Assembly (NCBI RefSeq): GCF_023634065.1
Contig: NZ_JALKCV010000013.1
Span: 1 to 64,000 of the forward strand
DNA: 64,000 bases
Source of the DNA: Microbulbifer litoralis
Lineage (GTDB): Bacteria; Pseudomonadota; Gammaproteobacteria; Pseudomonadales; Cellvibrionaceae
Reading direction: 5' to 3'
Below are positions 1-64,000 of this stretch, in pieces. A program made the translations under genes and the position numbers. Below the pieces are notes generated by a model. That model was given only the letters and a program-made list of their open reading frames with translations, was not told the DNA's origin and searched no databases. Within the stretch, counting starts at the first letter, position 1. The number at the start of each line of letters is the position of its first letter.

Positions 1-28
1 GGTCCCGCAAAGGGCCACCCCGCCTGGC
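1..28. repeat. Partial hairpin repeat (family B) at window edge
   Basis: The first bases, beginning GGTCCCGCAAAGGGCCAC, match the right arm of the long inverted repeat at 16272-16298. The other arm would lie outside the window, so only half can be seen. Low confidence because the match covers fewer than 30 bases. Confidence 0.4.
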
Positions 29-114
29 TTTGTGCCACACCCGGCATTTCTCAACGCCGCAACTTGAATGCATTATCGTCGGCCGATTCTAACGCTATTC
101 AAACGGAGAGCCAC

Positions 115-441
115 ATGACCAATCCGATCATTCATCGCCTGCGGGAACAGCTGGATGCCGGAAAAGACTCAGCGCTGTTGCGCTTCGGGCTGGGCAGTGC
201 GCTGTTCAACGAGCGGGACTACAAGGACGCTGCGGGTCACCTGCAGGCCTGTGTCGAACAGATGCCGGACCACTCCGCCGCCTGGAAGCTGCTGGGGCGC
301 AGCCTGATGGCGTTGGATGAACCGGAGCGGGCACGGCGGGCCCTGTCCCGCGGGCTGGAGGTGGCCCGCGAGAAGGGCGACAAGCAGGTGGAGCGGGAAA
401 TAGAAGTGTTCCTGAAAAAACTTGCAAAGGGTCCGGCCTGA
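115..441 (+). CDS. Small tetratricopeptide-repeat protein
   Basis: A 108-residue helical protein with about two TPR units (roughly residues 20-90), including the LRFGLGSALFNERDYKDAA and AWKLLGRSLMALDEPERA patterns and a basic helical tail. TPR units mediate protein-protein contacts; no partner can be inferred. There is no signal peptide, so it is probably cytoplasmic. The frame is open upstream to 64, but the ATG at 115 follows ACGGAGAGCCAC, a good ribosome-binding site, and the residues before it look non-coding. Related short TPR proteins of about 110 residues occur in Pseudomonas-like genomes (family knowledge). It stands alone and converges with the giant surface-protein gene. Confidence 0.75.
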   Translation: MTNPIIHRLREQLDAGKDSALLRFGLGSALFNERDYKDAAGHLQACVEQMPDHSAAWKLLGRSLMALDEPERARRALSRGLEVAREKGDKQVEREIEVFLKKLAKGPA

Positions 442-518
442 TCCAGATCGGCTGCCGCCGCGGAGGGGCCCACTTTTTGTGGCAGATCGGCTACGGGTGG
501 GCCGGGGAGCTCCCCGAT

Positions 519-550
519 CCCCGGATTCCGCTGCGCTCCATCCGGACTAC
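519..550. repeat. REP-like short palindrome, copy 1
   Basis: CCGGATTCCGCTGCGCTCC followed by ATCCGGACTAC is a degenerate copy of the common gammaproteobacterial REP palindrome (CCGGATTCCGCTGCGCTGCATCCGG). It lies between the convergent TPR and giant-protein genes. A better copy is at 11232-11265. Confidence 0.6.
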
Positions 551-572
551 GCCCCTGCTATGGGGCCACGGG

Positions 573-3500
573 TCAACGGTTGGTATCCGCCGCGGCGATT
601 CTTGCCAGTGCGCTGAGGACCGGGCTGACTCCGGCGGAATCGAAGTCCTTTCCGATTTCGTCCAGCTGTCGCTGTACCGCATTTTCCCCATCGTTGTCGG
701 CCGCACTGATCAACGCCTTGCCGAAGGTGCCGAACAGGCTTTCGGCGCGGTAGTCGCCGAAGTCGCTGTCCAGTTGCAGCGGACTTTCTTTGTCGCCGCC
801 GCCCTCGACCGGTTTGCTGGGCGACAGCCAGTAGCCGCTCAGTGCGTCAAATACCGGTGACCAGTCGTTGGGATAGTAAGCGCCGTCGACAGTGCCGAAG
901 GCCGGATCGAAATGATGGCCGCTGCGGCTGCCCTGCAGGTTGGCCGTGACCTGCTCTGTCTCGCGGGAAACCAGGCGACCGTACATTTCCGGCTCGTGCT
1001 CCCGTTCCGGTCGCTCGGGGATTTCCATCCGCCAGTGCAGGTTGGAGAGGGTGATGTTGTCCACCTGCGGTTGCGCGCGTATTTCGGTGTTCTCGGTGTC
1101 GGTGTTGTCCGCCGGGTTCTGGTCCGGGCCACTGGAGCCGTCGTCGGTAATAGTGGCGGTGTTCTGGGTTCCGGTGATCATCGGGTCCAGCGGGAAGTCG
1201 ACAATCACCGCGAACTGGATACTACCGTGTTCGCCGGCGCCGAGGCTGCCCACTTCGAAGGTGAAGGTATCGCCGTCCTGTACCCATCCCGGTGTGGAGT
1301 TGGCCGGATCGAAGGTGGTGTTCGGCGGCAGGGTCTCGGTGATCACCACGCCCTCGGCGGTGGCGGTGCCACTGTTTTGATAATTGAGGGTGTAGACATA
1401 GGAATCCGTGGGCGTCACGGCGATGCCGCCGTCGTCCTTGTCGATCACCAGATCCACGTATTCCACCGCCAGTGGCTCGGTGTCGGTGTTGTTCTCCGGT
1501 GTCGGATCCAGGCCATGTGTGCCGTCATCGGTGACCGAAACACTGTTTTCCTGCGGCGGTATCGCGGTCGGTACATTGTCGCGGACCACGGCGGAGAGGC
1601 TGAAGGTCGCCGTCTCGCCGACGGCCAGCTCGTCGAGAGTCCAGGTCACGGTGCCTGCCGCCAGGTCCACCTCGCCGCCGTCGCTGGCGACGAAACCGGT
1701 AAAGATATCGCGGTCCGGCAGCGTGTCGGTGACCACCAAGCCGGTGCTGGTGGTGTTGCCCTCGTTGGTGACTTCTATGGTCCAGTTGAGGCTGTCACCG
1801 GGGTGGGCCGGATCGTCGAAGTTCTCGATCTTGTCCACCGTCAGGTCGACGAACTCCACCTCGACGGGTTCCACATCCCGGTTGTTTTCCGGGGTTGGAT
1901 CCGGACCGTTGTTGCCATCGTCGGTAACCTCGACAGCGTTCTCCTGCGGCGGTATCTGCACCGGCAGTCCCTCCACCGCGACATTTGCCGACAGTGTCAG
2001 GGTGAGCGAGTCGCCGGCGGCCAGGTCGCCGATCTCCCAGGTGACGGTACCCGCGGCCAGGTCGATGACGCCGTCGTCGCTGGCCACGAAGTCGGTGAAT
2101 ACATCGATATCCGGCAACTGGTCTGTCACCACTACGCCGGTGCCGTCCTGGTTGCCGACATTGGAGACCTCGAAGGTCCAACTGATGGCATCGCCGGGGT
2201 GAACCGGGTCGTCGAAATTCTCGATCTTGTCGATGACATAGTCCGGCGCCGCTACGATCGGCGAGACGTCATCGTCGGTGTTGTCCTCCGGGGTCGGGTC
2301 GGCGCCGTCCTCGCTCTCGATGGTGACGGTGTTGGTGGTCTCGTCCGCACCGGCGGGCACAGGATTGACGATCTCGACCGTCAGGGTGGCGGTGCCACTG
2401 GCGCCAGCGGCGAGATCGCCCACTGTGTAGGTCAGGGTATCGCCGTCCAGCGTCCAGTCCGGGTTGGCGGCGGCATTGAAGGTGACGTAATCCGGCAGAG
2501 TCTCGATAATGACCACATTGGTGGCGTCGGCGGGGCCGGCATTGGCGTAGTTAAAGGTGTAGGTAATGGTATCGCCGGGGCTTGCCGGATTGGCTTCGTC
2601 GATACCGCCATCGTCCTTGGTGATCGAGAGGTCGAAAGCGGTAATCTCCGCGGTTGCGGGGTCACTGTCGGCGTAGTCGTCGAGTGCGCCGCCCTCGCCG
2701 TCGGCACCGGTGCGTTCGTTGGCGTCGTCGCCGTCGATACTGGTCCAGTCGACGGTCGTGGTATTGGTGGTGCTTTCACCGACGGCGGTGGGGTCACTGG
2801 TCACCCGTGCGTCGATGGTGATGGTCACCACGGTGCTGCTGTCGATAACGCTGATCTCCAGATCCAGCCTATTGTCGGCGGAGTTGTCGATCACCTCCGG
2901 CGAGCCGCCGGTAACGGTTATCTGCACGTTTTCCACGCCGGCCAGGTAGGGCGGCAGTGCGTCCTCGATATGGACATCGTAGGCGTCGGCGCCGCTGGCC
3001 GGATCCAGTTCGACGGTAATCTGGTATTGCGCTATACCGCCCAGGAGTACCGGTGACGGGGTCAATAGTTCCTTGTTGACGATGACCTCGGGTTCCACGA
3101 GGTCCACCGTGGCGGTGTCGTTGATTGTGGTATCGGGCACGTCGTCGCCATCGGTATCGTAGTTGAGGGCGGCCTCGTTTGTCAGGGTGGTGCCATCCAG
3201 GTTGCCGACAACATCGGTAACCCGCAGGCGGTAGGTGAAGGTGATGGTTTCGGTGGTGCTGTTGTCGGTATCGGTATTGACCAGGGTGCCGAAATCCAGG
3301 CCGACGATATTGTTGTCCGGATCGTCGATAACGGTGATCTGGTCGAAGTCGATCTGGATCGAATCCGGGTTGCTGGCGGTGACGCTGACCAGGTCCACGA
3401 ACTCGAAACCGGGACCATAGTCGTCGAGGATCTCGCCGATCAGCGTGGCCTCGGGCAGGGTCAATACCGTTTCGAAAGTGACGATTTCGCCGATGGTGGC

Positions 3501-6500
3501 TTCGTTGTCGTCGTTGAGGCTGTCGTTCTGGCTGGTGGATACCAGGTTTTTCTCGATCAACGGGGCCGGTACCGACAGCGGTGCATCGTCGCTGGTTGCA
3601 TAGTCGTCCAGGGCGCCGCCCTCGCCGTCGGCCCCGGTACGCTCGTTGGTATCATCGCCATTGAGGCTGGTCCAGTCGACACTGGCGGTATTGTCGAAAG
3701 TGCTGCCGGCGAGCGCATTGGCCAGCGAACCGCTGACGGTAATGGTGACGACACTGCCGGGCGCCAGGTCCAGTTCCGCCTGCGGATTCAGTACCAGCTC
3801 ACCACCGACGATCTCGAAAAAGCCGGAGATATCCGTGGTTCCCGCATCGGTTTCCAGGGTCGCGGTAAAGGCGATATCCGACAGTTCCTCGGGCAGCGGG
3901 TCGCTGAAGCTGATGTCGTAGGCGGTGGTACTGGAGCCGTCGTCCGGGTTGGTGACGGTAATGGTGTACTCGACCGGGTCGCCGTTGTCGGCTTCGGTGG
4001 CGTTGACCGATTTGTCGATCTGCAGTTGTGGTTCGATCACGGTGGCATCCGTGGAGGCAGTAACGGAGCCGTCGTCGGTATTGTCGCCGTTGCCGTTGGC
4101 GTCGAAGCGGAATTCCGCCTGGTTGGTCAGCACCGTGCCGGCCTGGTTGCTGTCCACATTCAGGATACGCACCGTGTACACCACGGCGACGATATCGTCT
4201 TCGTTCTGTACACCGTCCGGTGTATTGGCCAGGTCGGCGGTGCCGAAACTGATTTCGCCGGTAGCACCCGGCGTAGGCTCTGTGAAGTTGCCGTTGTCGA
4301 ACGTGATATTGGCGCCGACAAAGACCTGGTCGAGGCTGACGAACTCCACCCCTTCCGGCAGCGTGTCGAGTATCTCTGCGAGGGAGGCGCCGCCCTCCGG
4401 AACCAGGAAGGCGGAGACGTAGGTCAGGGTTTCGCCGATAACACCCTCGTCCACTCCGTTGCTGTCGTCGATGATGGAGCTGCTGACAATCTGCTTGCCA
4501 ACCTCCACCGAGGCGGTGACGAGGTTCAGCGTGTCGCTGCTCTCGTAGTCGTTCAACGCGCTGCCCTCGCCGTCGGCACCGGTGCGCTCGTTGGGATCGT
4601 CGCCGTCGATACTCTGCCAGTCGACGATGGCGGTATTGCTGATCTGGGTTTCGGGGGCGACGGTGCCGACCACCTCACCGGAGACCTGGATGGTAACCGT
4701 TTCTCCCTGCAGCAGGTCGAAAGAAAAGCCCGGATCCGTCTGCAGTGTGTTGCCGACGATTTCGAAATCGCCGGTGATATCGCCCTCGGTAGAATGGGTG
4801 ACATTGATCAGGTTGAAGTTTTCAAGATCAGTCGGCAGGTCGTCCGAGAAGGTCACGTCGAAGGCATCGGTATCGGAAAAGCCGGAGTGGGAGAGCACGA
4901 TTTCATAAGTCACCAGATCTCCGGCGTCGATCGGTTGGGGTGTATCGATAAGCGATTTATCCACCTGCAAATCCGGCTCGATCACGGCGACATTCTCCGC
5001 CGATGCGGTGCCGTGGCCGGTGGGATTGTCGCTGCCGTCGGCGGTGTCGTCCCAGAAAAACCGGGCGCTGTTGTTGAGCTGGTCGCCACTCTGGTTATCG
5101 ACCACATTCTGCACCAGTACCTCGTAGGTGATGGTGATGGTTTCGGCGGTGGTGTTGTCGCGGTTGCTGTTGGTCAGGTCGCCCAGGTCGAAGGTCACCT
5201 GCTGGCCGCTGACCGTGCCATCGATCGCGTTGAGATCCACGGTGGAGTCGATGTCATCGGAAAATTCGATATCGGTGACACCGATAAACGCCAGTCCGGT
5301 ATCCAGCGTGTCCACCAGGCTGGCGCTCGGTGTTTCCCCCTCGGCGATGGTCAGCGTTACCGAGTAGGTGATTACCTCGCCGATCACGGCTTCATTGTTG
5401 GCATTGTTGTCGGAATTGATACTGGTGCCGACCAGGGTCTTGTCCACGGTATTTTCGCGGATGGCTACCAGCGCATCGTCCTGCCAGTTGATGTTGGAGT
5501 TGCCTTCCGTGTAGTCGTTGCCGTCGTCGAGGCCGCCGTAGGCTTCCAGTTGCGCGGTGTTCTCGATCTGCTGGCTCGGTTGCACCGCGTCGGTGGCCAC
5601 CAGATCGTAGGTGATGACGATAACGTTGCTGCCATCGGTGGTGGGGCCGGTATCCGGATCGCGCCCCTCATTGAGTGCGCCCTCGTTGGCGGAGGGATCA
5701 TCCATTGTAATGCCGCCGCTGAACAGATCGCCGCTGTAACTCACTTCGGTTCCATTGCCGGTGTAGACCTGCAGGTTGAGGCCGCCACCGGGAATTTCAA
5801 AGCCGTCCGGCAGCGTATCGCTGATGGCGACATTGAAGGCGTCGGAGCCGCCGGAATTCTCCACCACGATGGCGAAGCGCACGGTATCGCCGGCATCCAC
5901 ATTGCCGAGGTCGGAGTCGATCGGTGTGGTGTCCAGGTTCTGGCTGGTGATATCGCCAGTCCAGGGCTGGCTGCCGCTGTCGGGGCTGCCGGCCGGATCG
6001 AAGGTTACCGGTCCGGGTGGTGTCGGATCGAGTTGGCCGTTCGGATCGTCGGTGGATACCACGCCCTTGGTGACGCTGATGGTCGGTGACAGTATCTGCA
6101 CCTGGACCCCGTTCGGGTCCAGTGTCGAACTGGTTTCGGTACCATTGACGGTGACGGAAGCCACGTTGGTCAGGGAAAGGCCGTCGGTAAAGGGTTCGTC
6201 CTGTACGACGACGGTGAACAGCAGCTGCACGGTGCCGCCGGCAGAATCGATCTGTTCCACCGGCTCCAGGGACCAGGTGATGGAATTGTTGGCGGTGTCC
6301 GCGCTGGTGGTGACATTGTCGCCGTCCAGGTAACCGTCGGGCCAGTTGCCGAAATCGGTGTCGGGACCGAAACCCCACTGATTGGCGCCGGGCGTGGCGG
6401 TGCCCTCGCCGGTATCCACAAAAGAAGGTGCTACGGCCGCGAACACCGGCAGTGGCAGATAGTCGGTAATCACCACGCCGTTGCTGTCCAGGGTGCCGAG

Positions 6501-8984
6501 ATCCACTTCGACGGAGAAGGTGACCTCATCCCCCACGGCGATTTCATCCAGGTTGTCGGGATCGGTACTGCCGTTGACTGCGTACACACTTTTGCTGGAA
6601 TCCGCGCCCTCGATAACGATTTCTTCCGAGCTGCTGTTATCGATCGCTTCGCCGTTGGCGGAGGCGGCGCTGGCGTCGATGGTGGCCTGGTTGCGAATGG
6701 TATCGAGCGCGTCCACCGCCTGTCCGGTCGCAAGATAGTGTTCGCGGATGCTGGCTTCGTAGGTGACCACGATGGTGGTGGTGCCATCCACACTGCTGTC
6801 GGCAAACAGGTCTCCGTCGAGGCTGCCGTCGCTGATGCCCTGGTCGATCAGCTCCTGGGAAATATCGATGCTGACGGTGGTTTCGCCGGTGCCGCTGTCC
6901 TCGGTGACCGTGGCGTTGTCCGTGGCGGCGGGGCCATAGGTTGTGCCGTTGTAGAACAGCTCGATGGTGATGGAACTTTCGTCGACCTGGAGCCCGTCGC
7001 CGAGGACGTCGGACAGCAGCAGGTCTTCCAGCTGCATATAGTCGGAAACTTCCAGGGTGAGGGTATAGCGCAGCCGATCGCCGGGGGTGTTGCCCTCGGT
7101 GCCGTTGTCCTCGACCAGTGCCACATCCTTCTGCAGCGCCGTGGCGGTGGCGGTGATCACGGCGTCGTCATCGTCGCTGACGTCCTGCTCCTGGTAGCTG
7201 CCGCTGGCGGTGGCGGTATTGCGTACCGCGTCGTTGCTGCCGTCGTTGATGACGATCGGGTCGCCGTTGCCATCCACGTCCGGCACATAGCCGGTATAGG
7301 TGATGACGAGATCGTTGGCGGCGGTGGTACCGGTGACCGGTGTCAGCATGGTCACCACCAGCTCCGCATCGCTGTTGGCCCCCTCCGGCGGTTCTGCAAG
7401 CTCGTAATCGACGCCTTCTACCAGGGTATTGCCGTTGACGTCGGTGACCGTGACATTGCCCGGTTGGTAATAGAAATTGTCCGGCACCTGCTCGGTAATC
7501 AACAGGTCTTCCACAGTCGACAGGTTGGCGATATCCACCGTTACCCGCCAGGTCACCGGTTCGCTGGGGCCGGTAACCGTTTCGCCGTCGTCGCCGATGG
7601 AGTTGTTATCGCCATCGCCGTCCAGCGCTTCCTTGTCCACCAACATTACCGTGGGGGTGATATTGGTGGTGATCTCCGGGCCCACAAGCGGTGGGTCCGT
7701 GTCCGGGTTGTTGAGCGGGTCCTCGCCGTACATGAAGCCCGGCCGCACGTAGACCGGGATGGGCACGCCCACCTCGGCACCGGTGGCCTCGTCCAGCAGC
7801 ACCGTGGCGACGAATTCGTACGCCGGCTGGTCCGGCGTGAAGGAGCCGAACGGCAGTTCGATCGCATACCAGTGGGAGCCCTCCGCACCCACCGGCGGCA
7901 GTGGAATGGCGCCGGTCTGGTTGACGTCGTAGGGGTGGTACTCCACCGGGTTACCGCTGCTGTCGACCCACTGGCCGTCGACCACGGTGTACTCTACGTA
8001 GCTGGCACCGAGGAAACCGGACACGCTCTCGACAGTCATGCCGGGGCCCAGCACCACGTCCATAAACGGGCCGTAACCCGGGTCGGCACCGGAGTTGTCG
8101 AACGCGAAGGCGATATCGGTGGTTTCGTTGATGAAATCCTCGGAGTCCGCGTCGACAGTGGCGGACGCCGTTGCCGCCAGCAGCCCGTCCCATTCACCCT
8201 GCAGCAGTTGCGAAAAGAGGATGTCGGTTTCGATCGGGCCGCGCTGGTACTCCAGGTCCCAGTCGCCGCCGCGGGCGATATGGCCGGTGGGGTCGTCGGA
8301 GGCGGCGATGTCGGCGCCGGTCAGTTGCGAGAGCTGCAGGATAAAATCCTCGCCGGTATCGCTGTAACTGACATTGCAACCGTAGAGCAGGATATCCGCA
8401 TCGCTGCTGAAATGGCCGGACCAGCTCTGCAGCTCGCCGCGGAATTGCTGCAGTGTCTGCAGCGACAGGCTGTCGCTGCCGATATCGATACCGCCGGCGC
8501 CACCGTGGGTCACCAGGTGCAGCGCGTCGGTTCGGCCGTGTTCCGCCAGCAGGTCGCCGATGGTGGCCACGCTGGCGCTGTCGTCGATGGTATAGAGCGC
8601 GATATCGCGGGCGCCGATCTGCAGTTCCAGGTGATCGCCGCGATCGGTCACCTCGTCTGCCTGCTGTACCAGGTCGTCCACCAGCGCCTGGGCATCTTCG
8701 ATGGTCATATCGATGATCACCAGTTCATTGCGACTTTCCGGCTGCTGCTGGTCCATGGTCGGGCCGTGGGGCTGGTGATTGCCGCCGTCGTTCTGGTCGC
8801 TGTCGGCCGGCGCTGCCGAGTGGTCCGCCGTGGCCGGGGCGTGGGACATATCCGCCGGTGCCGAGGCATCCAGCAGAATGCGTTTTTCCAGGATGCGGCG
8901 CAGGCTGCGGGGTTGCCGGCGCGCGCCGGCCAGTGAGGAAATGGATGCGGACAGGGCATTGTTCGCAAACTGTGTGGATTCCAT
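573..8984 (-). CDS. Giant DUF4347 / DUF11-repeat surface protein
   Basis: A 2803-residue acidic protein. It lacks a classical Sec signal. The N-terminus instead carries a LEPR-XLL-like motif (ILEKRILLDA, residues 31-40), which is known from very large exported proteins. Residues about 86-268 form a DUF4347 domain with HLVTHGG (His160) and LLYGCNV (Cys203). The rest, up to about residue 2600, is a train of DUF11-type Ig-like repeats. Three of them end in a nearly identical GDD-NERTGADGEG-AL-DY block. The last 170 residues are a unique non-repetitive tail. The ATG follows AAGAGG. It is the last gene of a five-gene operon with TolC-, HlyD- and M50-type genes 34 bp upstream, so it is the probable cargo of that apparatus. 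A surface adhesin or matrix role is inference. Confidence 0.85.
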   Translation of the reverse strand: MESTQFANNALSASISSLAGARRQPRSLRRILEKRILLDASAPADMSHAPATADHSAAPADSDQNDGGNHQPHGPTMDQQQPESRNELVIIDMTIEDAQALVDDLVQQADEVTDRGDHLELQIGARDIALYTIDDSASVATIGDLLAEHGRTDALHLVTHGGAGGIDIGSDSLSLQTLQQFRGELQSWSGHFSSDADILLYGCNVSYSDTGEDFILQLSQLTGADIAASDDPTGHIARGGDWDLEYQRGPIETDILFSQLLQGEWDGLLAATASATVDADSEDFINETTDIAFAFDNSGADPGYGPFMDVVLGPGMTVESVSGFLGASYVEYTVVDGQWVDSSGNPVEYHPYDVNQTGAIPLPPVGAEGSHWYAIELPFGSFTPDQPAYEFVATVLLDEATGAEVGVPIPVYVRPGFMYGEDPLNNPDTDPPLVGPEITTNITPTVMLVDKEALDGDGDNNSIGDDGETVTGPSEPVTWRVTVDIANLSTVEDLLITEQVPDNFYYQPGNVTVTDVNGNTLVEGVDYELAEPPEGANSDAELVVTMLTPVTGTTAANDLVITYTGYVPDVDGNGDPIVINDGSNDAVRNTATASGSYQEQDVSDDDDAVITATATALQKDVALVEDNGTEGNTPGDRLRYTLTLEVSDYMQLEDLLLSDVLGDGLQVDESSITIELFYNGTTYGPAATDNATVTEDSGTGETTVSIDISQELIDQGISDGSLDGDLFADSSVDGTTTIVVTYEASIREHYLATGQAVDALDTIRNQATIDASAASANGEAIDNSSSEEIVIEGADSSKSVYAVNGSTDPDNLDEIAVGDEVTFSVEVDLGTLDSNGVVITDYLPLPVFAAVAPSFVDTGEGTATPGANQWGFGPDTDFGNWPDGYLDGDNVTTSADTANNSITWSLEPVEQIDSAGGTVQLLFTVVVQDEPFTDGLSLTNVASVTVNGTETSSTLDPNGVQVQILSPTISVTKGVVSTDDPNGQLDPTPPGPVTFDPAGSPDSGSQPWTGDITSQNLDTTPIDSDLGNVDAGDTVRFAIVVENSGGSDAFNVAISDTLPDGFEIPGGGLNLQVYTGNGTEVSYSGDLFSGGITMDDPSANEGALNEGRDPDTGPTTDGSNVIVITYDLVATDAVQPSQQIENTAQLEAYGGLDDGNDYTEGNSNINWQDDALVAIRENTVDKTLVGTSINSDNNANNEAVIGEVITYSVTLTIAEGETPSASLVDTLDTGLAFIGVTDIEFSDDIDSTVDLNAIDGTVSGQQVTFDLGDLTNSNRDNTTAETITITYEVLVQNVVDNQSGDQLNNSARFFWDDTADGSDNPTGHGTASAENVAVIEPDLQVDKSLIDTPQPIDAGDLVTYEIVLSHSGFSDTDAFDVTFSDDLPTDLENFNLINVTHSTEGDITGDFEIVGNTLQTDPGFSFDLLQGETVTIQVSGEVVGTVAPETQISNTAIVDWQSIDGDDPNERTGADGEGSALNDYESSDTLNLVTASVEVGKQIVSSSIIDDSNGVDEGVIGETLTYVSAFLVPEGGASLAEILDTLPEGVEFVSLDQVFVGANITFDNGNFTEPTPGATGEISFGTADLANTPDGVQNEDDIVAVVYTVRILNVDSNQAGTVLTNQAEFRFDANGNGDNTDDGSVTASTDATVIEPQLQIDKSVNATEADNGDPVEYTITVTNPDDGSSTTAYDISFSDPLPEELSDIAFTATLETDAGTTDISGFFEIVGGELVLNPQAELDLAPGSVVTITVSGSLANALAGSTFDNTASVDWTSLNGDDTNERTGADGEGGALDDYATSDDAPLSVPAPLIEKNLVSTSQNDSLNDDNEATIGEIVTFETVLTLPEATLIGEILDDYGPGFEFVDLVSVTASNPDSIQIDFDQITVIDDPDNNIVGLDFGTLVNTDTDNSTTETITFTYRLRVTDVVGNLDGTTLTNEAALNYDTDGDDVPDTTINDTATVDLVEPEVIVNKELLTPSPVLLGGIAQYQITVELDPASGADAYDVHIEDALPPYLAGVENVQITVTGGSPEVIDNSADNRLDLEISVIDSSTVVTITIDARVTSDPTAVGESTTNTTTVDWTSIDGDDANERTGADGEGGALDDYADSDPATAEITAFDLSITKDDGGIDEANPASPGDTITYTFNYANAGPADATNVVIIETLPDYVTFNAAANPDWTLDGDTLTYTVGDLAAGASGTATLTVEIVNPVPAGADETTNTVTIESEDGADPTPEDNTDDDVSPIVAAPDYVIDKIENFDDPVHPGDAISWTFEVSNVGNQDGTGVVVTDQLPDIDVFTDFVASDDGVIDLAAGTVTWEIGDLAAGDSLTLTLSANVAVEGLPVQIPPQENAVEVTDDGNNGPDPTPENNRDVEPVEVEFVDLTVDKIENFDDPAHPGDSLNWTIEVTNEGNTTSTGLVVTDTLPDRDIFTGFVASDGGEVDLAAGTVTWTLDELAVGETATFSLSAVVRDNVPTAIPPQENSVSVTDDGTHGLDPTPENNTDTEPLAVEYVDLVIDKDDGGIAVTPTDSYVYTLNYQNSGTATAEGVVITETLPPNTTFDPANSTPGWVQDGDTFTFEVGSLGAGEHGSIQFAVIVDFPLDPMITGTQNTATITDDGSSGPDQNPADNTDTENTEIRAQPQVDNITLSNLHWRMEIPERPEREHEPEMYGRLVSRETEQVTANLQGSRSGHHFDPAFGTVDGAYYPNDWSPVFDALSGYWLSPSKPVEGGGDKESPLQLDSDFGDYRAESLFGTFGKALISAADNDGENAVQRQLDEIGKDFDSAGVSPVLSALARIAAADTNR

Positions 8985-9018
8985 TCTCTATACCTCTTTA
9001 CCTTTTTGCGCGTGAGGA

Positions 9019-11136
9019 TCAGATACCGCTCTCGCGCACAAAAACACCCGCAACCCTGCGGGACAATAACTGCAGGAGACTGATCGGCTCGCCGAATACC
9101 ACCAGGTAGCCGATGCGTTGGCCCGCCAGTGCCCGGCGTTCGGTGGCCGCCAGTGAAAATTCCAGCCGCTGGCGGGCCTCGTCGATACGCTCGCCTTTGT
9201 CACCGGTCCGCAGTGGGCCGCCGAAGGTGCTGGCGAGCGCCGGGTCGTCGAGTTTGTGGGAGCCGATATCGTCGATGGTCTCGATGTGGACATCGACCGC
9301 TTGCCAGCGACCGCGCAGGAACAGGCGGCCGTGGGTGCGTCCGCGAATGCGCGCCACATGTTGCGTCCGGCCGTAGGCGCGGCCGCGCAGGCTGTCCGGG
9401 TCGACGATGGACAGCACCGGCTGGTTCACCGACAGGTGTTCGCCGCGGCCGATACCGGGCAGCCGCCAGTCGACGCGCCCGCTTTGCTTTGCCACCAGCT
9501 GCTGTTGTGCCTTTTTCGCCTGCAGGCTCTGCAGTTCCCGCTCCTTGCTGAGCAGGTCCTGCAGGTAGACGGCATCCAGGGAGTCCAGTGCCGATTCGAA
9601 TCCGTCGCGGTTCTTGCGCGCCTGCAGCAATTGCAGTTCCCGTCGGCCGCGCTGCAGGCGGTAGTCCAGTTCGCTGTTTTCCAGTTTCAGCAGTAGCTGG
9701 CCGGCGACAACCCGGTCGCCCGGTTTCACTGGAATGGCAGCCACTAATCCTGCCGTTGGTGCCAGTACCTGCTGCCGGTCGGCAAAGTAGGTGGCGGCCG
9801 GCAATTGCACCGGCCAGGGCAGCGGCAGCAGGAACAGCGCCAGCAGCAGTGCCAGCAGTATCAGTGGTGGACGGCGCAAGTGGTTGAGCCAATGCCATGG
9901 CCGCATTGTGTCGCCGCGCTCGCCGCCGCTGCGTCCGCGCAGGTGCCGGGCAAAGGTGTTGATTTCCCGCACCGCTGGAATCAACAGCAGTACCGCGATA
10001 CAGAAAAAGAACACCAGCAGGCCGGCGGCCTTGAACAGTAACTGGTAGGCCATCCAGCTGATGGTCAGGAATACACCCAGGCGGTACAGCAGGCTGAAAA
10101 GCCCGAAACAGACCAGCAGTCGCTCGCGCTTTTTCTGTTCTGCGCTGCGCTGTCGGGGAGGGTTTTTCAGCAGCAGGTTCCAGGTGGCGGTGCGCAACAG
10201 TGTGGCGCTGGTCTGGTGCAGGTTTTTCTCACCGGTGTAGTCGCTCAGCAGGTAGTAGCCATCGAAGCGCATCAGTGGATTGAGGTTGATCAGCAGTGTG
10301 GTCACCAGCGATGAGGTGAACAGGAAAAAGGCCGCCGAGCGCAGCGGGCCATTTTCCAGCAGGCACCAGGCGATGGCTGCCGTCAGCCCCAGGAGAATTT
10401 CGAAGGCGACGCCGGCACAGGAGATATGCAGTCGCGCTTTCCTGGGCAGCCGCCAGGCATCGGTAATTTCACTGTACATGATCGGCATCAGCGCGATCAG
10501 CCCGATGCCCACACTGTTGGCGCGGATACCGTAGAGGCGCGCCACACTGCAGTGACCGAGTTCGTGCAGCAGGCTCAGCGCGAAAAACGCCAGCGCAAAG
10601 AAGCCGATACCCGCCGGACTCCAGCTGGCGCGCAGGTGCGCCAGGTAATCGAGCCAGTGCTGGCCGATGGATAGCGCGGTGAGTGCCGCGGTCGCGATGA
10701 CGGCCAGCCAGAAAAAGCGCCGGCCGGTCAGTCGCGCCAGTGGTGCCAGCCAGCGGCTGAGCCGCTGCGGGGAAAATAGCGGCCGCCGCCAGAATACCCA
10801 CTTCTGCACGCCCTGCAGCGGCGCCACGGCACGGCTACCGGCGCGCTGCTGTAGGTCGACGGCGCGGCTCTGCAGCAGGTCGTTGTCGGCGGCGAAACGC
10901 CGGAACTGCTCTACGGCGTCTTCGTTGATCTCGCAGTGCCGCTCGCGGGAGAGACGGTCCGCGATCGCCGCCGGTGACCCCAGGTGCCAGAGGCGCAGTA
11001 TCAGTAGTTCCAGTTCGCCCAGTTCGATATAGAGCGCCCGCAGCGGATCGTAGATCATCCAGCCGCGCTCGCGGCCCGGTTCTTCCGGGGCGCGGTGAAA
11101 CTGCAGGTCCCTGCGCAGTGTGGGCCAGGTATCCAC
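9019..11136 (-). CDS. M50 site-2-protease-like / HlyD fusion membrane protein
   Basis: A 705-residue protein. The N-terminal 100 residues are PqqD-like/winged-helix in character. A polytopic M50 domain follows, with the zinc motif HELGH (191-195) and the second motif NLNPLMRFDGYY (284-295, Asp292), so the peptidase motifs are intact. After further membrane segments and a basic loop comes an HlyD-type lipoyl/barrel-sandwich region (about 440-640, around APTAGLVAAIPVKPGD). The start is GTG with GGAG seven bases upstream. It is transcribed just before the giant protein. Such fusions are known beside HlyD and TolC genes, but their mechanism is unsettled. Here it may be the inner-membrane core of an exporter, or may process the cargo (inference). 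Confidence 0.82.
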   Translation of the reverse strand: MDTWPTLRRDLQFHRAPEEPGRERGWMIYDPLRALYIELGELELLILRLWHLGSPAAIADRLSRERHCEINEDAVEQFRRFAADNDLLQSRAVDLQQRAGSRAVAPLQGVQKWVFWRRPLFSPQRLSRWLAPLARLTGRRFFWLAVIATAALTALSIGQHWLDYLAHLRASWSPAGIGFFALAFFALSLLHELGHCSVARLYGIRANSVGIGLIALMPIMYSEITDAWRLPRKARLHISCAGVAFEILLGLTAAIAWCLLENGPLRSAAFFLFTSSLVTTLLINLNPLMRFDGYYLLSDYTGEKNLHQTSATLLRTATWNLLLKNPPRQRSAEQKKRERLLVCFGLFSLLYRLGVFLTISWMAYQLLFKAAGLLVFFFCIAVLLLIPAVREINTFARHLRGRSGGERGDTMRPWHWLNHLRRPPLILLALLLALFLLPLPWPVQLPAATYFADRQQVLAPTAGLVAAIPVKPGDRVVAGQLLLKLENSELDYRLQRGRRELQLLQARKNRDGFESALDSLDAVYLQDLLSKERELQSLQAKKAQQQLVAKQSGRVDWRLPGIGRGEHLSVNQPVLSIVDPDSLRGRAYGRTQHVARIRGRTHGRLFLRGRWQAVDVHIETIDDIGSHKLDDPALASTFGGPLRTGDKGERIDEARQRLEFSLAATERRALAGQRIGYLVVFGEPISLLQLLSRRVAGVFVRESGI

Positions 11137-11231
11137 TCGGTAACTCCAACTTCTTCAGAAACCCGGGCTGGTGCCCGGCTTTAGATCGGTGCGCAGTGCT
11201 CTACATCTGTATCGGTGTTTTCCGCGCCGTT

Positions 11232-11265
11232 ATGCCCGGATTCCGCTGCGCTGCATCCGGGCTAC
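11232..11265. repeat. REP-like palindrome, copy 2, inside the secretion operon
   Basis: GCCCGGATTCCGCTGCGCTG runs into CATCCGGGC, an imperfect palindrome of the widespread REP type. It lies in the 160-bp gap between the GAF/HlyD gene and the M50/HlyD gene. As RNA it would form a hairpin and could moderate read-through or stabilise the upstream mRNA. Confidence 0.75.
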
Positions 11266-11296
11266 GCGTTGGGCCGGGCACCGTCCGGTGCGACAC

Positions 11297-12604
11297 TCAA
11301 AATCCCAGCCAGCGCCGCGCACTGGCCAGGGGCCGGCGCAACAGGTAGTAGACCAGCGGCACGCGGGCGCCGTAGATGCGCGCGTGGCCCTGGGTGTTGA
11401 TGCGGATACCGGGTCGGTCCTCGCCGATGGCGGCGATCAGGCGATAACTTGCCGGCCGGTTTTCGCCGTCGGTGGTCATCAGGCTCTGGTAGCTGATCCG
11501 GCCACGAATCGGCGCCAGCGGGTTGGCCTCGGCGTAGAACACCGTCTCCGCATTTTGCGGCAGCTCGATCGCATCGGCGGTGGGCAGGTCGATGCGGATC
11601 TGGCGCGCGTCCGGGCGCACGATTTCCATGACTTTTTCCCCGGCGCGCACGCGGCGGCCGATCCACTCGGACGGGTCGGTAAAAATGGCCACGCCGGTGT
11701 CCGGCGCGCGCACGCGGGTTTTCCGCAGTATGTCGCCCTGGTATTCCAGCTCCAGGTGGCGGATCGCCAGGTCGGTTTCCGCCTGGGCCAGGCGGTGGCC
11801 GGCGGCGGCCTCGCGAAAATTGTATTGCCGCGTCATGCGCAGCCGTTCGCGGTAGAGGGCGATCTCCTGTTGCACCTTGTCGATCTCCGCCTCCACCTCG
11901 GCGGATTCCAGTGTGAACAGCAGCTGGTCCGTCTCCACCGGTGCATTGGGGGGCACCGCGATAGAGCGGATCACGCCCTCGGTCCTGGCGGAGACGATAC
12001 GCGGTTCTATGGCCGCCAGGGTCGCCGGCGCCAGCACACTCTGGCGGATCGGCAGCAGGCCGACACCGATCAGCAGTGCGGCGACCCACAATTTGCGCCG
12101 CGACAGGTGCAGATGCCACGGGCGGCGCCGGGCACCGCGGCGGGCGAGAAATGCCTGCAGCACCGCATCCGCCAGTTCCCGCTGGACCTGTTGCTCGTGG
12201 TCGCTGAAGGGCGCGCTGCGCAGGAACAGCAGCTGGCCGAAATCGCCGATGCGCGCCGCCAGGTAGTGGGTGCCGCCGGACTCGAATGCCGCCTGCCCGC
12301 GCTCGTCGACCGGGCCGTGGCGCTGCAGCAGGGCCCGGCAGTCGAGGATTTCGCCGCTGGTGTTGTCGATGTCGATGACGTTGGAGGCGGCGATGGCGCG
12401 CAGGTAGGGCGCGCGAAAGAAAATCGCGCTGTCGATATTCAACAGCATCTGGCAGTCGCTGCAGGCGCTGCGTGCAATTTCCCCTTCGCTGCCAGCGGTG
12501 CGCAGCTGTTTTTCCAGCGCCAGGAAGGCGTTGAGCTTTTCCAGCAGCCGCCGGTGGTCGCTGCCGTCCGGATTACGGTTACTGCCGTCGAGCTTCACTG
12601 TCAT
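11297..12604 (-). CDS. GAF-like / HlyD-family membrane adaptor
   Basis: A 435-residue protein. Residues about 15-170 look GAF-like (sensor-type alpha/beta fold: LLNIDSAIFFRAPYL, LLFLRSAPFSDHEQQ). A basic stretch and one membrane helix (about 192-206) follow. The C-terminal half is an HlyD/membrane-fusion region with a split lipoyl domain and an alpha-helical hairpin (VEAEIDKVQQEIALYRERLR). The start lies inside the 3' end of the preceding adaptor gene (26-bp overlap), which suggests translational coupling. The GAF-like half would face the cytoplasm and the HlyD half the periplasm. A regulated adaptor bridging the M50/HlyD core to the TolC-like duct is inference. Confidence 0.75.
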   Translation of the reverse strand: MTVKLDGSNRNPDGSDHRRLLEKLNAFLALEKQLRTAGSEGEIARSACSDCQMLLNIDSAIFFRAPYLRAIAASNVIDIDNTSGEILDCRALLQRHGPVDERGQAAFESGGTHYLAARIGDFGQLLFLRSAPFSDHEQQVQRELADAVLQAFLARRGARRRPWHLHLSRRKLWVAALLIGVGLLPIRQSVLAPATLAAIEPRIVSARTEGVIRSIAVPPNAPVETDQLLFTLESAEVEAEIDKVQQEIALYRERLRMTRQYNFREAAAGHRLAQAETDLAIRHLELEYQGDILRKTRVRAPDTGVAIFTDPSEWIGRRVRAGEKVMEIVRPDARQIRIDLPTADAIELPQNAETVFYAEANPLAPIRGRISYQSLMTTDGENRPASYRLIAAIGEDRPGIRINTQGHARIYGARVPLVYYLLRRPLASARRWLGF

Positions 12605-13367
12605 TCACTCCAGCGACCGCTTTTGCCTCGGTTGCGTGCTCGATACGGAAAAACGCCTCGCCGCTCATGCCGGCAACCAGCAGCGCATCGCGCTCGCGGA
12701 TACTGCCGATCACGCGCACGGTACGGGTGACCGGATCCACGGCCGGCACTATGCGCAGCAGCGTGGCGCTGTATTGGGCACCGGTCTCCTCGATGCGGAC
12801 ACGAAAGGTATCGCCGGGCGCCAGTTGATCGAGCCAGGCGGAGGGCACGATGGCCTCCACTTCCAGGCCCCGGTTGTCCAGCAGTTCGAACAGCGGCATC
12901 CCTATCTCGACGCGCTGGTGGGGTTGCACCTCGCGCCGGATGACGAAGCCGTCGAAGGGCGCGCGCACTTCGCAATGGCCGGCGCGGTGTTGCAGTACCT
13001 TGGCCTTGGCGCCGGCCTCGGCCAGTTGCGCCTGGCTCTGCAGCAATTCCAGTGTACTGATGTTGCCGCCCAGGTCGCGCAGCTCGGTATTGGATTCCAG
13101 TTGCCTGCGAGCCATGTCACGGCGGGCCTCGGCGCTGTCGAGTTCCGCGCGCAACTCGGTGCAGTCGAAGCGCGCCAGCAGGTCCCCGCGGGCGAAGCGG
13201 TCGCCATCGCGCACCTTGACCTCGGTGATTTTGGCTGCGATCTCGGCAGAAATTTCCACGCGGCTGAGCGCGGTGAGTTTGGCCGGTGCGGTGGCGGGTT
13301 CGGCAGTCGCCAACAGCGGCACTGCCAGCAGCGTGGCGACGAGGACAAGGGGACTGCGCACGGCCAT
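12579..13367 (-). CDS. RND/HlyD-type periplasmic adaptor subunit
   Basis: A 262-residue membrane-fusion protein with a Sec signal peptide (MAVRSPLVLVATLLAVPLLA, cleaved after about TAEP). The lipoyl half-motifs are KITEVKVRDGDRFARGDLLARFDCTEL and GHCEVRAPFDGFVIRREVQPHQRV, separated by a short coiled-coil hairpin (about 75-130) and followed by a beta-barrel. It is shorter than typical RND adaptors (about 380). The frame is open far upstream over the TolC-like gene, but the ATG at 13367 overlaps the TolC-like stop codon by one base (TGATG), which fixes the start. It links inner and outer membrane parts of the apparatus; no RND pump is encoded nearby. Confidence 0.82.
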   Translation of the reverse strand: MAVRSPLVLVATLLAVPLLATAEPATAPAKLTALSRVEISAEIAAKITEVKVRDGDRFARGDLLARFDCTELRAELDSAEARRDMARRQLESNTELRDLGGNISTLELLQSQAQLAEAGAKAKVLQHRAGHCEVRAPFDGFVIRREVQPHQRVEIGMPLFELLDNRGLEVEAIVPSAWLDQLAPGDTFRVRIEETGAQYSATLLRIVPAVDPVTRTVRVIGSIRERDALLVAGMSGEAFFRIEHATEAKAVAGVNDSEARRQ

Positions 13368-14944
13368 CACCAGCGGACCGAAGCTTGTGAATCGTCGGCG
13401 ATCCGGCTCTGGCGCGCCTCGACGCCGACGGGCGAATAGCCACCGGTGGGCAGCAGCTCGCGACTGGCGCCGGCGGCGCGCATGTCGGCCACCTGTTGCT
13501 GGATCAGGTCCAGCGGCTGCCGGTAGTCGATATAGTATTCCGGGCTGAAGCCGACGGCGTTGCCGAGCTTGCCATTGGCGTTGCGCCAGTCGGCGTAGGT
13601 GACATCGCGGCGCACGCCGGACAGCAGGTTGCGGGTGGCGGCGCGAATGCTCTCCAGCTCGGTACCCTGGCTCGCCTGCCAGCGGGCGCGAGCCTGCTGT
13701 GCCATCTGCTGGTCGATATCCGCCAGCTCCAGCGCGTACTGGTAATTCAATTGCGCGCGGCGCAGGTGGCTGTGGGCCAGGTCGATCTGCGTGAGTACGG
13801 CGACGGTGAGCGCGGCGCGGCGCACATCGCCGAGCTTGATATTGTCGCGGGCGTAGTCGACGGTGTCGCGGCCGGCCACCACCGTGTGCAACAGGTTCCA
13901 GGTCAGTTGCAGGCTGCTTTCGCCCCAGTCGTTGTAGAGCAGGAAACTGTTGTCGTCGTAGCGGTAGCCGGTGTGCAGCTCCAGCCCGGGCAGCAGTTCC
14001 AGGCAGGCCTTGCGCAGTTCGTCGGCGGCCATGCGGCGGCGGTAGTCTTCCTCGATCAGTTCCGGGCGGTTGCGCAGGCCGTACTGTTCCAGCGCCACGA
14101 TATCCATATTGGCGAAGGGGTTGCCGATACTGTCGCCGGACTCGGAGCCGGCGACCCGGTATTCGGTGCCCGGCGGCAGGCCCATCAGCGATGCCAGCTC
14201 GCGCCGGGCATCGTGCATATTGCCCTCCAGCTCGATCAGCTGCTGCAGGGTCTGCAGCAGCTCGCGCCGGTAGGCGAGGCTGGCCTCGGTCTTGCGCAGG
14301 CCGCGCTCGGCGCTCACACGGGAGCGCGCCAGCGCCTCGCGGGTTCGCTTGATCAGCGTGGGCAGCCGGGTCTCGGCGCGCTGGGCCGCCTGCGCCATCC
14401 AATAGGCGTACTCGACGTCCATGATCACGTTGTGCATCATCTTGCGCTGTCGCTCCACGGCGATCATGACGCCGTCGGCCGCCTGTTTGGCGGACAGGTA
14501 GTTGATGCCGAAGTCCAGCACGTTCCAGTAGAGATCCAGCCCTGCGGTGCTGTAGGTTTTGTCCAGCGAGGTGGACTGGACCAGCGACTCGTTGCCGTCC
14601 ACGTCCTCGCTGCTGGCGAAGTGCTGTTTGTTGCGGTGCCAGTAGCCGGCATCGGCGGCGATTTCCGGCAGCATTTCCCAGCGCGATAATTTCAGTTCGC
14701 GGTTTGCCACCGCCGCCTCCATCAGCTTGAGGCGGTTGTCCATGTTGTAGGCGATGGCGCGGGCGATGGCCTCGTTGAGGGTGACGGGGCCGGACACCGG
14801 CTGCTGGTTGCCGAACGCCGTGGCCATATCCGCGTTGACGCGTTCTTCGATGCTGGCGCGATCCACGGCCTCCGGTGTAACGGTACAGGCGCTCAGTAAT
14901 GCGAGAGTGGCTGCAAAAGCCGCAACAGTCGGTAGGTAACGCAT
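13367..14944 (-). CDS. TolC-family outer-membrane lipoprotein
   Basis: A 525-residue outer-membrane efflux protein with a lipobox (LLSAC, Cys20). Two repeats of long alpha-helical hairpins contain conserved outer-membrane-factor features such as NRPELIEEDYRRRMAADELRKACLELLPGLELHTGY. It would supply the trimeric outer-membrane duct and periplasmic tunnel. It is the first gene of the operon; 166 bp separate it from the LacI gene upstream and presumably hold the promoter. The stop overlaps the next start by one base. The family is firm, but the substrate is inferred only from the giant cargo gene at the operon end. Confidence 0.85.
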   Translation of the reverse strand: MRYLPTVAAFAATLALLSACTVTPEAVDRASIEERVNADMATAFGNQQPVSGPVTLNEAIARAIAYNMDNRLKLMEAAVANRELKLSRWEMLPEIAADAGYWHRNKQHFASSEDVDGNESLVQSTSLDKTYSTAGLDLYWNVLDFGINYLSAKQAADGVMIAVERQRKMMHNVIMDVEYAYWMAQAAQRAETRLPTLIKRTREALARSRVSAERGLRKTEASLAYRRELLQTLQQLIELEGNMHDARRELASLMGLPPGTEYRVAGSESGDSIGNPFANMDIVALEQYGLRNRPELIEEDYRRRMAADELRKACLELLPGLELHTGYRYDDNSFLLYNDWGESSLQLTWNLLHTVVAGRDTVDYARDNIKLGDVRRAALTVAVLTQIDLAHSHLRRAQLNYQYALELADIDQQMAQQARARWQASQGTELESIRAATRNLLSGVRRDVTYADWRNANGKLGNAVGFSPEYYIDYRQPLDLIQQQVADMRAAGASRELLPTGGYSPVGVEARQSRIADDSQASVRW

Positions 14945-15110
14945 TTGTCTTCAAATCCTGGGGGAACAGAAACAGGTACACTCCGTGTGCCGGTTAAGGC
15001 TAGTACATCTGTACGATACGTTGCCGGAAGCCGGCTTTGGGGGAGAAAACCGGCGACAGAAGATGTTGAGAAGGGGGCCCCGTGGGGAAGAAGCGATGGA
15101 ACGGCGGTGT

Positions 15111-16121
15111 TCAAGCCGGCGCCGGCCCGGTGCTTTTCCGCACCACCAGCCGGTGGGGCAGTATGCGGTTGCAGGCGGCCATTTTCCGGCCCTTCAACTG
15201 CGGCAGCAGCAGCTCCATGCACTCGATGCCGATTTCCGTCATCGGCTGGGCGACGGTGGTCAGGGCCGGGTAGCAGTATTCGGCGTAGGAAATATCGTCG
15301 AAGCCCATCACCGAGATATCCGCGGGAATGCGGTAGCCCATGTCGTGCAGGGTCGCGAGGCAGCTCATGGCCATCTCATCGCTGAAATTGAAAATCGCGC
15401 TGGGGCGGTCCCGCAGTTCCATCAGTTTGCGGGTGGCGCGCTCGGCGTCGCGCAGACCGTAGTTACCGGCCTCGACCAGGGTTTCATCCACCGGGATACC
15501 CGCCCGGTGCAGCGCGTAGCGGTAGCCTTTCAGGCGGTCCTGGGTGCTGGGGGATTTCAGGTGGCCGGTCACCGCGGCGATGCGTTTGTGGCCGAGGGAG
15601 AGCAGGTGGTTGACCGCCTCCTCCGCCGCGGCCACATTGTCGATATTGACCCTGGGCAGGCCGGGCAGGTCGATGGGTTCGCAGGCGTTGACCATCGGCG
15701 GCAGCTGGTCTTCCAGCGGGATTTCCGGGTCCACGTCGATCGGCAGGTTGGAGCAGAACAGCAGTATGCCGTCCGCCTGGCGCGAGCGGGCCATGGCGGC
15801 GAAGGAGCGCTCGCGGCTCTCCAGTTCCTGGGTGTCGCCCAGCAGCAGCGAGTAGCCGTTTTCCAACGCGATACTCTCGATGGCGCGGATCACCGGGTAG
15901 TTGAAGGCACTGGTGACGTCGGGAATGATCGCCACCAGATTGTTGGTCTTCGCCTTGCGCAGGCCGGCGCCCAGGTTGCTGGGGGTATAACCGGTGCGGC
16001 GGATGACTTCCTGCACCAGGTTGCGCTTCTCCTCGCTGACCAGTTCCGGGTTGTGGATGACCCGGGACACGGTGGAAGGGGATACATTCGCCGCTTTGGC
16101 AATCTCGATGATTCCGGTCAT
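15111..16121 (-). CDS. LacI/GalR-family transcriptional regulator
   Basis: A 336-residue repressor. The N-terminal helix-turn-helix and hinge are clear (IIEIAKAANVSPSTVSRVIH), followed by a periplasmic-binding-protein-like sugar domain (LVAIIPDVTSAFNYPVIRAIE ... ISVMGFDDISYAEYCYPALT). An ATG five codons upstream exists, but the one at 16121 has GAGAG ahead of it and starts the HTH at the usual distance. Next to a glycan locus it is the obvious candidate reader of the TGAAAACGTTTTCA-type operators near 24500 and 31700. The effector is probably an alpha-glucooligosaccharide (inference). A long hairpin repeat sits just upstream. Confidence 0.9.
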   Translation of the reverse strand: MTGIIEIAKAANVSPSTVSRVIHNPELVSEEKRNLVQEVIRRTGYTPSNLGAGLRKAKTNNLVAIIPDVTSAFNYPVIRAIESIALENGYSLLLGDTQELESRERSFAAMARSRQADGILLFCSNLPIDVDPEIPLEDQLPPMVNACEPIDLPGLPRVNIDNVAAAEEAVNHLLSLGHKRIAAVTGHLKSPSTQDRLKGYRYALHRAGIPVDETLVEAGNYGLRDAERATRKLMELRDRPSAIFNFSDEMAMSCLATLHDMGYRIPADISVMGFDDISYAEYCYPALTTVAQPMTEIGIECMELLLPQLKGRKMAACNRILPHRLVVRKSTGPAPA

Positions 16122-16193
16122 GGCGTTTTCTCTCATTATTATTTTTCATGTACTCGAGTTTCGGAGTTGGGAAATGTGGCAAGTTGGCACTGA

Positions 16194-16298
16194 GCCGGGT
16201 GGAGTGGCCCTTTGCGGGACCTTATGAGACAGGGATGTCGATTAGAGCGTACAGGGACGTATTCACCGCGTGTCCCGCAAAGGGCCACTCCACCCGGC
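16194..16298. repeat. Long hairpin repeat, family B, copy 1
   Basis: Arms 16194-16220 and 16272-16298 are perfect 27-base inverted copies around a 51-base loop. The loop holds TACAGGGACGTATTCAC and GCGTGTCCC, shared with copy 2 at 27742-27915. Flanking CGAGTTTCGGAGTT (from 16154) and CCCCGAAACTTGA (16312-16324) extend the palindrome outward. It sits immediately 5' of lacI on the minus strand, so it may lie in the leader RNA. Confidence 0.85.
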
Positions 16299-16330
16299 GC
16301 CCCGGCCCGCGCCCCGAAACTTGATTGACG

Positions 16331-16550
16331 ATGATAGCGGGACTCCGAAACGAACGCACTGTCGGCACCGGAGTTAGGATGAATACCTGGTTTCAGGTCG
16401 GTATTGTGGGATGAGATACGGCGGTGGACCTGGATAGGGATCACGTTTCCTAAATTTATCCGCAGGACACCTGAGAATTTTCAGGATTCCGGCATTGGCG
16501 GGACAAGAGAGGGGCGCGTATGCGCCCCCCGCCAGACCGGTTGTCGCCGG
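16331..16550. other. Gene-free gap between lacI region and GH87 3' end
   Basis: About 220 bp without a convincing ORF, promoter or terminator. It is the space downstream of the minus-strand GH87 gene. CTGAGAATTTTCAG near 16471 is a short palindrome that faintly recalls the LacI operators but lacks the central CG. Confidence 0.4.
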
Positions 16551-19500
16551 TTATTGCAGGATCAGGTTGAAGCCCGGCTGGATAAAGATGGTGTCCGGGT
16601 GGGCCACATTACTGGTGGTCCAGTTGTCGATGGTCACGGTGCCGTTACCGGTATAGGAGAAAAATGCGGCCCCCGGGTGCGGCGACGAAAAGCGCGACGT
16701 GGTCACACCGTCGAGGCCGGTGCCGTCGATGGCGATATCGTTGAATACCACACCCTCGAAGCCACCGCCGTAGCCCACCTGGATGGCGCTGCGCTGGGTA
16801 TCGTAGATATCGACCCGCGACACGGTCACATTGCGGATCGGGTTCGAGGAGGCCTCCAGGTCGATTGCACCGCGCTCGCCGTTGTACAGGTCCCGGCTGG
16901 TGCCGCTGCGAATGATCGTGCTGTCGGTAAATTCAATTCCGCTGTTGTTCTGGAAATGATAACCGGGAAACACGGTATTCATGCGGAAACCGGAACCGCC
17001 GACGGTATCCACGATCAGGTTGTAACTGGCCTTGTGGCCGCTGCCGCCGAAGAAGGCCACCGCCGCCGCGCGCCAGTTGTTCTCGATCGTGTTGTGCGTG
17101 AAATGGTTGTTCACCCCCGCCGGCGCGCCGTTCACATTGCTGGTCCACACCGCCAGACCGTCGTCGCCGTTGTTGCGCACACTGCAATTGCGCACTGTGC
17201 TGTTGCTGGTGCCCTGGGCGAAGTTGACGCCGTCGGCCAGGTTGTTGCGGATACGGCTGTGCTCGATCAGCAGGTTCTCGGCGTGGATCGCCGGCGTATG
17301 CGCATAGTCGCCCACCCAGAAGCCGGCCTCGAAATGCTCCAGCCACACATTGTGAATGCGCGAGTCGTTGCCGAAATTATCCATAAAGCCCTTGTAGATG
17401 GCGTTCTGGCTGTAGCGCGAGCGCAGGTTGGAGTTCATGTACACATGGCTGAAATCCAACTGGCCGAGAATGCGCAGCGAGATACCGCCGCTGGCGGCGT
17501 TGGCATTGGTGAACTGCAGGTTACTGTGCCAGATACCGGCGCCCATGACGGTGAGATCCTGGATCATATTGTCCACACTGCCCACCTGCCACATATCACC
17601 CAGGTGGAAAGTACCGGCCGGGATATACAGGCTCTGGCCCGTGGACACGGCCTGCGCCACCGCGCTCTCGAAGGCCGCCAGGTCGTCGGCGCCGTCGTTC
17701 GCCACGGCGCCGAAATCGGTGACCGCCACCGAGTTGCCCGGCTGTGCAATCGGCGCGGGCACGTCTTCGATTTCCAGGAAATCCACCCCGTACTCGATGG
17801 CATCGCCGCCTTTCTGGATGCGGATCACATCGCCCGGCTGCAGCGGTGTGGCCAGTTTCCAGTGCACCTCGTCGAAACGGAATAGCGGCCGGCCGCCGCC
17901 GGGGGCATCGTTGGGATGGTCGCCGGAGAAATACTGCCAGGCGTAGTAGGAGGTCAGCGGCACCGTCTGCGCGAAGTCGCCGTTGACGTAGACATCCAGC
18001 GAGCCGTCCAGGCCCATGCCATCGCCGGAATCCGGCATGGTAAAGCGCATGGTCACGCCGGCACCGCCCTCGCCGTCGCGCACCGTCCACTCGGCGTAGG
18101 CACTGCCGCCGGGCAGGGCGATATAGCTCTGCTCGCTGGCCTCCGAGGCGACCAGGTCCTGGTCGAAGGTCGGCGCCGTGCGCAGGGCCGCGCCGCCGCC
18201 GATGCTGGCTGCATAGGTATCGTAGCGGTCGTAGGGCATGGCTGCGCCGTGGCTGTCATCCGGCTCCGGGTGCGGATTACCGGAGCCCGAGCTGCCCCCG
18301 GAACCCGAGCCGGAACTGGAACCGGAACCCGAGCTGGAGCTTGAACTCGAGCTCGAACTGGACGTGGAACCACCGGAGCTGGAACTCCCGGAGCTCGAGC
18401 TGCTGGAACTTGAGCCCCCGGAACTGGAACTCCCGGAACTGGAACCGGAATCATCAAAGCCGTTGATGGTGATATGGAAATCCGGCGACTCGTCCTGGAT
18501 GTTCACCACATTGTCGAACATGGTCAGGTTGTTGAATTCCACATCGCCCACCGCCGGACCCTGGCCGGCCTCCGGCATCGGGTTGGACCAGATACCGAAA
18601 CCCGAGCGGTTTGGATACTGCGGATCCAGGCGCGCGCCGGAAATGGTCACATCGGTAAATACCGTATCCTCGAACACATTCTCGTGCTGGCTGCCGGAAT
18701 ACTTGGTCTGGAACATGATGCCGTGGTAGGTCGGGTCGACGATTTCCAGATCGGAGATGCGGATGCCGCGGAAGGTATCCGAGGCGGAGAAGAGCCACAT
18801 CGCCGGGAACACCTGGTCGCCCCAGAAGTGGCCGCCGGCGCGCAGTATGGTGATGCCCTCGAAATTGGTCGTGGGCGAATACTGGAAGCCGGTGAACGGA
18901 TAACTGAAATCCAGCGAACTGATGGTGACACCGCTGTAGGTCAGTGTGTCCTCCACCTGGATATTGCGGAAAGTATTGCCCTGGCCACCGTAACTGGCGA
19001 GGCCGGCGGCGCGCCACGGTGTCATCGCGGTCAGGTTCTCGTACAGGTTGTCCTGCACGATACCGCCGCCGTTGTCGGTGGCCGCAAACAGCGCAAAACT
19101 GTCGTCGCCGGTTGTGCGTGCCTCGTTGTTGGAGACGTGGTTGCCGCTGCTGCCGTTGGTGAAGTTGAGGCCGTCGGCAAAGGTGTTGCGGATGCGCGAG
19201 TTGCGGATGGTGGAGTCGTGCACGCTGGCGCCCCAGAACATGCACACCTGGTGTTCCACCCACAGATTGTCCAGCGTCATATCGCGCACGCCGTTGAAAT
19301 CGAATACCTTGCCGGGGCCGTCGATGCGGTCGACGTAGTTGCCGAAGAAGGCGAAGTTGGCAAAAGTGGAGCCGTTGGCGGCGCTGCTGACGGCAAAGCC
19401 GGCATCGGTATTGGTCTGTGTCGACGGCGTGTAGAAGCGGGTGTACCAGGGGCCGGCGCCGACAATTTTCAGCGGCTGCTGGGTTACCTGGAATTTGTAG

Positions 19501-22070
19501 TTGGTCTGGTAATCACCCGGCGGCAGGTAGACGCCCTCGGCGCCGCTGCTGGCGGCCGTGGTAATCGCCTGCTGCACCGCCTGTTGGCTGGTGCCGCTGG
19601 GGGTGACGAAGTTGGCTGGGTCCGGATTCGGGATCGGCGCCACCAGCTCCAGGCTGATAAAGTCGATCGCGTACTGGCTGCCGTTCTCCTGGTCCTTCTG
19701 CAGGCGGATGCTGCTGCCGGCGGGAATCACCCGGTCGAACATCAGGTTGGCTTCGTCGTAGATATGCCGCGGCGGTCCGGCGCCCGGGTTGTTCTGCGGC
19801 GCGGCTTCGTCACCGTAGAGCCAGGCGTGTTTCGACGTCAGCGACAGCGCCTGCTCGAACTGGCCGTCCACGTACACGTTCAGCGTCGCCGAAGTGCCGC
19901 CGCCTCCGGGTGCGTCGGGGATCGAGAAGCGGGTGACCAGCGTGTTGGTATCGGCGGCGGTGGTGAATTCCACATAGGCGCCGGTACTGTTCAGGGTTAC
20001 CGCGCTGCGGCCGGAGGCCTCGCCGGCCAGGTCGCCGATGGTGCGGTTCGGGGCCAGCACCTGGGCGCCGCCGCCGGTTACGCCGTTTTCCGCCTGGTAG
20101 AGATCGTAGGGCATGCTGGCGCCGCGCTGGGTCGGATCCGGCTCCGGGCCCTCGGCCTGGGTCGTGCCGGTGACGGTATTGCTCACTGGCGAGGTGCCGA
20201 AACCGTTATAGGCGCGCACGCTGTAGCTGTAATCGGTGTCCGGCGTCAGGCCACTGTCGGCAAACGAGGTGGCGCTCACGTCGGCGACCACACCGCCGTC
20301 GCGCAGGACTTCGTAGCCGTCCGCCAGTGGCGAGGCCTGCCAGCTCAGAAACAGCGTGGTGCTGGTGCCGCCGGCGACGACCAGGTTGGCCGGCGCCTGC
20401 GGCGGCACCGGATCCGGATAGCCGTAGACTTCCACTTCGGAAAACTGCGCCGCACTCCAGCCGCTGTTGGCGGAGACATTGAGGCGGATATAGCGCGCGG
20501 CGGTTTCGGCAAAACCGGCACTGGCGGTATTGCCGCTGGCCGGATCGAAGATGTAATCGGCGGGCTGGACTATCGGTGCAAAGTTGACACCGTCGCTGCT
20601 GCCGAGAATCGCCACCGTCTGGGTGCGGGTTTCCCAGGCCGCATCGGCGGGCAACTTCATGGTCACCTGGCTGACGAAATGGGTCGATCCCAGGTCGATG
20701 GTGGCCGACTGCGGCAGCGCGCCGCTGCTTTCCCAATAGCTGGACGGGTCGCCATCCACCAGGTTGCTTGCCGGCAGGTGGCCCACCGCGGAGGTGGCGC
20801 TGACGGCCTTGTCGCCGGCCACATTGTCGTCGGTTGGCGGTGTGCCGCCGTCGGTGGTGGCGGAAACCGCGGCACTGTCGGCGGAGTTGCCGTTGCCATT
20901 GTAGGCGCGCACGCGATAACTGTAAGTGGTGTCCTGGGCCAGGCCGGAATCCGTATAGCTGGTGGCACCGGTGGAGCCGACTAGGGCACCGTTGCGCAGT
21001 ATTTCGTAACCGTCGGCGCCATCCGCGCTGCTCCAATTCAGCGTCACGGTGCTGACGGTGATGTCGCTCACCGCCAGGTTCTGCGGAATATCCGGTAGCA
21101 GTGGTGGCGCGTCGCTGCCGAACTGCAGCCAGTTCAGGTTCAGCAGGCCCTCACCGCTGCCGTTGAACACCAGGTACAGGTCGTGGCTGCCGCTGGCGTT
21201 GATGCTGGCGGTTTCGGTCACCCAGTTCTGCCAGCCGCCGGTGTTGCCGACATCGACGGTGCCGACCAACTGGCCGCTGACGCCGTCGAGCCTGAATTCA
21301 ATGCTGCCGCCGTTGCCGCTGGCGACCCGCGCCTCCACACTGCTGGCGCCACTGGCAAAATCGACATTGTCGAAACGCAGCCAGTCACCGGCCTCGACCC
21401 AGCCGACATTGCTGCCGCCGTCGATATCGCCGGTGGCTTCGAGTTGGATACCGGACATGGCGTCGTAGCTTTCCGCTTCAATGCGCGCGAAGGCATCGCG
21501 CGGTCCGCTGTCACTGTCCCCGTAAACTTCAAACTCGGAAACCTGTGCTGCCGGCCAGCTGCTGTTGGCGGTTGCCGTAACGCGCAGGTAGCGAGCGTCG
21601 GTTGCCGCAAAGGCGACATCCACCTGGTTGTTATTCCCGGGAGCAAAGCTGTAGCTGGCGCTGGCGACGATGGTGCTGTAACTGCTGCCGTCCGCACTGC
21701 CGGTGATGGCCAGGCTCTGGTTGCGGGCTTCCCAGGTCGCGGGCAAGGAAAGGGAGACGCTGTCCAACGTTTTTACACTGCCCAAGTCTACTGTCAGAGA
21801 CTGCGGAAAGGCGTTGTTGGCGCTTTCCCAGTAACTGCCCTGGTTGCCATCGTTGGCGTTTGCCGCGATATACACATCGGCATGGGAACTGGCAGTGATC
21901 GGTGCGCCCTGGGCCAGGTTGGTCTGCGCCTGGGCTTGGAGGCCACCGAACAGGTTGCCGGCGAGAAGAAATGCCAGCGCGCCCAGTCGGGATATTCCGG
22001 GGCGGTTGCAAGACGGGTGGCTGAGCGCCCGCCTCCCCGTTTTCGTCCTGTTGAGTGTTGCTTTCATCAT
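16551..22070 (-). CDS. Multimodular protein with two GH87-like catalytic modules (CBM32-CBM6-FN3-CBM32-FN3)
   Basis: 1839 residues, secreted (signal peptide to about AQAQ, residue 49). Order, approximate: F5/8-type CBM32 50-180, CBM6 195-320, FN3 325-405, CBM32 415-550, FN3 557-640, CBM35-like 655-800, right-handed beta-helix GH87-like module 830-1200, poly-Ser/Gly linker 1206-1262, a second CBM35-like 1268-1415 and a second GH87-like beta-helix 1420-1839. Both helices keep ADG(L/V)NF followed 23 and 24 residues later by the two Asp of GDD, the spacing expected of the GH87 active-site acids. GH87 enzymes cleave alpha-1,3-glucan or mycodextran. It heads the alpha-glucan locus as the probable extracellular endo-enzyme. 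Whether both modules are active is not known. Confidence 0.85.
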   Translation of the reverse strand: MMKATLNRTKTGRRALSHPSCNRPGISRLGALAFLLAGNLFGGLQAQAQTNLAQGAPITASSHADVYIAANANDGNQGSYWESANNAFPQSLTVDLGSVKTLDSVSLSLPATWEARNQSLAITGSADGSSYSTIVASASYSFAPGNNNQVDVAFAATDARYLRVTATANSSWPAAQVSEFEVYGDSDSGPRDAFARIEAESYDAMSGIQLEATGDIDGGSNVGWVEAGDWLRFDNVDFASGASSVEARVASGNGGSIEFRLDGVSGQLVGTVDVGNTGGWQNWVTETASINASGSHDLYLVFNGSGEGLLNLNWLQFGSDAPPLLPDIPQNLAVSDITVSTVTLNWSSADGADGYEILRNGALVGSTGATSYTDSGLAQDTTYSYRVRAYNGNGNSADSAAVSATTDGGTPPTDDNVAGDKAVSATSAVGHLPASNLVDGDPSSYWESSGALPQSATIDLGSTHFVSQVTMKLPADAAWETRTQTVAILGSSDGVNFAPIVQPADYIFDPASGNTASAGFAETAARYIRLNVSANSGWSAAQFSEVEVYGYPDPVPPQAPANLVVAGGTSTTLFLSWQASPLADGYEVLRDGGVVADVSATSFADSGLTPDTDYSYSVRAYNGFGTSPVSNTVTGTTQAEGPEPDPTQRGASMPYDLYQAENGVTGGGAQVLAPNRTIGDLAGEASGRSAVTLNSTGAYVEFTTAADTNTLVTRFSIPDAPGGGGTSATLNVYVDGQFEQALSLTSKHAWLYGDEAAPQNNPGAGPPRHIYDEANLMFDRVIPAGSSIRLQKDQENGSQYAIDFISLELVAPIPNPDPANFVTPSGTSQQAVQQAITTAASSGAEGVYLPPGDYQTNYKFQVTQQPLKIVGAGPWYTRFYTPSTQTNTDAGFAVSSAANGSTFANFAFFGNYVDRIDGPGKVFDFNGVRDMTLDNLWVEHQVCMFWGASVHDSTIRNSRIRNTFADGLNFTNGSSGNHVSNNEARTTGDDSFALFAATDNGGGIVQDNLYENLTAMTPWRAAGLASYGGQGNTFRNIQVEDTLTYSGVTISSLDFSYPFTGFQYSPTTNFEGITILRAGGHFWGDQVFPAMWLFSASDTFRGIRISDLEIVDPTYHGIMFQTKYSGSQHENVFEDTVFTDVTISGARLDPQYPNRSGFGIWSNPMPEAGQGPAVGDVEFNNLTMFDNVVNIQDESPDFHITINGFDDSGSSSGSSSSGGSSSSSSSSGSSSSGGSTSSSSSSSSSSSGSGSSSGSGSGGSSGSGNPHPEPDDSHGAAMPYDRYDTYAASIGGGAALRTAPTFDQDLVASEASEQSYIALPGGSAYAEWTVRDGEGGAGVTMRFTMPDSGDGMGLDGSLDVYVNGDFAQTVPLTSYYAWQYFSGDHPNDAPGGGRPLFRFDEVHWKLATPLQPGDVIRIQKGGDAIEYGVDFLEIEDVPAPIAQPGNSVAVTDFGAVANDGADDLAAFESAVAQAVSTGQSLYIPAGTFHLGDMWQVGSVDNMIQDLTVMGAGIWHSNLQFTNANAASGGISLRILGQLDFSHVYMNSNLRSRYSQNAIYKGFMDNFGNDSRIHNVWLEHFEAGFWVGDYAHTPAIHAENLLIEHSRIRNNLADGVNFAQGTSNSTVRNCSVRNNGDDGLAVWTSNVNGAPAGVNNHFTHNTIENNWRAAAVAFFGGSGHKASYNLIVDTVGGSGFRMNTVFPGYHFQNNSGIEFTDSTIIRSGTSRDLYNGERGAIDLEASSNPIRNVTVSRVDIYDTQRSAIQVGYGGGFEGVVFNDIAIDGTGLDGVTTSRFSSPHPGAAFFSYTGNGTVTIDNWTTSNVAHPDTIFIQPGFNLILQ

Positions 22071-22316
22071 CGAATCCTCGAATCGTTATTTTTTATCATT
22101 ACTTCCATGATGCTGCGGAACAACGCAGCGGAGTGCCGCGCGGCGCACAGCGACCGCGTGGTGTCACCTCCGGCGATTGCCGGACTACAGGTAAATTGGG
22201 ACTGCTGGCTGCTAAAGGAATGAGCCGGATTGGATATACAGCTGTGTGGAACGGTTTTCAGGATGGGTGGCGGAACGCCGAGATACCCTCATCACCGGAA
22301 TTTCATCACGTTATCT

Positions 22317-22341
22317 GCAAGGTGTGCACGGCACACCTTGC
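22317..22341. terminator. Perfect 10-bp hairpin downstream of GH97
   Basis: GCAAGGTGTG-CACGG-CACACCTTGC, perfect arms with a 5-base loop, lies 13 bases past the GH97 stop codon on the minus strand. No T-run follows, so it could be a Rho-assisted or mRNA-stabilising hairpin rather than a simple intrinsic terminator. Confidence 0.5.
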
Positions 22342-22353
22342 GAAATGGAACTT

Positions 22354-24405
22354 TCATTTTGATTCCGCTGCCAGCCTGATGGCCATGCCGCCGCCGGGCG
22401 CCAGTCGTGTGCGGATTTTGTCACCGGCGTTGACGCGGCGGCTTTCGATCACATAGCTCTCCGGATTAGCGCGGTAGTCCGCCTTTTCGCCATCCCGGTA
22501 GATGGTGGCGGTATAGCTTCTGCCGGTGTCGAGAAAATCCAGGTCCAGTGCAACATCGCGGGCTTTTTCATTGGTGATGGCGCCGACGAACCAGTCCTCG
22601 CCGCCGCGGACCTGGCGGGCGATGGCCACGTGCTGCCCGATGTCGCCGGACAGCACGCGGGTGGTTTCCCAGTCCACGGCCACGTCCTTGATAAACTGGA
22701 AGGCATCGGGATACTTGCGGTAATTTTCCGGCAGGTCCGCGGCCATTTGCACCGGCGAATAGATCACCACATAGAGTGCCAGCTGCTTGGCCAGCGTGGT
22801 ATTGACCTGGTTGTCGGGGCGCGAGGGCAGGGTCAGGTCAAAAATGCCGGGAGTGAAGTCCATCGGCCCGGCCAGCATGCGTGTAAAGGGAATGATGGTG
22901 GTGTGGTTCGGCGGGTTGCCGCCGTCCTCGGCCCAGGCGTTGTACTCCTGCCCACGAGCCACCTCGCGGGATACCAGGTTGGGATAGGTGCGGCGCTCGC
23001 CGGTATCCTTCACCGTCTCGTGGGCCACCACCATCACCTTGTGCTCGGCGGCGGTGCGGGTCACTTTCCCGGCGTGCTGCACGAATCTCTGCCCGTGGTG
23101 GTAGTTGTTGTTTGTCAGGAGTTCACCGGTTTCTACATAGCCGGTCTTGACTGCCTTCATACCGTGCTGCTGCAGGAAGTCGTAGGCTTCTTCGAGTTGG
23201 CGTTCGTAATTATCGGTTTCCGCGCCGGTTTCATGGTGACCGATAAGATATACCCCCCTGTCGCTGGCGTAGCGGCTGAGTGCATCCACATCGTAGTCGG
23301 GGTAGGCCTCGGTAAAGCGGAAGGCGCCGCCGCCGTGATTCCACCACTCGCCGTCCCAGCCGCGGTTCCAGCCTTCTACCAGCACACCATCGAAGCCGTT
23401 CTGTGCGGCGAAGTCGATATATTTCTTTGTGTTCTCGGTGGTGGCGCCGTGTTTGGGGCCGGAGTGCCAGGTGCCTTTTTCCAGGTGCAGCTCCCACCAG
23501 ATGCCGACGTACTTGCCCGGATGCACCCAGGAGACATCGCCGAGTTTATTGGGTTCGTTCAGGTTGAGCGTCAGGTAGGAGGTGATCAGGCCGGTTTCAC
23601 TGTCCGCCATCTGCACCGTGCGCCAGGGGGTGGAGAAGGGCGTGCGCGCTTCGACTTTTACCGGGCTGCCCTTGTGGATGGGCACCAGCGCCGCTTTCAA
23701 TGAGTGGCCTTCGCCGCGCAGGTTCATGGTGGCGTAGTCTTTCAGCACGGCCTCGTGAATGGCCAGTGCCGGTCCCCGCTCTCGGGTCAGTGTCAGCGGC
23801 GTGTGCACCAGCTCGACCTGCTCCAGTGGGGTATTCCTGGTCAGGTACTCGTACTTCTCCCCGGCCAGGGCCGGCGTCCACCAGGCGGAATAGTCGCCGG
23901 ACAGGTTGAATTCGCTCAGTTCGTCGAGGATTTCCACCCGGTCGAGATTTTCCTGTTCCGGCAGCCGGTAGCGAAAGGCAATACCGTCATCATAGGCGCG
24001 AAAGACCAGCTCCATCCGACGCGCCGGTGCAGCACTCTCGCTCAGGGTCAGTCGCATTTCGTTGTAGTGGTCGCGAATCAATCGCTGCTCGCCCCAGGGT
24101 TGCTCCCAGGTAGTGTCGGCGGAGCTGCGATCGACCTGTTCCACCACCATACCGTCGACCAGGTCGGCGGCGCGGCGGAAGTCGAACCCGAGCAGGGAGC
24201 GGTCGATCGCCGCCTGGCCATCATACTTTGCGCTGTAGGACGGCTGGCCCGATTCGGTCAGCCCGAACTCGAGAGTAATGTCGCCGGAGGGGGAGGCCAG
24301 CCGGTATTCGACTGCGGCAGTCGCGTGGCAGAAACAGAGCAGTGCGGCGGAGTGCAGCACTGAAAGTGATCGACCGGTTATTCTTCTGTTCATTGTTCTC
24401 ATCAT
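22354..24405 (-). CDS. GH97 alpha-glucosidase (inverting, SusB-like)
   Basis: 683 residues with a Sec signal peptide (to about residue 31): an N-terminal beta-sandwich (GH97_N), a TIM barrel and a C-terminal beta-sandwich. The three acids of inverting SusB-type enzymes are visible: Glu392 in GHHETG, Glu463 in AHETVKDTG and Glu487 in ARGQEYNAW. The position of the retaining-type nucleophile Asp is occupied by Gly (AVKTGYV), so an inverting mechanism is expected. It would act in the periplasm on oligosaccharides released by the GH87 enzyme. Two LacI-type operators lie about 90-130 bp upstream, so it is probably repressed until substrate is present. Confidence 0.9.
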   Translation of the reverse strand: MMRTMNRRITGRSLSVLHSAALLCFCHATAAVEYRLASPSGDITLEFGLTESGQPSYSAKYDGQAAIDRSLLGFDFRRAADLVDGMVVEQVDRSSADTTWEQPWGEQRLIRDHYNEMRLTLSESAAPARRMELVFRAYDDGIAFRYRLPEQENLDRVEILDELSEFNLSGDYSAWWTPALAGEKYEYLTRNTPLEQVELVHTPLTLTRERGPALAIHEAVLKDYATMNLRGEGHSLKAALVPIHKGSPVKVEARTPFSTPWRTVQMADSETGLITSYLTLNLNEPNKLGDVSWVHPGKYVGIWWELHLEKGTWHSGPKHGATTENTKKYIDFAAQNGFDGVLVEGWNRGWDGEWWNHGGGAFRFTEAYPDYDVDALSRYASDRGVYLIGHHETGAETDNYERQLEEAYDFLQQHGMKAVKTGYVETGELLTNNNYHHGQRFVQHAGKVTRTAAEHKVMVVAHETVKDTGERRTYPNLVSREVARGQEYNAWAEDGGNPPNHTTIIPFTRMLAGPMDFTPGIFDLTLPSRPDNQVNTTLAKQLALYVVIYSPVQMAADLPENYRKYPDAFQFIKDVAVDWETTRVLSGDIGQHVAIARQVRGGEDWFVGAITNEKARDVALDLDFLDTGRSYTATIYRDGEKADYRANPESYVIESRRVNAGDKIRTRLAPGGGMAIRLAAESK

Positions 24406-24492
24406 TCCATTCTTCTCGCTGAACCGTTTGGCGGAGTTTCATCTGCCAGCTGCAAAAGATGTTAATCAGCGGGGTTTGTCACTGTCCATCAA

Positions 24493-24508
24493 CTGAAATC
24501 GTTTTCAG
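24493..24508. promoter_or_regulatory. LacI-family operator O1 upstream of GH97
   Basis: CTGAAATCGTTTTCAG, a 16-bp near-perfect palindrome with the central CG typical of LacI/GalR operators, 88 bp upstream of the GH97 start. Confidence 0.75.
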
Positions 24509-24521
24509 GCCGTGAATTGCG

Positions 24522-24535
24522 TGAAAACGATTTCA
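24522..24535. promoter_or_regulatory. LacI-family operator O2 upstream of GH97
   Basis: TGAAAACGATTTCA, a 14-bp near-palindrome, 28 bp (about three helical turns) from O1, which suits a dimer-dimer arrangement on one DNA face. Confidence 0.75.
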
Positions 24536-24601
24536 GTCGCGCAGGTATCTATCTATTTATTTAGAAGCCTGGTTTCGACGATCAGTCGAGAATTTAAAAT
24601 G

Positions 24602-24636
24602 CAAAAAAAGCCCCGCCTAAAAGACTGTGCGGGGCA
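24602..24636 (-). terminator. Intrinsic terminator of the halogenase pair
   Basis: On the minus strand GCCCCGC and GCGGGGC pair across a 12-base loop and are followed by seven T residues. It lies 50 bp after the stop codon of the downstream halogenase gene, ending the two-gene unit. Confidence 0.9.
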
Positions 24637-24686
24637 GGAAGGAGAAGACTCGGAGAGCCTCGACGTACAAGCAAAAAATCGGGGGA

Positions 24687-26198
24687 TCAGGCTGGTGCAA
24701 TCTCCGCTGCGGCGCAGTGTTTTGCAATAAAATCCTCGTGCCTGGGCAACTGCTGGATAAAGTCTTGCAGTGCGCGGCGATAATTGGCGAGATGATTGCG
24801 GGTGGTGGCATAATCGAAACTGTTGACCAATGGTGAATGGGAAGCGGGCCGCAATCCCATGCCTTCACAGACCGAGCGCCAGCTCGCCACGGAAAACAGC
24901 GGCTCGATCGATTCCGGCACGCCGCCCTGGACGCGGAAATAGTCCACGGTTTCACGGAGCGTCTGCGGCCAGAGCATCTCCCGGCAGTAACGCCAGAATG
25001 CGGTGTCGTCGCGCTCGGTCAGGCAGTAGTGCAGTACGATAAAATCGCGGATCTCCTCATACTCCAACCCCATGCGCCGGTTGTATTCGCGCATCAGCGC
25101 CGGTTGGCAGTTGCGTTCGGGGAAATGCTGGATCAGGTGCACCATGCCGCGCACAACCAGGTGGATGGCAGTGCTCTCCAGCGGCTCGATAAAACCGGAC
25201 GCAAGGCCCAGGCCCAGGCAATTGCCTTTCCATGGCTCCCGCCTCACCCCTGTCTGAAAAGGGATCACTCGCGGATCGGTAAGAGCCTTGCCGTCCAGTT
25301 GTGCCATCAGCGTATCCATCGCCTGCTGGTCACTGCAGAAATCACTGGCGTAGACGTAACCGTTGCCGGTGCGGTGCTGCAGCGGAATTTTCCAGCTCCA
25401 GCCGGCAGCCTGGGCGATGGCGCGGGTATAGGGTGGAGGCGGTTCGGTATTCTCTGTCTGGACCGCGATGGCGCGGTCGCAGGGCAGGTATTCGGACCAG
25501 TCGATATACTCGGAGCCCAGCGTCTGCCCGAGAAGCAGTGCGCGGAAGCCGGTGCAGTCGATAAAGAAATCGGCGCGGCGCTCGCGGCCGTCCTCGAGAA
25601 CCAGGCTGTCGATAAAGCCATCGTCGCGCTGGCGCACCTCGAGCACCTTACCCTCGGTGCGGCGCACGCCCCGGGCCTCGGCGTAGTTCCGCAGGTAGCG
25701 GGCGGCCAGGCTGGCGTCCAGGTGCAGCGCGTAGCGCGCTTCGGAAACCGGTGTCCGCTCCGCGCCCTGGGGCAACACGAAACGCCGGTGCCGGGCCATC
25801 AGCGAGCAGGGGGAGAAATCCTGCAATGCAAAATCGTCTCCCTGTTGGCAGGACTTGAGCCAGTTCTGGTAGAAAACATACTCGTCCATATTGGCGCTGA
25901 TAGCACCGAACGGGTGGAAATAGGATTCGCCCTGTCGGCGCCAGTCGGAGAACTCGATGCCCAGCTTGAAGCTGGCATTGGTTTTGCGGATAAAATCCTG
26001 CTCGTCGATATTGAGCGACTGCAGCAGCTCGAGAAACGGCGGAATCGTGGATTCGCCCACGCCGATAGTGCCGATCTCCTCGGATTCCACCAACTCGACG
26101 GCGACCTCCTCGCGGGAAAACTGGTTGCTCAGTACCGCCGCAGCGATCCAGCCGGCGGTGCCGCCGCCGACGATGGTGATATGCCTGATGGGGTTCAT
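24687..26198 (-). CDS. Flavin-dependent tryptophan-halogenase-family protein (copy 1)
   Basis: 503 residues. FAD-binding GGGTAGW near the N-terminus, the invariant catalytic lysine in ASFKLGIEF (Lys78), the halogenase signature WSWKIP, and the PLEST segment linking flavin and active site are all present, so it should be competent to make hypohalous acid. Members next to TonB receptors and SapC are known in Xanthomonas, Caulobacter and Brevundimonas; some halogenate indole-type substrates in vitro, but the natural role is unknown. The start overlaps the upstream halogenase stop by four bases (ATGA), so the two are cotranscribed and translationally coupled. A strong terminator follows. Confidence 0.9.
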   Translation of the reverse strand: MNPIRHITIVGGGTAGWIAAAVLSNQFSREEVAVELVESEEIGTIGVGESTIPPFLELLQSLNIDEQDFIRKTNASFKLGIEFSDWRRQGESYFHPFGAISANMDEYVFYQNWLKSCQQGDDFALQDFSPCSLMARHRRFVLPQGAERTPVSEARYALHLDASLAARYLRNYAEARGVRRTEGKVLEVRQRDDGFIDSLVLEDGRERRADFFIDCTGFRALLLGQTLGSEYIDWSEYLPCDRAIAVQTENTEPPPPYTRAIAQAAGWSWKIPLQHRTGNGYVYASDFCSDQQAMDTLMAQLDGKALTDPRVIPFQTGVRREPWKGNCLGLGLASGFIEPLESTAIHLVVRGMVHLIQHFPERNCQPALMREYNRRMGLEYEEIRDFIVLHYCLTERDDTAFWRYCREMLWPQTLRETVDYFRVQGGVPESIEPLFSVASWRSVCEGMGLRPASHSPLVNSFDYATTRNHLANYRRALQDFIQQLPRHEDFIAKHCAAAEIAPA

Positions 26199-27712
26199 GT
26201 TGCGGCTCCGGCGTTTATTTCGGTCGCGCAGTGTTCGCGGATAAAAGTGCTGTGGTGCGGCGCGCTGTCGACCGCCTTGCGCAGCGATGTGCGCATGGCC
26301 TCCAGGCTCTGCCGGACCTGTTCCGTGGGAAAGCGGTCCACCCGGATGTCGTGGTGTTCGGGCAGGTGCTCAAAGCCGGCAAATAGTGCCAGCCAGCTGG
26401 GCTCGTGGAATATTTCCCAGCGGTAGTTGACGATATGGCCGCTGGCGCTGAACAGGTCCAGCTTGTGCTGCAGCGTGTCCGGAATGGGCATATTCCTGCA
26501 GTAGCGCCAGAAGTCGCTGTCGTCTCGCGCCGTGGCCTTGTAGTGGAAAATCAGGAAATCCCGCACGCGTTCGTATTCCTGTGCCGTGGTGTGATTGAAT
26601 TCCTCGATAACACTGGGGTGGATATCGAAATTCGTCATCAGGGTCTTGATCCGCTCGATGGCGGTTTCAATCAGCGCGATGCTGGTGCTCTCCAGTGGCT
26701 CAAGGAAGCCCGCCGCCAGGCCGATGGCGATACAGTTCTTTTCCCAGGCCCGCTCGCGACGCCCGGGTACAAAACGCAACTGGCGTAGTTCGCCAATCAG
26801 TTCACCATCGATGTTGTCGCGCAGTATTTTTTCGGCGCTGTCGTCTGCGATAAATTCGCTGGAATAGACATGGCCATTGCCGTCCCGGTGCTGCAGCGGA
26901 ATCTGCCACTGCCAGCCGGCACTGCGGGCATCCACCCGCGTGTATGGGTTCGGCGATGTTCCGCGCTGGCTCTGCACTGCCAGCGCGCGGTCGCAGAGCA
27001 GCCACTGGCGCCAGTCGCAATAGCCGACACCGAGTGTTTCGCCGATCAGCAGGCCGCGGAAGCCGGAGCAGTCAATAAACAGGTCGCCGGCGATGGAGCG
27101 GCCGCATTCGGTTTCCAGCGCGCGGATACGGCCGTCGTCATACTGGCTCACTGTGTGAATGGTCGCGTTCACCGCGGTCACGCCTTTGTCTATGGCGTAG
27201 TCGCGCATCAATCCGGCGAACCGGTTGGCATCGAAGTGCAGTGCCCAATCGAATACCGAAAGTGTTGAGGGCGGGTTGCGGGAGGGCAGGGTAAATTTGC
27301 CGGACCCGGCCAGGGACGCGCCGAGACAGTATTCGCCCAGCGGCGCCGCTTGGCCGAGGGCGCGCATCTTGAGCCAGAACTGGTGAAAGTCGATACCCTG
27401 TACCCGCTCGCCATAGAGGCCGAACGGATGCATGAACGAGGAGTCGGGCCTGTGCCAGTCGTTGAACTGGATTCCCAGCTTGCAGGTGGCGCCGGTGGCC
27501 CGGATCACGTCCAGGTCATTCATACCCAGCTGGTGATAGAAATCGCGAATGGTGGGAATAGTGGCCTCGCCGACACCGACGGTCCCGATACTGGAAGACT
27601 CCACCAGCGTGATCTGTGCCAGGCTACCGAAATGTTGCGCCAGCGCCGCCGCTGTCATCCAGCCGGCCGTGCCGCCGCCGGCAATAACGATGCGGTTGTT
27701 CGAACTGCACAT
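26195..27712 (-). CDS. Flavin-dependent tryptophan-halogenase-family protein (copy 2)
   Basis: 505 residues with the same landmarks: GGGTAGW, catalytic Lys78 in ATCKLGIQF, WQWQIP and PLEST. It is clearly diverged from copy 1, so this is not a recent duplication. It is the first gene of the halogenase pair. The leader contains a large hairpin repeat (27742-27915), and AGAGAGAAAG ahead of the ATG gives a ribosome-binding site. It is probably cytoplasmic, needing a flavin reductase encoded elsewhere. Substrate unknown. Confidence 0.9.
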   Translation of the reverse strand: MCSSNNRIVIAGGGTAGWMTAAALAQHFGSLAQITLVESSSIGTVGVGEATIPTIRDFYHQLGMNDLDVIRATGATCKLGIQFNDWHRPDSSFMHPFGLYGERVQGIDFHQFWLKMRALGQAAPLGEYCLGASLAGSGKFTLPSRNPPSTLSVFDWALHFDANRFAGLMRDYAIDKGVTAVNATIHTVSQYDDGRIRALETECGRSIAGDLFIDCSGFRGLLIGETLGVGYCDWRQWLLCDRALAVQSQRGTSPNPYTRVDARSAGWQWQIPLQHRDGNGHVYSSEFIADDSAEKILRDNIDGELIGELRQLRFVPGRRERAWEKNCIAIGLAAGFLEPLESTSIALIETAIERIKTLMTNFDIHPSVIEEFNHTTAQEYERVRDFLIFHYKATARDDSDFWRYCRNMPIPDTLQHKLDLFSASGHIVNYRWEIFHEPSWLALFAGFEHLPEHHDIRVDRFPTEQVRQSLEAMRTSLRKAVDSAPHHSTFIREHCATEINAGAAT

Positions 27713-27741
27713 CTGCTGCTTTCTCTCTTGTTATTATGTAA

Positions 27742-27915
27742 CTCAAGTTTCGGAGTTCGAGGCGCCTGCGGATGACACAAGCTGGAGCGGGGTGCGCCTT
27801 TCTGGGACTGTCTGCGAGAGGGACCTCGCAGACAAGCCTACAGGGACGTATACACGGCGTGTCCCAGAAAGCCGCACCCCGCTCCAGCTCCCCGAACTGA
27901 ACTCCGAAACCTGAG
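27742..27915. repeat. Long hairpin repeat, family B, copy 2
   Basis: Inner arms 27781-27808 and 27861-27888 pair over 28 bases with one mismatch; outer arms 27742-27758 and 27899-27915 pair over 17 bases with one mismatch. The loop contains CTACAGGGACGTATACAC and GCGTGTCCC, as in copy 1. The inner-arm sequences differ from copy 1, yet each copy pairs with itself. It lies 30 bp upstream of the halogenase 2 start. Confidence 0.85.
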
Positions 27916-27972
27916 ATGTAACCACTTATCCGAGCGGCGAAGCTGCACCTGTAGGCGTGCCCATCAGTCCGG

Positions 27973-28006
27973 GAAAGGCGGCCCGACCCTTCCGGACCGG
28001 GCCGCC
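27973..28006 (-). terminator. Probable terminator of the first TonB receptor gene
   Basis: Minus strand: GGCGGCCC pairs with GGGCCGCC across 14 bases, followed by TTTCCC. It lies beyond the 164-bp element that separates it from the receptor stop codon. Confidence 0.6.
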
Positions 28007-28024
28007 GGGTTAGTCATCCCGGTG

Positions 28025-28188
28025 CTAGTGGACCGCTCGCAAAGTTAGGTAACAGTTCACTTCGCCAAATCGCCCAGCTCTGCGTTGAGAAAGCTTGAAA
28101 TAGAACCACTATTCCAGCGCTTTCTTGCCTTGATCTGAACGATTTGGCTGTGCTCCTTTGTTACCGAACTTTACAAGCGGCCCACTAG
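28025..28188. repeat. 164-bp palindromic CTAG-ended element, copy E1
   Basis: Begins and ends with CTAG. The ends CTAGTGGACCGCTCGCAAAG and the complement of CTTTACAAGCGGCCCACTAG pair, and almost the whole element folds back on itself. Its complement is about 90% identical to copy E2 (55998-56161). The right CTAG supplies the TAG stop codon of the TonB receptor gene (28185-28187). No transposase is present, so it resembles a MITE. Confidence 0.85.
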
Positions 28189-31100
28189 AACTTGGCGCGT
28201 ACACCCAGGGCGTAGCGGGCCTCGTTGTCGTAGATCAATGCCTCCTGTTCGACACCGTCGGCAATCCGGTAGACCTCGCGCACGTCTTCGCCGGTCAGGT
28301 TGGAACCCTGCAGGAACAGTGTGACATTGTCCAGCACGTCGTAACTGACATTGGCGTCCACATAGGTTTCTTCCGGTGCGTAGCGGGCGAAATTATAGGG
28401 GCCGTAGGACTGGATAAAACGCTCGCTGCGATGGTTCAGCGCGATCCGTGCCTGCCAGCGATCTTTCTCGTACCAGGTGACGAAGTTGTAGGTGTGCTCG
28501 GAGTTATTGGCAAACGGATATTTCATGCCGGTAACATCCGAATGATCGCCGGGAACCTCGCTGGGGGAGTAGGTGTAGTTGGCGTCCACACCGAAATTGC
28601 GCAGTATTTCCATCTCTGTCAGGTCGGAAAATGCCAGCTTCGTTCCCAGTTCGATACCCTTGACCTCGCCACCTTCACCCACTTCGGGGCCGTTGCCGGT
28701 GATGGTGTAGGTCTCGCCGTTCTGTTCGATCTCGATGGTGCTTTGCTTGGTCTCGATAAACGAATCGATTTCCACCAGGTAGACGCCAATACTGGCCATG
28801 CTGGCATCGCCGAAATAGTATTCCGCCGAGATATCGAAGTTGTTGGTGAGCCAGGGCTCCAGGTCGATATTGCCCGACGAGTTCCAGCCGCTGGGAATAC
28901 GCTGGGTCGGGTCGTCCGGATCCGCCGCGGTGTAGATTTCCAGGCTGCTGCCGTAGTTGTCCAGGTCCAGGTCCTGTTTGTTCTTGGCCGCGCTGAAACG
29001 CAGGATGACCGAGTCGTTCACGTTCCAGGCCATATTCAGTGCCGGCAGCACATCCGTGCGGCGCTTGGTCTCGGTGATGCGCCCGGTATAGTAGTTGGAA
29101 CCGCCGTTGGTGCGGGTAGTGGGTGTGGTTTCGTAGATCAGTGCCTTGATTTCCGACTCGATCACCTTGACCCCGAAGTTGCCGGACACCGGACCGATCT
29201 CGAAATCCGATTTGACGTAACTGGAAAGCTCCGTGAGCGTGATATCGTAACTGGAAGCCGGGTTGACGATCGGCTTGATATCGCCGAAGGCGCGCCGGTT
29301 GAAGGCCTCCGCGTCGTCGAAGGATTTCGGGTCCACGGCCCAGAAGCCGGGAATGCCTTCGACGTTGTCACCCAGGTCGGTGACGAATACCAGGTCTTCG
29401 CCATTGTGGTCCAGCGACTGCGGCGGCAGTACGAAGTAGGGCACAAAAGAGTCCGGATCGCCCTCCACCAGACGCTCACCGGCAGAACATTCCGCCCCGG
29501 TGCCGCCACCGTCGAATTTCTGGTCGATGGAGCGCCACTGGGCGTAGCAGCCCACTTCGTTTTGCGCATCGGGCAGGTTGGGTCCGGTCAGCCGGTTGTT
29601 GGAGCCGACGTAGAACTGGGCCCAGTAATCGTAGTTTTCCTTTTCCACCGTACGGCGGCTCGGGCGCAAGCCGAATTCCACGTCGGTGATAAACAGGTTT
29701 TCCGGCCGGAAATTGACCCTCAGGTTGAGCGCGCTCAGGTCGGAGTCGATATGGCTGTTCTGTTCCAGCTGCTCGCCCTCCATGATCCAGCTGTCCTTGT
29801 TGGCCATATAATCGGCCAGGGATTTTTCACCGCCGGCATCGGTCAGGCCGCCGGCGATGGGGCGATCGAAACCGCTGAGGCTCACCTTGTAGTCGTTGTA
29901 GCGCATGTTCAGGCGCGGGTCCTGTCCGTAGCCCTGTGGGTTGGGCAGGACGTAGCGGCCACCGTTGACGCCCACTTCGTCCAGGCGCTCCGGGTCCAGC
30001 GTGAGGTTGTATTCCTCGATGATATCCGCGGGATAGAAGTGGTTCTCCAGCGTCTGCACAGTGTCGCCGGTAAAGCTGTTGATGCCGCCCTGGGCCGTCG
30101 CGTAGACCTGGTCGTTGCTGGCCTCGGCGGCGATGGCGCGCAGGCTGCCGCTCCAGGGGCCGCCGTTGTCCCAGTTCAATTCGACATTGAAGTTGGTGGA
30201 CTCCGTGTCGATCTTGCGATTGGAACTGAGTGAGTAGACCCACAGAGGCTCCATATCGAACTCGTCCGCCACCACCCAGTTGCGGCCGTCGGCGCCCTGG
30301 ACGGAATTGTTGATGGAGGTGGGCGCAGCGATCTGCGCACCGGTCCAGACCTGGCTGTAGCGTGGGTGCCACATGTCCTGGCGCTCGGGGCTGGTGGCGC
30401 TCTGGCCCTGCCAGCGGTTGGAGAGATTCAGGCCCACGCGGCGCTGGTATTCGGTGGCATCGGTATGGAAACCCTCGACCACCAGGTCGAGCCCGTTGCC
30501 CAGGTCCGCCTGCAGGGCCAGGTTGATACCGTCGCGGTTGCGCTCGTTGCCGGCATTGAAGAACTCGTAGCCGTGGTTGGTGTTGACGGTCCAGGAACCC
30601 TCGAACTCCGAGCCGGGGCCCATTTCCAGGCCGGCCGGATCACCCACATGGCCGACGTAATCATTGGCCAGGTTTTTCTGCCCGGTGACACCGGAGATCA
30701 GCAGGCCGATATCGTCGTTGCGCCAGTTGACCAGTGCGTTGAAGGTGTTGTCCGTTTCTCCGCTGATTTCCCCCCGGGACATCTCATAGCCGCTGGCGGT
30801 GCTGAGTCCCTCTTCAAAATCCAGCGGGCGGTAGGTTTCGATATCGATGGTACCGGTAATACCGGACACCGAGTTGCTCACATCCAGGGTCTTGTAGACA
30901 TTGGCGGAGCGCAACAGTTGCGCGGGTACGTCGGTAAAGTTGGGCTGGGCGCTGGCGAGGTTGCCGGCCGCCAGGAACTGCTCCCCGTTCAGCATCACCG
31001 CCACCTGCTGCATACCGCGCACGCTCAGGCTGCTGCCCTCGCCGGCGGAGCGCTGGATCTGCACACCGGTGATGCGCTGCAGCGAATCGGTAATGGTGGA

Positions 31101-31322
31101 GTCGGGCAGTTTGCCGATATCCTCGGCGGCGATGCCGTCGACGATCGAGTCGGCGTTGCGCTTGGTGTTGATGGCGGTCTGCTGCGACTGCTTTACGCCG
31201 TAGACGACAACTTCCTCCAGCGACGCATCGTCCTGTTCCTGCGCCACCGCCGCGCCGACAAGGGCGTAGGAGGCAATGGCACTGGCGAGCAATGTCCTGC
31301 GGAAATGGTTGCAATTCTTCAT
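28185..31322 (-). CDS. TonB-dependent receptor (glycan-type, Xanthomonas/Caulobacter class)
   Basis: 1045 residues. Signal peptide to about AVAQ (27), then a plug domain with the TonB-box-like LEEVVVYGVKQSQQTAINTKRN and GKLPDSTITDSLQRITGVQIQR, then a 22-strand barrel ending in the C-terminal Phe (RAKF) required for outer-membrane assembly. An in-frame start 15 codons upstream exists, but the ATG at 31322 is preceded by AGGGGAG. It probably imports alpha-glucooligosaccharides into the periplasm for GH97. LacI-type operators lie about 375-405 bp upstream. Its stop codon falls in the CTAG end of the 164-bp element E1. Confidence 0.9.
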   Translation of the reverse strand: MKNCNHFRRTLLASAIASYALVGAAVAQEQDDASLEEVVVYGVKQSQQTAINTKRNADSIVDGIAAEDIGKLPDSTITDSLQRITGVQIQRSAGEGSSLSVRGMQQVAVMLNGEQFLAAGNLASAQPNFTDVPAQLLRSANVYKTLDVSNSVSGITGTIDIETYRPLDFEEGLSTASGYEMSRGEISGETDNTFNALVNWRNDDIGLLISGVTGQKNLANDYVGHVGDPAGLEMGPGSEFEGSWTVNTNHGYEFFNAGNERNRDGINLALQADLGNGLDLVVEGFHTDATEYQRRVGLNLSNRWQGQSATSPERQDMWHPRYSQVWTGAQIAAPTSINNSVQGADGRNWVVADEFDMEPLWVYSLSSNRKIDTESTNFNVELNWDNGGPWSGSLRAIAAEASNDQVYATAQGGINSFTGDTVQTLENHFYPADIIEEYNLTLDPERLDEVGVNGGRYVLPNPQGYGQDPRLNMRYNDYKVSLSGFDRPIAGGLTDAGGEKSLADYMANKDSWIMEGEQLEQNSHIDSDLSALNLRVNFRPENLFITDVEFGLRPSRRTVEKENYDYWAQFYVGSNNRLTGPNLPDAQNEVGCYAQWRSIDQKFDGGGTGAECSAGERLVEGDPDSFVPYFVLPPQSLDHNGEDLVFVTDLGDNVEGIPGFWAVDPKSFDDAEAFNRRAFGDIKPIVNPASSYDITLTELSSYVKSDFEIGPVSGNFGVKVIESEIKALIYETTPTTRTNGGSNYYTGRITETKRRTDVLPALNMAWNVNDSVILRFSAAKNKQDLDLDNYGSSLEIYTAADPDDPTQRIPSGWNSSGNIDLEPWLTNNFDISAEYYFGDASMASIGVYLVEIDSFIETKQSTIEIEQNGETYTITGNGPEVGEGGEVKGIELGTKLAFSDLTEMEILRNFGVDANYTYSPSEVPGDHSDVTGMKYPFANNSEHTYNFVTWYEKDRWQARIALNHRSERFIQSYGPYNFARYAPEETYVDANVSYDVLDNVTLFLQGSNLTGEDVREVYRIADGVEQEALIYDNEARYALGVRAKF

Positions 31323-31695
31323 GGGTCTCCCCTGATCACCGTATTGGTTGATTGTTATTGATCCCAAAACCTCGATGATTTAGCGGATTGATTCCGTAAA
31401 TCCATCGCCCTGGGCGAAGGCGAATTCTTTACTGTCGTTAATTGAAAGGAGGCAGGAAGGATCGGCAGGATTTCCCCGGGCTCTCACTCTCTCATCCGGT
31501 CCGGTATTTTCCGGAGTGAACGGGTCGTCGGTGTCGGCTGTTGCGCAGCCGTAAAAGTCCGCGACCCTTTTATTCTCGGCCCGGGTGATATGCGCAGATA
31601 TTGTTCTTCTGGTCGCAACAGCGCCGGTGCCTGTTTTTATTTATCGTAATTAACTGAAATTCAAAGCGTCAATAAAACGGGTCATGAAAAACCCG

Positions 31696-31709
31696 TGAAA
31701 ACGTTTTCC
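31696..31709. promoter_or_regulatory. LacI-family operator O3
   Basis: TGAAAACGTTTTCC, palindromic except for the last base. It lies in the 524-bp gap between the receptor start (31322) and the sugar-transporter stop (31847). Otherwise the gap is A/T-rich leader sequence with no ORF. Confidence 0.75.
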
Positions 31710-31713
31710 GGAG

Positions 31714-31729
31714 CTGAAAACGTTTTCAG
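31714..31729. promoter_or_regulatory. LacI-family operator O4 (perfect palindrome)
   Basis: CTGAAAACGTTTTCAG, a perfect 16-bp palindrome, 18 bp centre to centre from O3. It is the best operator in the window, and probably controls the minus-strand receptor gene. Confidence 0.85.
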
Positions 31730-31846
31730 TGGGAAATGGAGGTCGGAATCGGTGAGCAAACTGTCAGGCCGGTATTTTCTGTCTGTAGTGGAATGGGATT
31801 CGCGATCCCGCTCCGCAATGTCAGCGCAACGGGGATCTCCACGGAA

Positions 31847-33376
31847 TCAGTCCCAACCTGTTGCCAGCGCGGATTTGTCCGCTGTTTCCCCGGGAATACG
31901 AACGAACTGCGTGGCTACGGCGGCCACCAGGAACAGGCCGCCGGCCAGGGCCAGTACCCGGATTGGTTCGCCGTCGAACAGGTGGTGTAACGCCAGCGCC
32001 AGCAGGCTGGAGGCCAGGATCTGCGGAATGACGATAAACAGATTGAATATGCCGGCGTAGATACCCATCTTGTGAGCGGGCAGGGCGCAGGAGAGGATCG
32101 AGTAGGGAATGGCCAGGATCGAGGCCCAGGCGAAGCCCATGGCCACCATGGGCAACAGCAGCCACTGTGGGTCGCGAATCCACAGGAACGAGAACAGGGC
32201 CACCGATCCCAGCAGCAGGTTACAGGTATGGCTCGCCCTGATACCGATGGCGCGGATCATCAGCGGAATGGCGATGGCGGCCAGCGCCGCGAAGCCGTTG
32301 TAGGTGGCAAACAGGATCCCCACCCAGTTGGCGCCCTCGTTGTACAGCGCGGAGTCGGTATCCGTGGCGCCGAAATGATAGCCGGCCACCGCCGGTGCAC
32401 CGTAGATCCACAGGGTGAAGAGCGCGAACCAGGTAAAAAACTGGACGACCGCGAGTTGTCGCATGGTGGTCGGCATTTCCAGTATGTCGTGCATGATCTG
32501 GTAGAGGCCGTTCCGGTAGGCGCGCCGCCGGTGCATGGCTGCGGCAATCAGCTGGAAGCTGCCGTAGCCCGCGACCCCCAGCGTCAGGATCAGCAGCCGG
32601 TAGTCGAGTGACAGCAACGGCACGGCTGCGCTTGTGGCGATGCCGGCGAGGGTGAAAGCGGAGCCCTGGCGGATGAACTTCGGCTGGTTCTTGGCCGCGT
32701 TGTAGGTATCTTGCCATTGTTCGCCGAGGCTGTGGCGCCCCCGCTGCAACTGCTCGGGGCTGTACTCGCGGGTCGCGATACAGGTCCAGAGAATGGTGAC
32801 CAGCAGGAACCCGGCCCCCAGGTAGAAGGCGAAGGTCACCGAATCGGGCACCGCCCGCGCGCCGGCCTCGTTGGCCACGCCCAGCCAGTGGTCTAGGGTC
32901 CACGGCAGCGCCGAGGCGACCACCGCGGCCACGCCGATAAAAAAGCTCTGCATGGAGAAGCCCCCGGCGCGCTGGTTCTGCGGCAGCATGTCCCCCACCA
33001 GCGCCACGGACGGGCCCAGCATGACATTGAGCGAGGCGTCCAGTACCCACAGCATGGCGGCGGCCATCCACAGCTCCGCACAGTTGGGCATCACCAGCAG
33101 CGCCGTGGCCGCGGCGACGGCGCCGGCCAGCAGATAGGGCCGGCGGCGGCCGAAGCGGTTCCAGGTGTTGTCGCTCAGGTAGCCAACGATGGGCTGCACC
33201 AGCAGGCCGGTGACCGGCGCCGCGATCCAGAGAAAGGGGATGGCCTCGACACTGGCCCCCAGCGACTGGAAGATACGGCTCACATTGGCGTTCTGCAGGG
33301 CGAAACAGAACTGGATGCCGCTGAAGCCGATACACAGGCTCCAGATTTGCCAGAAGCTCAGTTGGGGTTTGGTCAT
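31847..33376 (-). CDS. SLC45-like MFS sugar transporter (MalA/MalY-like)
   Basis: 509 residues with twelve predicted membrane helices. It opens with KPQLSFWQIWSLCIGFSGIQ and the LQNANVSRIFQSLG segment typical of the maltose/sucrose (SLC45) branch, and carries the GRRRPYL loop motif. The frame is open 84 codons further upstream, but that extension is basic and low-complexity; the ATG at 33376 begins the family's conserved N-terminus. It would carry the mono- or disaccharide product across the inner membrane, completing the path receptor, GH97, transporter. It is on the same strand as, and upstream of, the first receptor. Confidence 0.85.
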   Translation of the reverse strand: MTKPQLSFWQIWSLCIGFSGIQFCFALQNANVSRIFQSLGASVEAIPFLWIAAPVTGLLVQPIVGYLSDNTWNRFGRRRPYLLAGAVAAATALLVMPNCAELWMAAAMLWVLDASLNVMLGPSVALVGDMLPQNQRAGGFSMQSFFIGVAAVVASALPWTLDHWLGVANEAGARAVPDSVTFAFYLGAGFLLVTILWTCIATREYSPEQLQRGRHSLGEQWQDTYNAAKNQPKFIRQGSAFTLAGIATSAAVPLLSLDYRLLILTLGVAGYGSFQLIAAAMHRRRAYRNGLYQIMHDILEMPTTMRQLAVVQFFTWFALFTLWIYGAPAVAGYHFGATDTDSALYNEGANWVGILFATYNGFAALAAIAIPLMIRAIGIRASHTCNLLLGSVALFSFLWIRDPQWLLLPMVAMGFAWASILAIPYSILSCALPAHKMGIYAGIFNLFIVIPQILASSLLALALHHLFDGEPIRVLALAGGLFLVAAVATQFVRIPGETADKSALATGWD

Positions 33377-33868
33377 GGCGTTTCTTTTATTGTTGTGCGG
33401 ATCCTGTGAGAGTGCGCCGCCGCTGGGGGGAATGCAAATCCTGTGTCGGCGTCGGTGCGCCGCTTTGGCCGGGGGCGACACCCGGTGCGAGCGTGACCAA
33501 TCCGGACCAATCCGTATGTTTTTGTGAGACCCTGCGGATCGCCTGGAATGGCGGCCGCGTCCCGCAATGAACCCGCTGCCAGCCGGATCTGGCAAAGTCT
33601 TACCTGACTTTCTCCCACGCCGTCCCACTTTTTCTAAGCTATTGATTTATAATGATTTTCTTGTTCCCGCTTTGGGTGGAGCAAGGTGGGATAGTTCATC
33701 TTTAGCCCGTATTTGAAACTGGGACGACACTGCACAGTCGCGAAACGGAGTATAGGCTGGCGCCAGATAACGCTATCCTTCGCGACCCGCATCCGTCGGA
33801 TAACCGGATAGCTGCCCTCTGGCACAGACGCATAAAAAATAACGACGTGACGATGGGGAGAGAACTCC
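33377..33868. other. Divergent intergenic region, transporter / second receptor
   Basis: About 490 bp between the minus-strand MFS gene and the plus-strand TonB receptor, presumably holding both promoters. The visible structure is CGTCCCACTT (33621-33630) and AAACTGGGACGAC (33716-33728), which can pair imperfectly. The second is a 13-mer shared with two other upstream regions. I see no LacI-type operator. Confidence 0.5.
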
Positions 33869-36835
33869 ATGAGCAAGCAAGCTGGATTCAGAAAGAAATC
33901 CATGGCGGCCGCTATTGCCGCCCTGACGGGCCTCAGCGGCGGGGCCCTGGCGCAGACCGGATCTGACGAAAGTTCATCCAATCTCGAAGAAGTAGTGGTT
34001 CTGGGTATCCGTGGCAGTCTGGAGAGGTCCATGGATATCAAGCGCGACGCCAATGGTGTTGTCGACGCCATCTCCGCCGAAGATATCGGCAAGTTCCCGG
34101 ATACCAACCTGGCGGAGTCCATGCAGCGGATCTCCGGCGTGTCCATCGACCGTGTGAACGGTGAAGGCAGCAAGGTCACTGTGCGCGGCCTGGGGCCGGA
34201 CTTCAACCTGGTGACACTGAACGGTCGCCAGATGGCCCGCACCACCGGCGGTCGCTCGTTTGACTTCCAGAATATCGCCTCCGATATGGTCACTGGTGTG
34301 GAAGTGGCCAAGACCAGCAATGCCACCCTGCCGTCCGGCGGTATGGGGGCCACCATCAACCTGTTGACTGCGCGTCCGCTGGAGACTCCGGAGCGCACTA
34401 TCCGCTTTTCCGCCAAGGGTGTGATGGATGAGTCTTCCGACGATGCGGATATCACTCCGGAGTACAGTGGTTTCTATTCCGACACCTTTGCCGACGGCAA
34501 ATTCGGTGTGGCCATCTCCGGTAGTGTGCAGGAGCGCGAAAGCGGCAGTTCGCAGTCGACGACACCGGGCTGGAACAGTTACGACTACCTGGATGATCTT
34601 CCGGAAGAGAACCAAGTCAACCGTCCCGAAGAAGGGGATACTTACTCTATTGCCCGGAGCTCTGTCTATAAGTTTGAGGAGCAACAGCGTAAGCGCACCA
34701 ATGGCCAGTTGGTATTGCAGTGGGCGCCGAGTGAGAATTTCACCGCGACCGCCGACTACAACTACTACGAAAACAAGATTGCCAAGCAGTTTAACGATAT
34801 CTCCGTTTACCACAGTTGGGCGGGGGACCAGCAGGGGGTATGGACTGACGGCCCCATTTCCTCGCCGCTGATCTATTCCGAATTCGGCACCGGCGGAGAT
34901 GTGGCCATGGGCGGCGGCAGCACTGCAGAGGTGTTCGAAGGCGATATGGCCGGTATTAACCTGGACTGGCAGGTCAGCGACCGCCTGAGCCTGGAGTTTG
35001 ACGGCCAGCACTCCGAGGCCGAGCGCCGCCCGGACAGCCCCTGGGGGACCAGTGGCACCATGAGTCTCGCCGCTTTGGTGCGCCAAGGTAGCAGCGTGGA
35101 CTACACCCAAGATTTGCCGGCGATTCACGTCTATACCGAAGACGGCATCAAGACCTCGGATATCCTGCTTACCGGTTCTGTATTCACCAATAGCAAGGAT
35201 CACTCCGAAATCGATCAGTTCCGCTTCAGCGGTAACTTCGAGCTGAACGAATCCAGCGATATTGATTTCGGTATCTCTCGCCAGGAAGTGAGCAATACCT
35301 CCCAGTCAGTAGGTGTGCAACGCAATGCCTGGGGCGGCGCGGGTAGTCCGGAAGACATACCGGATGAACTGTTTACGCCCGAGAGTATTTCCGATCAGTT
35401 TGATATGTCGTGGGGGGATTTCTCTGAGATCGGCGGTCTGGAGGCTCTGGACACTTATTATTCCTGGAATTTCGAGGATGTGCGGGCAATAATGGAGCAG
35501 CTGTACGGCACTGATCCTGCGGATATGGCCACGGCCACCCGCATGGGGGATTGCGGCACCGCATTTTGTGCCTCCACCGATTGGGGCTCCGAAACCGATC
35601 GTACCACTGAAGAGGTCTCCAACGCTGCTTACGTCCAGTACAACTTCCGGTCCGAGCTGCGTGGTATGCCCTACCAGCTGAATGCCGGCCTTCGCTATGA
35701 GGAGACCGAAGTGGAATCCACCTCGGTAGTGCCGGCTTATAACGGCGCAGAATGGCCGTCCGACAACGAAGTTGTCCTTCAGGGCAATGGTGAGCGGGAA
35801 TACCTTACGGAAACCGGTGAGTATAACTACCTGTTGCCTAGCCTGGCGTTCAGCATCGATCTGAATGAGGACTTGGTAGCACGTGCGGCAGTGAGCGAAG
35901 CAATCACTCGCCCAGGATACAATGACATTAAAGGCGGCACTTCTGTGGGGATCCAGGCTACTGGTGGTCTCGGCGGCGGATCCGCAGGTAACCCAGGGTT
36001 GAAGCCTTTCGAGTCTCTCAACTACGATCTTTCACTGGAGTGGTACTACGGCGACGCCAGTTATGCCTCGGTGGGCCTGTTCCGCAAGGAAGTGTCCAAC
36101 TTCATCAGCAGCGGTATAACGGAAAAAACGGTATTCAACATCCCGAATCCGGCTCAAGGTGCACTGGTAGATGAGGCTCGGGCTGCTGGCCATGATACAT
36201 TCGGTGCTATTCGCCAGTATATTGCCGAGAACCATGCCGACAACCCCTATGTGGATGTGGAATATGGTAGTGGCGGAGAAATCGTAGGCGTAAATATTAC
36301 CGGCAATCCGGAAACCGATCCCGACCTGGTGTTTCTCATCAGTCAGCCAGTAAATGGTGATGTGGAAAACACTATCGACGGGGTGGAGCTGGCGGTTCAG
36401 CATATGTTCGGCGAGTCCGGTTTCGGCATGCAAGCCAACTATACGGCGGTAGACTCCGATTTGGAGTATGACCCGTACCTGCTGATGGATCAGGAGTCCA
36501 TGATCGGTCTCAGCGATTCGGCCAACCTGGTGGGCTTCTATGACAAGAGTGGCTTCCAGGCGCGTATCGCCTACAACTGGCGCGATGAGTTCCTGAGCTC
36601 CCGCAGTCATTCGGAAACCTGGTCTGGTGCCCATCCACAGTACACCGAGGCCTTCAGCCAGATTGATGTGAATTTCAGCTATGAGCTGCCGCAACTGGAA
36701 GGGCTGCAAGTGTTCCTGGAAGGCATCAACGTCACCGATGAGTATATCCGCGTTCACGGTCGCGATGATCGCCAACTCCTGGGGCTCTACCAGGGCGGCG
36801 AGCGCTGGCAATTGGGTGCTCGCTACGCCTTCTAA
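33869..36835 (+). CDS. TonB-dependent receptor (glycan-type, second copy)
   Basis: 988 residues. Signal peptide ending near ALAQ (29), then the characteristic LEEVVVLGIRGSLERSMDIKRDA and GKFPDTNLAESMQRISGVSIDR plug motifs, then a barrel ending RYAF. The ATG follows GGGGAGAG. It belongs to the same broad class as the receptor at 28185 but is strongly diverged, so the two may take different oligosaccharides. An intrinsic terminator follows, and then the SapC-cupin-halogenase genes on the same strand, the usual neighbours of this receptor class. Confidence 0.92.
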   Translation: MSKQAGFRKKSMAAAIAALTGLSGGALAQTGSDESSSNLEEVVVLGIRGSLERSMDIKRDANGVVDAISAEDIGKFPDTNLAESMQRISGVSIDRVNGEGSKVTVRGLGPDFNLVTLNGRQMARTTGGRSFDFQNIASDMVTGVEVAKTSNATLPSGGMGATINLLTARPLETPERTIRFSAKGVMDESSDDADITPEYSGFYSDTFADGKFGVAISGSVQERESGSSQSTTPGWNSYDYLDDLPEENQVNRPEEGDTYSIARSSVYKFEEQQRKRTNGQLVLQWAPSENFTATADYNYYENKIAKQFNDISVYHSWAGDQQGVWTDGPISSPLIYSEFGTGGDVAMGGGSTAEVFEGDMAGINLDWQVSDRLSLEFDGQHSEAERRPDSPWGTSGTMSLAALVRQGSSVDYTQDLPAIHVYTEDGIKTSDILLTGSVFTNSKDHSEIDQFRFSGNFELNESSDIDFGISRQEVSNTSQSVGVQRNAWGGAGSPEDIPDELFTPESISDQFDMSWGDFSEIGGLEALDTYYSWNFEDVRAIMEQLYGTDPADMATATRMGDCGTAFCASTDWGSETDRTTEEVSNAAYVQYNFRSELRGMPYQLNAGLRYEETEVESTSVVPAYNGAEWPSDNEVVLQGNGEREYLTETGEYNYLLPSLAFSIDLNEDLVARAAVSEAITRPGYNDIKGGTSVGIQATGGLGGGSAGNPGLKPFESLNYDLSLEWYYGDASYASVGLFRKEVSNFISSGITEKTVFNIPNPAQGALVDEARAAGHDTFGAIRQYIAENHADNPYVDVEYGSGGEIVGVNITGNPETDPDLVFLISQPVNGDVENTIDGVELAVQHMFGESGFGMQANYTAVDSDLEYDPYLLMDQESMIGLSDSANLVGFYDKSGFQARIAYNWRDEFLSSRSHSETWSGAHPQYTEAFSQIDVNFSYELPQLEGLQVFLEGINVTDEYIRVHGRDDRQLLGLYQGGERWQLGARYAF

Positions 36836-36869
36836 ACCGTTTCACAGGATGGTTTAACCTGGCAATGGA

Positions 36870-36902
36870 AAGCCGCTGGTCTTCGGACCAGCGGCTTTTT
36901 TA
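36870..36902 (+). terminator. Intrinsic terminator after second TonB receptor
   Basis: AAGCCGCTGGTC-TTCG-GACCAGCGGC followed by six T residues, a classic strong terminator with a TTCG tetraloop, 35 bp after the stop codon. Confidence 0.95.
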
Positions 36903-36969
36903 ATTCATGAATTTATGTCAACCTGACCCGGAATCGATAAAAGAATAATGTACGAGTGAGAGAAGTACG

Positions 36970-37701
36970 ATGACCAATGCGGTACTGCTTAACAATGTGG
37001 AACATCGCGATCTGCGGGTGATGACCGAGCGTTCGGCCGACTTTGGCGACGATGCCTGGTACGCGCTGACCTTCCCTCTGGAATTTCGCGCACTCCAGGG
37101 CCACTACCCGATTTTCTTCCAGCGGGACGCCGGCAACGGCAATTTCTTCCCGCTGGTACTGCTGGGCTTCCAGCCCGGCGAAAACCTGTACCTGCGGGAC
37201 GGAAAATGGAACTCCTCCTACGTGCCGCTGACAATCCGCCGCGAGCCGTTCCTGATCGGTCGCCAGAGTGTTGTTGAAGACGGGATAGAGAAAACCCGCC
37301 GTGTGATCCATATCGATCTCGACAGCCCGCGGGTCAACCGCGAGCGCGGAGAGCCCCTGTTCCTGGAGTACGGTGGCAACTCCTCTTTCCTCGATACAGT
37401 GGCGGACATGCTGGAGGCCATTCACCAGGGGATTGAGCAGAATGAAAAGTTTGTTCGCGCCCTGCAGGTCCACGGCCTGCTGGAACCCTTTACGCTGGAT
37501 GTGACCCTCGATAACGGGGAGAGCAATCAGTTGAAAGGGTTCTATACCATCGATGAGGAGCGCCTGCGAGGACTGAATGCCGAGGACCTGGACGAGCTGC
37601 ACCAGGCCGGTTTCCTCGAGGCCATTTATATGGCGATGGCGTCCCAGTCGCAATTACGGCGATTGATCGACGAGAAAAACCGGCTGCTTTCCAGCCAGTA
37701 A
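36970..37701 (+). CDS. SapC-family protein
   Basis: 243 residues, no signal peptide. It has the SapC-family layout, beginning with HRDLRVMTERSADFGDDAWY and including FPLEFRALQGHYPIFFQRD and the LNAEDLDELHQAGFLEAIYMAMASQSQLRRLI tail. SapC homologues regularly accompany TonB receptors and halogenases in marine and plant-associated Proteobacteria; their biochemical role is unknown. It starts a tight unit with the cupin gene (11-bp gap) and the third halogenase. The ATG at 36970 has GAGAGAAG upstream. Confidence 0.85.
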   Translation: MTNAVLLNNVEHRDLRVMTERSADFGDDAWYALTFPLEFRALQGHYPIFFQRDAGNGNFFPLVLLGFQPGENLYLRDGKWNSSYVPLTIRREPFLIGRQSVVEDGIEKTRRVIHIDLDSPRVNRERGEPLFLEYGGNSSFLDTVADMLEAIHQGIEQNEKFVRALQVHGLLEPFTLDVTLDNGESNQLKGFYTIDEERLRGLNAEDLDELHQAGFLEAIYMAMASQSQLRRLIDEKNRLLSSQ

Positions 37702-37712
37702 AGGACAGGGCC

Positions 37713-38747
37713 ATGGCAAAGCCATTTATCGAAACTGCCGGCCTCTCCCCCGCGGATGAGGTGCGGGGCGTTACGCCGGAGAACGTGTTCGCTTCCATTT
37801 CCGGCGTCGTCCGCCCACTGGTCCTGCGAGGTTACTGTGACCACTTCCCGGCGGTACAGGCGGGCATGGACTCTCCCCGGGCAATGGCGGAGTATCTGCT
37901 GGAAAATTACTCCGGAAATCCGGTCATCGGCTGTTTCGGCAGTGCCGAAACCGATGGCAGGGTGTTTTACAACGGGGATATGAGCGGCTTCAATTTCGAC
38001 AGCCGCCGGGTGCCGCTCGGAGAATTACTGGACGATATCCTCGGCAGTTCCGGTTCTGATAGAGCGCCCATGCGCTATATGCCTTCCAGCGAAATCCGTT
38101 ACTGGTTCCCGGAGTTTGCTGCCGCCAATGATGCCGGTGTCAGCGAAGCCTGTCCGGTCGGTTCACTGTGGCTGGGGAACAGGGTGCGCGTTGCGGCCCA
38201 CTACGACTTCCCGAATAACCTCGCCTGCAATATTGCCGGAAAGCGCCGCTTTACCCTGTTGCCGCCGGACCAGGTTGCAAATCTCTATCCGGGCCCTCTT
38301 GAGTTTGCGCCCGGGGGGCAGGAAATCAGCCTGGTGGATTTTCACCACCCGGATTTCGATCGGTTTCCACGGTTCCGTGAAGCGCTGGCCAACGCACAGG
38401 TGGCCGAGCTGGAGCCCGGGGATGCGCTGTTTATCCCCGGCATGTGGTGGCACCATGTGGAGAGCCTGGACACGCTGAACGTGCTCTATACCCACTGGTG
38501 GCGGGATTCGGAGGCTTATATGGGACGCCCCACCAATGCGCTGCTACACGCGGTACTCGGTCTGCGCAATCTTCCGGAACATCAACGCAAGGCCTGGAAG
38601 GCACTGTTCGACTACTACATCTTTGATGCGGGAGAAGGGGCTTCCGATCATATCGAGGCGCGCGCACAGGGCATACTGGAGCAGCCACTGAGCCTGGATG
38701 CAGCGATGCAACTGCGCGCAAAACTGCAAAATGACCTGAAGCGTTGA
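37713..38747 (+). CDS. Cupin_8/JmjC-like 2-oxoglutarate oxygenase
   Basis: 344 residues. The double-stranded beta-helix core shows the Fe(II) facial triad: His163 and Asp165 in AAHYDFPNNLACNI and His247 in FIPGMWWHHVESL. The typical GDALFIPGMWW strand precedes the last His. Members hydroxylate proteins or small molecules using 2-oxoglutarate and oxygen; the substrate here is unknown. Preceded by AAGGACAGGGCC and 11 bp after SapC. Regular association with SapC and flavin-dependent halogenases suggests one shared modification pathway (inference). Confidence 0.85.
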   Translation: MAKPFIETAGLSPADEVRGVTPENVFASISGVVRPLVLRGYCDHFPAVQAGMDSPRAMAEYLLENYSGNPVIGCFGSAETDGRVFYNGDMSGFNFDSRRVPLGELLDDILGSSGSDRAPMRYMPSSEIRYWFPEFAAANDAGVSEACPVGSLWLGNRVRVAAHYDFPNNLACNIAGKRRFTLLPPDQVANLYPGPLEFAPGGQEISLVDFHHPDFDRFPRFREALANAQVAELEPGDALFIPGMWWHHVESLDTLNVLYTHWWRDSEAYMGRPTNALLHAVLGLRNLPEHQRKAWKALFDYYIFDAGEGASDHIEARAQGILEQPLSLDAAMQLRAKLQNDLKR

Positions 38748-38778
38748 GCGCATATACCAGATTATTGAGAGAGTTGAT

Positions 38779-40272
38779 GTGAACGCGGATAAAAGAATTC
38801 GTAAAGTCATCATTGCCGGCGGCGGCACCGCTGGCTGGATGGCAGCTGCGGCATTGGCCAAGCTGCTCGGTAAAAACCTGGATATCCGACTGGTTGAATC
38901 CGAAGCCATCGGTACCGTGGGTGTCGGTGAAGCCACTATCCCCACGTTGCATATCTTCCACCAGTTGCTCGGGATCGACGAGCGGGAAATGATGGCCGCA
39001 ACCAATGCCACCTTCAAATTGGGTATCGCCTTCGAAAACTGGAAGGACACCGGGGAAGACTATATCCACTCCTTCGGCTACGCGGGAAAGGATTGTTGGG
39101 CGTGTAATTTCAGTCATTTCTGGGTCAAGGGATTACAGCAGGGAATCAATTACGGAATAGGTGAGTACACGAAGGAACACCTGGGCTCCAGGCTGGGGCG
39201 CTTTGCAGTTTCCCCGCGCAGTGAGCGGAATCATGCCTATCATTTCGATGCCGGCCTTTACGCAAAATACCTGCGTGGACTGGCAGAGAAACATGGGGTG
39301 TCGAGAATCGAAGGCAAGATCGAGGATGTCCAGCTGGATCCCGACACGGGATATATCAAAGCCCTCAAGCTGGATGGCGGTGAACTGCTGGAAGGGGACC
39401 TGTTCATTGACTGCACCGGATTCCGCGGTCTGTTGATCGATAGGGCCCTGCACACGGGTTATGAGGACTGGGGCCACTGGCTGCCCTGCGATCGCGCTGT
39501 CGCGGTCCAGACCGGCAAGGCCGCGAAGCCGGTGCCCCATACCCGCTCGATTGCGCGTGAGGCCGGCTGGCAATGGAGAATTCCACTGCAGTCGCGCACT
39601 GGTAACGGTCTGGTCTTCTGCAGCCACTATATGGAAGAAGAGGCTGCGAAACAGCAGTTGCTGGAGAATCTGGAGGGCGAGCCGCTCAACGATCCGCGGG
39701 TAATCCCGTTCCGCACCGGAACCCGCCGCCAGCACTGGAATAAAAACTGTATCGCGATGGGGCTCTCCAGTGGTTTTATAGAACCGCTTGAATCCACCAG
39801 TATTCACCTGATCCAGCGGAGCATCATACATCTGCTGACGCTGTTTCCATCTCAGGGAATTTCCCGGGCGGAAGTCGATGAGTTCAACCGCCTGGTTCGT
39901 GAGGAAACAGAGAATGTCCGGGACTTTGTTGTCCTTCACTATAAGCTCACCGATCGAAAGGATTCCGAGTTTTGGCGCCACTGCCGCGGAATGGAAATTC
40001 CGGATTCTCTCGCTCGTCGAATGGAAATATTTGAACAGAGTGGCCGTGTCTATCAGAATGGAGTGGAACTTTTCGGGGAGACTTCCTGGCTACAGGTAAT
40101 GTTGGGTCAGGGACTGATGCCAAAGGCATACCACCCCATCGTCGATATGATGAGTGACGAAGAGCTGGCCCGTTTCCTGGCCGGTATCCGCAGTCAGGTA
40201 CGGGTCACAGTGGACAGCTGGCCGGACCATATGGAGTTTATCAATCACTACTGCAAGGCCGGTATCGGATAA
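38779..40272 (+). CDS. Flavin-dependent tryptophan-halogenase-family protein (copy 3)
   Basis: 497 residues, GTG start with GAGAGA upstream. Landmarks: GGGTAGW, catalytic lysine Lys80 in ATFKLGIAF, WQWRIP and PLEST, so apparently active. It is the third gene of the SapC-cupin-halogenase unit and is separated from halogenases 1 and 2 by the transporter and both receptors. Three diverged halogenases in 15 kb is notable. Downstream lies a fragment of a DUF6445-like gene, another habitual partner. Confidence 0.9.
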   Translation: MNADKRIRKVIIAGGGTAGWMAAAALAKLLGKNLDIRLVESEAIGTVGVGEATIPTLHIFHQLLGIDEREMMAATNATFKLGIAFENWKDTGEDYIHSFGYAGKDCWACNFSHFWVKGLQQGINYGIGEYTKEHLGSRLGRFAVSPRSERNHAYHFDAGLYAKYLRGLAEKHGVSRIEGKIEDVQLDPDTGYIKALKLDGGELLEGDLFIDCTGFRGLLIDRALHTGYEDWGHWLPCDRAVAVQTGKAAKPVPHTRSIAREAGWQWRIPLQSRTGNGLVFCSHYMEEEAAKQQLLENLEGEPLNDPRVIPFRTGTRRQHWNKNCIAMGLSSGFIEPLESTSIHLIQRSIIHLLTLFPSQGISRAEVDEFNRLVREETENVRDFVVLHYKLTDRKDSEFWRHCRGMEIPDSLARRMEIFEQSGRVYQNGVELFGETSWLQVMLGQGLMPKAYHPIVDMMSDEELARFLAGIRSQVRVTVDSWPDHMEFINHYCKAGIG

Positions 40273-40302
40273 GTAAAGTGATAAAACTGCAGTCACTGAT
40301 AG

Positions 40303-40641
40303 GGCGTACCTGCCTGTATACCTCACCCCGGCTTATACGTAGACGCCAGGTTTTCTCGTCACCGCTCCACCGGCTTTGAGCGTGTGGATGGCGAGCGTGC
40401 GGAGACCTATTTTTCCACCGCCGATCAATTCCTGCAGCAACAGGGTGGCCCGTCCGACGGCTATGTGACCGAAAGTCGCGATGACTTTGAACTCTTTCAC
40501 AAAGTCGAGCATCGGCAGCATCGGCTGGTGATTTATCCCGGCAACATCCTGCATTCGATCCTGGTTGATGAGCAGTCTGATATCGACCCGAACCCGGAAA
40601 CAGGCCGCCTGACAGCCAACCTGTTCTTTGAGTTTTCCTGA
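40303..40641 (+). pseudogene. 5'-truncated DUF6445-like gene remnant
   Basis: An open frame from a TAG at 40300 to the stop at 40641 encodes about 112 residues. They include YVDARFSRHRSTGFERVDGE, then a stretch rich in conserved-looking motifs (GGPSDGYVTESRDDFELFHK; RLVIYPGNILHSILVDEQSD). This resembles the C-terminal half of DUF6445-type proteins found beside halogenases and SapC (recognised from memory). No good start codon or ribosome-binding site precedes it; only a GTG occurs, at 40384, and only 30 bases separate it from the halogenase stop. The 5' half seems to have been deleted. It could still be translated from the GTG as an 85-residue protein. Confidence 0.6.
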
Positions 40642-40835
40642 AGTCGAAGGATTGACGTCGCGACTTTCCTGACGAACCTTGCAGGTCGGCCTGTGTTTTG
40701 GCACCAGGTTGGCCATATTCGCAAAGTGGGACGACGGCAGAGCTTCCAGAAACTACTGTTACCCTCGCACAAGCAGAGATGTGAGAGCTACCACACTCGC
40801 AGACTTCAATAATCAATAAAAAGCGAGGATCGACC

Positions 40836-43631
40836 ATGCGTCTACTCCCCCCGGAGCGGCGAGCCTTCCTGGCACCCGCGATTTCCCTGATGACCGCCTC
40901 GGTACTTTTTGTGATGAGTGTCACAACGCAGGCGCAGTCCACCAAACTGGCAACTGGTGCCCCGGTTTCCGCCAGTACCGCGGATCTGCCCGCCGGTAAT
41001 GCGGTGGACGGCGACGAGGGTACCCGCTGGGCGTCTGCTGCGCAGACGGATCCCTCATGGATCAGCGTGGATCTCGGCCAGGCCTACGACCTGGACCAGG
41101 TCGAGATTTACTGGGAAGCAGCCAATGCCGAGATCTATGAGATTCAGGGCTCCAACGATGGCAGCCAGTGGAGCACCCTGGCCACGCAGACCGGAGGTGT
41201 CTTCGGTCACCGCACCGATACGGTCCCGGTCAGTGGTGTCTACCGGTATGTCCGAATCAATGGCACTACCCGCAGCGCGGGCAACCAGTGGGGGTATTCC
41301 ATTTGGGAACTCGGCGTCTACGGCTCAGAGGCAGACTGTGACAACGGTTGCGTGGTAGAGCTCGATGGTTCTACCGCACAGGCGCGCATGAGTGGTGGCG
41401 ATATCGTGGATGTGCACTACACCATCAACGGTGGCGGACAATTGAATGTACGCATGACCCGGGATAACGGCAACTGGTATCACAATATTCCCGGGCTCTC
41501 CAGTGGGGATGTGATCAGCGTTTATTACACGAAGATTGACAATGGTGTCGGCGAGACCACCGATCCGATCCAGTACACCTTCAGCGGGCAGGGTAGCTCT
41601 TCATCTTCATCCTCTTCATCTTCTTCGTCCTCCTCATCCTCCGGTAGTGGATCGGGCAGCTCTGGTGGTTCCTCAAGCAGTTCTTCATCATCTGGTGGCT
41701 CTTCCGGCAGTGGTTCGTCGTCCGGTGGTACTCCCGATCTCGGCGATATAGTTCCCCTCTATGACAGCGATACCGCGCTGGAACCGGCCATTACTTACGA
41801 AACCGATACGGCGCTGATCACGAGATTCTCCGATCGCGCTCGCGATCGCCATGCGAAGGAAGATCACTTTCAGGCTTACGATCACTACCTGAGCTTCTAC
41901 TGGGAAGACCGCACGGCTTCCATTGAGATTATCGATAATGTAGCCAAGGGCGGGAACACCGTGCGGATGAACGTGCGCACCCAGTTCAAGCTAAGTGATA
42001 CAGAAGCCGAGAACCGCTGGTTCTATCGTGGTGTCGGTACCGTCGCTGAGTATTGCGACAATGGTGTCATGCAGATTGTGGATCAATATAACTATTACAA
42101 GGAGCGCAGCTTCAACTGCCGGGAGAATCGCCCGATTCAAGTGGGGGACAAACTGGAATTCGAGATCAGCCAGTTTCTCGACGCCAGTGTACCCAACGGC
42201 CGCGCCAATTATTACGGTACCACTTTCCTTTATATTGTCGGTGAAGGCCTGGTCCCCTGGGATGTGGGCGGTACAACACCATTTGGTGGCATCAAGGATT
42301 CATTCAAGATTCCGGAGCGTGCGTGGCTGGGCGGAGACACCACCATTCACGCCCTGACCTCCGGTGAGACCGACAACCATTTCCTGCAAATGGCGACCAA
42401 CGTGGGTTACGACAACGCCCAACCCTTCATGCGCGGTCGGCGTGTACTGCACAGCTCCGCTGTGGATGGAGTGCACGACGAACGCCCGATCGAGAATCCT
42501 CCGTTACAGGGGATGATCGATTTTGCGGGGCCACACTATATCAGTGACAGTTGCGGCAGCTGCCATGTGCGCAACGGGCGTGCGGCGCCAGCCCCGGTAG
42601 GTCAGCCGCTGGAGAAGTGGACCTTTAAAGTGGCCGATGCCAACGGTAACCCCGATCCCTATCTCGGTTCCGTGCTGCAGCCCAAGGCAAGAAATGCCGC
42701 TGCCAGCGAGGGCAGTGTATCGATCGCCTACTGGACTGAGCAGAATGGCCTGCGCTCTCCCAACTACGCTTTCACCGGCGTGGTGCCGGAGCGTTTTTCT
42801 GCGCGTATCGCCCCCAACCTGGTGGGTATGGGCCTCCTGGAGGCCATTGCCGAAGCCTCTATCGTCGCACAGGCGGACCCGGAAGACAGTGACGGCAACG
42901 GTATTTCCGGCCGTGTAAACCGGGTGCTGGATCCGGAAACCGGTGACACCCGCCTGGGCCGTTTCGGCTGGAAGGCGGGTATTGCCAGCATCCGCCAGCA
43001 GTTGGCTCGCGCATTCAATACCGACATGGGTGTCATGACCTCTGTGTATCCCACACCGGACTGCGGCAGCAGTCAGGGCGATTGTGGGGGCTCGGGCGCA
43101 GAACTCGCGGAACAGCACCTGGCAGACCTGACCAAGTACATTTCGCTACTGGGTGTTCGGCCACAGCGGGATTACGACAACGCGTCGGTACAGAACGGTG
43201 AGCAGCTGTTTGTCGACAGTGGATGTGCCGCTTGCCACACGCCGACGATGCAGACGGGACAGCATCATCCCCTGGCGGAGCTGCGCAACCAGACCATTCA
43301 CCCCTATACCGACCTGCTGCTGCACGACATGGGTACGGGCCTGGCGGACAATCTCGGCGAGGGCGAAGCCACTGGTGCCGAGTGGCGCACGCCACCGTTG
43401 TGGGGATTGGGCCTTTCCGCCTGTGTAACCGGAGGGGTCGAGAATCCGCTTGGTGGGCAGGGCAATGAAGTCTGTACGCCGGAGCACAGCTATCTGCACG
43501 ATGGCCGTGCCCGCTCCATCGAGGAAGCGATTCTCTGGCACGGCGGGGAAGGTCAGTCCTCAAATGACAGCTATCAGGGATTGTCGGCCGCCGAAAAACA
43601 GGATCTGTTGAACTTCCTTAACGCCCTTTAA
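40836..43631 (+). CDS. CBM32-CBM56-like-polySer di-haem c oxidoreductase (DHOR family)
   Basis: 931 residues, signal peptide to about residue 34. An F5/8-type CBM32 (about 35-165) is followed by a compact domain (about 170-250; VDVHYTINGGGQLNVRMTRD, GLSSGDVI) that resembles beta-1,3-glucan-binding CBM56, then a poly-Ser/Gly linker (about 252-300). The rest is a DUF1111/DHOR-type di-haem protein with CGSCH (573-577) and CAACH (797-801) haem-binding motifs. DHOR proteins are putative peroxidases or electron-transfer proteins. Attached carbohydrate-binding modules suggest redox work at a polysaccharide surface, as proposed for di-haem proteins feeding oxidative polysaccharide enzymes (inference). 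Confidence 0.82.
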   Translation: MRLLPPERRAFLAPAISLMTASVLFVMSVTTQAQSTKLATGAPVSASTADLPAGNAVDGDEGTRWASAAQTDPSWISVDLGQAYDLDQVEIYWEAANAEIYEIQGSNDGSQWSTLATQTGGVFGHRTDTVPVSGVYRYVRINGTTRSAGNQWGYSIWELGVYGSEADCDNGCVVELDGSTAQARMSGGDIVDVHYTINGGGQLNVRMTRDNGNWYHNIPGLSSGDVISVYYTKIDNGVGETTDPIQYTFSGQGSSSSSSSSSSSSSSSSGSGSGSSGGSSSSSSSSGGSSGSGSSSGGTPDLGDIVPLYDSDTALEPAITYETDTALITRFSDRARDRHAKEDHFQAYDHYLSFYWEDRTASIEIIDNVAKGGNTVRMNVRTQFKLSDTEAENRWFYRGVGTVAEYCDNGVMQIVDQYNYYKERSFNCRENRPIQVGDKLEFEISQFLDASVPNGRANYYGTTFLYIVGEGLVPWDVGGTTPFGGIKDSFKIPERAWLGGDTTIHALTSGETDNHFLQMATNVGYDNAQPFMRGRRVLHSSAVDGVHDERPIENPPLQGMIDFAGPHYISDSCGSCHVRNGRAAPAPVGQPLEKWTFKVADANGNPDPYLGSVLQPKARNAAASEGSVSIAYWTEQNGLRSPNYAFTGVVPERFSARIAPNLVGMGLLEAIAEASIVAQADPEDSDGNGISGRVNRVLDPETGDTRLGRFGWKAGIASIRQQLARAFNTDMGVMTSVYPTPDCGSSQGDCGGSGAELAEQHLADLTKYISLLGVRPQRDYDNASVQNGEQLFVDSGCAACHTPTMQTGQHHPLAELRNQTIHPYTDLLLHDMGTGLADNLGEGEATGAEWRTPPLWGLGLSACVTGGVENPLGGQGNEVCTPEHSYLHDGRARSIEEAILWHGGEGQSSNDSYQGLSAAEKQDLLNFLNAL

Positions 43632-43640
43632 AACCACCGG

Positions 43641-43728
43641 GTGCGCAAGGCGCGCCCGGCCAACTCCCCATCGGGAATGGTCGCCCCATCTTGCATGTTC
43701 TTCCGGGGCGACTCCCTGCCTTCGACAC
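43641..43728. repeat. Dispersed repeat, family C, copy 1
   Basis: CGGCCAACTCCCCATCGGGA then ATGG and, further on, GGGGCGACTCCC and CGACACA. These blocks recur in the same order at 57028-57119. Internal pairs (GGGCG/CGCCC) suggest a hairpin. It lies between the convergent di-haem and Slam genes. Confidence 0.6.
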
Positions 43729-43759
43729 ACTCGTTTTTCGAGTTTCTCTGAAAGCCCTA

Positions 43760-45274
43760 TCAGAAACGCCGCTCGAACTTGAGGCTGGCGACATTTTCCC
43801 GATAGCTGTACAGCCAGTCGACATTACTGCGAATCCGGGTGTGCTCCAGGGTCAGGCTGGGTATTACTCCGAAAAACGTCATGCGCGGCGCGCGGAGGAT
43901 GGCGGTGTAGCGTTGTTCCAGGTCTTCGCGGCGGGCTTCCAGCAGGGCGTTGTATTCATCGTAGCGTTTGTGTCGAAATGATGCGAACAGGGTCATATCG
44001 CCCCATCCCCACAGCGGCGCGGCCAGGCCGAGGCGCGCGCCGTACTGCTCATAACCGCTGATGGCTTCTTCGGCATTGCGGTCGACAGCGTCGAGCCCGC
44101 CGAACAATGTCCACTGCGTGCCGAGGCGGTGCCAGGCGGTGGCGCGCAGGGAGGTCATGCCGCCATCGAAGCGGGTGTGGGCCTCGCGGCGGTAGCGCAT
44201 CTGTTTGTAGTCGCTGCGCAGTTTGAAGGCGGTGGCGGGTGATGAGAAATGCATCCACTCGGCAAAACCGCCCCAGGCGTGGTACAGGCTTTTGTTGCCG
44301 GCATCGGCGTATTCGTACAGGGGGCCCGCGGCGTACTGGTCGCGGGCGTCGCGATACTGGTAGCCGGTGTTGGCAATATAGGTACTCTGGTTGTACTGGC
44401 TGTGGTCGCTGTAGCGATCGCCGTAGGCCAGCGCCTTGAGCTGCAGGCTGCCGTGGCCGGGGAGGAACAGGGATTTTTCCAGCGCGACTTCAAAATCCGT
44501 ACCGCCGGCTTCGATGGGGGCGGGCACGGTGCGGTTGATATAACAGTTTTCTGCGTCGAACCAGATCAGGCAGGTCTCGCTGCCGGAACTCACATTGATA
44601 TTGTCGCTGTAGATGGTTCCGTAGGAGATGCGTCCCTGCCAGCTGCGGCGCTGCTCCAGCGCCTGCAAAAAGGTATTTACCGTGTGGCGCACACCCAGGG
44701 TGTGTACTTCGGAGGTGGGCAGGTCCTGCAAAATGGATGCGAAGCGCTGCAGTGCTTCGCGGTTATTGTGGTTTTCAAACAGCACCCGCGCCAGTTCCAG
44801 GCGCCCGGGTAAAAAATCCTTTTTCAGTGCCAGCAGCGCGCGGTATTCGCCCTCGGCCTGTACCAGGTTGCCACGCAGCCGCGCCAGTTTTCCCTGGGCG
44901 TAGTGCAGCAGCATCGGGTCCGGTTTTTTCAGTGTGCGGTAGGCGGCGAGAAAGCGCGCGGCCACCGGCCAGTTTCGATTGTTCAGCGCGACGTAGAGTG
45001 CGCGGCCGAGATCGTTGCGGTTGTGGCGGACTTCATATTCCTGACCATCCACAATCAGGTTGGGTAGCGGCTGGTCTTTCGCGCGCTCGTCTTCGAGCAG
45101 TTGTTGCTCGCGCTGCTCCGAGGTGAGATCCAGGTCCTGGTTCAGGCGCAGCTCGGTGTCCTGGTCTGCCTGTGTGGGTGCGGATAACAGGAATGCGGTG
45201 AGGCAGATAGACACCAGTGATGTGCGTGGGCTGCGGTGAAAAAAATTCCTGGTATTTTTGGAGAGCGGCAGCAT
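43760..45274 (-). CDS. slam: Slam-type outer-membrane translocator (DUF560) for the hemophilin
   Basis: 504 residues. Signal peptide to about PTQA, a periplasmic TPR region (about 80-210; LLHYAQGKLARLRGNLVQAEGEYRAL), then a 14-strand-type DUF560 barrel rich in aromatic girdle motifs and ending in the C-terminal Phe (FERRF). Slam proteins move TbpB-like lipoproteins or soluble hemophilins across the outer membrane. The immediate upstream gene is exactly such a substrate, 77 bp away with an attenuator hairpin between. An in-frame start 15 codons upstream is possible, but the ATG at 45274 begins the signal peptide. It is probably cotranscribed with the hemophilin from the ECF-type promoter at 46215. 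Confidence 0.88.
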   Translation of the reverse strand: MLPLSKNTRNFFHRSPRTSLVSICLTAFLLSAPTQADQDTELRLNQDLDLTSEQREQQLLEDERAKDQPLPNLIVDGQEYEVRHNRNDLGRALYVALNNRNWPVAARFLAAYRTLKKPDPMLLHYAQGKLARLRGNLVQAEGEYRALLALKKDFLPGRLELARVLFENHNNREALQRFASILQDLPTSEVHTLGVRHTVNTFLQALEQRRSWQGRISYGTIYSDNINVSSGSETCLIWFDAENCYINRTVPAPIEAGGTDFEVALEKSLFLPGHGSLQLKALAYGDRYSDHSQYNQSTYIANTGYQYRDARDQYAAGPLYEYADAGNKSLYHAWGGFAEWMHFSSPATAFKLRSDYKQMRYRREAHTRFDGGMTSLRATAWHRLGTQWTLFGGLDAVDRNAEEAISGYEQYGARLGLAAPLWGWGDMTLFASFRHKRYDEYNALLEARREDLEQRYTAILRAPRMTFFGVIPSLTLEHTRIRSNVDWLYSYRENVASLKFERRF

Positions 45275-45301
45275 AAAAAGTTGATTGCTTGGAAAGGGTA
45301 G

Positions 45302-45331
45302 AAAAATGGGCCGGAGCATTGGTTCCGGCCC
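45302..45331 (-). terminator. Attenuator/terminator hairpin between hemophilin and Slam genes
   Basis: Minus strand: GGGCCGGA pairs with TCCGGCCC across 8 bases, followed by ATTTTTC. It sits 20 bp after the hemophilin stop. Partial read-through would give high hemophore and low Slam expression. Confidence 0.75.
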
Positions 45332-45351
45332 TGAGTCAGGCTACTTCGGTA

Positions 45352-46137
45352 TCAGTTGGTTGTTTTGCCGGTGCTGCCGAATGAGGTGTCGTACTGGCTG
45401 TTATTGGCAAAGGTGGCCATGCCGGCCAGTGCCGCAGCATTACTGCCGTAGAATTCACCTTCGCTTACACCGTTGGAGTCCAGCAGGGCGTAACCATTCG
45501 CTGCATCACGAGCTGTGGCGCTACCGGCAAAGCTTGACCCCGAGACGGAACCATCAATTTCGATTTGAAGGTCTGAGTTTTCCAGATCACCGTCGACGAC
45601 GCCGGTGCCGAAGTTCACATTGATATTTCCACTGAGCTGGTTGGATCCGGAAAAGTGATTGAAGCCTTTGACGCTATAGTCAGCATCTCCGGAGGTCGGC
45701 ATGGTGGTGTTGGCCTTGTCACCGATATAGAACACAGAGCGCGCGGTAAAGTTGGTGTCGCCATTTTCCGACCACTCACCGTACCAGACATCTCCGGAGC
45801 TTGTCTGAGCGAAGCTGAATACGCCGAGGCCGTCGTGATCATCCTCTGTGATGGGCTCATCGAATGTATAGACGGTTGACGGGTTACCCGTATGGCCGGT
45901 GGGCGTGGTAGAGGCAAGCCCTTCGAAGTCCACTTTCATGGCTTTGGAGAAAACATCACCACCAATGCCAATTCCGGCTTTTCCCGCGGTGTGTGGTCCG
46001 AACGGAATTACTGAAGCACCTACCTCAAGGTTGGTGTCGTCACTCTGGCCGCCGGCAAAAGGTGAGGCGTTGGCCTGGCTGACTGGCAGTGCGATGGCCG
46101 CGGACAGCAGCAGGGTTTTAACAGCAAACGGTTTCAT
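45352..46137 (-). CDS. hphA: Secreted hemophilin-like haem-binding protein (HphA-like, TbpB-type barrel)
   Basis: 261 residues. Sec signal peptide cleaved near SQANA-SPF (residue 24), with no lipobox Cys, so a soluble secreted protein is expected. Residues about 25-150 form a variable beta-rich handle domain with His49, His82 and His101 as possible haem ligands. Residues about 153-261 are the eight-strand C-terminal barrel of the TbpB/hemophilin superfamily, with the hallmark GEFYGSNAAALAGMATFANN. Slam directly downstream, and haem oxygenase and a TonB receptor nearby, mirror the Acinetobacter hphA-hphR-slam-hemO arrangement. AAGGAG precedes the ATG. An ECF-type promoter and a Fur-box-like palindrome lie upstream. 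Ligand identity is inferred. Confidence 0.82.
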   Translation of the reverse strand: MKPFAVKTLLLSAAIALPVSQANASPFAGGQSDDTNLEVGASVIPFGPHTAGKAGIGIGGDVFSKAMKVDFEGLASTTPTGHTGNPSTVYTFDEPITEDDHDGLGVFSFAQTSSGDVWYGEWSENGDTNFTARSVFYIGDKANTTMPTSGDADYSVKGFNHFSGSNQLSGNINVNFGTGVVDGDLENSDLQIEIDGSVSGSSFAGSATARDAANGYALLDSNGVSEGEFYGSNAAALAGMATFANNSQYDTSFGSTGKTTN

Positions 46138-46185
46138 TTGTTCAACTCCTTGTTTGGTTGAGGCCGACAGGTTGTTCCTGTCATC

Positions 46186-46206
46186 GAATGCAATTGATTC
46201 GCATTC
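46186..46206. promoter_or_regulatory. Fur-box-like palindrome at hemophilin promoter
   Basis: GAATGC-N9-GCATTC, 21 bp, aligning with the AATGATAATCA-type Fur consensus at 14 of 19 positions on the minus strand. It lies just downstream of the proposed -10 element, where Fur would block initiation. Confidence 0.65.
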
Positions 46207-46214
46207 TCTATAGA

Positions 46215-46240
46215 AACGAGTCAGGTCGATACTTTTTTCA
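46215..46240 (-). promoter_or_regulatory. Putative FecI-type ECF promoter of the hemophilin gene
   Basis: TGAAAAAA (-35, 46233-46240) and CGTT (-10, 46215-46218), 14 bases apart, about 78 bp before the ATG. The same pair with identical spacing occurs at three other promoters of this locus. Confidence 0.75.
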
Positions 46241-46465
46241 CGATTTGGTGGTTTTTTGGAAAAAAATTTTTAGTTCAATAAGCAGCATGGTGCTTAAACA
46301 GATACTGAAGCGATGAGCAGACCTTTCTATGTCATTTCATGAATGATGACGGGGAAACGGAGGAGGAGAGTGGGCAGATATATGGAAGGCGCTATTCCGA
46401 AATCGCTGAGACCCAGGCATTGCACCTGAGTCTCGGCGGTATCAGTGAGTGATTACCTATGCTGT

Positions 46466-49003
46466 TTAACTATTGCAGCCGGAAACGGAAGCATAGTTGG
46501 ATTTCAGTAGCTCAATTTTCCAATCATGTTTTCCCGCTATGGATACGGTGTTGTGGATATCAACGCTGTTCAGCTGTGTTGCGAACTGATTTGCTTCTTC
46601 ACAGGTAGCAGGTATTGCCGGCATCGGGAACTGCACGCCGATACGAATTGTCTCTCCCTGCTTCAGAACAAATCCATCACGAATGGCTTCGCCAGTGTCA
46701 AGATTTACCAGAGTCGAAGTGTATTGAGGGTCACTGGAATAGTTTTCGACGTTGAGCGTGTAATCTCCACCTGCAGCGGTGAGTCTATAATCGAATAGCG
46801 TCAAGGTTTCGGCCGCGTCACCGAGGGAGAGATTTACTCCCCAAGTTCGTTGTTCAGGGAAGACCGTTTGCGTGTAGTCAGGGCCTCCACTTCTGTTTCC
46901 GGGCATTTCAAGCAGTAGCGTGGGATAGTTTTCCCGGTGGACTGTGTGCGCTGTTACGGTATAAGGCCCGGCGAAGTCCATACCATCGAAGACCTGATAA
47001 TTGAATACGTAAATCCCCGGCTCGGTTGGCGAAACGTAAAAGTGACTACAAGTTAATTCGTTATTGGTCTCGGAGAAATCACAAGGTGGCCTTGGCGGGT
47101 AGTAAACAGGGCCTACTCCATTCTTCTCCATGATGTTGCCGGCAGGTTGTTCGACAATTGTCCAAAGGTGAGTGAGTTCATCGCCATCCGGGTCGTAGCT
47201 ATCGGCGGTTGCCGTGAAGTAATCAGCGCGCCATTCAGAACCAGATTCACCGCCGAATTTTTCTCCCGTGATCGCGAACGGCTGCTCGATATCCCACTTG
47301 GGTTCGGGCAGCGAATGGTGCCGACCTGCAGCGGTACCCTTTAAAATACGGGTAACCGGCGCATGGTTAGTCGCCTTCGCAATAACCACGACATCGCTGA
47401 TATTCGATTTCGCGCCGTGTTCATCCGTTACCTGTAGCTCTAACAAGTAGGGCCCGGGGGCATCGGCGGTGAACGATGGAGTGGCGGTACTGGCACCCTG
47501 AAGCTCGGCACTGCTGTTGTCCGGCCGTTGGATAATGGCCCATTGATAAGTGAGCCGATTGTCGTCCGGGTCAGAGCTCTCCTCCCCATCGAGAGTGACT
47601 ACCAATCCCGCCATGGTAGTCGGGTTGCGGGTGCTGGTTTCCGCTTCGGCATCCGGAGGCCGGTTGGCGCCGAGCATGGCGGTGAAGGTCATGCTGGTGG
47701 TGGAGGTACTGGTGCCGTCGGAGACGGTCAGTTGCCAGGTGTATTCGCCATCCACCGATGGCACGAACTCCATCGACGTGCAGGGGTAGAGGCCGAGGCT
47801 GCAAAAGGAGACGATGCCCTGATAGGTATCATCGGCAGCCGCGTCATAGCCTTCGGGATGGGCGGAAAGGGACCAGTCGTAGCTCAGCGCATCGCCTTCG
47901 AGGTCGTAGGAGTCACCGCCGCGAATGGTGATGACGGCTCCGCGTTCGATCTCCTGGGTAAAACTGCTGCCGGGTGTCAGTATCGCCACCGGGGGCGTAT
48001 CGCCCGCATTTTCGGGTAGCCCGACCTCAATGCGTTCGCTGGTGCAGTTGCGCGCGATGCCGTCAAACACACACAGCTCCACGGTGTAGCGACCAAGGCC
48101 ATCGCGGGAATCCGCCACAAAGCTGGTCCGGGCGGTGGTGGTGGCGCTGAGCCGGGCCATAGAACCGTTCGGTTTGCCCAGCAGGCGCCAACGGTATTGC
48201 AGGGGGTCGCCATTGGCGTCCTCACTCATGGAGCCATCCAGGGTGACGGTGTCCCCGAGCATCACTTCCTCTTCCAGGGGCGCGACTTTGGCCACCGGGA
48301 TGGCATTGGCATCGACGACCCTGATGGTGGTGGTGGCGGGTTCGCTCATGCGGCCGTTGTATTCCACCACCAACCGGGCTTTGTATTCGCCTACCAGGTC
48401 GGCGTCAAAGCGCGGGTAAATCAGGTTGCCCTGGTCCAGTTCCGCGGTGCTGTCCCGGGGTTTTTGTGTCAGTTCCCAGTGGTAGATCAGGGCGAGTGCC
48501 TCGCCGCCATCCGGTGGGGTACTGCGGGAGCCGTCCAGCTGTACCGTGCCGACAGTCCAGTTGATTTCCGGCTCCAGTACCGCCTGCGGATTCGGGTCCA
48601 GGGCAGTGATGGTCACGCGGCTGGACCCGGTGTCCTCACTCGCCGCGGTGCCGTCGTTGATCTCCAGCCGGATCACATAGGTACCGGGGAGGTCCGGGGA
48701 GAAGCTCGCCTGGCTGGCGTCGGCGTTCTCGATTATCGCCTCGCTGCCTTCCGGCTGGCTGAGGATGCTCCACTGCCAGGATGTGATGCTGCCGTTTTCG
48801 GAGCTGCTGGCGCTGCCATCCAGGGTGATGGTGTCTTCGCCCGCATGCACCTCGGTCATGTCGGCACTTGCACTGGCTGTGGGCCGGGGCGGGCCGGGAT
48901 CCGTATCGTTCCCGCCACCGCCGCCACTGCAGGCAGCGAGCGTCAGTATCAGCGAGAACAGAAGTAAGGGTCTTAGCAGCACAGCCATTGAAGCGGTCTC
49001 CAT
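46466..49003 (-). CDS. PKD-repeat surface lipoprotein coregulated with the haem system
   Basis: 845 residues. Lipoprotein signal with lipobox LAAC followed by a Gly-rich tether, then about six PKD/K319-like Ig repeats, each with a W(x)W/I..P.(G/N)S core (SWQWSILSQPEGSEA, IYHWELTQKPRDSTA, QYRWRLLGKPNGSMA, TYQWAIIQRPDNSSA), and a Cys-containing C-terminal domain (from about 640). The ATG at 48988 has GGAG upstream and may be the true start. No such lipoprotein is part of the described hemophilin clusters I know, yet it has the same ECF-type promoter. The 3' third has visibly lower GC than the 5' part. A surface scaffold or host-protein-binding role is inference. Confidence 0.8.
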   Translation of the reverse strand: METASMAVLLRPLLLFSLILTLAACSGGGGGNDTDPGPPRPTASASADMTEVHAGEDTITLDGSASSSENGSITSWQWSILSQPEGSEAIIENADASQASFSPDLPGTYVIRLEINDGTAASEDTGSSRVTITALDPNPQAVLEPEINWTVGTVQLDGSRSTPPDGGEALALIYHWELTQKPRDSTAELDQGNLIYPRFDADLVGEYKARLVVEYNGRMSEPATTTIRVVDANAIPVAKVAPLEEEVMLGDTVTLDGSMSEDANGDPLQYRWRLLGKPNGSMARLSATTTARTSFVADSRDGLGRYTVELCVFDGIARNCTSERIEVGLPENAGDTPPVAILTPGSSFTQEIERGAVITIRGGDSYDLEGDALSYDWSLSAHPEGYDAAADDTYQGIVSFCSLGLYPCTSMEFVPSVDGEYTWQLTVSDGTSTSTTSMTFTAMLGANRPPDAEAETSTRNPTTMAGLVVTLDGEESSDPDDNRLTYQWAIIQRPDNSSAELQGASTATPSFTADAPGPYLLELQVTDEHGAKSNISDVVVIAKATNHAPVTRILKGTAAGRHHSLPEPKWDIEQPFAITGEKFGGESGSEWRADYFTATADSYDPDGDELTHLWTIVEQPAGNIMEKNGVGPVYYPPRPPCDFSETNNELTCSHFYVSPTEPGIYVFNYQVFDGMDFAGPYTVTAHTVHRENYPTLLLEMPGNRSGGPDYTQTVFPEQRTWGVNLSLGDAAETLTLFDYRLTAAGGDYTLNVENYSSDPQYTSTLVNLDTGEAIRDGFVLKQGETIRIGVQFPMPAIPATCEEANQFATQLNSVDIHNTVSIAGKHDWKIELLKSNYASVSGCNS

Positions 49004-49059
49004 TTGAGCGTCGGTTGTCCGTCAGGGCACCGGTGTTTGCTGGTGTTATCCAAACAGGG

Positions 49060-49074
49060 ATGATTATCATTAAC
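49060..49074. promoter_or_regulatory. Fur box between divergent lipoprotein and exbB genes
   Basis: ATGATTATCATTAAC; the complement GTTAATGATAATCAT is a close match to the Fur consensus. It lies downstream of the lipoprotein -10 element and 53 bp upstream of the exbB -35 element, so it most directly controls the lipoprotein. Confidence 0.75.
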
Positions 49075-49083
49075 ACTCCTGAC

Positions 49084-49109
49084 AACGAACCGGTCGCCGT
49101 TTTTTTTCA
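49084..49109 (-). promoter_or_regulatory. Putative FecI-type ECF promoter of the PKD lipoprotein gene
   Basis: TGAAAAAA (49102-49109) and CGTT (49084-49087), 14 bases apart. It shares the longer string GTTCGTTGTC at the -10 region with the receptor promoter at 54894. Confidence 0.75.
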
Positions 49110-49126
49110 CGGCATTCCCAGAAAAC

Positions 49127-49152
49127 TGAAAAAAATTGCCCGGGTCTTCGTT
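49127..49152 (+). promoter_or_regulatory. Putative FecI-type ECF promoter of exbB-exbD-tonB
   Basis: TGAAAAAA (49127-49134) and CGTT (49149-49152), 14 bases apart, about 50 bp before the exbB ATG. It faces away from the lipoprotein promoter, with 17 bp between the two -35 elements. Confidence 0.75.
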
Positions 49153-49202
49153 ATTGGGGAATCAACCCGACCCTCTGGCTCGACGACCCCGGAAACCGAC
49201 GT

Positions 49203-50030
49203 ATGCTCCGATCTTCCCGTACCTGCCCCCGGCTGCTGTTGCTGGCGGCCCTGCTGTTATCCGCTTCCGGCGTACAGGCCAATGACCCGCCGCCGGCTCC
49301 AGGGAAGACCGCCACTGCAACCGCGGCGGCCGGCGCGCCCGCCGCGCTGCCCCACAACCTGACACCCATGGGAATGTTCCGGCAGGCGGACTGGGTGGTA
49401 AAGGCGGTGATGCTGACCCTGCTGGCGGCCTCGCTGGTCACCTGGATCGCACTGCTGGCCAAGGGCAGTGAGTTGCGTGCGCTGTCCCGCCGCCAGCGGC
49501 AGACGCTGTTGAGGCTTTCCCGGGCCCGCAGCCTGGATGCGGTGGATCACGATGACGCTTTCCTGGCCGCCGCCCGGGCGGAGTGGCGGCTGTCTGCCGC
49601 TGTCCTGTCGGATGGAGGCGGGCTCAAGGAGCGGGTTGCCACCAGCCTGCAGCGGCTGGAAGCCGCCAGTGGCCGCCGCGCTTCACGGGGTACCGGCGTA
49701 CTGGCGACGATCGGTGCGACAGCACCGTTTGTCGGCCTGTTCGGCACCGTGTGGGGCATCATGAACAGCTTTATCGGTATCTCCAAGGCGCAAACCACCA
49801 GCCTGGCGGTGGTGGCGCCGGGGATCGCCGAGGCGTTACTGGCAACGGCGCTGGGGCTGGTGGCGGCCATTCCGGCAGTGGTCATCTACAACCACTTTGC
49901 CCGCCGCATCCAGGCCTATCGCGCGCAGGTTGCAGACACCACCGCGGCGGTGCTGCAACTGGTTTCGCGGGACCTGAGCCACTGCGCCCTGAAGCCGGCG
50001 ACCCGCCCCACCATCGAAACCGGGGCCTGA
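49203..50030 (+). CDS. exbB: ExbB, TonB-system proton channel subunit
   Basis: 275 residues. An N-terminal signal-like hydrophobic segment and an Ala/Pro-rich linker (as in the longer proteobacterial ExbB form) precede three membrane helices. The conserved core is GTGVLATIGATAPFVGLFGTVWGIMNSF and ALLATALGLVAAIPAVVIYNHFAR. With ExbD it makes the proton-driven motor that energises TonB. It is first in an exbB-exbD-tonB operon (3-bp gap to exbD), under an ECF-type promoter shared with the hemophilin receptor, so it is dedicated to this haem system. Confidence 0.95.
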   Translation: MLRSSRTCPRLLLLAALLLSASGVQANDPPPAPGKTATATAAAGAPAALPHNLTPMGMFRQADWVVKAVMLTLLAASLVTWIALLAKGSELRALSRRQRQTLLRLSRARSLDAVDHDDAFLAAARAEWRLSAAVLSDGGGLKERVATSLQRLEAASGRRASRGTGVLATIGATAPFVGLFGTVWGIMNSFIGISKAQTTSLAVVAPGIAEALLATALGLVAAIPAVVIYNHFARRIQAYRAQVADTTAAVLQLVSRDLSHCALKPATRPTIETGA

Positions 50031-50033
50031 ACC

Positions 50034-50462
50034 ATGGGCCTGCGTATCGAGCACGACGACGAAATGGTGGAGAACCACGAGATCAACGTGACGCCGTTTA
50101 TCGATGTGATGCTGGTGCTGCTGATCATTTTCATGGTGGCGGCACCGCTGGCAACGGTGGATATCAAGGTCGATCTGCCGACGGCCGGCGCGCAGCCGGA
50201 GGAAACACCGGACGAGCCGCTGTACCTGACCCTGGGCGCAGACCATTCGCTGACCCTGGGCGATACACCGGTGGCGGAAGACAGCCTGGCTGCAGCGCTG
50301 GAGCGGGCCGCGGACGGCCAGAAGGATCCCAGGATCTTCCTGCGCGCCGACAGGACCGTGAACTACCAGAACCTGATGGCCACACTGGACCAACTGCGCG
50401 CAGCCGGTTATCTCAAGGTCGCGCTGGTGGCCCGGGAGGGCGGGAGCGGCGGGCGTGAATGA
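50034..50462 (+). CDS. exbD: ExbD, TonB-system proton channel subunit
   Basis: 142 residues, one N-terminal membrane helix with the essential acid in NVTPFIDVMLVLLIIFMVAAP, then a periplasmic domain (VKVDLPTAGAQP...). Partner of ExbB and TonB. Its 3' end overlaps the tonB GTG start by eight bases, which implies translational coupling. Confidence 0.95.
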   Translation: MGLRIEHDDEMVENHEINVTPFIDVMLVLLIIFMVAAPLATVDIKVDLPTAGAQPEETPDEPLYLTLGADHSLTLGDTPVAEDSLAAALERAADGQKDPRIFLRADRTVNYQNLMATLDQLRAAGYLKVALVAREGGSGGRE

Positions 50463-51381
50463 CCTTTCCCGGGGCCGGCTGGTGAGTGCGGCGTTAGCGG
50501 ACCTGCGGCCGGATACGGTTTGCGGCGGCGACGGCAACCGGCGCCGCTGGATCGCTTCCACGGCGGTGGTGGTGTGCGCTTATGCGATTCCGCTCGGATG
50601 GTGGTTGTGGCATGTGCCGCCCCCCTCCCGCGAGGCGCCCCCGCCGGCCGCCATGGTGGTGACGCTGTCATCCGTGGCCATGTCGCCATCCGAGTCCAGC
50701 GAGCTGCCGCCCGGGCCGCAGCAGGAGAACCGGCAGGCCTCCCGGCCTGCACCGGATCAGCCGGTACCGGTGAAAAAAGCCCAAACAGCGCCTGAACCGG
50801 CACCGACGGTGCCGGAAGTTCCAGAGCAGCCGGACCCTCCCGTAGAGCTGGCCAGGCAACCCCCTGAAAAACCGGCCCCCCGGGAAATCGAGCCGGAATC
50901 CAGGCCGGAATCGAAGTCGGAACCCAGGCCGGAGTCCGAGCCGGTGCAGGACCCGGAGCGGGATATGTCGGAAACTGCCGCTCCCGCGGCAGCGGCCTCC
51001 GTCGCCAGCGCGCCGCCACAGGCCGCGCGCCGGGCCGAGCAGGCGGCGGCACCGAACCGGGGTATGAGCCGGCCGGTTGCCGATCTGAACAGGGTGCCGG
51101 GCTGGCGCGACCGGCTGCTGCAACAGCTCAATGCAGCCAAGCGCTACCCGCGCCGGGCCCGCCGTTTGCGCCAGCAAGGTGTCAGTTATTTACATTTCCG
51201 GATGGATGAACAGGGGCGGGTTCTCGCCAGTCGCATTGCGCGCAGCTCGGGTTTTGAACTGCTGGACCGGGAGACCCTGGCGCTGATCCGGCGCGCCGAA
51301 CCGCTGCCCCTTCCTCCGGCGGAGCTGGCGGGAAAGCGGCTGGAGTTTGTAGTGCCGGTGGATTTTTTCCTGAACCGATAA
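50455..51381 (+). CDS. tonB: TonB, energy transducer
   Basis: 308 residues, GTG start. One N-terminal membrane helix (about 28-50), a long periplasmic Pro/Glu-rich spacer (about 55-175) with several RPES/EPRPESEP-type imperfect repeats, and a C-terminal TonB domain (about 205-308; YPRRARRLRQQGVSYLHFRM ... SSGFELLDRETLALIRRAEPLPLPP). It delivers proton-motive energy to outer-membrane receptors, here most likely the receptor at 52059. It converges with the haem oxygenase gene, 57 bp away. Confidence 0.93.
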   Translation: MNDLSRGRLVSAALADLRPDTVCGGDGNRRRWIASTAVVVCAYAIPLGWWLWHVPPPSREAPPPAAMVVTLSSVAMSPSESSELPPGPQQENRQASRPAPDQPVPVKKAQTAPEPAPTVPEVPEQPDPPVELARQPPEKPAPREIEPESRPESKSEPRPESEPVQDPERDMSETAAPAAAASVASAPPQAARRAEQAAAPNRGMSRPVADLNRVPGWRDRLLQQLNAAKRYPRRARRLRQQGVSYLHFRMDEQGRVLASRIARSSGFELLDRETLALIRRAEPLPLPPAELAGKRLEFVVPVDFFLNR

Positions 51382-51438
51382 CCGGGGCCGGCGGCGGGAA
51401 AGCGTGCGCAAGAGGCGAAAGGGAAACGGGGATGCCCG

Positions 51439-52047
51439 TCAGAGCGCCAGTTCCGGTTCCGGTTGTACTTGTTGCGCACAGGCGTCTTGCAACAGCACTT
51501 CGAAGTAAGCAAACGCCGCCTTTGCCGCCGCTTGCAGGCGCGCCTCCTGCGCGGCGTCCAGTGACAGGGCATCGAATACCGCGGTGAAGGCGCGCCAGTG
51601 CCGCGCCCGTCCCTCCGGTGCTCCGGCCAGGTGTCGGGCGCCGTGCTGCTCCGACAACCCCAGTGCCCGGGCGCGCTTGAGCAGGATGGCCGCGCCCAGG
51701 TTGGAACCCTCGGACACAAACAGCCAGCCCCAGGCTTCCGGGTCCTGTCGGGGTTGCTCCGCCAGTGTGCCGCTCGCCGGGACTGTGCGCCCGAGATCGC
51801 GCAGGTCTGCCTCCACGGCGGCGAGTCGGCCGCGCTCCGGCAGTTCCGGCAGTAGATCGCCCAGGGCGGGCCAATGATAGAGGGACGCGATCCGGTACTG
51901 GAAACGGAACTGCACATCCAGCCAGTGGCCGTAGGCCGCCAGGCTGGAGAATGGGGCCTGTTGTGCCACCAGTACATGCAGGCGTTCGTGCTGCTCGTCG
52001 GTGACGGACATCAGCCGCTTGCTGCGGCTTTCATGGGGTATGTTCAT
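51439..52047 (-). CDS. hemO: Haem oxygenase (HemO/PigA type)
   Basis: 202 residues, cytoplasmic. The N-terminal helix has the proximal-His region DEQHERLHVLV (His20 or His24), and the distal-helix region contains WGWLFVSEGSNLGAAILLKRA, close to bacterial HemO/PigA. It opens imported haem to biliverdin and releases iron. The frame is open a further 129 codons upstream over the receptor gene, but the ATG at 52047, 11 bp after the receptor stop, matches the family's N-terminus. Cotranscribed with the receptor, so uptake and degradation are coupled. Confidence 0.92.
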   Translation of the reverse strand: MNIPHESRSKRLMSVTDEQHERLHVLVAQQAPFSSLAAYGHWLDVQFRFQYRIASLYHWPALGDLLPELPERGRLAAVEADLRDLGRTVPASGTLAEQPRQDPEAWGWLFVSEGSNLGAAILLKRARALGLSEQHGARHLAGAPEGRARHWRAFTAVFDALSLDAAQEARLQAAAKAAFAYFEVLLQDACAQQVQPEPELAL

Positions 52048-52058
52048 GGAAACTCCGA

Positions 52059-54827
52059 TCAGAAATGCAGATTGGCGCTGAGCCGTGTGGTGCGCCCGGG
52101 AGCCGGGACCAGCCCCAGGCTCAGCGCGTCGATGTAGTATTCGTCGGTAATGTTGTCGATGTTGAAATCGACGGTGACTGTGTCGTTGGGCTGCCATGTC
52201 ACGAAAGCATCGATAACGCTGTAGCGGTGCCATGGGATCGGGTCGGAGTAGCTGCGGCTGGTTTCGGTCTGGTCGTTGAACTCGGGCACCCGGTTGCGCT
52301 CGCCCACCCAGTTCGCGTGGGCGCCGAATTCCAGTGTTTCGGAAAACGGGCGGAAGCCCAGGGTGGCGTTGGCTTCCCACTTGGGGGGAATCATGTTGTT
52401 GACGAAGCTCGAGGCGATACCGTAGTCCGTGCATCGCTGCCGGCGATAGCTGCCGGTGTGGCAGGTTTCGATACCGGCGTAGCTGGTGCCGGCGGCCTTG
52501 ACGAAAATCCAGCCGGCATCGTAATCCAGTGTCAGTTCGACCCCATCGAAAGCGACGCTGTCGATATTGCGGGTGCGGAACAGGTAGGAACTCAGGCCGA
52601 CGCTGGTGTCTTCCCAGGCGTTGGGAATGGTGCGGGTGATGTAGTCTTCCGTGCGGTTGTTGAAGTAGGCCAGTTTGGCCCGCGCCACGTCCCCGCCGCC
52701 GACCAGGCCGCGCCGCAGCAGGTTGACCCCCACCTCCCTGTTGCGGGTGTGTTCCGGCTGCAGGACGATGCCCGGCGCTGGCGCCACGGAAAAACCGGAG
52801 GTGCTCTCGAAAAGGCTGGGCATTCGCAGAGCCTCGGCGTAGCGCAGATACAGTTGCAGGCCGCCGAGCGGCTCCCAGGTCAGGCTGGCAACCGGGGCCG
52901 AACCGGACTGGGTGTTGCGGGAAAATTCCGGCCGGGAATCACACACCATGTCGCCGTCCTGATCCGCACAGGGGCTGTCTTCGGGATCCATGATGACGAC
53001 CGGCTTGTTGTCCTCGACATCGAAACGTGTGTAGCGGACGCCGGCGTCCAGCGTCAGCGCTGGCAGCAACGTCCATTTCATGGCGGCAAATGCGCTGCTT
53101 TCACTGCGCTCGCCGTCGCGCATCAGCGAGAGGGCATCCACTTCCGCGTACTTGGGTTGGACCCTTTCGTTCTGCCAGGCCAGTCCGTAGCGGAGCTGGA
53201 AATCGCCGAGTGCGGAAACCTGTGTGGTGTTGGTGATGTCCGCGCCCCAGCGCCGGTAGTTTTCGGTACTGGTGGTCTGGGAGAGCAGTTCCAGCATCTC
53301 TTCGGTGTAGGCGTTGTTGAGGCTGTCGGTGTCGGTGTGCCAGAGGTGTACGTCCAGGTCGAACCACTCACTGTCCGCGGGTTGCCACTGGTAACGGGTG
53401 GTGTAGGTGTTGGCGGTGACCCGGGACAGTTCGGTCTGTGCGGTTTTGCCGAACCAGATCAACTGCGACGGCATCAGCTCGCCGTATTCGCTGTCGTAGC
53501 GCAGGTAGCTGAACGCCAGGGTGTGCGCATTGCCGGGATAGAGTGTGCTCTTCAGCAGCAGGGACTCGCTGTCGAAACTGGTGTTCACGACCTGTTCGCC
53601 ACCGCGTATGCGGGAGGCGCCCACGACCTCCGGTCGCACTTCGGTGTAAAAGCCGCGGTTGTACCGTTCGGACAGGTCGAGAACCGGCGTGGGGCCGTGT
53701 TCGCCGGCGTAGTAGTTGCCCTGGCTGCGCCGCGCATAGGCCGCTACCAGGTCGACTCCGGGCAGGCGCGCGGTAGTCGCCAGGCTGCCGGCGTACCCCT
53801 TGAAGTCGAGGGAATCGGGCCGGTCCATGGAGCCTTCCGGCGGATAGGCGTTGTCGATACTGTATTCGCCGTCGCACAGGGTGAGCCCGGGCAGGCAGTC
53901 GATACGATAAAAGGGGGACGAGCCCAGGCTGCCCCCCGTTGCGTAGCCGGACTGGGTGCCGGACGCGGGTGGTGATCCGCTGTTGTTGCCCACCGGGCTA
54001 CCGCGCAGCCGCAGGCCCCAGGTGTTGCCGGGCTTGGCGATGTCATCGGCTTTCAGCGTGACCATGCTGACCAGCCCGCCGGTAGCGCCGGTGCCGCTGG
54101 CGCCCATGGTGGGGCCCTTGTCGATCTCGACACTGCCGATCAGGTCCGGGTCCACGTAGCTGCGGCTGGTGGCGCCGGCATAGCCCCGGTAGACCGTGGT
54201 TTCCTGGCGGGCGCCGTCCACCAGCACCGGTACCCGTCCCTGTCCCTGCATGCCGCGGATGTTGATATTGAGGCCGCCGCTATTGCGGTTCTCGGCCACC
54301 ATCACACCGGTGCTGCCCTTGAACATGTCACCCACCGACATACCCCGGAAGCGCTCGATCTCTTTCTGGCTGATACGGGCGGAGGAACCGGGCTCGCGAT
54401 AGGGTTGGTCCGTTGCCTCCACCGAGTCTTCGCCTTCGGCCTGTACCCGAACCGCCGGTAACATCCGGGCGCTCTCCAGTGGCGGCAGGGCGCTGACCAC
54501 CACCGTATTGCTGCTGCCGAAGTGCCAGTGCAGGCCGGTGCCGGACAGCATGCGGTCCAGGGCTTCGTTCACTTCCAGGCGACCGCTGACCGGCCGGGAG
54601 TTCAGGTCCGCCAGGTCGGCGGCGCTGGCGGATACCTGGTAGCCGGACTGCAGGGAGAAAGTGTCCAGGGCGACGGGCAGGGGTTGGGCGGGAATGTCGA
54701 ATTCAGGTTTTTCAGGGGCCGCAAACTCTTCCGCCACTGCGGCCAACGGCAAAACCAGCAGGATGGCCAGAAACCAGGCGGGTGCGGGATGCAGCCCCGG
54801 CCCGGGTTGTCGGAAAATCAAGGTCAT
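52059..54827 (-). CDS. hphR: STN-containing TonB-dependent haem/hemophilin receptor (HphR-like)
   Basis: 922 residues. Signal peptide to about AVAEE, an STN signalling domain (about 45-100; DIPAQPLPVALDTFSLQSGYQVSASAADL), a plug (about 135-250; RISQKEIERFRGMSVGDMFKGSTGVMV, NINIRGMQGQGRVPVLVDGARQ) as in the haemoglobin/transferrin receptor class, and a barrel ending in LHF. Cys-pair loops (CLPGLTLC, CADQDGDMVC) face outside. The ATG at 54827 is chosen because the frame upstream overlaps fecR and lacks a signal peptide. The STN domain would report ligand binding to FecR. Together with the HphA-like and Slam genes it is the presumed hemophilin receptor. Confidence 0.88.
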   Translation of the reverse strand: MTLIFRQPGPGLHPAPAWFLAILLVLPLAAVAEEFAAPEKPEFDIPAQPLPVALDTFSLQSGYQVSASAADLADLNSRPVSGRLEVNEALDRMLSGTGLHWHFGSSNTVVVSALPPLESARMLPAVRVQAEGEDSVEATDQPYREPGSSARISQKEIERFRGMSVGDMFKGSTGVMVAENRNSGGLNINIRGMQGQGRVPVLVDGARQETTVYRGYAGATSRSYVDPDLIGSVEIDKGPTMGASGTGATGGLVSMVTLKADDIAKPGNTWGLRLRGSPVGNNSGSPPASGTQSGYATGGSLGSSPFYRIDCLPGLTLCDGEYSIDNAYPPEGSMDRPDSLDFKGYAGSLATTARLPGVDLVAAYARRSQGNYYAGEHGPTPVLDLSERYNRGFYTEVRPEVVGASRIRGGEQVVNTSFDSESLLLKSTLYPGNAHTLAFSYLRYDSEYGELMPSQLIWFGKTAQTELSRVTANTYTTRYQWQPADSEWFDLDVHLWHTDTDSLNNAYTEEMLELLSQTTSTENYRRWGADITNTTQVSALGDFQLRYGLAWQNERVQPKYAEVDALSLMRDGERSESSAFAAMKWTLLPALTLDAGVRYTRFDVEDNKPVVIMDPEDSPCADQDGDMVCDSRPEFSRNTQSGSAPVASLTWEPLGGLQLYLRYAEALRMPSLFESTSGFSVAPAPGIVLQPEHTRNREVGVNLLRRGLVGGGDVARAKLAYFNNRTEDYITRTIPNAWEDTSVGLSSYLFRTRNIDSVAFDGVELTLDYDAGWIFVKAAGTSYAGIETCHTGSYRRQRCTDYGIASSFVNNMIPPKWEANATLGFRPFSETLEFGAHANWVGERNRVPEFNDQTETSRSYSDPIPWHRYSVIDAFVTWQPNDTVTVDFNIDNITDEYYIDALSLGLVPAPGRTTRLSANLHF

Positions 54828-54893
54828 GCTCCCGTGTCTCCGGATTGCGCATCGCAAATGCGAAACTTTTGGATAGAAGATATCGGGAGAGAC

Positions 54894-54919
54894 AACGAAC
54901 GAGGCGGTGTTTTTTTTCA
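54894..54919 (-). promoter_or_regulatory. Putative FecI-type ECF promoter of the receptor-haem oxygenase operon
   Basis: TGAAAAAA (54912-54919) and CGTT (54894-54897), 14 bases apart, 66 bp before the receptor ATG. The -35 element lies within a perfect palindrome, TTTTTTTCAC-GCCCGG-GTGAAAAAAA (54911-54936), just after the fecR stop codon. Confidence 0.75.
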
Positions 54920-54949
54920 CGCCCGGGTGAAAAAAATGGGCGATAAAAA

Positions 54950-55954
54950 TTATTCCGGGCCGAGAAGGATCCGCAGGAAAGGCGTCAGATGGAGTACCCG
55001 CCCTCCGCGGGGCTGGACGATGGCGCTCAGCGCACCATCCACATTGGAGAGGTCGTAGCTGCCGGTGATGCGATGCCGGGCCAGTGTGTCGTCCAGCACC
55101 AGGATGTAGCCGGGGGCGTGGCGCTCGAGGGTGTCCACCAGGTCCGCCACCGGCCGATCCTGTACGAACAGCCGGCCCCGGCGCCACAGGGCCACCCGGT
55201 CCGGTGGCAGGCGGAAGCGTTGCACGACGCCGCTGTCGCGATCGATCGTGATCTGGTCGCCGGCCAGCAACCGATACGGGGAGTCCTGGTTGCCGCTGGC
55301 GCGGTCCGTCACCCGGACCTCCCCCTCGCTGACCGCCACTGCGACCAGCGGCTCGCCTGCCCGGACAGCAAAAGCGGTACCGATGTCCCGGGCCAGCAGC
55401 TCATCCATTTGTACGGTGAACGGCCGCCGGTCTTCGGCCACGTCGAAAAAAGCCTCTCCGCGCAGCAGCCTGACCCGACGCTGGCCGCTGCTGAAGTCTT
55501 CATCGATGGCGCTGTCCGCGCCCAGTGTCACCAGCGTGCCGTCGGGCAGGGAGAGGGTGCGGGTTTCCGCGATCCCGCTCCGGTAATCCGCCGACCAAAG
55601 CGGAAGCGTCAGTGGCAGCAGGGCCAGCAACACCGTGGCGGCAACGGCCAGGGAGACCAGTGTCCGGCGGCGGGGGAAGCGGTGTGGGGGCCGGGCTTGT
55701 TCGGCGGGCCACTGTTGCCGGTCGGCAGGCATGTCGCCCAGCAGCGCCCAGGTATTGCAGACCTTCTGCCAGGCCTGCCGGTGCTGCCTGTCGGCGGCCA
55801 GCCAGGTGTCCAGGTCCCGGCGCAGGCGCCGGTCATCGGGGGCGGCCTCGAGCCAGAGCATCCAGTCTGCCGCGCGCTCCAGGTGCGCGGTATCGGCCTT
55901 TGCCGGCACCCACTCTTCACGGGCGGCGGCCATTCCCCTGTTGGCAGTTTCCAT
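54950..55954 (-). CDS. fecR: FecR-family anti-sigma regulator
   Basis: 334 residues from the ATG at 55954 (a TTG 12 codons upstream is possible). A cytoplasmic N-terminal FecR_N/DUF4880 domain has the WMLWLEAAPDDRRLRRDLDTWLAADRQHRQAWQKV pattern. One membrane helix follows (about 97-117), then the periplasmic FecR domain (TLSLPDGTLVTLGADSAIDEDFSSGQRRVRLLRGEAFFDVAEDRRPF) and an STN-like C-terminal domain. It holds or activates the FecI sigma factor in response to the STN domain of the receptor encoded downstream. Two tandem 164-bp elements occupy the whole gap between fecI and fecR, so cotranscription would have to cross them. Confidence 0.93.
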   Translation of the reverse strand: METANRGMAAAREEWVPAKADTAHLERAADWMLWLEAAPDDRRLRRDLDTWLAADRQHRQAWQKVCNTWALLGDMPADRQQWPAEQARPPHRFPRRRTLVSLAVAATVLLALLPLTLPLWSADYRSGIAETRTLSLPDGTLVTLGADSAIDEDFSSGQRRVRLLRGEAFFDVAEDRRPFTVQMDELLARDIGTAFAVRAGEPLVAVAVSEGEVRVTDRASGNQDSPYRLLAGDQITIDRDSGVVQRFRLPPDRVALWRRGRLFVQDRPVADLVDTLERHAPGYILVLDDTLARHRITGSYDLSNVDGALSAIVQPRGGRVLHLTPFLRILLGPE

Positions 55955-55997
55955 CTCAGATCCGGAGTTGCTGATGCTTGTACCTTTCAAAACAGGA

Positions 55998-56161
55998 CTA
56001 GTGGGCCGCTTGTAAAGTTCGGTAGCAAAGGAGCACAGCCAAATCGTTCAGGTCAAGGCGAGAAAGCGCTGGAATAGCAGCGTTATTTCAAGCTTTCTCA
56101 ACGCAGAGCTGGACGATCTGGCGAAGCGAACTGTTACCTAACTTTGCGAGCGGCCCACTAG
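55998..56161. repeat. 164-bp palindromic CTAG-ended element, copy E2
   Basis: Begins CTAGTGGGCCGCTTGTAAAG and ends with its near-complement, with CTAG at both ends. About 90% identical to the complement of E1. The right CTAG (56158-56161) is shared with E3, so the two are joined head to tail. Confidence 0.88.
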
Positions 56162-56321
56162 TGATCCATGCGGAAAGTTTGGTGACTAAGGAGCACAGCC
56201 AAAGTGTTCAGATCAAGGCGAGAAAGCGCAGGAATAGTGGTTCTATTTCAAGCTTTCTCAACGCAGAGCTGGGCGCTTTGGCGACGCGAACAGTTACACA
56301 ACTTTCCGCATGGACCACTAG
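56158..56321. repeat. 164-bp palindromic CTAG-ended element, copy E3
   Basis: Same length and CTAG ends, but the terminal arms read CTAGTGATCCATGCGGAAAG and pair with CTTTCCGCATGGACCACTAG at the other end. Both arms have therefore changed together relative to E1 and E2. The right CTAG provides the TAG stop of fecI (56318-56320). Confidence 0.88.
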
Positions 56322-56872
56322 GCCACGGATGCGGCAATGTGCACCACCGCCCTGCGTACCAGGCGGTGTGCCGTGGCAGTGGATACCCTGAGCCGCTCCG
56401 ATATTTCCGCCAGCGTGTAGCCCCCGACACGGTGCATTTCGATGGCGATTCGCTCCCGCTCGGGAAGGCCCTCCAGCACCACCGAAAGCTGCTCCAGCCG
56501 CTTGTGCTGCAACAGCAGTTGCTCCGGGCTGCGCTCTTCCCGGGGTTTCAGCCACTCCACGCTCTCCTCGTTCTGGTGGCGGGACTCCATGGTGGATCGC
56601 CGCGACAGATCGAAGGCGAGGTTGCGCACGATCCGGTAGAGATAGGCAGCGCCCGAGGTCCCCGGTGCAGCCGCCGGGCCATTATCGGGCACGAATCGCA
56701 GGAACGCATCCTGAACAACATCCTCGGCCCGCGATCGGCATCCGGTTATGGTGGCGACATAGTCCACCAGATCCGCACGATGATCCAGATAGACGTCCAG
56801 TTTGTTGTCGATGTATTTCACGTATCCACCGATCCATGGGCCCCCAGTTCCGAGGTCGACTGATGTCGACAC
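56318..56872 (-). CDS. fecI: FecI-type ECF sigma factor
   Basis: 184 residues: sigma region 2 (YLDHRADLVDYVATITGCRSRAEDVVQDAFLRFV ... YLYRIVRNLAFDLSRR) and region 4 (LPERERIAIEMHRVGGYTLAEISERLRVSTATAHRLVRRAV). It pairs with the FecR downstream and the STN receptor; the four TGAAAAAA-N14-CGTT promoters are its likely targets. A Fur-box palindrome covers the bases just 5' of the start codon, so transcription is probably iron-repressed. The stop codon lies in the CTAG end of element E3. Confidence 0.93.
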   Translation of the reverse strand: MSTSVDLGTGGPWIGGYVKYIDNKLDVYLDHRADLVDYVATITGCRSRAEDVVQDAFLRFVPDNGPAAAPGTSGAAYLYRIVRNLAFDLSRRSTMESRHQNEESVEWLKPREERSPEQLLLQHKRLEQLSVVLEGLPERERIAIEMHRVGGYTLAEISERLRVSTATAHRLVRRAVVHIAASVA

Positions 56873-56885
56873 TCTTAAATCTAAA

Positions 56886-56900
56886 CGATAATCATTGTCG
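56886..56900. promoter_or_regulatory. Fur box upstream of fecI
   Basis: CGATAATCATTGTCG, embedded in AAACGATAATCATTGTCGTT, is a strong match to the Fur consensus, 14-28 bp upstream of the fecI start codon. Confidence 0.85.
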
Positions 56901-57027
56901 TTTCAATGAGGCGGGTTCACCATCCCGGTGTTTACCGGGGATGCCGCACCGTCCCGCTATTACCGACGACAGAAAAGCGGGACCTCCCGGATTTCCCGAA
57001 CATCTTTCGCAAATCGCGAGCTGCAGT

Positions 57028-57119
57028 GGGCGCGTCGCGTCCGGCCAACTTCCCACCGGGAATGGCCGGCCCACCTTGCCTGTTTTCCCAAGGTGGGGCG
57101 ACTCCCCGCGGGCGACACA
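57028..57119. repeat. Dispersed repeat, family C, copy 2
   Basis: CCGGCCAACTTCCCACCGGG then AATGG, the pair CCCACCTTG/CAAGGTGGG, GGGGCGACTCCCC and GGCGACACA, in the same order as copy 1 at 43641-43728. It lies in the 313-bp gap between fecI and the GH16 gene, which otherwise shows only the fecI Fur box. Confidence 0.6.
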
Positions 57120-57185
57120 GTTACATAAAACGGCCCCGGGGTTTGTGGGGGCTAACAACAATAATCACGCGATGAGGAGACAGAG

Positions 57186-58742
57186 ATGTCCAGATTCCTT
57201 TTCCGCACCACCGCCCTCGGCCTGGCGATTGCCGCGGCCGCCTGTGGTGGGGGCGGTAGCAATAATAACGATGACAATGACAGCGATAATGTCGACGACG
57301 GCCTGGTGGATGAGCCGGTGGAAACACGCCCGGAACGCTGCCTGGAGGACCCGGAAAATTCCGGCTACTGCCTGGTATGGCAGGACGAGTTTTCCGGCGA
57401 TGTCATCGATAGCGAAAAATGGACCCACGAACAGAACTGCACCGGCGGCGGCAACAACGAGGCCCAGTGCTACGTGGACAACGCGGAAAATTCCTGGGTT
57501 GCCGACGACCTGCTGCATATCAAGGCCATCCGCGAAGACTCCGTGGGGCCGGCGGTAGTGGACGACGACCCGAATTACGATCCGGGGGACACCAGCGGCA
57601 GCGGTACCTATACCTCCGCGCGGCTGCGCACCAAGGGCCTGGGTGACTGGAAATACGGCCGCTTCGAAATGCGGGCGAAGCTGCCCAGCGGGCAGGGCTC
57701 CTGGCCGGCTTTCTGGATGCTGCCCACGGACGGGGCTTACGGCGGTTGGCCGCTGTCCGGTGAAATCGACATCCTGGAAGCCGTCAACCTGAAAGTGGGT
57801 GGCGAGGACCGGGTGTACGGCACCCTGCACTTCGGCGACACCTGGCCATCGAACGTCCACTCCGGTGAGCCCTACCAGCTGCCCGGCGGCCTCAACCCGG
57901 CGGATGGTTTCCACGATTACGCGGTCGAGTGGCAGCAGGGCGAGATCCGCTGGTATGTGGACGGCGACCACTACGCCACCCAGACCAGCGACGGCTGGTA
58001 TAGCAGCGCCGCACTGGACCGGCCCAACGCGCCTTTCGATCAGGCCTTCCACCTGATTCTCAACCTGGCGGTGGGCGGCGACTGGGCCGGCAATGTCAAT
58101 GACACCGGCATTGACGAAAGCGCCTTCCCGCAGGAATTCCAGATCGACCATGTGCGCGTGTATCAATGCACCGAGGATTTCGAAACCGGCAAGGGTTGCG
58201 CCAGTACCGACGGCGAGTTTGTCAGCAATCCCGGCCACAAGCCGCCGCAGCCGCCGGAGGATGCCGGCGATGAGCTGGTGGTGTTCGATGGCGGGATCCA
58301 CGCGTCCTACCAATGGGGGATCTACACCAACAGCGGCACGGTGGACTTCCAGGTGGTGGATGCCGGTGGCGACTACGGCGATGTGGGCCAGATCAGCTAC
58401 AACACCGACGAGGGGATCGGCTTCTTCCAGTCCACGGATGCCTACGACCTGAGCGACTACACCTACGTGGAATTTGACCTGCGGGTCCTGGCGGAACCGG
58501 CCGATGCCGGTTCCGCTTCCCTGACCTTCCGCGCCGACTGCGTACACCCCTGCAGCTCCGGCGATTACCCGCTGGACATGCCGCCGATGGACCAGTGGAC
58601 CCACTTCCAGATTCCGATGATGGAACTCGAGGAGGGCGGTCTGGAAGCGGACCGGGTCAATACACCGTTTGTGATCTCGCCGGGCTGGGGGAACCAGGAT
58701 GGTGCGGTGTTGCAGGTGGACAATGTGCTGCTGAGCAAGTGA
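57186..58742 (+). CDS. GH16 beta-glucanase lipoprotein (laminarinase-like)
   Basis: 518 residues. Lipobox AAAC (Cys20) followed by an Asn/Asp-rich tether, so it is membrane-anchored. The GH16 jelly-roll domain (about 60-330) carries the catalytic GEIDILEAV (Glu193, Asp195, Glu198) and the flanking substrate-cleft segment GSWPAFWMLP. The C-terminal domain (about 365-518; LVVFDGGIHASYQWGIYTNSG, GALVFDL-like core) resembles the ExoP-type galactose-binding module of the GH3 protein next door. It would cut beta-1,3- or mixed-linkage glucan into oligosaccharides. Forms a functional pair with the GH3 gene 180 bp downstream. Confidence 0.92.
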   Translation: MSRFLFRTTALGLAIAAAACGGGGSNNNDDNDSDNVDDGLVDEPVETRPERCLEDPENSGYCLVWQDEFSGDVIDSEKWTHEQNCTGGGNNEAQCYVDNAENSWVADDLLHIKAIREDSVGPAVVDDDPNYDPGDTSGSGTYTSARLRTKGLGDWKYGRFEMRAKLPSGQGSWPAFWMLPTDGAYGGWPLSGEIDILEAVNLKVGGEDRVYGTLHFGDTWPSNVHSGEPYQLPGGLNPADGFHDYAVEWQQGEIRWYVDGDHYATQTSDGWYSSAALDRPNAPFDQAFHLILNLAVGGDWAGNVNDTGIDESAFPQEFQIDHVRVYQCTEDFETGKGCASTDGEFVSNPGHKPPQPPEDAGDELVVFDGGIHASYQWGIYTNSGTVDFQVVDAGGDYGDVGQISYNTDEGIGFFQSTDAYDLSDYTYVEFDLRVLAEPADAGSASLTFRADCVHPCSSGDYPLDMPPMDQWTHFQIPMMELEEGGLEADRVNTPFVISPGWGNQDGAVLQVDNVLLSK

Positions 58743-58748
58743 TGCCCC

Positions 58749-58823
58749 GTCCCATTTTGGCGTTTTCAACCGGTGGCAAGGTGGTATGCACCATTTTGCC
58801 GCGCCGGTCCAAAGTGGGACGAC
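58749..58823. repeat. 75-nt hairpin between GH16 and GH3 genes
   Basis: CGTCCCATTTTGG pairs with CCAAAGTGGGACG at the base (one G-U) and GCAAGGTGGT with ACCATTTTGC near the tip. The right side contains the AAAGTGGGACGAC 13-mer also found at 40723 and, with one change, at 33716. May act as a terminator-like or regulatory structure. Confidence 0.6.
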
Positions 58824-58922
58824 CCTTTTCCGGGCTGTGCGTACAACGGAGACTGACAGAGCCGTGTTTCGCAAAACCGGCAGTAAACATTGGGTCACAA
58901 GAATAACGGGAGTTCTACGGTG

Positions 58923-61466
58923 ATGAAGAAGCGAATTCTGCTGGGGGTCATCTCCGGTCTGATTGCCGGCGGCGGGCTGGCCGGTTGCAGCGAGCAGAAA
59001 ATGGTCAGCCAACCGAAACAGGAGAGCGGCGCATCGACGGAGTTGAATGCGGATTGGCCGAAATTGACCAGTGGCATCGCCAAAGATCCGGCGATCGAAA
59101 CGCGCATCGACGAACTGCTCGGCAGGATGTCCACGGAGGAAAAAGTCGGCCAGCTGATCCAGGTGGAGATTCGCACGGCGACCCCGGAAGAGGTCGGGAA
59201 ATACCATGTCGGTTCCATCCTCAACGGGGGCGGCGCCTTCCCGAACAACGACAAGCACGCGAGCGTCGCCGACTGGGTCGAGCTGGCAGACGCCTACTAC
59301 CAGGCTTCCACGAATACCAGTGACGGTGGCGTTGCGGTCCCGGTGATCTGGGGCACCGATGCGGTACACGGTCACAACAACGTGATCGGCGCGACCCTGT
59401 TCCCCCACAACATCGCCCTCGGCGCCACCCGCAATCCGGAACTGATGCGCGAGATCGGCGCCGCCACCGCGGCGGAAGTGTCCGCGACCGGTATCGACTG
59501 GATCTTCGCCCCCACCCTGGCGGTCGTCCGCGATGACCGCTGGGGGCGGACCTACGAATCCTACTCCGAAGACCCGGAAGTCGTGCGCAACTACGGCGGC
59601 GAGCTGGTGGAGGGACTGCAGGGCGCGCCGGGCAGTGACGAGCTGCTGCACGGCAAGCATGTGATCGGCACCGCAAAGCATTTCCTCGCCGATGGGGGCA
59701 CCGAAAACGGTATCGACCGCGGCGATGCCATCATGAGCGAAGACGAGCTGATGCAGATCCACGCGCAGGGTTACTTCTCCGCGATCGAGGCCGGTGTGCA
59801 GACGGTAATGGCATCCTTCAGCAGCTGGAACGGCAAGAAGATGCACGGCCACAAATACCTGATGACCGACGTGCTGAAAAACCGTCTCGGCTTCGATGGC
59901 TTTATCGTCGGTGACTGGGCCGGCCACCAGTTTGTCAACGGTTGCAGCAACGTCAGCTGCCCGCAGGCGATCAACGCCGGCCTGGATATGTTCATGGCCA
60001 CCGATCCGAGCTGGAAAGAGCTGTACAAAAACACCCTGGCGCAGGTGAAGAGCGGGGAAATTCCCGCTGAGCGCCTGAACGATGCCGTGCGCCGTATCCT
60101 GCGCGTCAAACTGCGCGCCGGCCTGTTCGAGGCCGGTGCCCCGTCCCAGCGTCCCTACGCCGGTGACGAATCCCTGATCGGTGCGCCGGAACACCGCGCC
60201 ATCGCCCGCCAGGCGGTGCGCGAGTCCCTGGTGCTGCTGAAAAACAAAGGCGACCTGTTGCCGCTGGCGCGCGAGCAGCGCGTTCTCGTCACCGGCGACG
60301 GTGCCGACAATATCGGCAAGCAGGCCGGTGGCTGGAGCGTGACCTGGCAGGGCACCGGTAACCGGAACAGCGATTTCCCCGGCGCCACTTCCGTGTACGA
60401 CGGCATCGCTGAGGTGGTAGAGGCCTCCGGCGGCAGCGCCGAACTGTCCGGCGACGGCAGCTTCGAACAGAAACCGGATGTGGCCATCGTGGTTTTCGGC
60501 GAGGACCCCTACGCGGAAATGCAGGGCGATGTCTCCAACCTGGACTACCGGGGCGAGCGCGACCTGGCACTGATGAAACGCCTGCGCGAACAGGGTATTC
60601 CGGTGGTGTCGCTGTTCATTACCGGCCGCCCGCTGTGGGTGAACCCCGAGATCAATGCCTCCGATGCCTTCGTCACCATCTGGCAGCTGGGCACCGAGGG
60701 CGGCGGTATTGCGGATGTGATCTTCCGCAATAGCGCGGGGCAGGTAAACCACGACTTCAAGGGCAAGCTCACCTTCTCCTGGCCGGACGATGCGCGTCCC
60801 CAGGTACGCAACCGCGGCCAGAACGAGGAATTGGCGCAGTTCAACTACGGCTATGGCCTCACCTATCGGGACGGCGGGCAGCTGGCCGCACTGCCGGAAG
60901 ACAGCGGCCTGGAACAGGGCGACGGCAACGAGGCACTGGCGGTATTCAACGGCCGCGCACTGGATCCGTGGAAGTTTGAAGTGACCGACGTGGGCAACAA
61001 CCGCCAGGTCATCTCCAGCAGTGTCGCCAAGCTGCAGGGGATCCGCGTGCAGTCTGTCGACCGCAACGTCCAGGAAGACAGCCGCCGCCTGCAGTGGACC
61101 GGCGAGGGGAACGCCGTTGCCGGTTTCTTTGCCAACAGTCGCACCGACCTCTCCAGTTACCTGGGCAATCGGGGTGCGCTGGTATTCGATGTCAAGGTGG
61201 ACAGTGCCCCCAGCGACACCGTGAACCTGGGCATCAATTGCGGCATGGATTGCGGTGCCGAGCAGTCCATTACCGAGCTGCTGAAGGGCGCGGCGCCCGG
61301 CGAGTGGAAAACCGTCGCCGTGGACCTGCAGTGCATGGCCGAGGGCGGCGCGAAAATGGATATGGTGCTGTCACCATTCTACGTGCGCACCGCCGGTGCC
61401 CTGGACCTGACCATTCACGATATTCATATCGCCTCGAAAACGGATGCGGATATCAACTGCGGCTGA
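58923..61466 (+). CDS. GH3 beta-glucosidase lipoprotein (ExoP-like)
   Basis: 847 residues from the ATG at 58923. The frame is open 11 codons further upstream, but this start gives the lipoprotein signal with lipobox LAGC (Cys22). The N-terminal (alpha/beta)8 domain contains KHFLADG and the nucleophile Asp331 in GFIVGDWAGH; the alpha/beta sandwich domain follows, then an ExoP-type C-terminal domain (about 680-847). It would convert beta-glucan oligosaccharides to glucose in the periplasm, acting after the GH16 enzyme. A strong terminator follows. Confidence 0.93.
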   Translation: MKKRILLGVISGLIAGGGLAGCSEQKMVSQPKQESGASTELNADWPKLTSGIAKDPAIETRIDELLGRMSTEEKVGQLIQVEIRTATPEEVGKYHVGSILNGGGAFPNNDKHASVADWVELADAYYQASTNTSDGGVAVPVIWGTDAVHGHNNVIGATLFPHNIALGATRNPELMREIGAATAAEVSATGIDWIFAPTLAVVRDDRWGRTYESYSEDPEVVRNYGGELVEGLQGAPGSDELLHGKHVIGTAKHFLADGGTENGIDRGDAIMSEDELMQIHAQGYFSAIEAGVQTVMASFSSWNGKKMHGHKYLMTDVLKNRLGFDGFIVGDWAGHQFVNGCSNVSCPQAINAGLDMFMATDPSWKELYKNTLAQVKSGEIPAERLNDAVRRILRVKLRAGLFEAGAPSQRPYAGDESLIGAPEHRAIARQAVRESLVLLKNKGDLLPLAREQRVLVTGDGADNIGKQAGGWSVTWQGTGNRNSDFPGATSVYDGIAEVVEASGGSAELSGDGSFEQKPDVAIVVFGEDPYAEMQGDVSNLDYRGERDLALMKRLREQGIPVVSLFITGRPLWVNPEINASDAFVTIWQLGTEGGGIADVIFRNSAGQVNHDFKGKLTFSWPDDARPQVRNRGQNEELAQFNYGYGLTYRDGGQLAALPEDSGLEQGDGNEALAVFNGRALDPWKFEVTDVGNNRQVISSSVAKLQGIRVQSVDRNVQEDSRRLQWTGEGNAVAGFFANSRTDLSSYLGNRGALVFDVKVDSAPSDTVNLGINCGMDCGAEQSITELLKGAAPGEWKTVAVDLQCMAEGGAKMDMVLSPFYVRTAGALDLTIHDIHIASKTDADINCG

Positions 61467-61489
61467 CGGCACACCACACTGAAACACGA

Positions 61490-61518
61490 AAGCCCGGGCC
61501 GATAGCCCGGGCTTTTTT
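61490..61518 (+). terminator. Intrinsic terminator after GH3
   Basis: AGCCCGGGC and GCCCGGGCT pair across five bases and are followed by six T residues, 24 bp after the GH3 stop. Confidence 0.95.
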
Positions 61519-61577
61519 GATTCAGCCTGCGGTACCTTCAGTAATCAATAATCGGAGTCGCGGCTGCGAGTTGCCTG

Positions 61578-62480
61578 TCAGGGAACATGCGCACTCTCGA
61601 AAGTGGCCACATAGAGCGGCGGCCGGTCCAGGTAGGGCGCCCAGCGGGTGTCACCGTCGAGGAAGGTTTTCTGGAAAGCCAGCGCCAGCTGGCCCACATA
61701 GCGATTGGCATCGGTGGGCCCGCCCCAGGCGAAGTGCCCGGCGTTGGACGCTTCGTAGAAAAGCTTCGGCACACCGTAGGGAATACTGTCATAGACACCG
61801 TCGCTCTGGCCCAGGCCGCCGAGGTAGGTGGTATCCAGTGCGCCGTTGAACAGGATGGTGGGGATATGGGTGTTGCGACCGCTGGCATCACTGTCGATGG
61901 CGGTCATGTTGTGGCCGGCGAAAGACATGGCGGTTTTCAGGCCGCTGTATTCGGCGGACGTGATCCAGGTGGCGCCGCCGCCCATGGACCAACCGGTAGC
62001 ACCGAAGCGGCCGGTGTCCAGCTTGCCACGCAGTGCACTGCCGTAGCGGGTATTTTCATCTTTCATCGCGTCCAGCACTTCCTGTTGCTGGTCCGCGCGC
62101 GAGTCCACCGAATCGTAGATGGTGCGGCTATCCATGGTAACCAGCACAATGCCGTGGGAGGCGAAGAAGGGGCCCCAGTCCCGGTACATGACCTGGGTTC
62201 CGGTGTAGGGTGGAGTGAAGACGATCAGCGAGTAGGGTGGCGCTGCGTCGGTGGGATGGTAAACCGTGGCCCCGCCCGGTGTGGAAAACAGTGGCATGGT
62301 GTAGCTGTCGTAATCGTAGGGTCCGTTGTCACTGTAATTTCCGGGGGTATCCTCGTAGCGGCAGATGGCGTCCGAGGGACAGCTCTGTGCCTGGGCGGGG
62401 GAAATACTGAAGGTCATCGCCAGCAGGATTCCCGCAATTGATAGCAGTGTTCTGACCGGGTTTTTCTTTATCATCATCAA
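61578..62480 (-). CDS. PET-hydrolase/cutinase-like secreted alpha/beta hydrolase
   Basis: 300 residues, signal peptide to about PAQAQ (32). The alpha/beta-hydrolase triad is visible: Ser165 in TGWSMGGGAT, Asp216 in LFNGALDTTY and His249 in SNAGHFAW. The GWSMGGG elbow, the tyrosine in FTPPYTGTQ (oxyanion region) and the ending FQKTFLDGDTRWAPYL all resemble the polyester-hydrolase (PETase/cutinase) family. The disulphides typical near the C-terminus of type II PETases are absent; only Cys34 and Cys40 are present. Natural substrates may be cutin-like polyesters or triglycerides. Convergent with GH3 and divergent from the lipase-chaperone gene. Confidence 0.82.
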   Translation of the reverse strand: MMMIKKNPVRTLLSIAGILLAMTFSISPAQAQSCPSDAICRYEDTPGNYSDNGPYDYDSYTMPLFSTPGGATVYHPTDAAPPYSLIVFTPPYTGTQVMYRDWGPFFASHGIVLVTMDSRTIYDSVDSRADQQQEVLDAMKDENTRYGSALRGKLDTGRFGATGWSMGGGATWITSAEYSGLKTAMSFAGHNMTAIDSDASGRNTHIPTILFNGALDTTYLGGLGQSDGVYDSIPYGVPKLFYEASNAGHFAWGGPTDANRYVGQLALAFQKTFLDGDTRWAPYLDRPPLYVATFESAHVP

Positions 62481-62745
62481 GGCCTCTTTATCTGGCAGTT
62501 ATTATCCGCGCGGTTGCGCGCTTTAAATCTCACTCGCGGTGCCGCTGCGAGTGCGGAAAGCATAAGTGGCCGCTGCCGTTGCCAGAAAGTACAGAAGACA
62601 CCAAAAAAGCCGCGCGCAGTACGCTGTTGTCACACTGGCGCTTATCCCCTCTCGTTGCCGACCGCCGACCTCTGGCACACTGTGAAAAGAGACGTAGTCT
62701 TGTTGTGCTGCTGGTTTTTGTGTCGGTTACCCGGGAGGTAATGCC

Positions 62746-63627
62746 GTGAAATATTTTTGGGTGGGAGCGGGAGTTGTATCGTTCGGTATCACCATTGCGC
62801 TGCTGTCCTGGCGACAGTCGGGCCCCGCCACAACGCGCGCGATAAAAGTGGCCGACAGCCCCGCGGCCGTTACCGCGACTGTGAAAAAAGCGGAGCAGGG
62901 CCCAGTGACGACAACGCGGGAGCCGGAAGAAAACCCTGGGCATGCGGCGCTTGCCCCGCCGGAACCCGCCTCTGCGCGAATCTACGATGCGCTGCTGTTA
63001 CTGAACTTCGATAAAGACGGTGCCCTGATCCTCGATCGCAATACCCGCGGCGCCCTGGAGATCCTCTACCCGGAACTGGCTGTGTCCGGCGGTTCCATAA
63101 CCGCAACGCAGTTGCAGGCACTGCTCGAAGGGGCACTGCCGGAAGCCGCCGCGCAGCAGTTGACGGGGGTGGTGCGCAGCTATAGCGACTACCGCCAGGC
63201 GGAGCGGGACTTTCTCGGCGACAGTGGCGGCCGCAGGGTACCGGCGGACAGAAGCCGCTACCGGCAATTACTGGAACTGCGGCGCAACTATTTCGGCGAG
63301 GAACTGGCGAGCGGGCTCTTTGCCGAGGAGGAGATTCAGGCCCCGTATATCATGGATGCCATGGCGGTGGCGGGCGATGAGAACCTCAGCGGGGAAGAGC
63401 GGGCCCGGCGCCTGGCGGACCTGCAGCGGCAGTTCAACCGCGAGACCAGCCGGATGGGTTCCCCGCTGGCGCGCAGGATACTGGCGGCGCGGGTGCAGCG
63501 GATGCGCGCGGCGGGCGCCGGCGAGGCGCAGGTTTTTTCCGTGCGCAGCGAGGCGCTGGGCAGTGCCGAAGCCCAGCGGCTGGCCGAGGCTGAACACCAG
63601 CGGCAGGATGCGGCCGGCGGGCTATGA
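62746..63627 (+). CDS. Lipase secretion chaperone (Lif-type)
   Basis: 293 residues. An N-terminal membrane anchor (about 5-21), a Pro/Ala-rich linker, then the Lif chaperone domains: the first mini-domain near RIYDALLLLNFDKDGALILD and the helical scaffold with YRQLLELRRNYFGEELASGLFAEEE, a family hallmark. It folds a secreted lipase in the periplasm before type II secretion. Its usual partner, a family I.1/I.2 lipase immediately upstream, is absent; the only nearby esterase is on the opposite strand. GGGAGG lies ahead of the start, probably GTG or ATG near 62746. It overlaps the 3' end of the AraC-type gene by six bases. Confidence 0.82.
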   Translation: MKYFWVGAGVVSFGITIALLSWRQSGPATTRAIKVADSPAAVTATVKKAEQGPVTTTREPEENPGHAALAPPEPASARIYDALLLLNFDKDGALILDRNTRGALEILYPELAVSGGSITATQLQALLEGALPEAAAQQLTGVVRSYSDYRQAERDFLGDSGGRRVPADRSRYRQLLELRRNYFGEELASGLFAEEEIQAPYIMDAMAVAGDENLSGEERARRLADLQRQFNRETSRMGSPLARRILAARVQRMRAAGAGEAQVFSVRSEALGSAEAQRLAEAEHQRQDAAGGL

Positions 63628-64000
63628 GCGCGCCGTTGCCACCTCTCCCTTCGGCGCCTGCGCCTGCTTTCGATACTCGGTCGGCGACATGCCCACCAGC
63701 CGGCTGAAGAAGCGGTGGAAGGCGGATTTACTGTTGAAGCCGGACTGCAGCAGGATATCGAGAATGGTCATATCCGCATTCTTGCCATCCGCCAGCAGCG
63801 CCTTGGCCTCTTCCACGCGATAGGAGTTCACGAACTCGAAGAAGTTGGTGCCGAAGTGTTTATTGATCACGGCCGAGACTTCTTTTGCCGGCAGCTCCAC
63901 CCGCTCGGAGAATTGTTCCAGGTTCAGGTTTTTTTTCAGGAAAACCTTATCGTCTTCCATGGCTTTGCGCACCCGGTCGATGGCGCTCTCGGACGGCTCG
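63622..64000 (-). CDS. AraC-family regulator, C-terminal part (truncated by window edge)
   Basis: The last 125 codons of a gene that continues beyond the window; the frame remains open through base 64000. It contains the double helix-turn-helix: LNLEQFSERVELPAKEVSAVINKHFGTNFFEFVNSYRVEEAKALL and the strongly conserved second half TILDILLQSGFNSKSAFHRFFSRLVGMSPTEYRK. Such C-termini are often attached to large membrane sensors in marine bacteria. Its target is not evident. The stop lies inside the end of the lipase-chaperone gene. Confidence 0.9.
   Translation of the reverse strand, partial: EPSESAIDRVRKAMEDDKVFLKKNLNLEQFSERVELPAKEVSAVINKHFGTNFFEFVNSYRVEEAKALLADGKNADMTILDILLQSGFNSKSAFHRFFSRLVGMSPTEYRKQAQAPKGEVATARS

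Follow-up and report, generated by a model that had tools for sequence, protein, structure and literature searches.

A promoter layout shared by four units of a heme-uptake locus in Microbulbifer litoralis and its probable recognition by the adjoining FecI-like sigma factor

Gene content of the heme-uptake locus

The stretch of DNA analyzed here (the window) covers positions 1 to 64,000 of contig NZ_JALKCV010000013.1 of Microbulbifer litoralis. Gene identities were assigned from Pfam and NCBIfam profile matches, by which the locus is a heme-uptake system encoding a surface lipoprotein assembly modifier (Slam), the hemophore HphA, a PKD lipoprotein, ExbB-ExbD-TonB, a heme oxygenase, a receptor with an STN domain, FecR and a FecI-like ECF sigma factor, as follows.

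43760–45319, minus strand: Slam, downstream of hphA (PF04575, 5.7e-44; PF24575)
45352–46137, minus strand: hphA, hemophilin-type Slam-dependent hemophore (PF22828, 1e-26; PF22829; NF041636 above cut-off)
46466–48988, minus strand: PKD-repeat lipoprotein (PF22352, PF18911; LAAC lipobox read from the sequence)
49203–50030, plus strand: exbB (TIGR02797 above cut-off)
50034–50462, plus strand: exbD (TIGR02803 above cut-off)
50455–51381, plus strand: tonB (PF03544, TIGR01352)
51439–52047, minus strand: heme oxygenase, hemO (PF01126, 1.1e-17), 11 nt behind the receptor gene
52059–54827, minus strand: TonB-dependent heme receptor with N-terminal STN signaling domain (PF07660, PF07715, PF00593; TIGR01785)
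54950–55972 (5' end approximate), minus strand: FecR-type sigma regulator (PF04773, 4.8e-21; PF16220)
56318–56872, minus strand: FecI-like ECF sigma factor, 184 aa (PF04542, sigma2; PF08281, sigma4)

The HphA heme-binding and C-terminal domains together with the adjoining Slam are the features of the hemophilin/Slam type, and the ECF sigma factor with its sigma2 and sigma4 domains, the adjoining FecR-domain regulator and the STN-bearing TonB receptor are those of the FecI/FecR/FecA signaling type, to which the system belongs by the domain features tested. The receptor scored 325.1 bits against TIGR01785 (cut-off 316.85), indicative of a heme-type TonB receptor, with its STN domain (PF07660) at residues 64–114 of the translated stretch. 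The local FecI scored 51.1 bits against the E. coli FecI equivalog model NF041727 (cut-off 260), so that it is a relative for which orthology to E. coli FecI is unsupported. The start of the PKD lipoprotein at 48988 was judged from a conserved M6 and its GGAG, the predicted structure of this protein (mean pLDDT 68.4, pTM 0.33, mostly strands) being poor and uninformative. By alignment, the conserved start of fecI is probably the GTG at 56821, and the true start of Slam may be at 45274. The interval between fecI and fecR contains two 160-bp repeats.

A layout shared by four promoters

The original prediction placed one 26-bp layout, TGAAAAAA-N14-CGTT, before four units of this locus, and a pattern search of the window found it at all four positions and on the strands given there.

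46215–46240, minus strand: predicted ECF promoter of hphA(-slam), with TGAAAAAA at 46233–46240, N14 and CGTT at 46215–46218; orthologous sites in five genomes
49084–49109, minus strand: predicted ECF promoter of the PKD lipoprotein gene, TGAAAAAA-N14-CGTT; orthologous sites
49127–49152, plus strand: predicted ECF promoter of exbB-exbD-tonB; orthologous site in four of five other genomes
54894–54919, minus strand: predicted ECF promoter for the heme receptor gene (and hemO); orthologous site in five genomes

The exbB and PKD promoters stand back to back, with 17 bp separating the two 26-bp sites. As claimed, a -10 sequence, GTTCGTTGTC, is common to two sites, those of the PKD and receptor genes. 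The distance from CGTT to the start codon, put at 50–80 bp, fell within that range for hphA (77 bp), exbB (50 bp) and the receptor (66 bp); for the PKD gene it is 80 bp, but 95 bp with the likelier start at 48988. Since a gap of 11 nt separates the receptor gene from hemO, and slam is the neighbor of hphA on the same strand, the four promoters would, judging by spacing alone and if these are operons, serve eight genes (hphA-slam, the PKD gene, exbB-exbD-tonB and receptor-hemO).

The layout proved rare. These four matches were the only ones in 64 kb, with none added when one mismatch was allowed, and a scan of the whole genome (4,990,775 bases, 4.99 Mb, in 40 contigs) returned four exact matches, all at the four units, rather than a scatter of random hits. 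With one mismatch the genome gave 24 matches. Of these, 20 fall outside the locus, a number close to the 13 given by a reversed control pattern, so that the extra matches look like background; the best matrix score in their loci was 13.6 bits, and the idea of further regulon members was set aside. When the gap in TGAAAAA-N-TCGTT was varied from 10 to 20, 11 matches were obtained. Four are the known sites and a fifth is nested in the receptor site; the other six lie elsewhere, all at other spacings, with two of them near each other on contig C28. Among 47 other genomes of the genus, 42 exact-pattern matches were counted manually, scattered at 0–3 per genome and forming no cluster.

Dinucleotide shuffles of the window reached four matches in 0/100 cases (mean 0.01). 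A search for any dyad of a 6-mer and a 4-mer with a gap of 5–25 common to the four 150-bp upstream regions (those of PKD and exbB overlapping on opposite strands) returned only registers of the motif, and 0/1000 simulated first-order Markov sets gave any dyad. Compared with one another, the four window sites were identical at 72/72 core positions and agreed at just 33–36% in the upstream flank and spacer, so that they do not look like duplicated segments.

Orthologous sites in Alcanivorax and Alloalcanivorax

The same core cluster, with a FecI 62–77% identical to the local one, was found in five of 46 Alcanivoracaceae genomes, namely Alloalcanivorax profundimaris, Alloalcanivorax marinus (two strains), Alcanivorax sp. 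24 and an Alcanivorax MAG; these five outside genomes are close relatives, and the number of independent lineages is small. Within the 48 genomes of the genus, a close FecI relative was present in the source genome alone, the next best being 41% identical. Because its nearest FecI kin sit in Alcanivoracaceae, with no close one elsewhere in the genus, the cluster looks horizontally acquired. The PKD lipoprotein was part of the locus in all six cluster-bearing genomes; in four paralogous loci its gene immediately follows that of the receptor. At E 1e-4, none of the six Alcanivorax/Alloalcanivorax loci gave a match to the heme oxygenase.

In these six loci (five genomes), a relaxed motif, chosen after inspection of the Alcanivorax sp. 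24 sites, gave 20 matches, all 20 upstream of an orthologous receptor, exbB, PKD or hphA gene. A second, duplicated PKD gene in A. marinus SY10-13 carried its own copy of the motif. Alcanivorax sp. 24, whose FecI is the least similar among these genomes, had looser sites, three in total, its receptor site starting CGAAA and its PKD site reading TGAAATTT; no exbB site was found in its cluster. An exbB-exbD pair beside hemO in this genome (55–56% identical) adjoins a paralogous sigma factor and was assigned to that system.

Across the 24 sites the layout was always oriented toward the gene, with GAAA present in 24/24 and GAAAA in 23/24. When the window sites were compared with their orthologs (leaving out the second PKD site of A. 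marinus SY10-13), the 12 core positions (TGAAAAA and TCGTT) were identical in 223/228 cases (98%), against 115/266 in the spacer, 149/380 upstream, 68/152 in the next 8 nt and 87/361 in the following 19 nt, that is, 24–45% for spacer and flanks. A matrix trained without the window ranked its four sites 1–4 at 28.5, 26.7, 26.6 and 16.1 bits, the next score in the 64 kb being 8.7 bits.

Change of the motif with the sigma factor

Co-occurrence of motif and sigma factor was tallied by eye from lists for 94 genomes (48 of the genus and 46 Alcanivoracaceae), using the exact pattern for the genus set and TGAAAA-N15-TCGTT for the family set. At least three matches within 15 kb were present in five of the six genomes whose FecI is 62% or more identical to the local one, and in 0/88 others (Fisher p = 1e-7, a value that ignores relatedness), the sole exception being Alcanivorax sp. 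24 with its looser sites. One genome (G452) had two matches 9.8 kb apart and no such sigma factor.

At greater distances the motif was altered. In a locus whose FecI is 54% identical, and whose examined stretch encodes no hemophilin, TGAAAAAA-N14-CGTC precedes fecR as well as the receptor gene. Three loci with FecIs of 45–48% identity showed, by eye, GGGAAAA ... CGTC before the receptor and TGATTAAA or TGAGTAAT ... TTCGTC before fecR, the latter by a loose pattern that also matched twice within coding sequence. The spacing of the blocks in these paralogous loci, again by eye, was less regular. Recognition-helix residues read TAHR in the FecIs paired with TGAAAA and TAQR or SAQR in the drifted ones, which is a correlation only.

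The motif was also sought in loci that share the cargo. TGAAAAA-N15-CGT was absent from eight hemophilin-Slam loci (L066, L069, L070, L071, L074, L075, L076 and L080), five of which match the local FecI at 28–31% identity; in L069, L070 and L075 an ECF-like ORF beside fecR was recognized by eye alone. No matrix score of at least 8 bits occurred upstream of HphA (8/8 loci) or of the receptor (7/8, the contig of L074 ending first). With the matrix built from all sites, the best score in these eight loci was 26.1 bits in L071 and the rest were at most 12.7 bits; the L071 match (position 3818) lies antisense in an unrelated ORF and was rejected as false. Since the motif is kept with close FecIs, altered at 45–54% identity and missing beside distant ECF factors, it is, by these comparisons, the sigma factor and not the cargo that the motif tracks, which suggests that promoter specificity and sigma factor change together.

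Fur-like boxes

Three Fur-like boxes were recognized by comparison with the 19-nt consensus.

46190–46208, minus strand: Fur-like box at the hphA promoter, 13/19 to consensus, starting 6 nt after CGTT
49056–49074, minus strand: Fur-like box at the PKD promoter, 14/19 to consensus, 9 nt after CGTT
56881–56899, minus strand: Fur-like box preceding fecI, 14/19, the highest-scoring match in the plus-strand scan of the window

About 0.2 matches of 14/19 are expected in 64 kb. Scores of at least 12/19 were seen 23 times on the plus strand against about 10 expected, and because matches of 12/19 are common, it is the conserved position of the hphA box, and not its score, that speaks for it. All five orthologous hphA promoters have a 12–13/19 match 8 nt after CGTT and the six other PKD promoters a 12–13/19 match at +8, so that in the 40 nt after each site 13/13 hphA and PKD promoters carry a 12–14/19 match 6–9 nt past CGTT. 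In the same 40 nt the 11 receptor and exbB promoters match the Fur consensus at 9/19 at most. Fur may gate fecI, hphA and the PKD gene. E. coli fecI and fecA are both bound by Fur (PMC9249621, in the part of the text available), so a double Fur gate is a known arrangement; what would be a local variation is a gate on the genes of the exported hemophore and the PKD lipoprotein alone.

Proposed regulation and alternative explanations

Taken together, genome uniqueness, the orthologous sites and the change with FecI divergence support the original prediction that the motif is the recognition site of the local FecI and defines a four-unit regulon. The four sites are, with a probability of about 0.88, promoters read by RNA polymerase with the ECF sigma factor of 56318–56872. 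As the exact layout is unique in the genome and the layout reappears before the corresponding genes in bacteria of another family, the sigma factor encoded beside the four units very probably activates them in concert. The geometry of GAAAA-N16-CGT, being that of the iron-starvation box, allows the two blocks to be read as the -35 and -10 of an iron-type ECF promoter: TGAAAAA would be the -35 element contacted by sigma region 4 and TCGTT the -10 element contacted by region 2, at fixed spacing. On the FecIRA paradigm, Fur would leave fecI when iron is low; heme or heme-loaded hemophilin at the receptor would signal through the STN domain to FecR, which would free or activate FecI; and FecI would then turn on hphA-slam, the PKD lipoprotein gene, exbB-exbD-tonB and receptor-hemO together. 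The second Fur box, over the presumed start at hphA and PKD, may keep the exported parts off in sufficient iron regardless of FecI. In this scheme we infer recognition by the FecI-RNA polymerase, the identity of the inducer and the operon structure.

It is unlikely that the layout is instead an operator for a DNA-binding activator or repressor of heme genes. An inverted A-tract partner near three sites (TTTTTTCA ... TGAAAAAA or GGAAAAAA) has a dimer-like look, but the partner at the receptor site, an inverted copy of the -35 A-tract, is missing in the relatives, where the 20 nt before each orthologous site lack it, and the idea of a palindrome was dropped. The layout is, moreover, asymmetric and gene-directed in 24/24 cases, has the spacing of the published iron-starvation box and tracks the ECF factor. 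That these are ECF promoters, yet serve a different ECF factor of the genome in place of the local FecI or alongside it, is held to be slightly less probable still: four further places in the genome are weakly similar to the local FecI (E up to 1e-5, 25–28% identity), but 20-kb stretches at three of the four (L083–L085) gave at most 11.2 bits, and the motif cluster in the genus is confined to the genome with the local FecI. Chance, or the A-tract composition of AT-rich intergenic DNA, would account for the layout only very improbably; A-tracts are common in such DNA and one false match of 26 bits arose elsewhere, but neither the 100 shuffled nor the 1000 simulated sets reproduced the pattern, and at orthologous promoters the core is conserved in 223/228 positions against 24–45% around it.

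Comparison with known systems

Like the E. coli FecI-FecR-FecA system, the locus has an ECF sigma factor, FecR and a signaling-domain receptor side by side and a Fur-like box at fecI. The local fecI has no upstream motif, in keeping with E. coli fecIR, which is described as not autoregulated (available part of PMC9249621). Unlike E. coli fec, there are four separate target promoters and not one, the cargo is heme/hemophilin, and Fur-like boxes follow the -10 at two promoters; the Fur consensus of E. coli fecA is given as spanning -36 to -17 in the same available text (PMC9249621).

The nearest known whole system is the hemO/HphA cluster of Acinetobacter baumannii, which, going by the accessible portions of its descriptions, comprises an ECF sigma factor, an anti-sigma factor, a receptor, a hemophore, Slam, a TonB-related protein and a heme oxygenase (PMC10483418, PMC8560813), and thus shares the ECF sigma and anti-sigma pair (PMC10483418). 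By comparison with the Acinetobacter gene list in these portions, which also has a hypothetical protein, exbB-exbD and the PKD lipoprotein are extra here. A promoter motif for its sigma factor was not found in the accessible portions of those two descriptions, nor was one for any hemophilin-cluster sigma factor in the titles and abstract openings of the open-licence literature, and nothing comparable was found in the available portions of PMC4362757, PMC3597554, PMC6180224 and PMC8406197.

HasI-HasS-HasR of Serratia follows the same sigma/anti-sigma/receptor logic for a secreted hemophore, a receptor and a dedicated TonB paralogue, according to the available text of PMC9249621. The hemophore and exporter families differ, as does the -35 proposed there for HasI, TTTACGGGTTT; HasI is also described there as driving its own anti-sigma gene, and the local fecR has no preceding site, unlike fecR in the paralogous loci. 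The HemI-HemR-HemAD system of Stenotrophomonas maltophilia is likewise a FecIRA-like hemin system with a Fur box at the sigma operon (available part of PMC12772443); it differs in its hemI-hemR-hemAD operon, and hemophilin, Slam and a sigma recognition motif go unnamed in that part of its description (PMC12772443). The PvdS iron-starvation (IS) box, TAAAT-N16-CGT in the portion of PMC2235872 available, has a geometry identical to the GAAAA-N16-CGT found here. The local sites differ from the IS box in having GAAAA and not TAAAT at -35 (TAAAT occurred at none of the 24 sites), a -10 extended to TCGTT and exact matches confined to one locus.

Biological significance

The regulon is a clear yet fairly ordinary case of a known type of iron control, and the general picture of iron regulation is unchanged by it. 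Its interest is that a FecI-like ECF factor is given a precise promoter specificity from sequence alone, with a list of exact matches in the genome that consists of the four units, and that FecI-type control is tied to a Slam-dependent hemophilin system with its own TonB-ExbB-ExbD. The PKD lipoprotein is likely a further part of heme uptake. The four promoters and their sigma factor would also make a compact, testable and possibly orthogonal expression switch. More speculatively, and with the odds somewhat against it, the locus might be a portable, self-insulated regulon, in which an ECF factor and four private promoters moved as one between bacterial families and function in the new host leaving its other genes untouched, and the PKD lipoprotein would be an unrecognized surface partner in heme uptake of this type.

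Receptor-PKD gene pairs and their promoters

The receptor gene also adjoins the gene for the PKD-repeat lipoprotein in the four paralogous loci L127-L130, and no hemophilin match was found in the examined stretch of any of these loci. The observation also takes in L087 (15232-20482); A. marinus SY10-13 has the PKD gene twice, and a separate motif belongs to each copy. At 49084-49152 the promoters of PKD and exbB stand back to back, and 16-17 bp separate their sites in all five genomes where both occur; two polymerases may compete there. The hemophilin-Slam-receptor cluster of two congeners (L066 and L080) is a different one: its ECF factor is distant, at 30% identity, and the promoters of the window locus are absent.

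The fecI-fecR region

FecI probably starts at GTG 56821 and not at 56872, since the VKYxDxxL start is kept in four relatives and a start at 56872 would leave the Fur-like box just 8 nt ahead of it. Upstream of fecR, an ECF-like site was found in all four paralogous loci:

L127, 9326: ECF-like site before fecR
L128, upstream of FecR: ECF-like site
L129, 10044: ECF-like site before fecR
L130, 9717: ECF-like site before fecR

This arrangement resembles HasI driving hasS, as described in PMC9249621. No ECF-like site was found upstream of fecR in the window or the five close Alcanivorax/Alloalcanivorax relatives.

The window also contains copies of a 160-bp element:

55997-56316: a tandem pair of 160-bp elements between fecI and fecR, whose terminal inverted repeats are imperfect
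28025-28183: further match to the element

The imperfect repeats of the first tandem copy read ACTAGTGG...CCACTAGT, and by our own count the genome has 45 matches to the element of roughly 80% or more, the one at 28025-28183 among them. In the relatives just 30-107 bp separate the stretches of fecI and fecR that were matched, so the insertion may uncouple the two genes.
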